A DNA stretch of 39,479 bases. Source: Specibacter cremeus. GTDB taxonomy: Bacteria; Actinomycetota; Actinomycetes; Actinomycetales; Micrococcaceae. How positions within the stretch are numbered: the first letter of the stretch is position 1; each line of letters starts with the position of its first letter. A program made the position numbers and the translations under genes. Positions 1 through 39,479 of this stretch are shown piece after piece. The notes beneath the pieces were generated by a model. The model ran no database searches. It was not told where the DNA came from and saw only the letters and a program-made list of their open reading frames with translations. The stretch lies in the NCBI RefSeq assembly GCF_003946885.1, contig NZ_RWKQ01000045.1, forward strand, positions 235 through 39,713, given 5' to 3'.

Positions 1-105
1 ACCACTTGGTCCGCGGCCGGCGCGCCCGCACGGCTTGTGGACGCCGTCTGGACGCCAACCGACGCCCGCGTTCGGCCGCGTCGATTCAAGGAAGCACAGA
101 GATGA
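1..105 (+). CDS. C-terminal tail of an unknown protein (partial, 5' end outside window)
   Basis: Reading from base 1, one frame stays open for 34 codons and ends with TGA at 103-105. That stop overlaps the ATG of the next gene at 102 in an ATGA arrangement, the coupling style used repeatedly elsewhere in this window, so I take it as the end of a real upstream gene in the same operon as the transporter. The visible tail ends VRPRRFKEAQR. Too little is present to name a family. It could also be chance open sequence in GC-rich DNA. Confidence 0.4.
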   Translation, partial: TTWSAAGAPARLVDAVWTPTDARVRPRRFKEAQR

Positions 106-1460
106 CCCAATACACCCTGGCCGGCGGAGGCCAGCCCACGCCGGAGCAGCGCAAGACGTCGCGCAAGGCCGCCGGGGCCGCGCTCATCGGCACGTCGATC
201 GAGTGGTTTGACTTCTACGCCTTCGGCACCGCCGCTGCGCTGGTCTTCGGCGAACTCTTCTTCCCCAAGGACCTGGCCCCGGCAGTGGCCACCCTGGCGG
301 CCATGGCCACGTTCGCCGCTGGATTCGTCCTTCGACCGCTCGGCGGCATCGTCTTCGGCCACCTCGGCGACCGGATCGGCCGCAAGAAGACCCTCATCAT
401 CACGTTGGTCATGATGGGTGTGGCGTCCATCGCCATCGGCCTGCTGCCCACGCACGCCCAGGTCGGCGGCTGGGCGGCCGTCCTGCTCGTCGGCCTGCGC
501 GTGGTGCAGGGCCTGGCCATTGGCGGCGAATGGGGCGGCGCCGTCCTGGTGGCCGTGGAGAACGCACCCGCCAACCGCCGCAGCTTCTACGGTTCCTTCC
601 CGCAGATGGGATCCTCCGTGGGCGCCCTGCTCTCCACCGGCCTCTTCGCCCTCCTGAACAGCGTCCTCAGCCACGAGCAGTTCCTGGCGTTCGGCTGGCG
701 CGTGCCCTTCCTCGCCTCCGCGGTCCTCGTCGTCGTCGGCTTCCTCATCCGGCGCTCGCTGGATGAGACGCCGGCGATGAAGCAGGTGCTGGCCAGTGCC
801 GAACGCTCCAAGCTCCCCGTCCTGGACGTGGTGCGCACGGCCCCGGGGATGCTGGTCCTGGGTGTGCTGACCCTCTCCGTGGGCACCGGCGGGTACTACA
901 TGGTCACCACCTACCTGACCACCTACGGCACCGAACACGTGGGCCTGAACGCCCAGCTCATCCTCAGCGGGCTCTCCATCGCGGCCGCCGTGGAGCTGGT
1001 CATCACACCCGTCATCGGCTGGTTGGGGGACCGTCGCACGCCCCACCTCGTCGTCATGGTCGGACTGTTGGCCGTGCTGGTGATCGCCCCCTTCCAGTTC
1101 CTGGTCCTGAACACCGGCTCGGCGCTACTGATCACCGCGGCCATGGTGGCCATGCGCATCGCCCAGTCCGCCGCATTCGCCCCGGTGTCCTCGGTCCTGG
1201 CCGAGGCGTTCACGCCGGCGGTGCGGTACACCGGCATCTCCATCTCCTACCAGTTTGCGAACCTGATCTTCGGTGGCCTCGTGCCGCTCGGTGCCGTGGC
1301 GCTGCTGGTGGCCATCCCGTCCGCGTGGCCCGTTGTGGTGGCGCTGATGGTGATGTCGGCCGTGGGGGCGGCGTCGGTCTGGGCCATGCGCCGAACATGG
1401 ACCAGCACGCCCGCCGGCCTGCGGGAGCACGCCACCGAATGCCACCGGTTGACGGCATGA
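102..1460 (+). CDS. MFS transporter, metabolite:H+ symporter (MHS) type, probable aromatic/organic acid uptake
   Basis: A 452-residue inner-membrane protein with about 12 hydrophobic segments. The N-terminal part carries SIEWFDFYAFG and then GHLGDRIGRKKTL, the loop 2-3 signature of the major facilitator superfamily; GLAIGGEWGGA is typical of the MHS branch (shikimate, dicarboxylate, protocatechuate and proline/betaine permeases). I start at 102 because AAGGAAG lies about 8 bases upstream; the frame is open further upstream but that stretch looks non-coding. The start overlaps the stop of the preceding gene and its own stop overlaps the ATG of the aldehyde dehydrogenase, so the three read as one operon. 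Closeness to the pob/pca genes makes an aromatic acid a reasonable guess for the substrate, but the sequence alone does not show it. Confidence 0.85.
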   Translation: MTQYTLAGGGQPTPEQRKTSRKAAGAALIGTSIEWFDFYAFGTAAALVFGELFFPKDLAPAVATLAAMATFAAGFVLRPLGGIVFGHLGDRIGRKKTLIITLVMMGVASIAIGLLPTHAQVGGWAAVLLVGLRVVQGLAIGGEWGGAVLVAVENAPANRRSFYGSFPQMGSSVGALLSTGLFALLNSVLSHEQFLAFGWRVPFLASAVLVVVGFLIRRSLDETPAMKQVLASAERSKLPVLDVVRTAPGMLVLGVLTLSVGTGGYYMVTTYLTTYGTEHVGLNAQLILSGLSIAAAVELVITPVIGWLGDRRTPHLVVMVGLLAVLVIAPFQFLVLNTGSALLITAAMVAMRIAQSAAFAPVSSVLAEAFTPAVRYTGISISYQFANLIFGGLVPLGAVALLVAIPSAWPVVVALMVMSAVGAASVWAMRRTWTSTPAGLREHATECHRLTA

Positions 1461-2723
1461 GCGTGGCGGCCGGCCGGGCTCGTCCCCAGGCGGCGGGAGG
1501 GCCGGACGAGGGACCGGGGTACCTGGTGCTCAACCCCGCCACGGGCCAGACCCTGGAACGCGTGGCCACGGACTCGGACGAACGGATCGAGGAGGCCGTG
1601 GCCGGCGCACAGACGGCCTTCCACCCGTGGCGGGACACCGGCGTCGACCACCGCGCCGACGTGTTGGCCCGCGTGGCCGTGTTGTTTACCGAGCGGGCGC
1701 GGCAGCTGGCGGCCATCATCACCGAGGAAATGGGCAAACCCCGTTCCCAGGCCCTCGCCGAGGTGCGCCTGTGCGCGCAGATCTTCACCTATTACGCCGG
1801 CCATGGCCCGGCCCTGGCCGCCGCCAAGCCGCTCAAGGACGGTCCGGACGGCCGGGCCGTCATCGAGACCCTGCCCATGGGCCCGCTGCTGGGCGTCATG
1901 CCGTGGAACTACCCCTATTACCAGGTGGCCCGGTTTGCGGCGCCGAACCTGATGCTCGGCAACACCCTGGTGGTCAAGCACGCGGAGCGGTGCCCGCGCT
2001 CGGCCCAGGCCATCGAGGCTCTCCTGGTCGACGCCGGCCTGCCAGTGGGCGCGTACGCCAACGTCTTCGCCTCGCACCGGCAGGTGGCCGCCCTGATCGC
2101 CGATCCGCGCATCCACGGGGTGTCGCTGACGGGCTCCGAACGGGCCGGTGCCATCGTCGGGGCGTTGGCGGGCCGTCACCTGAAGAAGGCCGTGCTCAAA
2201 CTCGGCGGCTCGGATCCCTATATCGTCCTGGATGCGGATGATGTGCCTGAAGCCGCCCGCCGGGCACGTTCGCCCCGATGGCGTCCCGGGCGGCCGCCGT
2301 CGAACTGGCCGAGCAGGTCCGCGACGCCGTGGACCGGGGCGCCACGCTCCATGTGGGCGGACGACTGGTGGATGGCCCGGGCAGCTACCTGCAGCCGGCC
2401 GTGCTGACCGGTGTCAGACCGGGCATGCGCGCCTACCACGAGGAATTGTTCGGACCGGTGGCCGTGGTCCATCGGGTGGGCAGCGATGCCGAAGCCCTTC
2501 GACTGGCGAACGACACCCCCCCTTATGGGTTGGGCGGGGCCGTGTTCTGCACCGATGAGCCGAGGGCACTTACGGTGGCCCGGGGGCTCAACGCGGGGAT
2601 GGTGGGTGTCAACGCGATGTGCGGCGACACGGCGGACCTGCCGTTCGGTGGCGTGCGGCGTTCCGGTTTCGGCAGGGAGCTGGGCCCGCTGGGCATGGAC
2701 GAATTCGCCAATAAACGGCTCCT

Positions 2724-2751
<28 letters not shown>
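1457..2751 (+). pseudogene. NAD(P)-dependent aldehyde dehydrogenase (succinate-semialdehyde type), internal deletion and frameshift
   Basis: The start ATG overlaps the MFS stop (ATGA). The first reading frame gives a normal aldehyde dehydrogenase N-terminal half: NPATGQTLE, the cofactor-binding segment LGVMPWNYPYYQ, the GSERAG turn and LKLGGSDPYIV, which contains the position of the general base region. At about 2256-2268 the match jumps to another frame, which continues TFAPMASRAAA through EELFGPVAV and LPFGGVRRSGFG to the C-terminus at 2751. Roughly 45-55 residues are missing compared with the family, and they include the segment with the nucleophilic Cys (usually NNGQxC). The missing length is not a multiple of three, so the frame also breaks. 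Both losses should abolish activity. The flanking halves are otherwise well preserved, which suggests recent decay. Its 3' end overlaps the convergent aldehyde dehydrogenase remnant by 28 bases. Confidence 0.85.
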
Positions 2752-3794
<1,043 letters not shown>

Positions 3795-3828
3795 CTGCTG
3801 GGCAGCAGATGTCGAAAATCCGGGAAAA

Positions 3829-3950
3829 TGAGCCTGTTGCTAAATGGGCCCGACGGCTACGAAGTGGCGCGACACGCCATGGCTCCACCTCTGAAACCAT
3901 GGCGTGTCGCTCGGCCTTTGGGCAAGGGCACCCATTCTGCAACAGGCTCA
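3829..3950. mobile_element. 122-bp MITE-like palindromic element interrupting the aldehyde dehydrogenase
   Basis: The outer ends are a perfect 12-bp inverted repeat: TGAGCCTGTTGC at 3829-3840 and GCAACAGGCTCA at 3939-3950. Inside are further paired bases (AAATGGG at 3842 against CCCATTC at 3931) and a perfect 14-bp inverted repeat, GCGACACGCCATGG at 3869-3882 and CCATGGCGTGTCGC at 3897-3910, around a 14-base loop. It is too short to encode a transposase. The CTGTTGC-type ends recall insertion-sequence termini, but I cannot assign a family. Flanking AA dinucleotides, or AAAT if the boundary is one base inward, may be a target duplication. It could be a MITE or the fused ends of a collapsed insertion sequence. 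Confidence 0.65.
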
Positions 3951-4020
3951 AATCGGTCCGAAACAAGCATCTACTGCCCACTGGTTTGCCAACCGCCCTG
4001 TCCTAACTCCGGGAAATTGG

Positions 4021-4180
4021 CTAGCCCAGTTCCCGGGTGTTGGTCAGCGCCAGCTCCTCGGCCCGCCGCTCCACCTCATCGGCGATGCGCCGCAGGTATG
4101 CGGCCCGCTCGGTCGGGGCTATGCGCGGCCAGGGGCCGGAACCGAACGGGCGGCGCGGGCGTCGATGGCCGGGCCGAAGT
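4021..4180 (-). pseudogene. N-terminal fragment of the split aldehyde dehydrogenase
   Basis: Reading the minus strand from about 4146 down gives FGSGPWPRIAPTERAAYLRR, followed by IADEVERRAEELALTNTRELG and then a TAG at 4021-4023. This is the characteristic alpha-helical N-terminal segment of aldehyde dehydrogenases, including the TRELG end that normally leads into the second helix. Just upstream the match continues in another frame (GPAIDARAAR at about 4149-4177), so there is at least one frameshift near 4150. The first ~50 residues of the family are not recognisable in the short gap to the IclR remnant. Order and strand fit the fragment at 2724-3794, which would continue the same protein after a loss of about 45 residues. 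The region between (3795-4020) is foreign or scrambled and holds the 122-bp palindrome. Confidence 0.7.
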
Positions 4181-4237
4181 ACGACGGCGCCGCTCCCGTT
4201 GACGTCGTGGCGGCGGTGCCGTCGTGGGGTGTGGGAG

Positions 4238-4479
4238 TTATCGGAGCACCTTCGTCTGGAGCAGCGCGGTGGAGCGGGTCAGGTCTGTGGTGCCCATGTC
4301 CACGGCCGCTGCGGTGATCAGTCCCGGAATGATTTCGGTGGCGAGCCGGTCGGCGTCGCGCATCAGCGCGTCTTCGAGCGAGTACGCGACGGGCCGGGTC
4401 TGACCAGCTCGAACACCTCCAGGATCGCCAGGACCTTCGAGGTGACCGTCCGTCCGGGGTCACGGCTGCCCCCTGCCAT
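4238..4479 (-). pseudogene. IclR-family regulator remnant
   Basis: A clear start ATG at 4479-4477 is preceded by GGGGAGG at a good distance. It opens with RTVTSKVLAILEVFE, the typical first helix of IclR helix-turn-helix proteins. After about 24 residues that frame runs into a stop. A different frame then shows coding-like sequence (RPVAYSLEDALMRDADRLA and on through ITAAAVDMGTTDL) to a TAA at 4240-4238. I read this as an IclR gene that lost most of its middle, roughly 200 codons, with a frame change at the junction. The C-terminal piece is not diagnostic, so it could come from another gene. It lies just upstream of the split aldehyde dehydrogenase on the same strand and may once have been in the same unit. 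Confidence 0.6.
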
Positions 4480-4578
4480 GCACACCTCCCCGTGCCCGCC
4501 GGGAGAAAACGCCCCGGGTGGATCGATTCTAGCGCCGGCGGAAGGGACTGCGCGGCCGGACCATGGGAGCATGGCCGC

Positions 4579-5334
4579 ATGGCTAATTCCACGTCCGGGG
4601 ACTCGTCGCTGGATCGGCTCGCCCGCATCCTGGGCGCTTTCGATGCGGACATGCCGGCGATGCCCGTCGGCGTCCTGGCCGCCAGGGCCAAGATCCCGCT
4701 GGCGACGGCCTACCGGCTGGTTGACCAGCTGGTCGGCCGCGATTTCCTGCGCAAGGACCCCGCCGGGAAGCTCAGGCTGGGGCTTGGACTCTGGGAGCTG
4801 GCGAACCGGAGTTCGGCGGCCCTGGACCTGCGTGAGGCGGCGATGCCCTTCATGGAGGACATCCAGGCGGTGGTGGGCCAGCACACCCAGCTGGCGGTGC
4901 TGCGCGATGATGAGGTGCTGTTCATCGAGCGGCTCTCGGGCCGGGATTCCGTGGTCAACCAGGCCCGCATTGCCGGCCGGCTGCCCGTGCACCGCACGTC
5001 CGCCGGCGTGGTGCTGTTGGCGTTCTCGCCCGCCCACGTCCAGGAGGCGTACCTGCGCCGCCACCCGGACGCGGCCCTGCCCGGGGAAACGGGTGCGGCA
5101 GGGTTCCGGAAGGTCCTGGCCCTGGTCCGGGCGCAGGGGTTCGCGGCCTTCGACGGGTTGGTCGATGAGCAGACGACGGGCATCAACGTGCCGGTACTGG
5201 GACGCGGCCGCGTCGCCATCGCGGCGTTGGGCGTGGTGGTCGCCCGCAATGAGGTTCAGCGGCACGCCATTCTGCCCGTCCTGATGACCGGGGCCCGCGG
5301 GATCGCCCGGGCCATGGGGGAGTCGCCCGGGTAA
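4579..5334 (+). CDS. IclR-family transcriptional regulator, likely controlling pob/pca genes
   Basis: 251 residues. An N-terminal winged helix-turn-helix (SLDRLARILGAF, then VLAARAKIPLATAYRLVDQL) is followed by the IclR effector domain (LDLREAAMPFMEDIQAVVGQ, RLPVHRTSAGVVLLAF, GFAAFDGLVDEQTTGINVPV). I start at the ATG at 4579 because GGGAG lies about 10 bases upstream; the frame is open further upstream, but the extra residues match no IclR N-terminus. The length fits the family. It lies 98 bp upstream of pobA on the same strand, and IclR proteins (PobR, PcaR, PcaU) are the usual controllers of these pathways, binding 4-hydroxybenzoate, protocatechuate or oxoadipate. Which ligand this one uses cannot be read from the sequence, so I give no symbol. 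Confidence 0.88.
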   Translation: MANSTSGDSSLDRLARILGAFDADMPAMPVGVLAARAKIPLATAYRLVDQLVGRDFLRKDPAGKLRLGLGLWELANRSSAALDLREAAMPFMEDIQAVVGQHTQLAVLRDDEVLFIERLSGRDSVVNQARIAGRLPVHRTSAGVVLLAFSPAHVQEAYLRRHPDAALPGETGAAGFRKVLALVRAQGFAAFDGLVDEQTTGINVPVLGRGRVAIAALGVVVARNEVQRHAILPVLMTGARGIARAMGESPG

Positions 5335-5342
5335 CGCCCAAA

Positions 5343-5359
5343 TTCTCATTCATTGAGAA
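5343..5359. promoter_or_regulatory. Candidate IclR operator upstream of pobA
   Basis: TTCTCA-TTCAT-TGAGAA is a perfect 6-bp inverted repeat with a 5-base spacer, in the only sizeable gap between the IclR gene and pobA (5335-5432). A second small repeat, GTGGA at 5392-5396 and TCCAC at 5403-5407, lies closer to the start codon. Spacing and position fit an operator for the adjacent regulator, but there is no direct evidence. I see no convincing -35/-10 pair. Confidence 0.45.
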
Positions 5360-5432
5360 AGCAGGTGAGGGGCCCCGGAGACGGTGCCACAGTGGACGGA
5401 GATCCACACCACATTGGTCGAAGGAGACACGC

Positions 5433-6629
5433 ATGGACGCAGCACCCCACATCGTCAGGACCCGGGTCGGCATCGTCGGCGGCGGGCCGGCCGGCCTGAT
5501 GCTCTCGCACCTGCTGGCGACCTCGGGCATTGACAATGTGGTGGTGGAGAAGCGGTCCCACGAGGCCATCGAGAACACCCACCGGGCCGGCATCCTGGAG
5601 CACGGCAGCGTGCGGATGCTCACCGAGTCGGGTGTCTCCAACCGTGTCATCACCGACGGCGACAAACACGACGGCATCGATTTGCGATTCGGCGGGGTGA
5701 GCCACCGCATCGACTTCGACGCCCTGGTGGGCGAATCGGTCTGGCTGTACCCGCAGAACCAGGTGTTTGTCGATTTGGCCGCGGCCCGCAGGCGCGACGA
5801 CGGCGATGTCCGGTTCTCCGTGACGGACACGGAGGTGCTGGACCTGACTACGGACACCCCCAAGATCCGGTTCACCGATGTGCAGGGCCGGCGCGTTGAA
5901 CTTCACTGCGACTTCGTGGTCGGTGCGGACGGTTCCTCGAGCATGTGCCGCCGCGCGATCCCGGCGACCCTGCGCCAGGGCCATTTCATCGAATACCCGT
6001 TTGCCTGGTTCGGCATCCTCACCGAGGCGCCGCGCAGCGCCCCGGAACTGATCTATGCCAACTCCCCGCACGGGTTCGCGCTGATCAGCCAGCGCAATGA
6101 GACGGTCCAGCGCATGTATTTCCAGGCCGACCCGAACGAGGACGCCGCGGCCTGGAGCGAGGAGCGGATCTGGGACGAACTGCAGCGGCGCGTGGACGGA
6201 CCGGACGGCCTGGAACTCAAGCGCGGCCCCATCTTCGAGCAGATGATCCTGAAGTTCCGCAGCTATGTTTGCGAACCGCTGCGGCACGGGAACCTGTTCC
6301 TGGCCGGCGACGCCGGCCACACGGTTCCGCCCACCGGTGCCAAGGGCCTCAACCTGGCCCTGGCGGACGTCAGGGTGCTCTTTGAGGCCCTCGACTCCTT
6401 CTACTCCACCGGGTCGTCGACCCTGCTGGACGGCTACAGCGAGACGGCCCTGAAGCGTGTGTGGAAGGCGCAGAACTTCTCCTACTGGATGACCTCCATG
6501 CTGCACACCCGCAGCGAGGCCAGCAGCTTTGAACGCAAGCGCGCCCTCGGGGAGCTCGACAGCGTCGTGTCCTCCACCTACGGCCGGGCCTACCTGGCCG
6601 AGGCCTACACCGGCTGGTCCCACGGCTGA
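5433..6629 (+). CDS. pobA: 4-hydroxybenzoate 3-monooxygenase
   Basis: A 398-residue flavoprotein that hydroxylates 4-hydroxybenzoate to protocatechuate using FAD, O2 and a reduced pyridine nucleotide. The FAD-binding GIVGGGPAGLMLS is at residues 13-25. HRAGILEHG is at 50-58, the second FAD motif CDFVVGADGSS is near residue 160, and GDAGHTVPPTGAKGLNLALAD is near residue 295, all as in PobA. Length equals the Pseudomonas enzyme (394). AAGGAG sits 7 bases before the ATG. Aligning by eye to the Pseudomonas enzyme, the residues that hold the NADPH 2'-phosphate differ: the Tyr38 position is Ala45 and the Arg42 position is Thr49, while the Arg44 position is kept as Arg51. That suggests use of NADH, as reported for some rhodococcal PobA enzymes. 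It is the first gene of the catabolic run and feeds pcaHG. Confidence 0.95.
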   Translation: MDAAPHIVRTRVGIVGGGPAGLMLSHLLATSGIDNVVVEKRSHEAIENTHRAGILEHGSVRMLTESGVSNRVITDGDKHDGIDLRFGGVSHRIDFDALVGESVWLYPQNQVFVDLAAARRRDDGDVRFSVTDTEVLDLTTDTPKIRFTDVQGRRVELHCDFVVGADGSSSMCRRAIPATLRQGHFIEYPFAWFGILTEAPRSAPELIYANSPHGFALISQRNETVQRMYFQADPNEDAAAWSEERIWDELQRRVDGPDGLELKRGPIFEQMILKFRSYVCEPLRHGNLFLAGDAGHTVPPTGAKGLNLALADVRVLFEALDSFYSTGSSTLLDGYSETALKRVWKAQNFSYWMTSMLHTRSEASSFERKRALGELDSVVSSTYGRAYLAEAYTGWSHG

Positions 6630-6639
6630 ACAGCGCCCT

Positions 6640-6700
6640 CCCGACAACAGCGCATCCAGACAACAGCGCATCCCGACAACAGAGTCCTGACAACCGATGT
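6640..6700 (+). repeat. Short tandem repeats (about 16 bp, 3-4 degenerate copies) between pobA and pcaH
   Basis: The spacer between pobA and pcaH consists almost wholly of a tandem repeat. CCCGACAACAGCGCAT is at 6640-6655, CCAGACAACAGCGCAT at 6656-6671, and the decayed copies CCCGACAACAGAGT at 6672-6685 and CCTGACAACCGATGT at 6686-6700. The shared core is GACAAC. The last copy runs into the pcaH ribosome binding site. It may be slippage-derived spacer, or repeated sites for a protein or RNA feature tuning pcaHG relative to pobA. Confidence 0.8.
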
Positions 6701-6714
6701 GGAGTGACAAGGCA

Positions 6715-7542
6715 ATGAAACCCCTGGACGACGAGAACTTCGACGACAGCCACGTCGTGGTGTCCGGCGCCGCCGCCGACACACAGGAGTCGATCTCCCG
6801 GCAGATCGGCGACATCCACCGGGCCTATGCGGCGGAACGGGCCGCCGGCGGCCCGGAAGCGACACAGCCGCGGCTGGACTTCGCCCCCTACCGCAGCAGC
6901 ATCCTGCGCCATCCCACCAAGGACCTCCACCACGTCGATCCGGAGACCATCGAGCTGTTCTCCCCGGCGTTCGGGCACCGTGACGTCCACGAGCTCGAAG
7001 CCGACCTGACCATCCAGCACAACGGCGAGCCGATGGGGGAGCGGATCAAGGTCACCGGGCGCGTGCTCGACGGCCAGGGCCGCCCGGTGCGCAACCAGCT
7101 GGTGGAAATCTGGCAGGCAAACTCCGCCGGCCGGTACATCCACAAGCGCGACCAGCACCCGGCCCCCCTCGACCCGAACTTCACCGGTGTGGGCCGCACC
7201 CTGACCACCGACGACGGCTGGTACGAATTCACCACGATCAAGCCCGGGCCCTACCCGTGGAAGAACCACACCAATGCCTGGCGCCCGGCCCACATCCATT
7301 TCTCCCTGTTCGGCACGGACTTCACCCAGCGGATGATCACCCAAATGTACTTCCCGGGCGACCCGCTGTTCGGCCTGGACCCGATCTACCAGTCCATCAC
7401 GGACCAGAACGCCAGGGACCGGCTGGTGGCCACCTACGACCACAATGTGACAACGCATGAATGGGCCACCGGCTACCGTTGGGACATCGTGCTGACCGGC
7501 AGCAACCGTACGTGGATGGAAGAAGAGGACACGGACCAGTGA
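6715..7542 (+). CDS. pcaH: Protocatechuate 3,4-dioxygenase beta subunit
   Basis: 275 residues. It is the iron-bearing subunit of the intradiol dioxygenase that opens protocatechuate to 3-carboxy-cis,cis-muconate. The Fe(III) ligands are visible: Tyr in AGRYIHKRD, Tyr in GPYPWKN and the His pair in RPAHIHFSLFG. The intradiol signature VRNQLVEIWQANSAGRY precedes them. An in-frame ATG at 6697 exists, but GGAG at 6701-6704 places ribosomes on the ATG at 6715, and proteins of this family begin about there. The stop overlaps the pcaG GTG (GTGA), consistent with equimolar subunit synthesis. The N-terminal ~90 residues, before the dioxygenase core, are longer than in the catechol dioxygenases and normal for actinobacterial PcaH. 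Confidence 0.95.
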   Translation: MKPLDDENFDDSHVVVSGAAADTQESISRQIGDIHRAYAAERAAGGPEATQPRLDFAPYRSSILRHPTKDLHHVDPETIELFSPAFGHRDVHELEADLTIQHNGEPMGERIKVTGRVLDGQGRPVRNQLVEIWQANSAGRYIHKRDQHPAPLDPNFTGVGRTLTTDDGWYEFTTIKPGPYPWKNHTNAWRPAHIHFSLFGTDFTQRMITQMYFPGDPLFGLDPIYQSITDQNARDRLVATYDHNVTTHEWATGYRWDIVLTGSNRTWMEEEDTDQ

Positions 7543-8105
7543 GCGACACCATGAAGCCGGCCACGCCCGGGCAGACCGTCGGGCCGTTCTTCGGCTACGC
7601 CCTGCCGTATGACAAGGACTCGGAACTGGTCAGCCGGGCCCACCCCGGGGCCGTGCGCCTGCATGGCACGGTCTACGACGGTGCCGGCAACCCGATTCCC
7701 GACGCGCTGCTGGAAATCTGGCAGCCGGATGACACCGGCCGGGTGGTCCAGCGCAGCGGATCGCTGGTCCGGGACGGCTACACGTTCACCGGATGGGGCC
7801 GGGAGGCGGTGGACAACGAGGGCCACTACACGTTCACCACGCTCAACCCCGGCGCAACGGAAGCCGGCCGCGCACCCTTCATCGCCGTCGTCGTGCTCGC
7901 CCGCGGGTTGATGAACAAGCTGCACACCCGCGTCTACCTGCCGGAGGACGCGGCCGCGCTCGCGGCCGATCCGCTGCTGGCCGCGCTGCCCGAGGACCGG
8001 CGCCGCACCCTGGTCGCCACCCGCGAGGCCAACGGCGACCTGCTCTGGGACGTCCGCCTCCAGGGGGACGATGAGACCGTCTTCCTCAGCTTTCCCGGGG
8101 CGTAG
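7539..8105 (+). CDS. pcaG: Protocatechuate 3,4-dioxygenase alpha subunit
   Basis: 188 residues, the non-iron partner of PcaH. It shares the intradiol beta-sandwich fold (TPGQTVGPFFGYAL near the start, PIPDALLEIWQPDDTGR in the middle) but lacks the Tyr/His iron ligand set: where PcaH has the His pair, it reads KLHTRVYL. I choose the GTG at 7539, which overlaps the pcaH stop as GTGA and has GAGGA 9 bases upstream. An ATG at 7551 is the alternative and would remove four residues. The stop lies 3 bases before the pcaB ATG. Confidence 0.93.
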   Translation: MSDTMKPATPGQTVGPFFGYALPYDKDSELVSRAHPGAVRLHGTVYDGAGNPIPDALLEIWQPDDTGRVVQRSGSLVRDGYTFTGWGREAVDNEGHYTFTTLNPGATEAGRAPFIAVVVLARGLMNKLHTRVYLPEDAAALAADPLLAALPEDRRRTLVATREANGDLLWDVRLQGDDETVFLSFPGA

Positions 8106-8108
8106 ACC

Positions 8109-9530
8109 ATGGTGGAATCGGGCCAGGGGCGCGACCCTGGCGACTACGGCCTGCTGTCCCCGGTCTGGGCGGGGACCCGGGTTGCCGAGCTGACCTCGGA
8201 CGTGGCGTTCCTGCAGGCGATGCTCGATGTTGAGCTCGGGTGGGTGCGTGTGCAGGGCCATGCGGGTCTTCTGGAGGCCGCCCTGGTGGAGCCGATGGCC
8301 CACGCCTTCACGGCCGGTGCCTATGACGCCGCGTCCGTGGCGGCCCGTGCCCAGCACGGCGGAAACCCGCTGATTCCGCTGCTCGGGGACGTCCGCGCGG
8401 CCCTCGCCGGGTCGGCACCGGAGGGAGTCGCCGCGGTGCACCGGGGCGCCACCAGCCAGGACATCGTCGACAGCGCCCTGATGCTGATGTCGCGGCGGGC
8501 CGTGGCCGTGATCGGCGCCGACCTGCGCACGGCCGGGCAGGCGCTGGCGGCCCTGGCCGACGACCACCGTGGAACCCTCATGGCGGCGCGGACGCTGACA
8601 CAGCACTCCCTGCCGTCGACCTTTGGCCTCAAGGCGGCCCAGTGGCTTGCGGCGGTCGGTGAAGCTGGCGAAAGACTCGATGCCGCCGCCGCGGCGCTGC
8701 CGCTGCAATGGGGCGGGGCAGCCGGAACCATGGCCGCGCTCACCGGGCTGGCGCAACAGCAGGCAGCGGACGACGGCGGGCCGCTGGCGTGGGCGTCGCT
8801 GCTGGCGGAAACGCTGGGGTTGGCCGAGCCGGTGGCGCCGTGGCACACGAACCGCCTCCCGGTGACGGGCCTGGCCCACGCGCTGGCCGACGTCGTGGCC
8901 GCGGCGGGAAAGGTCGCCAACGACGTGCTGCTGCTCGGCCGCCCGGAGATTGCCGAAGTGTCCGAGCCGCCGGCGGCAGGGCGCGGTGTCTCCTCGGCCA
9001 TGCCGCAGAAGCGGAACCCGGTGCTCTCGGTGCTGATCCGCAGCGCCGCGCTGGCAGCCCCGGGCCACCTCGTCCAGCTGCAGGCGGCGGCCGGGGCCGC
9101 CGTGGACGAACGCCCCGACGGGTCCTGGCAGGCCGAATGGCAGGCGCTGCGGCAACTGCTGCGCCTGGCCGGGGGCGCCGCCGCGAAACTGGCCGAGCTC
9201 GTCTCCGGGCTGCAGGTGCACCCGGAAGCCCTCGCCGCCAATCTGCGCCTCAGCGGTGAACCGCTGCTCAGCGAACGCATCATGAACACGGTGGCCCCGC
9301 TGCTGGATGGCGGGAGCCCGGGCGCGGGACGCCAACGGGTCCAGGCCCTGGTCAGTGCGTCCCTGGCCGGCGGCCCGGATCTGGTCGCGGCCGTGCGCGA
9401 CGCGGTGCCTCAGGACCTGCTCAGTGACCAGGATCTTGCCATGTTGGTGGACCCGGCCGGCTACCTGGGCCAAAACGACGCCCTGATCGACCGGATCATC
9501 GACCGTTACGGCCAAGGAGAGCGGGCATGA
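8109..9530 (+). CDS. pcaB: 3-carboxy-cis,cis-muconate cycloisomerase
   Basis: 473 residues of the aspartase/fumarase superfamily. It lactonises 3-carboxymuconate to 4-carboxymuconolactone. The superfamily signature appears as SSAMPQKRNPVLS near residue 300, with the upstream catalytic segments GATSQDIVDSALML (about 115-128) and TLTQHSLPSTFGLKAAQW (about 163-180). The N-terminus LLSPVWAGTRVAELTSDVAF is typical of PcaB. It follows pcaG by 3 bases, and its stop overlaps the pcaD ATG as ATGA. Length is slightly above the Pseudomonas enzyme because of an acidic N-terminal extension and a few loop additions. Confidence 0.93.
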   Translation: MVESGQGRDPGDYGLLSPVWAGTRVAELTSDVAFLQAMLDVELGWVRVQGHAGLLEAALVEPMAHAFTAGAYDAASVAARAQHGGNPLIPLLGDVRAALAGSAPEGVAAVHRGATSQDIVDSALMLMSRRAVAVIGADLRTAGQALAALADDHRGTLMAARTLTQHSLPSTFGLKAAQWLAAVGEAGERLDAAAAALPLQWGGAAGTMAALTGLAQQQAADDGGPLAWASLLAETLGLAEPVAPWHTNRLPVTGLAHALADVVAAAGKVANDVLLLGRPEIAEVSEPPAAGRGVSSAMPQKRNPVLSVLIRSAALAAPGHLVQLQAAAGAAVDERPDGSWQAEWQALRQLLRLAGGAAAKLAELVSGLQVHPEALAANLRLSGEPLLSERIMNTVAPLLDGGSPGAGRQRVQALVSASLAGGPDLVAAVRDAVPQDLLSDQDLAMLVDPAGYLGQNDALIDRIIDRYGQGERA

Positions 9531-10321
9531 GCATTCCCGAACTGACCCCAACCCTGCTGTCCGCCGGTCATGGCAGGCCTGTGCTCGTCGCCGGGGCCGG
9601 GCTGGGCACGGGAGTCCGGGCCCTGTGGGACGATGCGGTGCCGTTCCTGCCGGACTTCCAGGTGGTTGGCATCGACCTGCCCGGGCACGGGGCCAGCCCC
9701 GCGGCCGAGGACCCGTTCTCTGTGGCCGAACTCGCCGCGGCGGTTGCCCGGGTCGTGTCCACGCTGCGGGCGGCCGGGGACATCCCGGCCGCCGGGAGCA
9801 TCTACTTCGCCGGCGTGTCCCTGGCCGGGGGCGTGGCATTGCAGCTCGGGCTGGACTACCCGGCCCTGTTCTCCGGCCTGGCCGCGATCTGCACGGGGGC
9901 ACGGATAGGCGAACCGCAGGCATGGCTGGATCGCGCCGACACCGTCCGGACCCAGGGCACACCGACCCAAATCACCGGCTCCGCCCAGCGCTGGTTCGCC
10001 GCCGGATTCATCGACGCCCACCCGGAGGCGTCGGCCCGGCTGCTGCATACGCTCCAGGATGCCGACCGCTTCAGCTACGCCCACGCCTGCGAGGCCCTGG
10101 CCGGCTTTGACGTCCGGGACAGCCTGGGACGCATCGAGCTCCCCTTGCTGGGCATCGCCGGTGGCCAGGACAGTGTCTGCCCGCCCGCCATGGCCGAGGC
10201 GATCGCCGTCGGGGTCCGCCACGGTCGGTGTGCGGTGGTTGAGTCCGCCGCCCACCAGGCGCCGCTCGAGGCGCCGGCGGAGACCGCCGGGCTGTTGACC
10301 GACTTCTTCACATCGCTGTGA
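9527..10321 (+). CDS. pcaD: 3-oxoadipate enol-lactonase (stand-alone)
   Basis: 264-residue alpha/beta hydrolase converting 3-oxoadipate enol-lactone to 3-oxoadipate. The nucleophile elbow is GVSLAGG near residue 105. The Asp of the triad lies in AGGQDSVCPP and the His in SAAHQAPLEAP near the C-terminus. The N-terminal LVAGAGLGTG and GIDLPGHGAS fit the family. It is translationally coupled to pcaB (ATGA). In many actinobacteria pcaD is fused to pcaC as pcaL; here the two are separate genes with 75 bases between them. Confidence 0.9.
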   Translation: MSIPELTPTLLSAGHGRPVLVAGAGLGTGVRALWDDAVPFLPDFQVVGIDLPGHGASPAAEDPFSVAELAAAVARVVSTLRAAGDIPAAGSIYFAGVSLAGGVALQLGLDYPALFSGLAAICTGARIGEPQAWLDRADTVRTQGTPTQITGSAQRWFAAGFIDAHPEASARLLHTLQDADRFSYAHACEALAGFDVRDSLGRIELPLLGIAGGQDSVCPPAMAEAIAVGVRHGRCAVVESAAHQAPLEAPAETAGLLTDFFTSL

Positions 10322-10396
10322 GGTCGCCGTGAGCCGGACCCAGCATCACACCGGATCCACCCGGAAATGTACGTTGTCAATCGCAAGGAGCCGTCA

Positions 10397-10870
10397 TTGA
10401 CTGAGGCAGCAAGCCCGGGGCCGGCGAGCATGGATCTCTCCCGGGCGCAGCAGGACGTGTTCGACGAGGGCATGGCCGTCCGCCGGGAGGTGCTCGGGGA
10501 CGCGCATGTGGACCGTGCCACCGCCGCGATGGACGACTTCACCGAGGACTTCCAGTCCCTGATCACCCGGTATGCCTGGGGCAGCATCTGGACCCGCCCC
10601 GGGCTGCCCCGCACCACCCGCAGCGCCATCACGCTCACGGCCATGATCGCCCACGGACACTGGGAGGAATTCGCGATGCATGTGCGCGCCGCCCTGACCA
10701 ACGGCATGACCGGCGACGAGATCAAGGAGGTCATCCTCCAATCCGCGATTTACTGCGGTGTCCCCTCGGCCAACACGGCCTTCAAGGTGGCACAGGGCGT
10801 GTTTTCCACCCTTGCCGCCGAACCCCGCAGCGATCCCCAGTCCGGCCCCCGAGGGCCCGAAGCCCCCTAG
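10397..10870 (+). CDS. pcaC: 4-carboxymuconolactone decarboxylase (TTG start)
   Basis: 157 residues of the CMD/AhpD-like family. It decarboxylates 4-carboxymuconolactone to the enol-lactone used by PcaD. Family features are AWGSIWTRPGLPRTTRS, then TLTAMIAHGHWEEFAMH and ILQSAIYCGVPSANTAFK, with the usual Cys. AAGGAG at 10385-10390 stands 6 bases before a TTG at 10397, so I choose that rare start; the upstream in-frame ATG at 10367 has no ribosome binding site. The C-terminus ends in a short proline-rich tail. In the reaction order it acts before PcaD, although it is encoded after it. Confidence 0.93.
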   Translation: MTEAASPGPASMDLSRAQQDVFDEGMAVRREVLGDAHVDRATAAMDDFTEDFQSLITRYAWGSIWTRPGLPRTTRSAITLTAMIAHGHWEEFAMHVRAALTNGMTGDEIKEVILQSAIYCGVPSANTAFKVAQGVFSTLAAEPRSDPQSGPRGPEAP

Positions 10871-10877
10871 GAGTACA

Positions 10878-12095
10878 GTGCAGCAGGCATTCATCTACGA
10901 CGCGATCCGCACCCCGTTCGGCAAGTTCGGCGGCGGGTTGGCGACCGTGCGACCCGACGACCTGGCCGCCACCATGGTGCGGGCCGCCGTCGAGCGGGCT
11001 CCGGGGCTCGATGCCGACCGGATCGACGAGGTCGTCTTCGGCAACGCCAACGGCGCCGGGGAGGAGAACCGCAACGTGGCCCGGATGGCCACCCTCCTGG
11101 CCGGACTTCCCACCACCATCCCCGGCACCACGGTGAACCGGTTGTGCGGTTCCAGCCTGGACGCGGCGATCATCGGCTCCCGCCAGGTCAACACCGGCGA
11201 GGCCGACCTGGTGCTGGTCGGCGGTGTGGAGTCGATGAGCAGGGCCCCGTGGGTGCTGCCGAAAACGGAGCGGCCCTACCCGGCGGGGGACCTGGCCCTG
11301 GCCTCGACCACCCTCGGGTGGCGGCTGGTGAACCCGCGGATGCCCGCCGCGTGGACGGTCAGCCTGGGGGAGGCCACCGAGCAGTTGCGGCATCGGCACG
11401 GCATCGGCCGGGACCGCCAGGACGCGTTCGCCGCGGCCTCGCACCGCCTGGCCGACGCGGCGTGGACGGCCGGGCACTACGACAACCTCGTGGTGCCGGT
11501 GCCGGGGACCACGCTCGCGCGGGATGAAAGCATCCGCCCCGGCAGCACGCCCGAGGTGCTGGCCGGGTTGACGACGGTCTTCCGGCCCGTCTCCGACGGC
11601 CCCGACGGCGGGACGGTGACGGCGGGGAACGCGTCCCCCTTGAGCGACGGGGCGTCCGCGGCGTGGATCGGCGGCGAGGCCGGCGGCGCGCTGCTGGGCC
11701 TGCCGCCGCTGGCACGCATCGCCGGCCGCGGCGCGGCCGCCCTGGACCCGCAGTTCTTCGGCTTCGCCCCCGTGGACGCGGCCAACCAGGCGCTGCGCCG
11801 GGCCGGGATCGTCTGGGAGGACGTGGCCGCCGTCGAACTCAACGAGGCGTTCGCGGCGCAGTCCCTGGCCTGCATCGACGCCTGGGGGATCGAGGAGGGC
11901 ATCGTGAACGCGTGGGGCGGGGCGTTGGCGATCGGACATCCACTGGGCGCCTCCGGCGTGCGGATCCTGGGCACGCTCGCCCGCCGGCTGCAGTCCACCG
12001 GCGAGAGGTGGGGGGTGGCCGCGATCTGCATCGGCGTCGGCCAGGGGCTGGCCGTCGTGCTCGAAAACGTCACGTCGCTTGATCAGGGGAAGTAG
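10878..12095 (+). CDS. pcaF: 3-oxoadipyl-CoA thiolase
   Basis: 405-residue thiolase II that splits 3-oxoadipyl-CoA with CoA into succinyl-CoA and acetyl-CoA. The nucleophilic Cys is in NRLCGSSLDA (near residue 90), the His in the C-terminal GGALAIGHPLGASG and the second Cys in ICIGVGQG. VELNEAFAAQ is the usual loop. The start is the GTG at 10878 with AGGAG close upstream; the frame is open earlier, but that part overlaps the end of pcaC. pcaF-like thiolases can also serve phenylacetate breakdown (paaJ), but the flanking pcaC and pcaIJ settle the assignment. Confidence 0.93.
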   Translation: MQQAFIYDAIRTPFGKFGGGLATVRPDDLAATMVRAAVERAPGLDADRIDEVVFGNANGAGEENRNVARMATLLAGLPTTIPGTTVNRLCGSSLDAAIIGSRQVNTGEADLVLVGGVESMSRAPWVLPKTERPYPAGDLALASTTLGWRLVNPRMPAAWTVSLGEATEQLRHRHGIGRDRQDAFAAASHRLADAAWTAGHYDNLVVPVPGTTLARDESIRPGSTPEVLAGLTTVFRPVSDGPDGGTVTAGNASPLSDGASAAWIGGEAGGALLGLPPLARIAGRGAAALDPQFFGFAPVDAANQALRRAGIVWEDVAAVELNEAFAAQSLACIDAWGIEEGIVNAWGGALAIGHPLGASGVRILGTLARRLQSTGERWGVAAICIGVGQGLAVVLENVTSLDQGK

Positions 12096-12098
12096 GGG

Positions 12099-12803
12099 AT
12101 GGGGATGCTGACCATCGCGGACACGGCGGAGCAGGCCGTTGCGGACATCACGGACGGGTCCACGGTCCTGATCGGCGGGTTCGGTCCGGCCGGGCAGCCG
12201 GTGGAGCTGATCGAGGCGTTGCTGGAGCAGGGGGCGCGGGAGTTGGTGGTGGTGAACAACAATGCCGGCAACGGCGAGACCGGGCTGGCGGCCCTGATCG
12301 GTGCCGGGCGGGTCCGGAAGATCATCTGTTCGTTCCCGCGCCAGTCCGACTCGCAGATCTTCGATGCCGCCTACCGGGCCGGGACGATCGAGCTCGAACT
12401 CGTGCCGCAGGGCAACCTGGCCGAACGCATCCGGGCCGCCGGGGCCGGAATCGGCGGCTTCTTCACCCCCACCGGGTACGGGACGATCCTGGCGGAAGGA
12501 AAGGAGACCCGGATCATCAACGGCCGCGGGCATGTCTTCGAGACGCCGATCGCCGGCGACGTCGCGTTGATCAAGGCGCTCACCGCGGATCGCGTGGGAA
12601 ACCTGGTGTACCGCAAGACGGCACGGAACTTCGGCCCGATCATGGCCGCCGCCGCCGGCAAGTCCATCGTCCAGGTATCCACCATCGTGGACACCGGCCG
12701 GCTGGACCCGGAGAACGTGGTCACCCCGGGCATCTACGTCAACACCATCGTGCAAATCAATACAGGACACCCGGAACCGGCGACCATGGAGGAAAACCAA
12801 TGA
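12099..12803 (+). CDS. pcaI: 3-oxoadipate:succinyl-CoA transferase, subunit A
   Basis: Up to 234 residues. It belongs to family I CoA transferases and with PcaJ activates 3-oxoadipate using succinyl-CoA. DGSTVLIGGFGPAGQP is the glycine-rich N-terminal CoA-binding motif, GAGRVRKIICSFPR and GGFFTPTGYGTIL are further family motifs. Two starts are possible, ATG at 12099 or ATG at 12105; purine-rich GGGGAAG and AGGGG upstream could serve either. The gene follows pcaF by 3 bases and overlaps pcaJ by 4. The family includes acetoacetate and adipate CoA transferases, but the operon fixes the role here. Confidence 0.9.
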   Translation: MGMLTIADTAEQAVADITDGSTVLIGGFGPAGQPVELIEALLEQGARELVVVNNNAGNGETGLAALIGAGRVRKIICSFPRQSDSQIFDAAYRAGTIELELVPQGNLAERIRAAGAGIGGFFTPTGYGTILAEGKETRIINGRGHVFETPIAGDVALIKALTADRVGNLVYRKTARNFGPIMAAAAGKSIVQVSTIVDTGRLDPENVVTPGIYVNTIVQINTGHPEPATMEENQ

Positions 12804-13441
12804 CCACCACTCTCAGCAGGGAGCAGCTCGCCCGGCTGGTGGCCGGCGACATCGCGCCCGGTTCGTTCGTGAACCTGGGCATCGGCCAGCCCACGATGGT
12901 GTCGAACTTCCTGACGCCCGCCCAGCACGTCACCCTGCACACCGAGAACGGCATGCTCGGCATGGGCCCCGAGGCCGTGGGGGACCAGATCGATCCGGAC
13001 CTGATCAACGCCGGCAAGATCCCGGTCACCGAACTGCCCGGAGCGTCATACTTCCATCACGCCGACTCGTTCGCCATCATGCGCGGCGGCCACCTGGACG
13101 TGTGCGTCCTGGGCGCGTTCCAGGTTTCCACCACGGGCGACCTGGCCAACTGGCACACCGGCGCCCCCGACGCGATACCCGCGGTCGGCGGGGCCATGGA
13201 CCTGGCGACCGGGGCCAAGGACGTGTACGTCATGATGTCCTTGTTCACCCGGGACGGGACGGCCAAGCTGGTTCCCGCGTGCACCTACCCGCTCACCGGC
13301 GTGGGCTGCGTGACCCGCGTCTACACCAATGAGGCGGTGTTCCTGATCGACGACGACGGCGTCCGCGTCCGCGAAACCTTTGGGCTCACCTTTGAGGAGC
13401 TTGCGGCACGGATGGAGATCCCGCTGCTGCGGGCAGGGTGA
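12800..13441 (+). CDS. pcaJ: 3-oxoadipate:succinyl-CoA transferase, subunit B
   Basis: 213 residues. It carries the catalytic Glu of the transferase in HTENGMLGMGP (near residue 50), preceded by FVNLGIGQP. The later ASYFHHADSFAIMRGGHLD and GAFQVSTTGDLANW are conserved in the subunit. Its start overlaps the pcaI stop (ATGA). It is the last gene of the pob/pca run. A 69-bp gap follows to the convergent ABC permease gene; I see only a weak partial palindrome there (about 13486-13500) and no good terminator. Confidence 0.92.
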   Translation: MTTTLSREQLARLVAGDIAPGSFVNLGIGQPTMVSNFLTPAQHVTLHTENGMLGMGPEAVGDQIDPDLINAGKIPVTELPGASYFHHADSFAIMRGGHLDVCVLGAFQVSTTGDLANWHTGAPDAIPAVGGAMDLATGAKDVYVMMSLFTRDGTAKLVPACTYPLTGVGCVTRVYTNEAVFLIDDDGVRVRETFGLTFEELAARMEIPLLRAG

Positions 13442-13510
13442 GCGCACCGCGACTCCGGGGCGGTCATGCGCCATTCCCTTGATCATGCCCGGACCGGCAG
13501 GTGCAGGCAT

Positions 13511-14347
13511 TCACTTCCCTACGCCGCCGGCCAGTCCGCGGACGAAGTAGCGTTGGCAGACGAAGAAGAGGATGACCATCGGCACGGCGGCCATCGTCAT
13601 GCCGGCGAACACGAGCGGGTACTGGGTCCCGTTTTTCGACATCAGGTCGGCCAGGCCCACGGGTAGCGTCTGGAGTCCGGTGCCGCTGGTGAAGACCATG
13701 GCGAAAAGGTATTCGTTCCAGTTGGTCAGCACGTTCAGGACGATGGTGGTGATGATGATGGGCTTGCTCATGGGCAGGGTGATTCGCCAGAAGGCGGCGG
13801 CCCTGGAGGCCCCATCGATGGCGGCCGCCTCGTCGACCTCCAGCGGCAGGTCCATCATGTAGGCGCGCATCAGGAACACGGTGAAGGGTACCCGGAACGC
13901 GGTGTACAGGATCAGCAGGCCAAGGAACGTGTTATACAGGCCCCAGCCCTGGAACATCTTGACGAGGGGAACCAGTGCCACGGTCGGCGCCAGCATGAGG
14001 CCGGCCAGGACGACGACGGTGAACGTGCGGTTGAGCGGGATCCGCACGCGGGTGAGTCCGTAGGCCGCCCACGCGCCGATGGCTTCCGTGAAGAATGTGG
14101 CAAGGACGGTGAGGCTGACGCTCGTGAGGACGAACTTGCCGACGCCTTGTTGCCAGGCGGCGACGAAATTCTCCCACCCGAACCGGGACGGCAACGCGAA
14201 CGGCTTGTCGAAAAGCTCGGTGTTGGTCTTGAATCCATTGAGGAACATCCAGATCAGCGGGTACAGCACGACGACGGCCAGCCCGACCAGGACAATCCAG
14301 ACGAGGGCAGAGCGCACCAGCCGGCCCGCCACTGACGCGCTCACCAT
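13511..14347 (-). CDS. Carbohydrate ABC transporter permease (MalG type)
   Basis: 278 residues with six hydrophobic segments. The inner-membrane EAA loop that contacts the ATPase reads EVDEAAAIDGASRAAAFWRI (about residues 180-200), the standard form for CUT1 sugar permeases. AGGAGG stands just ahead of ATG at 14347, which overlaps the end of the upstream permease gene (stop at 14343-14341); a GTG at 14344 is an equally possible start. It is the last gene of the putative fructosamine import unit. No ATPase gene follows, so the importer probably uses a shared MsmK/MsiK-type ATPase encoded elsewhere. Confidence 0.88.
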   Translation of the reverse strand: MVSASVAGRLVRSALVWIVLVGLAVVVLYPLIWMFLNGFKTNTELFDKPFALPSRFGWENFVAAWQQGVGKFVLTSVSLTVLATFFTEAIGAWAAYGLTRVRIPLNRTFTVVVLAGLMLAPTVALVPLVKMFQGWGLYNTFLGLLILYTAFRVPFTVFLMRAYMMDLPLEVDEAAAIDGASRAAAFWRITLPMSKPIIITTIVLNVLTNWNEYLFAMVFTSGTGLQTLPVGLADLMSKNGTQYPLVFAGMTMAAVPMVILFFVCQRYFVRGLAGGVGK

Positions 14348-15297
14348 TCCACCCTCCTGCTGCGGGACATCCACAATTGCAGGATGGCCAGGATGAGCGT
14401 GATCACGAAGATCGCCACCCCGATGGCTGCGGCGTATCCGAAGTCGTTATTGAGGAACCCGGCGTGGTAGAGCCACGTCCCCAAGACCTGTGATGAGTTG
14501 TTCGGGCCGCCGCTGGTCATGACCATGACCTCGTTGAACACCTGGAAGGCCCCGGAGATCGTCACGATCATCATCAGGCCGGTCATTTCCCGCACCAGCG
14601 GCATGGAGATGCTGAAGAACCGGCGGATCGGTCCGACCCCGTCGATCGCCGACGCCTCGTAGAGCTCGACGGGAATGCGCTGGAGGGCTACGGAGAACAG
14701 GAGAACGCTGTAGCCGAATCCCTGCCACTGGCTCATCGCGATGATCGCGAAGATGGCAGTGCTCTCATGACCCAGCCACGCCTGTGCGTACTGGCCCAGG
14801 CCCATGCTGGTGAGAAACGCGTCGAGCATGCCGGACTGGGGTTGGTAGATGAAGTAGAACAACAGTCCGGCGACGGTCAGGGAGATGGCCGACGGGATGA
14901 AGTAGATGGAACGGAACGCCTTGCGCATCCGCTCGCTCCTGACGCTCTCGACGATGGCGGCCAGGGCCAGGGCTCCGAACACCTGGACCACGATGGAAAT
15001 CAGGGCGTACCAGGCGTTGTTGAGCAGCGCCTTGCCGAAGATCGGGTCGGTCGCCAACTCGGCGTAATTGGCCCCTCCGACAAACGTTTGCTCACCGCTG
15101 TAGATGTTCCACTTCAGGAAGCTGAACACGATGTTCTGCAGCAGCGGCCAGTACACGAACACGGCCAGCACGGCCAGTGCGGGGATGAGCCACACGATGT
15201 TGCGCCACCGCTCCCTGGAATGCACCGGCTGGCGGTTTCGCACCGGCTTCACGTCGCGCGCGACGGCCGGCCGGATGGACGCTGGTGCGGTGGTCAC
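14341..15297 (-). CDS. Carbohydrate ABC transporter permease (MalF/UgpA type)
   Basis: 318 residues, six main membrane segments, with the EAA loop ELYEASAIDGVGPIRRFFSI in the C-terminal half. The frame is open upstream of the chosen start, but that part would overlap the binding-protein gene. GTG at 15297 forms GTGA with the stop of the binding protein gene. The N-terminal 35 residues are basic and cytosolic, then NIVWLIPALAVLAVFVYWPL begins the first segment. It pairs with the MalG-type protein as the heterodimeric channel of a CUT1 importer. Confidence 0.88.
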   Translation of the reverse strand: MTTAPASIRPAVARDVKPVRNRQPVHSRERWRNIVWLIPALAVLAVFVYWPLLQNIVFSFLKWNIYSGEQTFVGGANYAELATDPIFGKALLNNAWYALISIVVQVFGALALAAIVESVRSERMRKAFRSIYFIPSAISLTVAGLLFYFIYQPQSGMLDAFLTSMGLGQYAQAWLGHESTAIFAIIAMSQWQGFGYSVLLFSVALQRIPVELYEASAIDGVGPIRRFFSISMPLVREMTGLMMIVTISGAFQVFNEVMVMTSGGPNNSSQVLGTWLYHAGFLNNDFGYAAAIGVAIFVITLILAILQLWMSRSRRVEW

Positions 15298-16610
15298 TTG
15301 GCCTTCTCCGACGCGGCCCGCACGGCCTTCAACGCATCTGCGGGGCTGAGCCCGCCGGAGACGAGTCCTTCGCTGGCCGACACCCAGGCGTCCCCGACCG
15401 TGGGCACGGTGGCCATGTCGAGCCACACGACGGTCGACGGGGCCTTGTTGACGGCTGCACTGCCTTCGGCGACCGCTGCGCTGGATGTGGTCGCCGTCAC
15501 GGCGCCGATGACGGCACTCGGTTGCCCGTACGGCGGGGAGGAGAGGACGGCGGCATTCTTCTGGCCGGTGGCGAACTTCATGAAGTCGAGGGCCAGGGCG
15601 GCATTCTTGCTCTTGTTGTTGATCATGTACCCCTCGGGGGCGGCCTCCAGCGTCGTCGGGTCACCCTTGGCATCGGCCGGAGCCGGCAGCGGGAAGATTC
15701 CGAAGCCGTCCTTGTTCAATCGGCTGCCTCCGGTGTTGACGGAGTCGAACTCCACCAGCTCCTGGTAGTACATGGCCGCCTTGCCGCCTTGTTGTTGCTG
15801 CTGGGCGGTCGTGTAGGTGACGCCATTGGAATTGGTGCCGTCCCCGGTGCAGGAGGTGATGAGTTCGTTGAATTGCTTCATGGCGGTGACATAGCCGGGA
15901 TCGCTCCACGTGGCTGTCTTGGGCAGCAGGTCCTTGTCGAGTGTCGCCCGGGGGACGTTGTACGCGAAGAGCTGTTGGAGGTAGTGCAGGCCGGGCCAGC
16001 CGTCCTTGTTGCCGAAGGCGATCGGCGTGTAGCCGGCGGCCTTGATGGTCGTGCAATCACTGATCAACTCCTCGAAGCTGCTGGGGACGGTGAGTCCGAG
16101 CTTCGTGAAGATCGCCTTGTTGTACCCCATGAACTTCGCATCGTTGTACAGGGGTACGCCGTAGTACTTGCCGTTGTACTTGAACGCGTTGAGGGCCCCT
16201 GCGCCGAACGTCTTGCCCCAGGTCGTCGACGGTGCGATCTGGGCGCTCAGGTCGGCGGCGAGGCCGTTCTCGGCGAAGTTCTGGCCCCAGTTCCCCGCAT
16301 AGCTGAAGTAGATGTCGGGCAGGGATTGCGAGGCGATCAGGACCTTTTCCTTGTCCTTGACCGCGTTGTCGTCCGTCTCCTGGGACAGGGTGATCTGCAC
16401 CTTGGGGTGTTCGGCCTTGTATGCCTTGATGACGTTCTCGAAGTAGCTGCCCATGGGCTGCCCGGCGAAGGCCGTGAGGATGCTGATCGAGCCGGTGTAG
16501 TCAGGTGCGCTGCCCAGATCGGCTGATTGGGTGCCGCCCCCCGATGAGGAGCACCCTGCAAGCGCGAGCGCCAACGTTGCCGAGGCCGCTGCCAGTGTGA
16601 ATTTTCGCAC
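15294..16610 (-). CDS. Extracellular sugar-type solute-binding lipoprotein of the fructosamine-linked importer
   Basis: 438 residues. A lipoprotein signal peptide ends at the lipobox LALAGC, with the Cys at about residue 20. The rest is a cluster-1 sugar-binding protein (SISILTAFAG, PDIYFSYAGNWG, NGKYYGVPLYNDAKFMGYNK, EGYMINNKSKNAALALDFMK). The start is GTG at 16610, with GGGAG upstream at good spacing. A promoter with an overlapping operator lies 113-141 bp upstream, leaving a leader of about 100 bases. Context with a FrlB-like deglycase and FrlD-like kinase suggests that it binds fructosamines such as fructoselysine; the fold alone would suggest a sugar or oligosaccharide. Confidence 0.88.
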   Translation of the reverse strand: MRKFTLAAASATLALALAGCSSSGGGTQSADLGSAPDYTGSISILTAFAGQPMGSYFENVIKAYKAEHPKVQITLSQETDDNAVKDKEKVLIASQSLPDIYFSYAGNWGQNFAENGLAADLSAQIAPSTTWGKTFGAGALNAFKYNGKYYGVPLYNDAKFMGYNKAIFTKLGLTVPSSFEELISDCTTIKAAGYTPIAFGNKDGWPGLHYLQQLFAYNVPRATLDKDLLPKTATWSDPGYVTAMKQFNELITSCTGDGTNSNGVTYTTAQQQQQGGKAAMYYQELVEFDSVNTGGSRLNKDGFGIFPLPAPADAKGDPTTLEAAPEGYMINNKSKNAALALDFMKFATGQKNAAVLSSPPYGQPSAVIGAVTATTSSAAVAEGSAAVNKAPSTVVWLDMATVPTVGDAWVSASEGLVSGGLSPADALKAVRAASEKAK

Positions 16611-16722
16611 GTTAATCTCCCGTCATGATCGTCGGGCGCGGAGTTCCATGTCCGCCGGAACCAGGGTTCCTGACCCGCCGTTGGATCGTTTGAGCCGGTA
16701 GTCGCGCCGGCAAGTTGTAACG

Positions 16723-16751
16723 ACTATAGCGATATGTGGTACCGGTATCAA
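16723..16751 (-). promoter_or_regulatory. Promoter with overlapping LacI-type operator for the sugar-type ABC importer
   Basis: On the minus strand, TTGATA (16751-16746) and TATAGT (16728-16723) are separated by exactly 17 bases, a good sigma-70-type promoter. The operator TGGTACCGGTATCA (plus strand 16737-16750) overlaps the -35. It differs at one base from the perfect 14-bp palindrome in front of the frlB-like gene (19928-19941). Binding of the LacI protein encoded at 16833-17924 would block RNA polymerase here. The remaining gap 16611-16832 shows nothing else I can name. Confidence 0.75.
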
Positions 16752-16832
16752 TAGTTTCAGAAGGAGTTTCCACTGCGAATGTGAATTGACCGGTTGAAGC
16801 GATTTCGGTTCCGGGTTGACCGTCCGTCCGGA

Positions 16833-17924
16833 CTAGCGGCGGGGGGCGGCGACACTGGCGCGCGGCACGAACGTTGCCTCCAGGACGTGTGTGGCCACCG
16901 GTGCCGTGTCGGCGGCGATCCGTTCGAGCAGGCATTCGGCGGTGACGGTGCCCAGCTGTTCCAGTGGTTGGGCGACCATGGACAGTGGCGGTGACATCAC
17001 GGTGGCCCAACTGCTGTCGTCAAAACCGATCAGGGACACGTCGTCCGGGTATGTCAGGCCGCGCTGCCGCAGGGCCAGCAGCGTTCCGACCAGGGCGTCG
17101 GACTCCGTGGCGAAGATCGCCGTGGGCGGGTCCACGAGGGCCAGCATGCCCAAGACGGCACGGGTCGCCTGTTGTTCGTTCTTGAGGACGTGGGTGACCA
17201 GCGACGTGTCAAACTCGATGCCGGCCTTGTCCAGTGCGTCAAGGTACCCGCGGAGGCGTTCGCCGTCGCTCGAGAGCGAGCGGGCGATGATCGCCTCCAT
17301 TTGGCGGGGGCCCGTTGCCGGCTCCACCGTCACGGGTCCCCAGACGAAGCCGATGCGCTGGTGACCGTTGCCGATCAACTCGGAGACCGCTTCGAAGGCG
17401 GCTTCACGGTTGTTGATGACCACCGTGTCCAGGTCGGTGCCGTCAAACAGCCTGTCGACGAGGACGAGCGGGATGCCACGGGACTGGACCAGCTCAAGAT
17501 GTGCCGGCGGGGCGTCGCGGCCCGCGGCGGAGGCCAGGACAATACCGTCGACCTGCTTGTCGACGAGCACACCGACGGCGTCGGCTTCCTTGGCCAGGTT
17601 CTCGTCGGTGCTCAGGACGAGAACGTCGTAGCCGTGCCGGTGAACGGTGTCGGTGAATGCCTTGAGGACGCCGGCGAAGAACGGGTTCCCGACGTCCGCG
17701 AGAACCACTCCGAGCGTCTTGGTTTCACCGGTGGTCATGCTGCGGGCGATGGCATTGGGCCGGTAGCCGAGCTGCTTGGCCGCACGCAGGACCCGCTCCC
17801 GGGTCGGCCCACTGACCGAACCGTAGCCGCCCAACGTGCGCGCCACGGTCGCCCGGCCGACGCCGGCCGCGTCGGCAACCTCGGAAATGGTCGGTGAGGA
17901 CGGGGCCCGGTTCTGTTCACTCAT
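16833..17924 (-). CDS. LacI-family regulator of the fructosamine genes
   Basis: 363 residues. The N-terminal helix-turn-helix and hinge (TISEVADAAGVGRATVARTL, then YRPNAIARSMTTGETKTLGV) are followed by a periplasmic-binding-protein-like effector domain (VVLADVGNPFFAGVLKAF; FATESDALVGTLLALRQRG; GFDDSSWATVMSPPLSMVAQP). It sits between the kinase gene and the importer, all on one strand. Two matching CCGG-centred palindromes stand before the two halves of the cluster, so I infer that it represses both and is released by the sugar-amino-acid or its phosphate. It resembles the regulator at 25057-26154 closely around the recognition helix (ARxLGGYGxVS). Confidence 0.88.
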   Translation of the reverse strand: MSEQNRAPSSPTISEVADAAGVGRATVARTLGGYGSVSGPTRERVLRAAKQLGYRPNAIARSMTTGETKTLGVVLADVGNPFFAGVLKAFTDTVHRHGYDVLVLSTDENLAKEADAVGVLVDKQVDGIVLASAAGRDAPPAHLELVQSRGIPLVLVDRLFDGTDLDTVVINNREAAFEAVSELIGNGHQRIGFVWGPVTVEPATGPRQMEAIIARSLSSDGERLRGYLDALDKAGIEFDTSLVTHVLKNEQQATRAVLGMLALVDPPTAIFATESDALVGTLLALRQRGLTYPDDVSLIGFDDSSWATVMSPPLSMVAQPLEQLGTVTAECLLERIAADTAPVATHVLEATFVPRASVAAPRR

Positions 17925-17967
17925 AGTGTGCCCATCTTCGCAGATCGGCCGACCCGGTCCGTGCAGT

Positions 17968-18837
17968 TCAGGCCGCGGGTTCGGGTGTCACCTGGCGGCC
18001 GAACCCGAACGCGCCGTCGACGGTGCATTGCCGCGCGGCAAAGCGTGCGGCCCGCTTCATGGACCGGTGGATGAGCGAGGTGCCGGGCAGTATGTCTCGT
18101 CGCCAGCCGCCGTCGAGCATCTCGACGACGAACGCGGCGAGGTAGGCATCGCCGCACCCCATCGTATCGACGAACGTGCCGGCAACCGGGGCGGCCCTGG
18201 AATGGAAGAACTTCCTCCCGTCAAAGAGCACGGATCCCCGCTCGCCGAGTGTGCCCAGCACCAGTGCGGCGCCGTGGCTCCTGAAGCGGCGAAGCTCCGA
18301 CCAGAGGCGTTGCTGGTCAAGCTCGCCGCACGAGACGAGCGCCAGGTCAATGGCTGGACAAACCTCGCCGAGGTAGTCGTCGGTGCGGAATTCTTCCTCG
18401 GTCGAGAAATCGAAGGAAACCAGGCCCCTCGTTTGGCGCAATGTTCGCAATTCCGGCTCGACGGCCGAGTAGACGCTGGAGTGCACGTGGTCAAACGTGG
18501 CGACGTAGTCGAGGCCGTGGAGGCGGACGGGGTCACTGGCCGTGACCCCGCCGCCGTTCCACCGGACGAACCGCCGATCGCCGGCGACGGTCTGGATTTC
18601 GGTGAGGCCATTGGGCCCGGGCCGGATCTCGCATTCGGCGGTGCCCACGCCGGCGGCCTCAATGCACGAGCGGACAAACCGGCCGGGCTCGTCGTCGCCG
18701 AACACACCCAGATAGGCGGCCTCGGCCCCCAGCTGCCGCGCGTAGACGGCAAAGTTGACACAGTTGCCCCCGGGATACTCAATACCCCGATCCACGAATC
18801 GATCGACAATGTTGTCCCCGAACCCGAGCACTCGCAC
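17968..18837 (-). CDS. PfkB-family kinase, fructoselysine 6-kinase (FrlD)-like
   Basis: About 289 residues. The ribokinase-family N-terminal motif is GGNCVNFAVYARQLGAEAAY and the C-terminal signature with the catalytic Asp is FVDTMGCGDAYLAAF. The acceptor-side residues FDFSTEEEF resemble FrlD (fructoselysine kinase) proteins. I choose GTG at 18837 because GGGGAG stands 6 bases upstream; a GTG two codons earlier touches that site. The gene lies directly between the SIS deglycase and the LacI gene, matching the kinase-deglycase pairing of the frl pathway, in which the kinase makes the 6-phosphate of a fructosamine that the deglycase then cleaves. The exact amine partner is unknown. Confidence 0.8.
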   Translation of the reverse strand: MRVLGFGDNIVDRFVDRGIEYPGGNCVNFAVYARQLGAEAAYLGVFGDDEPGRFVRSCIEAAGVGTAECEIRPGPNGLTEIQTVAGDRRFVRWNGGGVTASDPVRLHGLDYVATFDHVHSSVYSAVEPELRTLRQTRGLVSFDFSTEEEFRTDDYLGEVCPAIDLALVSCGELDQQRLWSELRRFRSHGAALVLGTLGERGSVLFDGRKFFHSRAAPVAGTFVDTMGCGDAYLAAFVVEMLDGGWRRDILPGTSLIHRSMKRAARFAARQCTVDGAFGFGRQVTPEPAA

Positions 18838-18896
18838 GGGCACCTCCCCACCGTTGATTGTCCATTATTGTTGCCGCAGGTCCGTCGGGACGCTTG

Positions 18897-19898
18897 CTAG
18901 TACGCCACGACCCGGTAATACCGGCGGATGTCCAGCGAGTGGTCACGTGCCCGGGCCAGGTGCTTGCTGAACCGATCGACGACCGCGTCCGCGACGATGG
19001 GCGAGAGTAGGCCACGGAACTCCTCGCTGATGCCCGGCAACGCAAAGTCGCGGGTGTCCACAACGGTGACGAAATCGCTGTACTGCTCCGCAAAGGCCCG
19101 GGCCCGTTCCATCAGCGGCCGGGTTTCATCCTCGCCGATGAAGAGGATGAGGCTGGTGTCCTTCTCAATGAGTTCCAGCGAGCCGTGGAAGAACTCGGCC
19201 GCATGGACACGCGTCGTACGCAGCCACTGCATCTCCTCGAGTACGCACATGGAATACAGGTACGTGAAACCCCAGAGGTTCCCGGAGCCGACCAGGAAGT
19301 GGTAGTCGGTGGCCGCGTGGGCCTGTGCGAAAGCCTGGCCGCGGCCGTCGGCACTCTTGGCGACGGCAACAAGCGCGGCCGGCAAGGACTGGAGTTCCGT
19401 GGCGAGCTTCTCGTATCCCTCGAACTCCCCCCGCGCGGACAGGAACGCCGCCGAGAACAGCAGCAATTGGACATCGAAGGGCCACGCCTTCGGCTCGGAC
19501 ACGAGGGAAACCTCGACGGCGGCGGCAAAGGGGCTTTCCGCGTACCCGGTGAAGCCGACAGTCAGTGCACCCCTGTCGCGGGCGAATTCGATGGATTCCA
19601 GGATGTCCTCCGTGGTGCCCGAAACGGAGGCGAAGATGGCCACCGACGTCGGTCCGAAACCCGGATCCGCGGCGAGGATGAACTCCTTGCCGATTACCGC
19701 CCGCGCCGGGAATGTGGAACGGGTTTGGAAGAAGCGCTCGTAGGGGAGTACCGCGGCATGCGTGCCGCCGGCGCCAATGAAGTAGATGTTCTCGTAGCCG
19801 CCTCCCTGGATCCTGGCGACCAATTCCTCGATGGCCGGGCGCAGCGCCACGGTGCTGCTCGTCTGGGTGAAGAATTCATCTTCGTCAAAGTCAAGCAA
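18897..19898 (-). CDS. SIS-domain protein, fructoselysine-6-phosphate deglycase (FrlB)-like, TTG start
   Basis: 333 residues with two SIS (sugar isomerase) domains, the first with NIYFIGAGGTHAAV (about 37-50) and the second with HFLVGSGNLWGFTYLY (about 200-215). The stretch LEEMQWLRTTRVHAAEFFHG is close to FrlB/FraB proteins. A Glu near residue 222 and a His near 238 are 16 apart, the same spacing as the Glu/His pair implicated in the fructose-asparagine deglycase FraB. These enzymes split the 6-phosphate Amadori compound into glucose-6-phosphate and an amino acid. The frame is open upstream, but GAGAGGA stands just before TTG at 19898 and the operator at 19928-19941 would otherwise lie inside the gene. 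It is the first gene of the cluster. Confidence 0.82.
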   Translation of the reverse strand: MLDFDEDEFFTQTSSTVALRPAIEELVARIQGGGYENIYFIGAGGTHAAVLPYERFFQTRSTFPARAVIGKEFILAADPGFGPTSVAIFASVSGTTEDILESIEFARDRGALTVGFTGYAESPFAAAVEVSLVSEPKAWPFDVQLLLFSAAFLSARGEFEGYEKLATELQSLPAALVAVAKSADGRGQAFAQAHAATDYHFLVGSGNLWGFTYLYSMCVLEEMQWLRTTRVHAAEFFHGSLELIEKDTSLILFIGEDETRPLMERARAFAEQYSDFVTVVDTRDFALPGISEEFRGLLSPIVADAVVDRFSKHLARARDHSLDIRRYYRVVAY

Positions 19899-19917
19899 TT
19901 CTTTTCCTCTCGGTAAG

Positions 19918-19941
19918 TGATACCGACTGATACCGGTATCA
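19918..19941. promoter_or_regulatory. LacI-type operator and half-site upstream of the frlB-like gene
   Basis: TGATACCGGTATCA at 19928-19941 is a perfect 14-bp palindrome with the CCGG centre. Directly beside it is a half-site repeat, TGATACCGAC at 19918-19927, one helical turn away. It lies 20-43 bases upstream of the TTG start. The same sequence with one change overlaps the importer promoter at 16737-16750. No clear -35/-10 pair is visible nearby. The rest of the gap (19942-20057) shows nothing I can name. Confidence 0.75.
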
Positions 19942-20057
19942 ACATGTCTCAAGTCTGACACGTCCGCAATTGGAAGGCAAGCACTTTTTGGGTGGTTTTC
20001 ATTGATCGGTGCACGGTGAAAGCGGTGCCGGAGGCCACGATCCGTGGGCAAACGAAC

Positions 20058-20096
20058 GAGGGCGGCCTCGGCACTGGCGTGTCCGAGGCCGCCCTC
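20058..20096 (-). terminator. Rho-independent-type terminator of the FAD oxidase operon
   Basis: A perfect 14-bp inverted repeat (GAGGGCGGCCTCGG at 20058-20071, CCGAGGCCGCCCTC at 20083-20096) with an 11-base loop lies 30 bases after the stop of the FAD oxidase gene. On the minus strand it is followed by GTTCGTTTG, a weak U-rich tail. It separates the oxidase operon from the frlB-like operon that starts about 160 bp further on, on the same strand. Confidence 0.75.
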
Positions 20097-20126
20097 CGGC
20101 CTACATGTTTGGGCGTTGGCTACGCG

Positions 20127-21251
20127 TCAGCGGTCGAATCGCTCGGGCCGGAACGTGGCCAGCATGGGGTGCTTGGTCCCGGTCAGGATCTCCCCGGCGA
20201 GCAGTTCGCCGGCGATGAGGCCCAGGGTTGCACCGGAGTGGGTGAACGCGACGTGGCAGCCGGGGACCTTCTCAAGCTCTCCGAAGACCGGTTCGCCGTC
20301 GCCGGGGATGGGTTTGCGGCCGATCTTCCAACTGGCCGGCTTGAGCCCGGGATTGCCGGCGAGCAGTTTGCCGGCCTCGTCGGCCAGTTCCTGCACGACC
20401 TGCTCGGGGATGCTGAACGTGCCGTCCTCGTGTTCGGTGAACCGGTCCTCGTACCAGTCATGGTCGAGGGCCAGGGTGCTGCCGGGATTGGGGCGCACGG
20501 CGGCCCGGGGGGTATTCATCACGGCCGTGATGCCGTGGTTCACGGGCTCGGTGATGACGAGCATGGAGACGGGGGAGGCGTTGCCGATGCCCACCCCGAG
20601 CGGGGCCACCACCTCGGGCGTCGCGGCGCCGCAGGCGACCAGGACGGCGTCGGCGGTGTAGACCTGCCCGGCCGCTGTCGACACGCCGCTGGCTCGCCCG
20701 TCCGTGACGATGACGGCGGCCTTGCCGGCGTTGAGGACGAGTTCGCCGCCACGGGCCTTGAACTCGTCCATGAGGTAGTCGACCAGGTCGGGCAGGCTGA
20801 CCCAGCCTTCGCCGGGATTGAAGATGGCCGCGGCCGGCACGGCCACGGGGGCGACGGCCGGAGCAACGACGGGGATCTCGGCGGGGGAGACGAGCTGGGA
20901 GTCGTACCCGTGCGCGGATTCGTAGTCGTGGCGGTGCCGGGTTTCGATCCCGGTGCTGTCGGTGCTCCAGTACAGGCCGCCACCGAACTGCAGCCAGTCG
21001 CGGGCCGGGTCGGAGGCAAAGAGCGTCCGGTACCTGTCGACGCCGGCCATGCGCAGGTTGTGGTAGGGCAGGGAGCGTTGCCCGGCGGAGTTCAGCCAGG
21101 ACAGGGACCGGCCCGTCGCCTCGCTGGCCAATTCGGTCTCGGTGACCAGGGTGACGGTGGCGCCGTTGCGCAGCAGGTGGACGGCGGTGGACACGCCCAT
21201 GATGCCGCCGCCGATGATGGCGACGTGCGTGGAGGCGGGAACGGAAGTCAT
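20127..21251 (-). CDS. FAD-dependent oxidoreductase, DAO fold; possible amadoriase (fructosyl-amino-acid oxidase)
   Basis: 374 residues. The Rossmann FAD motif VAIIGGGIMGVSTAVHLL is at about 9-26, followed by GRSLSWLNSAGQR, a variant of the DAO substrate-side segment. The C-terminus has the FAD-contact stretch GCHVAFTHSGATLGLIAGEL. Length and layout fit monomeric sarcosine oxidase, glycine oxidase and bacterial fructosyl-amino-acid oxidases (about 370 residues); the motifs seen do not distinguish these. No signal peptide, so it is cytosolic. It is last in an operon with an amino-acid ABC importer and a MocA-type dehydrogenase under a LacI regulator, and it borders a frl-like cluster. A sugar-responsive regulator controlling an amino-acid importer makes a fructosyl amino acid or opine-like substrate attractive. 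Confidence 0.75.
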   Translation of the reverse strand: MTSVPASTHVAIIGGGIMGVSTAVHLLRNGATVTLVTETELASEATGRSLSWLNSAGQRSLPYHNLRMAGVDRYRTLFASDPARDWLQFGGGLYWSTDSTGIETRHRHDYESAHGYDSQLVSPAEIPVVAPAVAPVAVPAAAIFNPGEGWVSLPDLVDYLMDEFKARGGELVLNAGKAAVIVTDGRASGVSTAAGQVYTADAVLVACGAATPEVVAPLGVGIGNASPVSMLVITEPVNHGITAVMNTPRAAVRPNPGSTLALDHDWYEDRFTEHEDGTFSIPEQVVQELADEAGKLLAGNPGLKPASWKIGRKPIPGDGEPVFGELEKVPGCHVAFTHSGATLGLIAGELLAGEILTGTKHPMLATFRPERFDR

Positions 21252-21316
21252 GGTGATGCTCTCTTTCGTGGAAATTGGGCCAAGCGGCCCGTGGCGATGT
21301 GGCCGGGCCGGGATGG

Positions 21317-22372
21317 TCAGGGGTGGCGGTGGATGGCCTCGATGATCCTGAGTGTGGCCAGGGACTCTTCCGGATCGACGGGAAGGGGTCCCCCGTCGAG
21401 GACGGCGTCGGCGAGCAGCCGGTAGAACTCCGGATATGCGCCCCGTTCGGCCGGGACGGGAGTCGTCGCCCCGTCGACGCCGATCCGTCCCCAGGCGGCC
21501 TCGGGTTCAACGCCATAGTCCGGGTCGGCGGGTGTCAGGCCGGAGTCCAGCGCCGGTTCCTGCCCGTCGAGCCCCCATTTCGTGTATCCGGCCCGGGAAC
21601 CGAGGACGTGGAACCGCGCACCCACCTGGGCGGCCCGGCCGTTCATCCAGAGCCGTGACCGGACGCCGGACGCGTGCCGGAGCGAGACGAACGCCTCCCG
21701 GTCTGCGTCGGCCGGCTCCCGGGTGTCGCGGTCCGTCTCGCCGTAGCTGCCGGTCACAGGCCCGAATAGGTCGATGGCCTGGTCGATCAGGTGCGCGCCA
21801 AGGTCGTGCAGGATGCCGCCGCCCTGGGCGATCGTTGCCTCATCGCGCCAGTTGCCGAACCCGTCCGGCCGCCACCACTCAAAACGAGACTCGAAGCTGC
21901 GCACCTCGCCGAGGTCGCCTTCGCGCAGGAGTCGTTTGAGGGTGAGGAAATCGGCGTCCCAGCGCCGGTTCTGGAACACCGTAAGGACCACGCCGGCACG
22001 CTCCGCCCGGGCGATCAACTCCTGGCCTTCGGTGCTGGTGGCGACGAACGGCTTGTCGACCACGACGTGCAGGCCGGCCTCGATCGCTGCGGCCGCAAGC
22101 TCGAAGTGGGTTGCCGGGGGCGTGCCGAGGATGACCACGTCAAAGTCGCCGGCCTGGGCCAGTAGCTCTCCGGGCCGGCCCAGGATCTGCGTGTTCGGGT
22201 ACCTGTTCGCGGCCTGGCGGCGACGGTCCGGATCGCCGGTGACAATGGCCGCCAGACGGTAGCGCGGGTCCGCGGCGATCAATGGGGCGTGGAAGACGCG
22301 TCCGGAGATCCCATAGCCGACGACGGCGGCACGCAGCGGGGTCTGCGGGTCACGGTTGGTGGGGGTGGGCAT
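21317..22372 (-). CDS. Gfo/Idh/MocA-family NAD(P)-dependent oxidoreductase
   Basis: 351 residues. The N-terminal Rossmann fold begins AAVVGYGISGRVFHAPLIAA (about 14-33), and the family motif around the catalytic Lys reads AGLHVVVDKPFVATS (about 99-113). The C-terminal domain has GGGILHDLGAHLIDQAIDLFG, with the His/Asp pattern conserved in the family. These enzymes oxidise or reduce sugars, inositols and sugar derivatives. The start overlaps the ATPase gene stop by one base. In this operon it could process the sugar part freed by the FAD oxidase, for example glucosone from an Amadori compound; that is my inference. Confidence 0.87.
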   Translation of the reverse strand: MPTPTNRDPQTPLRAAVVGYGISGRVFHAPLIAADPRYRLAAIVTGDPDRRRQAANRYPNTQILGRPGELLAQAGDFDVVILGTPPATHFELAAAAIEAGLHVVVDKPFVATSTEGQELIARAERAGVVLTVFQNRRWDADFLTLKRLLREGDLGEVRSFESRFEWWRPDGFGNWRDEATIAQGGGILHDLGAHLIDQAIDLFGPVTGSYGETDRDTREPADADREAFVSLRHASGVRSRLWMNGRAAQVGARFHVLGSRAGYTKWGLDGQEPALDSGLTPADPDYGVEPEAAWGRIGVDGATTPVPAERGAYPEFYRLLADAVLDGGPLPVDPEESLATLRIIEAIHRHP

Positions 22373-23142
22373 CAGAGCACCTCCGACAGGAACCGCCGGA
22401 GGCGGTCGCTTTGGGGGTGGTCGAAGAGTTGGTCCGGTTTGCCGGCCTCGACGACCTCTCCCTCGTCCATGAACACGACCTGGTCGGCGACCCTGCGGGC
22501 GAAGCCCATCTCATGGGTCACCACGACCATGGTCATACCGCGGGCGGCCAGGCCGGCCATCAGGTTCAAGACGCCCTTGACCAGTTCGGGGTCCAGGGCG
22601 CTGGTCGCCTCGTCGAAGAGCATGACCTCGGGCTCCATGGCCAGGGCCCGTGCGATCGCGACGCGCTGTTGCTGGCCGCCGGAGAGGTCACGGGGGCGGT
22701 GGTCCGAGCGTTCGGCCAGGCCAACCTCGGCCAGTCGCGCCCGTGCCCGGGCGGTTGCCTCTGCCTTCGACAGGCCCTTGACCTTGCGCAGGGACAACGC
22801 CACGTTGTCCAGGGCCGTGTGGTCGGGGAAGAGGTTGAAGTGCTGGAAGACCATCCCGATCCGTCGGCGCAGGATGTCGGGTTTGATCCCGAGGGCGCTT
22901 TCGCCGGCCAACAGCACGTCCCCGCTCTTGGGCTCGTGGAGGCGGTTGATCCCGCGCAGCAACGTTGACTTGCCCGACCCGGACGGGCCGATGATGCAGG
23001 TCGTCGTGCCCGGGGCGATCGTCATGCTGACGTTGCGCAGGACCTCGATGTCGCCGTAGGCCATGGTCAGATCCCGGAGCTCGAGGCTGGACCCCCGGTA
23101 GGTGTCCAGGCCTGCGACGGGGGTGTGGGTGGTGGTGCTCAT
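22372..23142 (-). CDS. Amino-acid-type (PAAT) ABC transporter ATP-binding protein
   Basis: 256 residues. Walker A is [12 protein letters not shown] (about 53-64), Q-loop [17 protein letters not shown], signature [17 protein letters not shown], Walker [17 protein letters not shown] and the switch His in [23 protein letters not shown] and the MGFAR ending are typical of polar amino acid importers. It overlaps the permease stop by 4 bases (ATGA) and the MocA gene by 1 base. Confidence 0.93.
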
Positions 23143-23927
23143 GTGTTGCTCCCGGGGGTCAGCGGCGTGGCCGCGTTCAGTTCGTTGACTTCGTTGAGCC
23201 CGCTGGTGGGCGCGGACGGGCGGCGGCGGCCGGTGCGGAACCGGTTGTCGAAGTAGTTCACCAGGTGGGTCAGCGGCACCGTGATGGCCAGGTAGAAGAT
23301 GCCGGCCATGACGAGCGGGGACAGGTTGCCGGAGAGGACCGCGGCGTCCTGGCCGACCCGGAACAGTTCGCGCTCGCCCACCAGCAGGCCCAGGAAGTAG
23401 ACCAGGGAGGAGTCCTTGACGATGGCGATGAACTGGTTGACCAGGGCGGGCAGGACGCGGCGGATACCCTGGGGGACGACCACGAGGGCCATGGCCTTGG
23501 CGTAGCTCATGCCCAGGGCGCGGCAGGCCTCAAGCTGGCCGCGGTCGACGCCCATGATGCCGGCGCGGAAGATCTCCCCGATATAGGAGCTGGCGATCAG
23601 GCTCAGCGCGATGATCCCGAGCGGGTAGGGGGAGGGGCCGAAGATGCTCTGGCTGAGCTTGGCGAAGCCCTGCCCAATGAGCAGGATCGTCAGGATGGCC
23701 GGCAGGCCGCGGAACAGGTCCGTGTAGATGCGGGCCGGGATGCGCAGCCAACGCGAGGGGGAGATGCCCATCACGGCCACGACCATGCCCAGCACCAGGC
23801 CGATGACGGTCGCGGAAATCGAGATGATGAGGGTGTTGAGCAGGCCGGTGCCGATGAGTTGCGGGAATACATCGGCCATGGCCTTGAAGTCGAAGAACGT
23901 GCGGGTGATCGTGTTGAGCCAGTCCAT
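23139..23927 (-). CDS. Amino-acid-type ABC transporter permease
   Basis: 262 residues with about five membrane segments. The EAA-type cytoplasmic loop reads [20 protein letters not shown] (about residues 130-150), followed by [20 protein letters not shown] and [11 protein letters not shown], standard for His/Glu/Arg/opine-type permeases. No second permease gene is present, so it should work as a homodimer. The 25 C-terminal residues after RFRTGRRR form a polar tail. Confidence 0.9.
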
Positions 23928-23964
23928 GGGTTGCTCTCAGGGATTAGGGGGCTTGGGTGCAGGG

Positions 23965-24003
23965 GCGCGCGGGCCGGCCGGTGGGTTTGGCCGGCCCGCG
24001 CGC
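23965..24003 (-). terminator. Intercistronic 15-bp perfect hairpin after the binding protein gene
   Basis: GCGCGCGGGCCGGCC at 23965-23979 and its exact complement at 23989-24003 enclose a 9-base loop. The hairpin starts 5 bases after the binding protein stop codon and no U-tract follows it. Its position suggests partial termination or 3'-end protection that gives more binding protein than membrane components, a known pattern in ABC operons. Confidence 0.75.
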
Positions 24004-24008
24004 TGCCA

Positions 24009-24869
24009 CTACTTGGTGGGCGCGGCCGTGGCCGTCTGGTCGGCCTTGGGGAGGTACTGCTTGGGCATGGGCGAGCCGGGGAACCACTTCTGGTAGAGCG
24101 TCTTCCAGGTGCCGTCCGCCATGGCGGCGGCCAGGCCCTTGTTCAGGGCCGCGAGCAGGGCCGGCTTGTCCTTGGCGACGGCGAAGCCTGCCGGCGCGTC
24201 GAAGGAGGGGATGTCGGCGGCGCTGACGAGCCCGAACTGCTGCTCATATGTCTTGGCGGCCTCGTAGTCGAGGAAGTGCGCGTCGACGGTGCCGGCGTTG
24301 AGGGCCGCGATGGCCGTGTTGTTGTCGGGAAACCGGACCAGGTTGGCCGTGGGGAAGTTCTTCACGGCGTACGCCTCCTGGAGCGAGCCCTGGACCACGC
24401 CCAGGCGCTTGCCGGCCAGGCCGTTGACGTCCTTGATGCCGGAGTTCTTGGTCGTGATGACAGTCAGGTAGCCGGCCAGGTAGCCATTGGAGAAGTCGAC
24501 CGTTTGCTTGCGCTTGTCGGTGATGCCGATCGCGGCCGCCCCGACGTCGAACTGGCCATTGGCGACGGCCGGCAGGATCGAGGAGAAGTCCTGGCCCGTG
24601 AAGACGACATTCTTGATGCCGGCACGGTGCGCGACATCGGTGAACAGTTGCACATCGAAGCCGGTGAAATTCCCTTGGGCGTCCGTGAATGTATAGGGCT
24701 TGGAATCGCCGACGCTGGCAACGCGGACAGTACCCGCCTGGATGAGGCCGTACGGGTTGTCGGCGGAGGTTGCCGACGACGCGCCGCCGCCGCAGGCGGA
24801 CAGGGCGAGCACGGCCGCCAGGGCCGCACCGGCCAGGGCGGTGAAGCGGAGCTTGAGGGGTGTTTTCAC
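24009..24869 (-). CDS. Amino-acid-type ABC transporter substrate-binding lipoprotein
   Basis: 286 residues. The signal peptide ends in the lipobox ALSAC, with the lipid-bearing Cys at about residue 26. SBP_bac_3 family features follow: [59 protein letters not shown] and DFLDYEAAK-like text near residue 200. I start at GTG 24869; a TTG four codons upstream is the alternative, without a convincing ribosome binding site. The family binds polar amino acids and opines, including, in Agrobacterium, the Amadori compound deoxyfructosylglutamine. First gene of the operon under the LacI gene at 25057. Confidence 0.87.
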
Positions 24870-24954
24870 TGCGTGTTCCAATCACGGGGTGGGGCGGCCG
24901 GCAACACGTGGGCCGGACCGGCAGGGCGGGGTCTCTAGTTGCGAAGTCCCTTGA

Positions 24955-24993
24955 TGAGTCCGGTCTCAACCTGTAATATTGAGACCGGACTCA
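24955..24993. promoter_or_regulatory. Twin LacI-type operators between the importer operon and its divergent regulator
   Basis: TGAGTCCGGTCTCAA (24955-24969) and its exact reverse complement TTGAGACCGGACTCA (24979-24993) form a perfect 15-bp inverted repeat with 9 bases between. Each arm is itself a near-palindrome with the CCGG centre (12 of 14 positions), so I read it as two operator copies with centres 24 bp apart, not as a hairpin only. A TTGAGA at 24979 with TAGAAC at 25004 might be a weak promoter for the regulator. The sites resemble TGATACCGGTATCA of the neighbouring cluster. Confidence 0.75.
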
Positions 24994-25056
24994 CAGTGGT
25001 TGCTAGAACTGTAATGGATGCCACAAGGCGCGTCAATACCCCCATGAGAGGCAGGA

Positions 25057-26154
25057 ATGAGCGAATCAACACCGAGGCGCCGTGACGTCACGGTCGCCGA
25101 CGTCGCACGGGAAGCCCGCGTGTCCAAGGCCCAGGCCGCCCGGGCCCTTGGAGGATACGGCGCAGTCAGCGACGACGTCCGGGAGCGCGTCATGGCCGCC
25201 GCCGAGCATCTCAACTACCGCCCCAATGAACTCGCCAGGACCATGAACACGGGCAAGTCCAACACACTCGGGGTTGTCGTCGGCGACATCGAAAACCCGC
25301 ACTTCGGCCTGGCCATGAGGGGTATTTCGGATGTCGCCAAGGCGGCTGGATTCGACGTCATCCTCATCAACACGAGCGAGGATGTCGCGGCGGAAGTCGA
25401 TGCCGTGCGGGTGCTCTTGGACAAGCGCGTGGATGGGCTGATCGTCGCCCCGGCGTCCCGGGGTGACTCGGAACATCTCGGGCGCGTGCTCGAAGCCGGT
25501 CGGCCGCTGGTCCTCTTCGACCGGAAGGTGGACGGTCTCAATGTCGATGTGTTCGCCCCAGACATGACCGACGTCGCCAGGGAATCGACTGAACAACTGA
25601 TCGCGGTTGGTCATCGGCGTATCGCCTTCATCTCCACGGTCGACGCCGAAGGACCGTATCGGGAGGGCATGCCGTTGGCGTCGTCACAGGTCGCCGAAAG
25701 GCTCCTGGGCATGCATCTGGCCTTCCGTCATGCTGGCCTGTGCCTCAATCGGGACCTGATACGTCTTGGCGCCGGCGATTCGGAGTCAATCGCGGCCATC
25801 ACCGAGGAGGTCCTTGCCGACGGCGCCACAGCGATCGTGGCCTCGGACGGGCTGATTGCACTGTCCGTCATCGAGACAATTCAGCGACTTGGCCTGTCCA
25901 TTCCGGACGATGTGTCGTTCCTGATGTACGACGACTTTGCCTGGACGAAGCTCACCAGCCCACCCCTGAGCGTGATCGCACAGCCCGTTTACGACATCGG
26001 CGCCGCCGCCGCCCGCGCCGTCATCCTGCGGATCCGCGGACAAGTGCCACGGACCAGTCCCGAGGAGCTCAAGGCGGTTCTGGTGGAACGGGGTTCCATC
26101 GGAGCGGCAACGGCAGGGGATAGGCAGGCCATGGGTGCATCAAGTGCACGCTGA
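25057..26154 (+). CDS. LacI-family regulator of the amino-acid importer/FAD oxidase operon
   Basis: 365 residues. The helix-turn-helix VTVADVAREARVSKAQAARA and hinge YRPNELARTMNTGKSNTLGV are followed by the effector domain (VVGDIENPHFGLAMRGISDV; IVASDGLIALSVIETIQRLG; MYDDFAWTKLTSPPLSVIAQ). ATG at 25057 has GAGAGG just upstream. It is divergent from the binding protein gene with twin operators in the gap. The recognition helix region ARALGGYGAVS nearly matches ARTLGGYGSVS of the regulator at 16833-17924, so the two look like paralogues with related but distinct operators. LacI proteins usually sense sugars, which is unusual for an amino-acid-type importer. Confidence 0.88.
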   Translation: MSESTPRRRDVTVADVAREARVSKAQAARALGGYGAVSDDVRERVMAAAEHLNYRPNELARTMNTGKSNTLGVVVGDIENPHFGLAMRGISDVAKAAGFDVILINTSEDVAAEVDAVRVLLDKRVDGLIVAPASRGDSEHLGRVLEAGRPLVLFDRKVDGLNVDVFAPDMTDVARESTEQLIAVGHRRIAFISTVDAEGPYREGMPLASSQVAERLLGMHLAFRHAGLCLNRDLIRLGAGDSESIAAITEEVLADGATAIVASDGLIALSVIETIQRLGLSIPDDVSFLMYDDFAWTKLTSPPLSVIAQPVYDIGAAAARAVILRIRGQVPRTSPEELKAVLVERGSIGAATAGDRQAMGASSAR

Positions 26155-26213
26155 CCGCCCCGGGTCCAACTGGATGGTGCGCGGAACGTCAACCTCCGTG
26201 CATTAACATGCAA

Positions 26214-26270
26214 GTTCAACGCCTGCCGGGCTACCTATAGTTGAACCCACGCCGCACGGTGACGTGCGGC
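26214..26270. promoter_or_regulatory. Two inverted repeats upstream of the kinase-aminotransferase fusion
   Basis: In the gap 26155-26291, GTTCAAC (26214-26220) and GTTGAAC (26240-26246) form an inverted repeat around a TATAGT at 26236-26241 that could be a -10. Next comes GCCGCAC-GGTGAC-GTGCGGC at 26251-26270, a 7-bp stem in the probable leader, just before the ribosome binding site GGAAGGAAG. I see no good -35. They may be a regulator site and a leader hairpin, but this is a guess from position. Confidence 0.4.
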
Positions 26271-26291
26271 CATTGACGGAAGGAAGCCAGT

Positions 26292-28643
26292 GTGCGGAGC
26301 CAACAGCGAGTTGCCGGCGTGGACGCCCTGATCGACACCGCACCTGAGCTGCGCAGCATCACGGCGGCCGAGGCCGGGGACCTGGTCCGGGCCGCACTGC
26401 CGGCCTATGGCATCGATCCCGGCAGCGTGACGCTGGAACTGGTCAAGCACCGGGAGAACTTCGTCTACCGGCTGGACGCGGCGGGCCGGTCGCTGGCCGT
26501 CCGCCTGCACCGGCCCGGGCTTCGGGACGACGCCGCGATCGGTGCGGAGATGGCGTTCCTGGCCGCCGCCGCCGAGCGGGGGATGCCCGTGCCGCGGGCC
26601 CTCGCAACCACGGATGGGCGGCTCTTCGTCAGCACCACGGACAGCCTGGGCCGGGCCGGCCAGATCGACATCCAGGCGTGGATCGAGAACGCCGCACCGC
26701 TCGGGGCGATCGACGACGGGCTCTCCGGCACCAGCACCCTGGAGCCGGAGCAGTTTCACGCCGTGGGCGTCGCGATCGCCGAACTCCACGACCTGGCGCG
26801 GGAACTCGGCCCCGCTGCCGGTGCCGGGCGCGGTGCCTGGGATGCCGCGGGACTGACCGGGCCGGCCCCGCTCTGGGGCGACCCGCTGGCCTTGCACGCC
26901 CTCGATGCCCCCGGACGGGCGTTGCTGCGCCGGGCCCTGGACGCGGCCGGCGCCGAACTCGAGTCATTCGGCACGGCGGCCGACCGATACGGTGCCATCC
27001 ACGCCGACTTCACCCCGGAGAACGTGCTTGCCGGCGAGGACGGGCTGCGGGTCATCGACTTCGACGACTTCGGCCCCGGCTATTACCTGTTCGACCTTGT
27101 CACCGCGCTGTTCTTCTACCAGCCGCACCCGCGGTACGCCGAGTACACGGACGCCCTGCTGGCCGGGTACCGGTCGGTGCGGGAGCTGGACCCCGCGCAT
27201 CTGGAGCTGTGGCCTGCCCTGCGCCTCGCCCGGGGCGCCAGCTACCTGGGCTGGGCCGCCGCCCGGGAGGGGCAGCCGGACGCCGACTTCATCGCCGATC
27301 ACGTGCTGCCGCTGGTCCTCGACATCGCCGCCACCTATCTGAAGGAACCCACCGTGCCACAGACTTCCGACGCCGCTTCCCTGCTTGCCCGCCGCCAGGC
27401 CACGGTTGGCACGTACTCGCCCCTGTTCTACCGCGAGCCGCTGGCGTTGGCCTCCGCCCGGGGCGTGTGGATCACCGCCACCGACGGCCGGCGCTACCTG
27501 GACGCCTACAACAACGTCCCGCACGTGGGCCATTGCCATCCGCGCGTCGTCGAGGCCGCCCGCGCCCAGGCGCTCACCCTGAACCTGCACAGCCGCTACC
27601 TCAACGAGCCCATGGTCTCCTATGCCGAGAAGCTGCTGGCGCTGTTCCCCGAGGGGCTGGACAAGGTCTTCTTCACGAACTCCGGCTCGGAGTCCAACGA
27701 ACTCGCCCTGCGCATCGCCCGCCAGCACACCGGGGCCCGCGGTGTGCTGGTCAGCGACTTCAGCTACCACGGCAACACCACCTCCCTGGCCGAACTGACC
27801 ACGGGGCTGACCACGCGGGAGGGACTGGGCGCCCACGTGCGCCCGATCCGCATCCCGGACCTGGAGCACGCGGACGGCCGCGCTGAGGAGGAGTTGACCG
27901 CCGCGGCGCTCGGGCAGGTCGACGCGGCGATCGCCTCGCTACAGGACGAGGGACACGGGCTTTCGGCCGTCCTGTTTGACCCGCTGTTCTCCACCGAAGG
28001 CCTGCCCAGGGTTCCCCGCGGCTATGTGCGGGGGCTGGTCGATCGCGTGCACGCGGCCGGCGGCCTGGTCATCGCCGACGAGGTGCAGTCCGGCTTCGGG
28101 CGCTCCGGGGACGCCATGTGGGGCTTTGCCCTGCATGGCATCACCCCGGACCTGGTGACGCTGGGCAAGCCCATGGGCAACGGCCACCCGCTGGGCGGCG
28201 TGGTGACCACCGACGCCCTGCTCGATGAGTTCGGCTCCCACAACATGTACTTCAACACGTTCGCGGGGAACCCGGTTTCGGCCGCTACAGGGGAGGCCGT
28301 GCTGGACATCATGGCCGAGGAGGGGCTGCTCGAGAACGCCGCCGCACTCGGCCCCCTGATCCAGAACCGGCTGCGGGAGATCGCCGACGAATCGCCGATC
28401 GCCGGCCCCGTCAAGGGTCGGGGCCTGTTCTTCGGCGTGGAGATCACCGACGACGACGGCGCGCCGTCGGCCGCGAACGCGACGGCCGTCGTCGAACACA
28501 TGAAGGCGCATGGCGTGCTGGTCAGCCGGATCGGCCGGGACGACAACGTGCTCAAGATGCGCCCGCCGATGGTCATCGAACAGGCGCACGTGGATCAGGT
28601 GCTGGCCGCCTTCGCCGGCGCCTTGGCCGCCGTGGGGCGGTAG
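26292..28643 (+). CDS. APH-fold kinase fused to class III aminotransferase-fold enzyme; kinase/phospholyase candidate
   Basis: 783 residues with two enzymes in one chain. Residues about 1-345 are an aminoglycoside-phosphotransferase/choline-kinase-like domain: catalytic HADFTPENV (His237, Asp239, Asn244) and the metal-binding VIDFDDFGPG soon after. Residues about 360-783 are a PLP class III fold: GSESNELALRIAR, VIADEVQSGFGRSGD with the PLP-binding Asp, and the Schiff-base Lys at about 626 in TLGKPMGNGHP. In animals, hydroxylysine kinase (APH fold) and 5-phosphohydroxylysine or phosphoethanolamine phospholyases (class III fold) act in sequence, so I infer phosphorylation of an amino alcohol or hydroxy-amine followed by phosphate and ammonia elimination. 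A plain transaminase cannot be excluded. GTG start with GGAAGGAAG 5 bases upstream. Its end lies 5 bp from the convergent APC permease. Confidence 0.85.
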   Translation: MRSQQRVAGVDALIDTAPELRSITAAEAGDLVRAALPAYGIDPGSVTLELVKHRENFVYRLDAAGRSLAVRLHRPGLRDDAAIGAEMAFLAAAAERGMPVPRALATTDGRLFVSTTDSLGRAGQIDIQAWIENAAPLGAIDDGLSGTSTLEPEQFHAVGVAIAELHDLARELGPAAGAGRGAWDAAGLTGPAPLWGDPLALHALDAPGRALLRRALDAAGAELESFGTAADRYGAIHADFTPENVLAGEDGLRVIDFDDFGPGYYLFDLVTALFFYQPHPRYAEYTDALLAGYRSVRELDPAHLELWPALRLARGASYLGWAAAREGQPDADFIADHVLPLVLDIAATYLKEPTVPQTSDAASLLARRQATVGTYSPLFYREPLALASARGVWITATDGRRYLDAYNNVPHVGHCHPRVVEAARAQALTLNLHSRYLNEPMVSYAEKLLALFPEGLDKVFFTNSGSESNELALRIARQHTGARGVLVSDFSYHGNTTSLAELTTGLTTREGLGAHVRPIRIPDLEHADGRAEEELTAAALGQVDAAIASLQDEGHGLSAVLFDPLFSTEGLPRVPRGYVRGLVDRVHAAGGLVIADEVQSGFGRSGDAMWGFALHGITPDLVTLGKPMGNGHPLGGVVTTDALLDEFGSHNMYFNTFAGNPVSAATGEAVLDIMAEEGLLENAAALGPLIQNRLREIADESPIAGPVKGRGLFFGVEITDDDGAPSAANATAVVEHMKAHGVLVSRIGRDDNVLKMRPPMVIEQAHVDQVLAAFAGALAAVGR

Positions 28644-28648
28644 ACCTC

Positions 28649-30205
28649 TCAGGCGTGTGCCCGCTTCGGCAGGGTCTGGCCGCGGAAGAAATGCGGCCGG
28701 CGGATGCGCCACACGATCATCAGGATTACGCCCAGCACCAGGCCGCCGATCCCGACGACCGCCTCCGCGCCGAGGCCGAAGATCGTCACGTTGTTGCCGT
28801 TCGCGTCGACCAGCCAGTTGGGTTGGGCGAAGTTGTACAGGCCGTAGATGAAGACGGCGGTCAGCATGAGCGCCCCGGCCAGCGGGAACAGGCCGCGCAT
28901 GATGAAGTGCCGGACGGAATCCGTCAGGGTCCTCCGGTAGTACCAGGCGCAGGTGTAGCCGGTGAGCCCGTAGTAGAACGCGATCATCAGGCCGATGGAG
29001 CCGATCAGGGCCAGCAGCAGCGACGGGCTGATGAACGTGAAGATGAGGTAGAACACGGCGGAGACGATGCCCATGCCGATGGTGGACCACGTGGGTGTCA
29101 GGAACCTCGGGTGCATGCGGGCGAATTGCTCCGGGATGGCCTTGTGGGCGGCCATCGACAGCGACGTGCGCGCGGTGGGCAGGATCGTTGTCTGCGTTGA
29201 CGCGGACGCGGAGGTGAGAATGGAGAAGCCCAGCAGCGTCATCAGGATCGACCCGACCACGCCGCCGCCGAACAGGGTGGGGCCGATGGCGGAGAACACG
29301 TCGGCCGAGTTGTTCGGGTTGGCCAGCCCGATGCCCTTGTCGCCGACGCCGGCAAAGGCGACGGTCGCGATCGTCACCAGCACGTAGGTCGCCAGCAGGA
29401 GAAGGGTGCTGATCACGGCCGCACGCCCGGGCGTCTTGTCCGGATCCTTCGTCTCCTCATTGATGGACACGGCCGTGTCCCACCCCCAGTAGATGAAGAT
29501 GCCGGTCAGCATGGCCGGGGCGATGGTCTGGCCGAAGTCGAGCGTGAACGGATTCAGCCAATCCCAGGACGGCATCAACGAGTACGATTCGGCGTTGCCG
29601 GAGTAGACCCGCACCAGGGCGAACGCGGCGAAGAAGAGCAGGATGATGACCTCGAACGACAACAGGAAATACTGCAAGCGCGCCGAGATCTCGATGCCCC
29701 GGTAACAGATCCAGGTCATCAAGGCGATCCAGGCCAGGCCGGCGATCGTGGTCGCCAGCACGTTGCCGGCCAGGTCGGCGACCGCGGGGAGCCCGAACCC
29801 GCCGACGAACGTGAACGAGTACGCCCCGGCGATCTGCGCGAGGTTGGACATGACGATGACGTCGGCGATGATGATGCCCCAACCGCCCATCCATCCCGCG
29901 ACGGGACCGAACGCCCGTGACGCCCAGGTGAAGGTGGTGCCGCAGTCGGCCTCGGCCTTGTTGAGTTCGGCGTAGGCGACGGCGATCAGGTACATGGGTA
30001 TGAACGCGAGCAGCACGATGCCCGGTGCCTTGACCCCGGCCACCAAGCTGCCGCCCACGACGATGAAGCCCAGGCTGGCGGCCAAGCTGTAGGCCGGCGC
30101 CGTCGACGCCACCCCCACGACGACGCTGGAGACGAGGCCGAGGGCCCCGCCCTTCAAGCCCTTGCCGCTGACCTCGTGGGTCTCGGCGGAAACGGAGCTG
30201 GTCAC
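28649..30205 (-). CDS. APC-superfamily amino acid/amine permease
   Basis: 518 residues with about 12-13 membrane segments. The N-terminal GVASTAPAYSLAASLGFIVV and VAYAELNKAEADCGTTFTWA are characteristic of the APC (amino acid-polyamine-organocation) family; the latter holds the conserved Glu and Gly pattern of the second loop. GTG at 30205 has GGGAGA about 5 bases upstream; the open frame before it is probably not translated. It faces the kinase-aminotransferase fusion tail-to-tail with a 5-bp gap and could import that enzyme's substrate, but convergent order alone is weak evidence. Substrate unknown (amino acid, ethanolamine or other amine). Confidence 0.87.
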   Translation of the reverse strand: MTSSVSAETHEVSGKGLKGGALGLVSSVVVGVASTAPAYSLAASLGFIVVGGSLVAGVKAPGIVLLAFIPMYLIAVAYAELNKAEADCGTTFTWASRAFGPVAGWMGGWGIIIADVIVMSNLAQIAGAYSFTFVGGFGLPAVADLAGNVLATTIAGLAWIALMTWICYRGIEISARLQYFLLSFEVIILLFFAAFALVRVYSGNAESYSLMPSWDWLNPFTLDFGQTIAPAMLTGIFIYWGWDTAVSINEETKDPDKTPGRAAVISTLLLLATYVLVTIATVAFAGVGDKGIGLANPNNSADVFSAIGPTLFGGGVVGSILMTLLGFSILTSASASTQTTILPTARTSLSMAAHKAIPEQFARMHPRFLTPTWSTIGMGIVSAVFYLIFTFISPSLLLALIGSIGLMIAFYYGLTGYTCAWYYRRTLTDSVRHFIMRGLFPLAGALMLTAVFIYGLYNFAQPNWLVDANGNNVTIFGLGAEAVVGIGGLVLGVILMIVWRIRRPHFFRGQTLPKRAHA

Positions 30206-30299
30206 TGTGTCTCCCAACGGAAGAGCCGGCGGTGCCGGCATGCCTGGAGTCAAACCTCTCCACCCAGCGACGAGCGGCCTGGCCGTGTGAAATTGTGCG

Positions 30300-30319
30300 T
30301 TGCAAAGGCTGCTTGCAAA
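30300..30319. promoter_or_regulatory. Paired TTGCAAA repeats upstream of the APC permease
   Basis: Two copies of TTGCAAA (30300-30306 and 30313-30319) lie 13 bp apart in the gap between the APC permease start and the end of the LacI gene. TTGCAA is self-complementary, so they could be a pair of half-sites for a dimeric regulator. On the minus strand the first could also serve as a -35 (TTGCAA) with CACAAT about 15 bases on. The rest of the gap 30206-30348 shows nothing clear. Confidence 0.35.
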
Positions 30320-30348
30320 CTAGGAAAATGATCCCGCCGTGCCCCCCG

Positions 30349-31398
30349 TCACCGCAAGGGGGTCGGCGCAACTGCCGGTCGAAGCCGGAACGCGACCGTT
30401 GCGTCCTCCTGGACCGCGGATTCCAGGTAGTTCACGAGCAGGCGGACGGCCCGCCGTCCCGGTCCCTCCGCATCGGCGGATTCCACGTAGTTGACGCGTG
30501 GGTCGCGGATCGCCTGTTCCGAGGTGGCGGCCGAGGAGAGCAGCACGTCGTCGGGGATGCCCAGCTCGAGCGCCCTGGCCGCGCTGATGATGGCGCCGGA
30601 GTAGCTCTCGTTGAGGCAGTACACGGCCTCTGGCCGGTCCGTGGCGAGGATCCGGCGGGCAACTTCGGTGACCGCGCCGCCCGGTTCGAGCGCGGTGACT
30701 CGCGCGTCGACGGCGTTGGCCGCGCACCAGGATGAGAACGCCGCCTCGGTGTCCGCCGTGTACCGGTCGATGATGGATCCCGTGAAGAGGGCGGCGCTGC
30801 CGAGGGGGCGGCCGGTGCGGGTGTGGTGCTGTTGCGCGGTGAGGTCGAGGATGTCGTGCACGTACCGTTCGACGTCGCCACGGACCACCATCTGCTTGTC
30901 GGCGCGCCGTCCTCCGACGAAGCCGCCGTCGGCAACCAACGGGATGCCGCGGGCGGCGCAATGGTCAACAATGGCGTCGTTGTCGAGAGGGTCGACGACG
31001 ATGGCGCCGTCTAGCTGCGCGATCGACTCCGCGAGGTTGCCCGGCTTGGGTGAGGCGGCGACCACGGAGTAGCCGTGGTCCATGGCCTCGATCGCGGCAT
31101 CGGAGATGATGCCGCGGTAGTAGGGGAGGTACGTCTCCTGCCAAACCGGCGAGTCGCGGTAGCTGACCAGGACGCCAAGTATCCGGGTCTGTCCCGTCCG
31201 CAGCGCACGCCCGGACGGGTTGGGCTGGTATCCGAGGCCCTCGCCCACGGCCAGGACCTTTTTCCGCGTTGCCGCCGCGACCTCACCCTTGTTGTTGTAG
31301 GCGAGGGACACGGTGGCCGTCGACACGCCGGCGGCCACCGCGACGTCCTTGATGCGGACACGTGGCGACTCTGGGCCGGCTTCCCCGGGTTCCTTCAT
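30349..31398 (-). CDS. LacI-family regulator (third)
   Basis: 349 residues. The N-terminus RIKDVAVAAGVSTATVSLAY and YQPNPSGRALRTGQTRILGV are the helix-turn-helix and hinge, followed by the effector domain (GAIVVDPLDNDAIVDHCAAR; AVYCLNESYSGAIISAARA). The recognition helix STATVSLAYNN differs from the other two regulators here and is closer to the classical LacI/CcpA pattern. ATG at 31398 has GGGAGAGA about 10 bases upstream. It is divergent from the amino-acid ABC operon with one strong palindrome in the gap, so it probably represses that operon and perhaps the APC gene downstream on the same strand. Confidence 0.87.
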   Translation of the reverse strand: MKEPGEAGPESPRVRIKDVAVAAGVSTATVSLAYNNKGEVAAATRKKVLAVGEGLGYQPNPSGRALRTGQTRILGVLVSYRDSPVWQETYLPYYRGIISDAAIEAMDHGYSVVAASPKPGNLAESIAQLDGAIVVDPLDNDAIVDHCAARGIPLVADGGFVGGRRADKQMVVRGDVERYVHDILDLTAQQHHTRTGRPLGSAALFTGSIIDRYTADTEAAFSSWCAANAVDARVTALEPGGAVTEVARRILATDRPEAVYCLNESYSGAIISAARALELGIPDDVLLSSAATSEQAIRDPRVNYVESADAEGPGRRAVRLLVNYLESAVQEDATVAFRLRPAVAPTPLR

Positions 31399-31429
31399 GT
31401 GGTGGAAATCTCTCCCTCGTGTGATCCAG

Positions 31430-31460
31430 TTGACACGATCCTAGTGTCTTCTCATAGAAT
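31430..31460 (+). promoter_or_regulatory. Probable promoter of the second amino-acid ABC operon
   Basis: A perfect TTGACA at 31430-31435 and TAGAAT at 31455-31460 (five of six) are separated by 19 bases; CATAGA at 31453 gives 17. Transcription would start near 31467, just before the palindrome at 31471-31492. Confidence 0.55.
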
Positions 31461-31470
31461 CCTATGCGAA

Positions 31471-31492
31471 CTACTTAAATCGATTTAGGTAG
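31471..31492. promoter_or_regulatory. LacI-type operator between lacI-3 and the ABC binding protein
   Basis: A 22-bp palindrome with the core TTAAATCGATTTAG and outer arms CTAC and GTAG; only one symmetric pair is mismatched (T/C against G at arm position 5). The central CG is the classic mark of LacI-family operators. It lies right at the expected transcription start and 19 bases before the binding protein ATG, so occupancy would block transcription. Confidence 0.75.
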
Positions 31493-31511
31493 CCATCGAA
31501 AGGACTCAACC

Positions 31512-32393
31512 ATGCGACTCGCTCGAACCGTGGCCGTGACCGGCGCCCTGGCACTCGCCCTTGGTCTGGCCGCCTGCAGCTCCGGCGGCAATGGCGCCGC
31601 TTCCGCCAACGGGAATCCCTCCTCCTACGGCGATTGCGCGGTGACCGGGGCCGCCGGCACCCACAAGCTCGACCTGATCAAGGACGGAACCATCACCGTC
31701 AAGGCGGACCTCCCGTCGCCCGGCTGGTACAACGGCGACACCGTGGAGAGCATTCGCAGCGGCTTTGACTTCTGCCTGCTCGCCAACATCGCCCACCGGG
31801 CGGGCGTCACCAACATCGTGCTGCAGAACTCGTCCTTCGACGGTCTTGTCGCCGGCAAGGCGGGCGCCTTCGACATGTCGCTCAACCAGATCACGATCAC
31901 CGACGAGCGCAAGAAGGTCATGGACTTCTCCGACCCGTACTTCCAGTCCACCGCCGGCGTGCTGGTCAAGAAGGACTCCGCCCTCACCGAGAGCACGCTT
32001 GCCGGTTCTTCGATCGGCGTGAAGCAGGGCACCGTCGGCCAGATGCTCGTCACGGACGTGATCAAGCCCAAAACAGCCCCCGCCGTATTCCCCGGCGACG
32101 CCGAGCAGCAGGCGGCCGTCGCGGCGGGCAGGATCGACGCCGGCATCCAGGACCTGAGCATCGTGCTGGGAGCGGCCGCGCAGTCCGGGGGAGCCTTGAA
32201 GGTCGTCGGCCAGATCCCCACGGATGAACACTACGGCGTCATGTTCCCCAAGGGCTCGAAGAACGTTGCAACGGTCAACGAGATCCTGACGGAGCTGCGC
32301 AAGGACGGAACCCTCGACAAGCTCAGCTCCACCTACCTCACGCAGGCCTACGGCGTCGACCCGGCCGCCATCCCGGTTTGGAGCATCAAGTGA
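31512..32393 (+). CDS. Amino-acid-type ABC substrate-binding lipoprotein
   Basis: 293 residues. Signal peptide with lipobox GLAAC (Cys near residue 22). The mature part is an SBP_bac_3-like fold: TITVKADLPSPGWYNG, SGFDFCLLANIAHRAGVTNI, SFDGLVAGKAGAFDMSLNQI and VMDFSDPYFQSTAGVLVKKD. AAAGGA stands 7 bases before the ATG. The stop overlaps the permease GTG. Substrate is unknown; the LacI regulator hints at something with a sugar part or a carboxylic acid, but that is only a hint. Confidence 0.9.
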   Translation: MRLARTVAVTGALALALGLAACSSGGNGAASANGNPSSYGDCAVTGAAGTHKLDLIKDGTITVKADLPSPGWYNGDTVESIRSGFDFCLLANIAHRAGVTNIVLQNSSFDGLVAGKAGAFDMSLNQITITDERKKVMDFSDPYFQSTAGVLVKKDSALTESTLAGSSIGVKQGTVGQMLVTDVIKPKTAPAVFPGDAEQQAAVAAGRIDAGIQDLSIVLGAAAQSGGALKVVGQIPTDEHYGVMFPKGSKNVATVNEILTELRKDGTLDKLSSTYLTQAYGVDPAAIPVWSIK

Positions 32394-33502
32394 CGCAGCT
32401 GCTCTCCCCGGCGCCCTCGGCCCGCGAACGGGGAACCGCCGCGAAACCGGCGGACGCCACCAACACCGTCCTGCTCGCCGCGACCATCGTCTTCCTGCTG
32501 GCTGCCAGCCTCTGCGTGTACACGGCGATCCTGTTGGTGAGCGCCGCCAAACCGGGCCTGTGGACGGCAGTGCTGGCCGCCGTCGCACTTCTGCTCATCC
32601 TGCTGGGACTGGCCACGGCCATTCCACTGGTCCGCGGCTACCGTGCCGCGCGGGCGGGGGCCGCGGCCCTGGCCTCCGGGGACGTGGTCAGCGGCCGCCG
32701 GCTCCGGTTCAGGGGAGCGAACTCGGCGTGGATCACCCTCGGATCGTCGCTGCCGGTCAGCATCGTGAGCGTCTTCGTGCTGTTCCTGCTGGCGAACAAC
32801 CATGCCGTGCAATCCACGTTCTTTGACGTGTCCTTCATGGCCAAGAGCCTCGGCGCCGTGTCGAAGGCCTTCACCGTCAACATCATCATCGCCGTCATCG
32901 CCGAGGTGTTCGTGCTGGTCTTCGGGCTGGTCATCGCCATCGCCCGGATGGCCCCCGGACAGGCGGGCCGGCCCATCCGCTGGCTTGCCACGACCTACGT
33001 GGACGTGTTCCGCGCGGTCCCCTCGATCATCGTGATCTACCTGGTCGGGTTCGGGCTGCCGCTGGCCAATGTGCCCATCCTGAGCGGGATGAGCCCCATG
33101 TGGGCGGCCATCTTCGCCCTCACCCTGACCTACAGCGCCTACGTGGCCGAGGTCTATCGGGCCGGCATCTCCAGCATCCACTGGTCGCAGGTTTCGGCCG
33201 CCCGGTCCCTGGGGCTCAGCCACGGCAAGACCCTGCGCTTCGTCATCATCCCGCAGGCGTTCCGGCGGGTGAGCCCCCCGCTGCTCAACGACTTCATCGG
33301 CCTGCAGAAGGACACCGCACTGGTGACGATCATCGGCACGGTGGACGCCTTCACCCAGGCCAAGACGTATGCGAGCAACTATTTCAACCTGTCCTCCGTC
33401 ACCGTCGTGGCGATTCTCTTCATCCTGATCACGATCCCGCAGACCCGGTTCGTTGACCGGCTCTTGGAGCGAGACGAGAAGAAGCAAAGGCTGCAAGGAT
33501 AA
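32390..33502 (+). CDS. Amino-acid-type ABC permease with N-terminal extra segments
   Basis: 370 residues. Two extra hydrophobic segments (about 30-50 and 58-80) precede the standard domain. The EAA loop is WSQVSAARSLGLSHGKTLRF followed by IIPQAFRRVSPPLLNDFIGL and KDTALVTIIG. Longer PAAT permeases with such extra segments are common in actinobacteria. GTG at 32390 overlaps the binding protein stop (GTGA). Followed by the ATPase gene after 2 bases. Confidence 0.9.
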   Translation: MTQLLSPAPSARERGTAAKPADATNTVLLAATIVFLLAASLCVYTAILLVSAAKPGLWTAVLAAVALLLILLGLATAIPLVRGYRAARAGAAALASGDVVSGRRLRFRGANSAWITLGSSLPVSIVSVFVLFLLANNHAVQSTFFDVSFMAKSLGAVSKAFTVNIIIAVIAEVFVLVFGLVIAIARMAPGQAGRPIRWLATTYVDVFRAVPSIIVIYLVGFGLPLANVPILSGMSPMWAAIFALTLTYSAYVAEVYRAGISSIHWSQVSAARSLGLSHGKTLRFVIIPQAFRRVSPPLLNDFIGLQKDTALVTIIGTVDAFTQAKTYASNYFNLSSVTVVAILFILITIPQTRFVDRLLERDEKKQRLQG

Positions 33503-33504
33503 TC

Positions 33505-34248
33505 ATGCCCTTTCTTGAACTGAACAACGTCGTCAAGTCCTATGGCGAGAACACCGTCCTGCGCGGCATCGACCTGCACGTCGACAAGCACGAGGTCGTC
33601 TGCCTCATCGGTGCCTCGGGGTGCGGCAAATCCACGCTGCTGCGTTGCGTGAATGCCCTGGAAAGCATCAACGACGGCGACATCCGCCTGGAGGACGACG
33701 TCGTCTCCGGCGAGGGGGTCGACGTCAACGCGCTGCGGCGCAAGGTCGGGATCGTCTTCCAGAGTTTCAATCTCTTCCCGCACATGAGCGTGCTGGGCAA
33801 CGTGACGCTCTCGCCCATCCGGGTGCTCGGCGTGTCCAGGGCGGACGCGGAGGAGCAGGCGCTCGCACTGCTCAAGCGGGTCGGGCTCGACCACAAGGCG
33901 GGCGCGTTCCCCGACCAGCTATCGGGCGGCCAGCAGCAGCGCGTGGCGATCGTGCGTGCGCTGGCCATGAACCCGGACGTCCTGCTGCTGGACGAGATCA
34001 CCTCGGCACTGGACCCAGAACTGGTGGCCGAAGTCCTCAACATAGTCCGCGACCTGGCCAACGACGGCCTGACCATCCTCATGGCCACGCACGAGATGTC
34101 ATTCGCCCGGGAAGTATCAAGCCGGGTGGCCTTCCTGCATGAGGGACAAGTCCTCGAGATCGGCCCGCCCGAGCAGATCTTCGGCAACCCGGCGCAGGAG
34201 CGGACCAAGGAATTCCTCAAGAAAATCATCGAAGCAGGGAGGCTCTAG
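33505..34248 (+). CDS. Amino-acid-type ABC transporter ATP-binding protein
   Basis: 247 residues. Walker A GASGCGKSTLLR (about 37-48), Q-loop VFQSFNLFPHMSVLGNV, signature [17 protein letters not shown], Walker [17 protein letters not shown], switch His in LMATHEMSFAR. Walker B has Ile-Thr-Ser after the Glu where most relatives have Ala-Thr-Ser or Pro-Thr-Ser; the catalytic Glu is kept. Ends 1 base before the amidotransferase GTG. Confidence 0.93.
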   Translation: MPFLELNNVVKSYGENTVLRGIDLHVDKHEVVCLIGASGCGKSTLLRCVNALESINDGDIRLEDDVVSGEGVDVNALRRKVGIVFQSFNLFPHMSVLGNVTLSPIRVLGVSRADAEEQALALLKRVGLDHKAGAFPDQLSGGQQQRVAIVRALAMNPDVLLLDEITSALDPELVAEVLNIVRDLANDGLTILMATHEMSFAREVSSRVAFLHEGQVLEIGPPEQIFGNPAQERTKEFLKKIIEAGRL

Positions 34249-34249
34249 C

Positions 34250-35005
34250 GTGGCGATCGCCGCCGAAGAGGCAAAACTCAACGTCCTCATCGTCGAACAC
34301 GAACGGACCGCCGACGTCGCACTGGTCGGCGAACGCCTCGCCAGGGCGGGTGTGCGGACCCGGCTGGTGGGGCCAGAGACCGGCAGCGAGGTGCCGGCCT
34401 CGAGCGCGGGATTCGACGGAATCATCGTCCTCGGCGGCTCGCCGGGCCCCGTGGACGACGACCGCGCCCCGTGGCTGCCGGGCGTGCGCACGCTCATCCA
34501 GGACGCGCTCCTGCACAACGTGCCGCTGCTCGGGATCTGCCTCGGAGCGCAGCTGCTGGCGCACGTCGCCGGCGGGACCGTGGACACCATTGCCGCCGGT
34601 CCGGAGGTGGGACTCGTTGACATGCGCCTGACCGACGACGGCGTCGCGGACCCGCTGCTCGGCGGAATCGGCGGCCCGCTGCAGGCCCTCCAGTGGCACT
34701 GGCTCGAGGTGACCTCGCTGCCCGCAGGGTCCGTTTCATTGTGCGCCAGTGACGGGTGCCGCAACCAGGCGTTCCGGGTCGGCCCGAACGCGTGGGGTGT
34801 GCAGTTCCACCTGGAGGCGGTCGAACGCACGGCCCGCCAGTGGAGCCTGGAGAGTGGTGACACGCTCGCCGGACTCGGCATCGACCCCGAAACCGCCATC
34901 ATCGCCCGCTTCGTCGAAGCAGAGCCCGCACTGCGGGAACGGTGGTCGCTGGTGGCGGACAGATGGATCGACGTCGTCAGGGACCACGCCCGCGTCTGCG
35001 CGTAG
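34250..35005 (+). CDS. Class I glutamine amidotransferase-like protein
   Basis: 251 residues of the GMP-synthase-type GATase-1 fold. The nucleophile Cys is in GICLGAQLLAHVAGG (about residue 92), and the His and Glu are in WGVQFHLEAV (about residue 187). LGGSPGPVDDD precedes the nucleophile as in that family. GTG at 34250 has GGGAGG 7 bases upstream. Stand-alone members hydrolyse gamma-glutamyl bonds or act as glutaminase partners. As the last gene of an amino-acid import operon it may cleave a gamma-glutamyl or amide substrate brought in by the transporter. The C-terminal 50 residues (helical) lie outside the core domain. Confidence 0.82.
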   Translation: MAIAAEEAKLNVLIVEHERTADVALVGERLARAGVRTRLVGPETGSEVPASSAGFDGIIVLGGSPGPVDDDRAPWLPGVRTLIQDALLHNVPLLGICLGAQLLAHVAGGTVDTIAAGPEVGLVDMRLTDDGVADPLLGGIGGPLQALQWHWLEVTSLPAGSVSLCASDGCRNQAFRVGPNAWGVQFHLEAVERTARQWSLESGDTLAGLGIDPETAIIARFVEAEPALRERWSLVADRWIDVVRDHARVCA

Positions 35006-35076
35006 GCGAGAATCCAGGTGGTGCCGGTTTCCAACGTGTCGTGGGCCGGTGACGCGCCCCGCCACCGCCGTTCGTT

Positions 35077-35125
35077 TCCCCAGATAATGCAGGTTTCCGG
35101 GTGTGAAACCTGCATTATCTGGGGA
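35077..35125. repeat. Perfect 21-bp inverted repeat (intergenic palindrome)
   Basis: The left arm is 35077-35097 and the right arm 35105-35125, exact complements over 21 bases, with a 7-base loop (CGGGTGT). The arms contain CCCCAGATAATGCAGG and are AT-richer than the surroundings. It begins 71 bases after the amidotransferase stop and no U-tract follows, so it may end that operon or be a dispersed repeat of the REP/PU type. It abuts the truncated GNAT remnant. Confidence 0.75.
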
Positions 35126-35144
35126 CTTGAGCCAGGGTGTGCGG

Positions 35145-35250
35145 CATCTGGTGCGTCGCGGCCCCCGGAAGTCGGGAACGCCGCGACGGTGACGCGACGT
35201 ATGGCCACGGCGTCGCCGTCGTGCTCGGGGCGCAGCGTCACCGGACGCAC
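35145..35250 (-). pseudogene. N-terminal remnant of a GNAT acetyltransferase
   Basis: Reading the minus strand from GTG at 35250, directly after the stop of the holin-like gene, gives VRPVTLRPEHDGDAVAIRRV and TVAAFPTSG, the usual first strand and helix of GNAT N-acetyltransferases. The match then stops. The frame runs on through the palindrome at 35077-35125 and antisense to the amidotransferase gene, where it looks non-coding. I read it as a gene truncated to its first ~25-30 codons, perhaps by the event that brought the palindrome. The stretch is short, so chance similarity is possible. Confidence 0.45.
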
Positions 35251-35251
35251 G

Positions 35252-35650
35252 CTACGCGGCACTGTTTTCGCCGGCGCGCCGCACCTTCTCCTTGAGGAAG
35301 ACCAGTGGCAGGATCCAGCCGCCCAGGGCCGTGATGAGCCAGACGATCAGTGTGCCGAGAATCCATGCCGTGACACCCGCGATGGAAAGGCCACCCGGGA
35401 AAAGCGAGGCAATCAGCAAGGCCACGAACGTGGAGACCAGGCCGATCCCGCCCAGCATTGCCGGAGCGTATTTGCGCGCCATCGTGAAAATGAACGGCGC
35501 GAGGACGGACTGGGCAATGGCGAATACCACGATGGCCGTGACGAACCCGCCCACCCGCAGGCGGAATCCGTCGAGAACCCAAGACGCGACCAGCAGGCCG
35601 AGGGCCGCCGAGGCGAGGAAAATACCGGCGCGGATCAGTAGTCGGATCAT
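35252..35650 (-). CDS. Small membrane protein, holin superfamily IV type
   Basis: 132 residues with four hydrophobic segments (about 5-25, 32-52, 63-83, 90-115) and a basic, polar C-terminus (LKEKVRRAGEN). The pattern matches the family annotated as mycobacterial 4-TM phage holin superfamily IV, common in actinobacterial chromosomes. The name reflects topology; there is no phage context here and the function is unknown. Confidence 0.75.
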   Translation of the reverse strand: MIRLLIRAGIFLASAALGLLVASWVLDGFRLRVGGFVTAIVVFAIAQSVLAPFIFTMARKYAPAMLGGIGLVSTFVALLIASLFPGGLSIAGVTAWILGTLIVWLITALGGWILPLVFLKEKVRRAGENSAA

Positions 35651-35690
35651 GTGCCGATCCTACTGCGTGCCTTTCGAATGGGCGGGGCCA

Positions 35691-36230
35691 TCACGGGAAC
35701 GTTCGACGCCGGGCGGCCGGTCGGGCGGCGATGCCGCGGAACGCGCGTTCCATGCCGGCGTCGAAGGCGACCAAGATGACGGAGTCCGGGACGTCGGCCC
35801 GCCACGCGGACAGCGCCTCCGACGCGGCCTGCGCGACGTCGACGGGCGACCACCCATACGCGCCGCCGCCGATCGCCGGGAACGCGACCGTGGCGGCGCC
35901 GAGCCCGCGGGCCACCGCAAGGCTCCGGGTGAAGCAGGAACGCAGCACGGCGGCGTCCGTTTGTCCCGCGTGCCGGTCGGGGCCGACCGTGTGGATCACC
36001 CACCGGGCGGGCAGGTTCCCGGCACCGGTGGCCACGGCATCCCCGGCCGGCAGCCCGTCCGGGAACCGGTGCCGCCGCAACTCGCGGCACTCGGCCAGCA
36101 AATCGGGGCCGGCGGCCGCATGGATCGCCCCGTCCACGCCACCGCCGCCGAGCAGGGACGAATTGGCCGCATTGACAATCGCATCAACCTGCAATGCCGT
36201 GATATCGCCGCGCATGACCGAAATGTGCAT
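35691..36230 (-). CDS. Macrodomain protein, probable O-acetyl-ADP-ribose deacetylase
   Basis: 179 residues, a single macrodomain. MRGDITALQVDAIVNAANSS with the conserved Asn, GGGGVDGAIHAAAGPDL and the phosphate loop VAFPAIGGGAYGWSPVD are all present and complete. The family removes ADP-ribose-linked acetyl or mono-ADP-ribose groups. I start at ATG 36230, with AAGGAGG 7 bases upstream; the frame is open for 85 more codons upstream, but that part lacks similarity and runs antisense to the next gene. Stands alone on its strand. Confidence 0.88.
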   Translation of the reverse strand: MHISVMRGDITALQVDAIVNAANSSLLGGGGVDGAIHAAAGPDLLAECRELRRHRFPDGLPAGDAVATGAGNLPARWVIHTVGPDRHAGQTDAAVLRSCFTRSLAVARGLGAATVAFPAIGGGAYGWSPVDVAQAASEALSAWRADVPDSVILVAFDAGMERAFRGIAARPAARRRTFP

Positions 36231-36394
36231 GCCGGGGCCTCCTTGGTGCCGTGCTCGCAGGCCCCCTGTTTTGCCCAGTGGGTGCCGTCTGAGTCCACGG
36301 TAGCGGTCAAATGCACGCCGGAGGCGGCCGCCTCTGCCATTATTGGCAGGTGGGCAATCATGTGGGCGGCGGCCAGGCGGCAGGGGAGAAGCTT

Positions 36395-37042
36395 GTGGAG
36401 GCAACGAATCGCATGGGCGCGAGGCTGGGTGTGGCCTGGCTGCGGCTGGCCTTCGCCGCGCTGACCGTGGCGGCCATCGCCGCAACGTACCAGCACTCCA
36501 TGACCGCGTCCGGCCGCCTGCCGAACGTGTTCAACTTCTTCGGGTACTTCACCATCCAGTCCAACATCTTCATCCTCCTCGCCTTGGCGTGGGCCGGCCT
36601 CGAGGGCCTGCGCCGTGTCCGCGTCGGTGCACTCGGCACCGAGTTCCGGGCCGCCGCGACGACGTACATCATGGTGACCGGAATCGTCTATGCGACGCTG
36701 CTGGCGCCACTCGGCGACGTTGGCGGGGCCCCCGTCCCGTGGGCGAACACCGTGCTGCACATCGTGCTGCCGATCTACGCCCCACTCGACTGGATCCTGT
36801 TCGCCGACCGGCCCCGGCTGCTGTTCCGCCGCTTGCCGACGGTGCTGATCTACCCGGCCGTGTGGCTGGTGGTGGTGCTGATCCGCGGCGCCACCGACGG
36901 CTGGGTGCCGTACCCGTTCCTTGACCCGTCCAATGGGTATGGTGCCGTGGCCATCACCTGCGCCGTCATTGTCGCCGTCGGACTCGTTTTCGGCGCGCTG
37001 GTCTACCTGCTGAGCCGGCTGCGCCTGGTCCGCATCGGGTAG
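36395..37042 (+). CDS. Pr6Pr family integral membrane protein
   Basis: 215 residues with about six membrane segments. Family markers are NVFNFFGYFTIQSNIFILLA, with the Phe-Thr-x-Gln-Ser-Asn core, LHIVLPIYAPLDWILF with the conserved His and Asp, and VPYPFLDPSNGYG near the end. GTG at 36395 has GGGGAG 6 bases upstream; ATG at 36413 is also possible, with GGAGG upstream. Function is not known; the family is common in actinobacteria. Confidence 0.8.
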   Translation: MEATNRMGARLGVAWLRLAFAALTVAAIAATYQHSMTASGRLPNVFNFFGYFTIQSNIFILLALAWAGLEGLRRVRVGALGTEFRAAATTYIMVTGIVYATLLAPLGDVGGAPVPWANTVLHIVLPIYAPLDWILFADRPRLLFRRLPTVLIYPAVWLVVVLIRGATDGWVPYPFLDPSNGYGAVAITCAVIVAVGLVFGALVYLLSRLRLVRIG

Positions 37043-37059
37043 CGGTCCGGGCCGGCGCA

Positions 37060-37791
37060 CTATTCGAGGTGCTCCGCGAGGAATTCGAGCGTTTGCCCCC
37101 AGGCGATCTGGGCCTGCGCGGGCCGGTACGTGATCGGGTTCGTGTCGTTGAAGAACGCGTGGCCGGCACCGTCGAAGCTCGCGGCCGTGAAATCGACGCC
37201 GGCACGCGTCAACTGGGCGTCCAGCGCCGGCAGCCCGGCCCTGAGCCTGGCGTCCTCGACCCCGTAGAACGCCAGGATCGGACAGTGAATGGCCGACGCC
37301 TCCTCGTCCGTGTACCCGGCCTGCCCGTAGAACGGGACCGCGGCGGCCAGGCGTGGTTCGGCGGCCGCCAGCGCGTAGGCGTAGGTGCCGCCGAAACAGA
37401 AACCGACGACGGCGGTGCGCCCGTCGCCCTCGGGCGTCGCCGCCAGCTCGTCGAACACGGAGGACAGGGCGGCCGTGACCCGCGCCGCCGTCTCCGGCGC
37501 CTGCAACGGCGCCGTTGCCTCCCGCATGAGCGGTTGGGCCTCGGTCCGGCGCGCCTCGTCGGCCAACGCCGCCCCAAGGTCCGCGAGCGCGGCCGGGTCC
37601 AGCCCCGCCGGGGTCAGCAGGTCGGGGGCCACGGCTACGTAGCCGGCCGCCGCGAACCTGTCCGCCACGTCCCTGATGTGGTCCACGAGCCCCCACACCT
37701 CGTGGATGACGATGACCGTGCCGCGAATATCGCCGTCCGGTTCGGCCCGGTAGGCGTCGATGCTGCCGTTGACCTTGATCATGGTTCCCAT
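37060..37791 (-). CDS. Dienelactone hydrolase family protein
   Basis: 243 residues, alpha/beta hydrolase. The nucleophile is Cys in VVGFCFGGTYAY (near residue 120), the family-specific Glu in VIHEVWGLVDHI (near residue 32), the Asp in YGVEDAR and the His in GAGHAFFND (near residue 208). The Cys-based triad is that of dienelactone hydrolases, which open lactones in chloroaromatic breakdown, but most genomic members have unknown substrates. No link to the pca genes 24 kb away is visible. Start at ATG 37791; an ATG three codons later is possible. Confidence 0.87.
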   Translation of the reverse strand: MGTMIKVNGSIDAYRAEPDGDIRGTVIVIHEVWGLVDHIRDVADRFAAAGYVAVAPDLLTPAGLDPAALADLGAALADEARRTEAQPLMREATAPLQAPETAARVTAALSSVFDELAATPEGDGRTAVVGFCFGGTYAYALAAAEPRLAAAVPFYGQAGYTDEEASAIHCPILAFYGVEDARLRAGLPALDAQLTRAGVDFTAASFDGAGHAFFNDTNPITYRPAQAQIAWGQTLEFLAEHLE

Positions 37792-37834
37792 GAGCCCACC
37801 CTGCCACCGCCGGCCGCGGGCGGACAAGGGCGCG

Positions 37835-38725
37835 CTAACTCGCTCCGATCTCGGTGCGCACGGCGAACAGCTCCGGGAAGAACGTCAGGTCCAGGGCGCG
37901 TCTGAGGAACCCGACGCCGCTGGAGCCGCCGGTGCCCCGCTTGAATCCGATGGTGCGCTGGACGGTGCGCAGGTGCCGGAACCGCCAGCCCTGGAACAGG
38001 TCCTCCACGTCCACCAGGTCCTCGCACGCCTGGTACAGGCTCCATACGGTGTCCTCCGATTCGTAGATCTGCGCGAAGATGGGCACGAGCGCCGGCCGGA
38101 ACGTCCACGGTTCGCTGGCGTCGCGCTCGAGGATCTCGCGCGGCACGGGGTAGCCGGCCCGCGCCAGCAGGCGCAGGAATGCGTCGTACACGGTCGGCTC
38201 CGCGAGCACGCCGGCGAGCAGGGCGTGCTCGGCCGGGTTGGCGTCGAACACCTTCAACATGCCGCGGTGCTTGTTGCCGAGGATGAACTCCACGGCCCGG
38301 TACTGGCAGGACTGGAATCCGGACGCGGACCCCAGAGAGCCACGGAACTGGGCGTACTCGCGCGGCGTCAACGTCGCCAGCACGCTCCACTGCTCGGTCA
38401 GCACGCGCAGGATCGCCTTGACCCGGGCCAGGCACTTGAGCGCCTGCCCCAACTCGTCGGCGTCCATCAGGCGCCGCGCCTCCACCAGCTCGTGCAGCAC
38501 GAGTTTCAGCCACAACTCGCTGGTCTGGTGCTGGATGATGAACAGCATCTCGTCGTGGTGCTCCGGCATGCTGACCGGGTGCTGGGCCGCCAACAGGCGG
38601 TCGAGGTCCAGGTACGACCCGTAGGACATCCTGTCACGGAAGTCCGTCTGCACGGTGTCCTCGATGGCGCGGATGTTGGCGGCCGTGCCGCCGGACTCGT
38701 TGCGTTCGGTGGGTTCGTTGCTCAT
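37835..38725 (-). CDS. kynA: Tryptophan 2,3-dioxygenase
   Basis: 296 residues. This haem enzyme opens the indole ring of L-tryptophan to N-formylkynurenine, the first step of the kynurenine pathway. MLFIIQHQTSELWLKLVLHE, FRGSLGSASGFQSCQYRAVE and WRFRHLRTVQRTIGFKRGTG (with the haem-binding His) are diagnostic. Length is normal for the bacterial enzyme. It is divergent from a formamidase-like gene across a 73-bp gap, which should carry both promoters. Confidence 0.95.
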   Translation of the reverse strand: MSNEPTERNESGGTAANIRAIEDTVQTDFRDRMSYGSYLDLDRLLAAQHPVSMPEHHDEMLFIIQHQTSELWLKLVLHELVEARRLMDADELGQALKCLARVKAILRVLTEQWSVLATLTPREYAQFRGSLGSASGFQSCQYRAVEFILGNKHRGMLKVFDANPAEHALLAGVLAEPTVYDAFLRLLARAGYPVPREILERDASEPWTFRPALVPIFAQIYESEDTVWSLYQACEDLVDVEDLFQGWRFRHLRTVQRTIGFKRGTGGSSGVGFLRRALDLTFFPELFAVRTEIGAS

Positions 38726-38798
38726 GCTTGAACCCTACGACGGCCCGGCGGGCGCGTACACGCGCGCCCGCCGGGCCCCGACCCCACGAGGAGTACGC

Positions 38799-39479
38799 AT
38801 GGACACCCCGCCGGCCAACCTGCTCCACTATGGCGCCGCGGCCGCGCAGGTTGTCGAGATCCGCGCGCCGCGGCCGGACCCGGTCGGCCTGGCCGTGCTC
38901 GTCCACGGCGGGTACTGGCGCTGCCGGTGGACGGCCGAGCTGATGGACCCGCTGGCCGCCGACCTGCACGCCCGCGGCTGGGCCGTCGCCAACGTCGAAT
39001 ACCGCAGCGTCGGCAATGGCGGGGGCTGGCCGGCCACGCTCACCGACGTCCGCGGTGCCATCACGGCGGTCGTGGCACGGCGGCCGGAGCTGGCCCGCGG
39101 TCCGGTCGTCGGCGTCGGCCATTCCGCCGGAGGCCAGCTGGCGCTGCTGTGCGCGGACCTGCTGGACGCGGTCGTCGGCCTGGCGCCGGTCACCGATGTG
39201 GTACGGGTCGACGATGAGAGGATCGACGACGACGCGGCACTCGGATTCATGGGTGCCCGCGCTGCGCAGCGTCCGGCCGAGTATGCCCGGGCCTCGCCCA
39301 TTCGCCGGCTGCCGCTGGGCCGGCCCCTGCTCGTCATCCAGGGCGACGACGACATCTGGTTGCCGGCGGACCACTCCCGGGCGTTTGCCGCGGCCGCGCG
39401 GCAGGCCGGGGACAGCCTTGACTACCGAGCCGTCCCGGGACTGGACCACATGGGCGCCATCGACCCGACGCGCCCGCAC
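38799..39479 (+). CDS. Alpha/beta hydrolase, probable N-formylkynurenine formamidase (partial, 3' end outside window)
   Basis: 227 residues are visible and the frame is open to the window edge. VLVHGGYWRCRW holds the HGGxW oxyanion motif typical of kynurenine formamidases of the alpha/beta hydrolase type. The nucleophile is Ser in VGVGHSAGGQLA (near residue 108), the Asp lies near GDDDIWLP and the His in GLDHMGAID at the end. GAGGAG stands 5 bases before the ATG. Divergence from kynA supports the role of hydrolysing N-formylkynurenine to kynurenine. Other carboxylesterases share the fold. Confidence 0.8.
   Translation, partial: MDTPPANLLHYGAAAAQVVEIRAPRPDPVGLAVLVHGGYWRCRWTAELMDPLAADLHARGWAVANVEYRSVGNGGGWPATLTDVRGAITAVVARRPELARGPVVGVGHSAGGQLALLCADLLDAVVGLAPVTDVVRVDDERIDDDAALGFMGARAAQRPAEYARASPIRRLPLGRPLLVIQGDDDIWLPADHSRAFAAAARQAGDSLDYRAVPGLDHMGAIDPTRPH

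Follow-up and report, generated by a model that had tools for sequence, protein, structure and literature searches.

Adjacent soc and frl-like operons under sister LacI regulators in Specibacter cremeus, a probable two-channel locus for glycated amino acids

Why would a soil bacterium such as Specibacter cremeus keep two differently equipped gene sets, each apparently directed at sugar-amino-acid (Amadori) conjugates, side by side and under related regulators? The window considered here (the whole stretch of DNA analysed, 39,479 nucleotides) contains an frl-like block (13511-19898), in which a kinase-deglycase pair is joined by a sugar-type importer, and, next to it, a santhopine catabolism (soc) operon (20127-26154) with the gene order of Agrobacterium pAtC58; the importer, kinase-deglycase, MocA and oxidase genes named in a first-pass annotation were all found in place. 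We consider it probable that the two form a scavenging locus for glycated amino acids with two channels, separately regulated and perhaps serving different substrates. Such a locus unites Amadori routes that are usually studied apart, the plant-opine soc route and the gut/Bacillus frl route, and is relevant to the question of how santhopine and decaying plant material are used by bacteria of soil and roots.

The soc operon and its oxidase

On the soc side, a divergent SocR-like LacI regulator (25057..26154, forward strand; 50% identity to pAtC58 SocR) is followed on the reverse strand by socA-B-C-D in the pAtC58 order: a SocA-like deoxyfructosyl-amino-acid binding protein (24009..24881; 60%), an amino-acid-type permease (23139..23927; 69%) and an ABC ATPase (22372..23142; 75%) that correspond to the N- and C-terminal halves of SocB, a Gfo/Idh/MocA oxidoreductase in the SocC position (21317..22372; 54% to a Klebsiella-plasmid counterpart), and a SocD-like FAD oxidase, or amadoriase (20127..21251; 53%). 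The binding protein matches 5l9o/5lom, which are solved deoxyfructosyl-amino-acid binding proteins, at 2.7e-99, and its top PDB row, 6hqh (1.8e-99), carries another molecule name. The divergent socR and a SocA-type binding protein are thus both present, and orthology is directly supported for most of this side. With pAtC58 SocC the MocA protein gives a partial match (28% identity over 192 aa), and the two are not orthologues. Because four soc operons (L157, L165, L170, and L207) gave no socC match, we do not hold orthology to pAtC58 SocC to be defining for a soc operon. The role given to this enzyme in the first-pass annotation, handling of the freed dicarbonyl sugar, is left unproven by the same two observations.

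The oxidase had been proposed to be a DAO-fold fructosyl oxidase, with phylogeny as the check. In a tree that took in 8 of the 48 DAO matches, with E. coli SolA and DadA as stand-ins on long branches, the 32 SocD rows form a clade of their own including pAtC58 SocD (support 100/99, from a bootstrap that was not fully settled), with D-amino-acid, sarcosine-type, and putrescine oxidases falling outside it. On this clustering we reject the reading as a D-amino-acid or sarcosine oxidase. Fungal fructosyl amino acid oxidases are not its closest relatives by fold or by sequence: in the fold search with the SocD model (pLDDT 92) they appear from rank 20 on, the first being the fructosyl peptide oxidase 5t1e, whose sequence match is 2.5e-6 versus 2.6e-32 for the flavin opine dehydrogenase 7fgp. 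The Amadori-type assignment holds up by homology, and the enzyme is of the bacterial SocD kind. A rival reading, in which the compound oxidised by the soc-like side is not a fructosyl amino acid but another secondary amine, either an opine or an N-alkyl glycine, would be favoured by 7fgp being both the best fold match (TM 0.87, 26% identity), ahead of glycine oxidases, and the top PDB sequence match. We judge it very improbable given the 50-75% identity in SocA, SocB, SocD, and SocR, the pAtC58 gene order and operator type, and the degradation of santhopine by soc-bearing isolates of Arthrobacter, whose sources were tobacco roots and soil treated with santhopine (PMC8262997).

The frl-like block and its transcription units

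The structural genes of both operons lie on a single strand. On the frl side, the reverse-strand importer genes encode a sugar-type solute-binding protein (15294..16610; Pfam SBP_bac_1, 8e-31), permease 1 (14341..15312; BPD_transp_1, 6e-13; the start at 15312 is our choice in a frame open from 15426), and permease 2 (13511..14374; BPD_transp_1, 6e-19), the last in an equivalent position in relatives' frl blocks. No ATPase gene is present in the ORF list between 13511 and 20126. The FrlD-like PfkB kinase (17968..18843, reverse strand) has the motif DTMGCGD and fructoselysine 6-kinase as its top NCBIfam match, at 148.9 bits versus a cut-off of 247, and the FrlB-like SIS deglycase (18897..19898, reverse strand) reaches 99.7 bits versus a deglycase cut-off of 430. 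Because both fall below the equivalog cut-offs, we regard the pair as a distant frl-like lineage rather than the E. coli type.

The deglycase most likely starts at TTG 19898, preceded by AGAGGA, rather than at 20051, which shortens the longer frame by 51 residues. It scores 222.7 bits (7.5e-65) to 2a3n, which we take to be the fructoselysine-type deglycase GfrF of Salmonella, versus 159.3 bits (1.5e-45) to 3eua, which carries the name fructose-aminoacid-6-phosphate deglycase and is presumably B. subtilis FrlB. The motifs EEMQW and EFFHG are both there, providing the catalytic Glu and the His that we assume to have a role in FrlB. The catalytic Glu of FraB is E214 (PMC12755824), and its position in the FrlB alignment was placed via a 20-residue offset. 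These features fit phosphorylation and splitting of a fructosamine on the frl side, and the division of labour suggested in the first-pass annotation, phosphorylation on one side and oxidation on the other, is supported, both sides being of Amadori type by homology.

A stable hairpin 3' of the oxidase gene (20058..20096, reverse strand) is a likely terminator: its folding z is -4.73, none of 200 shuffles was as stable, and it is the one match of a simple terminator scan (0.3 expected). Since this hairpin follows the oxidase gene, the soc and frl operons are likely separate; on this hairpin and the separate operators we reject a single long operon over both halves. The frl side itself looks like two transcription units with an operator apiece, first frlB-frlD-LacI and after it SBP-permease-permease. 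A simple scan of 19800-20200 gave no sigma-70-like site, so a promoter belonging to frlB is one that we infer.

Regulators, operators and recurrence of the pair

The frl-side LacI regulator (16833..17924, reverse strand) takes the name FrlR here from its position alone; the B. subtilis FrlR is GntR-type. The close relation of the two regulators claimed at first pass is borne out, as they share 38% identity (217 bits) and are each other's best match within the genome, with next-best LacI scores of 122 and 135 bits, in a comparison of 20 of the 21 own-genome matches (L109, at 105 aa, was too short to include). They are sisters in a joint clade supported at 100/99, in a tree built without own_L099 and own_L104, which are copies of the two window proteins.

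Frl-type operators lie in front of frlB (TGATACCGGTATCA, 19928..19941) and of the importer unit (TGGTACCGGTATCA, 16737..16750), and two soc-type operators, 25 bp from each other, lie at 24955..24968 (TGAGTCCGGTCTCA) and 24980..24993 (TGAGACCGGACTCA). The conserved patterns, TGATACCGGTATCA for frl versus TGAG(A/T)CCGG(T/A)CTCA for soc, differ by a single base per half-site; operator discovery addressed short palindromes, in one search 14-bp palindromes with listed centres. The whole genome holds two matches of each type, whereas the reversed-pattern controls gave 0 and 0. Soc-type sites are present in 84 of 86 socA promoters, and frl-type sites in 22/22 frlB and 22/23 SBP promoters, counted for hits of at least 55% (socA), 50% (frlB), and 50% (SBP) identity, some loci being counted twice. 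None of these mapped promoters has both operator types, which rules out an operator common to both operons and makes two independent channels likelier than one regulon. Each LacI may well bind the candidate palindromes at its own promoters, and the operator sequences may help to locate either regulon in other genomes.

For substrates, inducers, and products of both channels, we infer the following scheme. In the soc channel, SocA would bind a santhopine-like fructosyl amino acid for import by SocB, and SocD would oxidise the C-N bond, with glucosone, H2O2, and the amino acid as products. The sugar product may be a substrate of SocC. In the frl channel, the sugar-type SBP and two permeases would import a fructosamine with energy presumably supplied by a shared ATPase whose gene lies elsewhere, FrlD would phosphorylate C-6, and FrlB would split the product into glucose 6-phosphate and the amino acid. 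Each channel would be repressed by its own LacI and, because the sister operators differ at one base per half-site, probably has its own inducer.

The adjacency of two accessory catabolic operons might be a matter of chance in an unstable region. The region is indeed accessory, as one flanking gene is unique to the present genome among 23 genomes of the genus and the other occurs in 5 of the 23 (present genome counted), and pairing is a minority arrangement: the 49 nearest soc loci (L123-L171, of which some have short flanks) include just two with an frl block within 10 kb, L153 and L154, the latter from Arthrobacter ruber and arranged as here, and L134 has a distant frl-like cluster. Most soc loci lack frl. 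However, in the family survey 13 of 15 frlB genomes hold socD (2.6 expected) and 11 of 15 hold a soc operon, lone socD uncounted (1.8 expected), with linkage within 10 kb in 5 of the 13 co-occurring genomes; the order-wide survey gave socD in 10 of 11 frlB genomes and linkage in 6 of 10. These surveys share genomes and both include the present one, and the co-occurrence p-values ignore relatedness; with the present genome left out, the counts are 12/14 (family), 9/10 (order), and 10/14 (soc operons only). A socD match was obtained in 43 genomes of the family; in 13 of them socD stands alone, one more is ambiguous, and two of the co-occurring genomes (G031 and G240) are of the lone kind. The linkage is seen in two families and in at least four relative arrangements. 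The pair thus occurs elsewhere, a point that the first-pass annotation had left to gene-order conservation; co-occurrence and linkage far above expectation show that the pairing is not chance, and we consider mere accidental adjacency at this locus improbable.

Two importer types, amino-acid-type SocAB and sugar-type Frl, and two chemistries, SocD oxidation and FrlD/FrlB phosphorylation with splitting, were seen. In three hybrid loci (L063, L067, and L219), which the identity cut-offs place outside the promoter counts, a sugar-type importer and SocC-SocD lie beside a SocR. L122 has a soc-type importer with an FrlD/FrlB-like pair; its standing as a clean fourth combination is weakened by its deglycase (31% identity), in which EFFQG replaces EFFHG, as it also does in L070. 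It is about an even call whether Amadori catabolism in Micrococcales is modular, with both importer types and both chemistries recombined under SocR/FrlR paralogues that diverged in ligand and in one operator half-site base pair, giving each cell two insulated channels, one for each of two glycated-amino-acid classes. Such natural part-swaps offer a way to dissect how importer, repressor, and enzyme choose their substrates. The replacement of the soc importer in the three hybrids suggests a common substrate class, and the two channels might then be redundant, acting on the same fructosyl amino acid with the choice set only by oxygen or energy supply. We find this rather unlikely, since the mapped loci have separate operators and diverged repressors, the importers are of different types, and FrlB is nearer to 2a3n than to 3eua; we favour two channels with perhaps different substrates.

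Comparison with known systems

In the moc system of Agrobacterium, MocD and MocE are a deglycase and a kinase. A mocD mutant cannot degrade DFG, and the mannopine plasmids, like the present locus, offer a second, non-soc route to the same Amadori opine within one genus; it differs in belonging to mannopine-catabolic plasmids with the repressors MrtR, MocR, and MocS and, as far as PMC6341043 tells, does not lie beside soc under a sister LacI. B. subtilis frlBONMD-frlP shares with our frl side a deglycase, a kinase, a sugar-type SBP, and two permeases, but the present side uses a LacI in place of B. subtilis FrlR, is arranged in two transcription units (B-D-R, then SBP-permeases), and has no ATPase gene in the block, whereas FrlP is encoded downstream there (PMC12632257). 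According to that paper, FrlP is interchangeable with the shared MsmX, which can power FrlONM, and the B. subtilis FrlB pathway favours alpha-glycated amino acids.

The oxidative half is of an already known kind, Arthrobacter included (PMC8262997). The Arthrobacter records NtRootA1 (L130) and StoSoilB13, tied to that paper by their NtRoot/StoSoil names ('NtRootA1' is absent from its main text), have the complete soc order and a socD 74% identical to ours, and no frlB match lies within ~9-10 kb of their soc genes; the terms 'frl' and 'deglycase' are likewise absent from the main text. The first-pass annotation knew of no description of such a pair under sister LacI regulators, and we found no published description of the recurring adjacent frl-soc pairing; each half is of a known kind. 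The closest counterpart is the soc operon of Agrobacterium, reportedly described by Baek in 2003. The A. fabrum pAtC58 socR/socABCD agrees with the present operon in its divergent LacI, SBP, amino-acid-type permease and ATPase, MocA-family enzyme, and FAD oxidase, in gene order, and in the type of operator that the promoter carries. The present locus differs in that permease and ATPase are separate genes, its MocA protein comes from another subfamily, and it has as its neighbour an frl block whose regulator is a sister LacI.

The two operons and their gene content

All of the genes named in the first-pass annotation are present, and its coordinates stood when checked by ORFs and family searches. 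On the minus strand, the right-hand SBP gene (24881-24009) is followed in transcription order by genes for a permease, an ATPase, a MocA enzyme and an FAD oxidase (end at 20127), and then by those for an SIS deglycase, a PfkB kinase, a LacI protein, an SBP and two permeases (end at 13511), while a second LacI gene (25057-26154) is transcribed away from the right-hand SBP gene on the opposite strand. A stable hairpin was found 3' of the oxidase gene by folding analysis, and a simple scan of 19800-20200 detected no promoter-like site. The best choice of deglycase start is TTG 19898, where the alignment to PDB 2a3n begins.

The right-hand operon is a soc (santhopine catabolism) operon, with the gene order known from the Agrobacterium fabrum plasmid pAtC58. 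Beside repABC, where the accessible part of one review names and locates socR and socABCD (PMC4231840), this plasmid carries genes for a LacI protein, an SBP, a permease-ATPase fusion, a MocA enzyme and an FAD oxidase in the same order as in the window, with identities of 60% for SocA, 69% and 75% for the two SocB halves, 53% for SocD, 50% for SocR and just 28% (over 192 residues) for SocC. The best three PDB rows for the soc-side SBP were 6hqh (1.8e-99), whose record name is murein transglycosylase, and 5l9o and 5lom (2.7e-99), which are deoxyfructosyl-amino-acid binding proteins. The soc operon also occurs on plasmids of Klebsiella and Arthrobacter; according to the accessible part of a further paper, soc genes are known in Arthrobacter and soc-bearing isolates broke down santhopine in vitro (PMC8262997). 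Four other soc operons, three enteric and one from another Micrococcales family (L157, L165, L170, L207), have no socC match between the ATPase gene and socD, and L066 and L156 (Sinomonas gamaensis) carry an extra socD copy upstream of socR.

Phylogenetic analysis separated the oxidase from D-amino acid and sarcosine oxidases, with which it might have clustered: all 32 SocD rows, including pAtC58, fall in a single clade (support 100/99, from a bootstrap that had not quite settled), outside which E. coli DadA, SolA, PuuB and MnmC and eight paralogues from the window's genome lie on long branches. In a fold search with the predicted structure (pLDDT 92), flavin opine dehydrogenase was nearest, glycine oxidases came next, and fungal fructosyl peptide oxidases appeared from rank 20 onward. 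In 13 of the 42 family loci fetched (L059, L065, L076-L085, L087), a SocD-like gene stands with no further soc gene in the retrieved sequence.

Judged by sequence, the left-hand operon is frl-like. Fructoselysine 6-kinase and fructoselysine 6-phosphate deglycase are the best NCBIfam matches of the kinase and deglycase, both under cut-off. In order of nearness, the deglycase matched PDB 2a3n (222.7 bits), which we take to be Salmonella GfrF, 8glr (218.8) and 3eua (159.3), presumably B. subtilis FrlB; it retains the motifs EEMQW and EFFHG, and the kinase retains DTMGCGD. No ATPase gene was found near the frl-side importer, whereas B. subtilis FrlONM is energised by FrlP or the shared MsmX, according to the accessible part of one paper (PMC12632257).

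At other loci, L223 and L224 each have a tandem pair of SIS deglycase-like genes (EFFQG in one member, DFFHG in the other) with FrlD and a sugar-type importer. On S. meliloti pSymB (L240, 15001-22583), an FrlB/FrlD-like pair adjoins an amino-acid-type ABC importer and an FAD oxidoreductase that the window SocD does not match, perhaps another kinase-plus-oxidase pairing. Elsewhere in the window, 26292-28643 encodes an aminoglycoside-phosphotransferase-like kinase fused to a class III aminotransferase, which may be a kinase plus phospho-lyase; it adjoins a permease-like ORF (28649-30253) and was found in one of 23 genomes of the genus, the window's own. The gene series at 5433-13441 resembles a 4-hydroxybenzoate/protocatechuate pathway (pobA, pcaHG, pcaB, pcaD, pcaC, thiolase and CoA transferase, named from reading ORFs alone).

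Sister LacI regulators and their putative operators

The two LacI regulators are closely related, as had been proposed: they are reciprocal best matches in the genome (38% identity, 217 bits; next 122 and 135), and in the tree the 13 rows from the frl side and the 17 from the soc side come together with 100/99 support, separate from 18 further LacI proteins of the window's genome, with the frl-side rows a clade at 100/100 and the soc-side rows at 94/78. Palindromes TGATACCGGTATCA and TGGTACCGGTATCA lie upstream of frlB and of the frl SBP gene, respectively, and TGAGTCCGGTCTCA and TGAGACCGGACTCA, spaced 25 bp, upstream of socA. The patterns TGRTACCGGTAYCA and TGAGNCCGGNCTCA have exactly two matches each in the 4.3 Mb genome, all at the window locus, and the reversed-pattern controls for both gave zero. 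In the mapped loci (hits below 55% and below 50% identity left out, some loci counted twice), soc-type sites precede socA in 84/86, the exceptions being L122 (variant present) and L210 (second piece of a split socA), and frl-type sites precede frlB in 22/22 and the SBP gene in 22/23 (exception L222). The soc-site spacing is 25 bp in 56/80, and no promoter with both operator types was found across the mapped loci. The soc palindrome type is shared by pAtC58 and the enteric loci, and the frl type is also found in Nonomuraea. Each LacI probably binds the palindromes of its own side. Reading of the ORFs also places another LacI gene (30349-31398) close to genes for a further amino-acid-type SBP and permease (31512-33502).

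Hybrid loci were also detected. L063, L067 and L219, the last from another family than the first two, have a SocR-like gene beside a sugar-type importer, then SocC and SocD, and retain soc-type operators; L219 gave no frl SBP match above the filter, just the two permeases. L122 has FrlD/FrlB-like genes (31%) downstream of a soc importer, and the deglycase motif is EFFQG; therefore, this deglycase may have a different activity. In L070 (1703-4792), a distant FrlD/FrlB-like pair (deglycase motif EFFQG) and a LacI gene (39% to SocR) adjoin a complete soc operon.

Recurrence of the soc-frl pairing

Whether the two loci are found together elsewhere was examined by survey, and they are, both in the family and in another family. 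Among 245 family genomes, socD (E <= 1e-30) was detected in 43, the window's included (27 soc operon, 2 hybrid, 13 lone socD and 1 unclear), and frlB at >= 53% identity in 15, the very genomes that have frlD; two further genomes have only a 30% relative. Thirteen of the 15 frlB genomes carry socD (2.6 expected, hypergeometric 2e-9), or 11 if only soc operons and hybrids are considered (1.8 expected, 9e-9). The order survey of 396 genomes (socD E <= 1e-60, frlB E <= 1e-100) gave socD in 32, frlB in 11 and both in 10. The surveys overlap in genomes, both include the window's genome and the figures ignore relatedness; with that genome left out, 12/14 (family) and 9/10 (order) still co-occur.

The distance between socD and frlB is <= 10 kb in five of the 13 co-occurring family genomes (the window's, G076, G079, G116 and G031; ~22 kb in G149) and in six order genomes, three of them from another family (G520, G584, G600). 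Four arrangements were seen: the first in the window, G079 and Arthrobacter sp. SX1312; the second in G116 and also in G031, where socD alone adjoins the frl block; the third in G076 and G520; and the fourth in G584 and G600. Against recurrent pairing stands the set of the 49 soc loci that are closest (L123-L171, of which some have short flanks): an frl block lies within 10 kb only in L153 and L154, and at a distance in L134.

A probable two-route locus and its precedent

Both the soc half and the frl half are of known kinds. In the literature searched, with most subscription papers beyond the search, we found no report of an adjacent soc-frl pair under sister LacI proteins, and neither the soc/frl operator pair nor the sugar-type-importer/SocC-SocD hybrids were found described. 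Glycated amino acids are most likely handled here by two channels insulated from each other; the substrates and inducers, and what the MocA enzyme does, are inferred. The Agrobacterium soc operon was reportedly described in 2003 by Baek. The two-route idea has a precedent in that genus in soc and moc, each of which, according to the accessible parts of two papers, breaks down one and the same opine (PMC4231840, PMC6341043).
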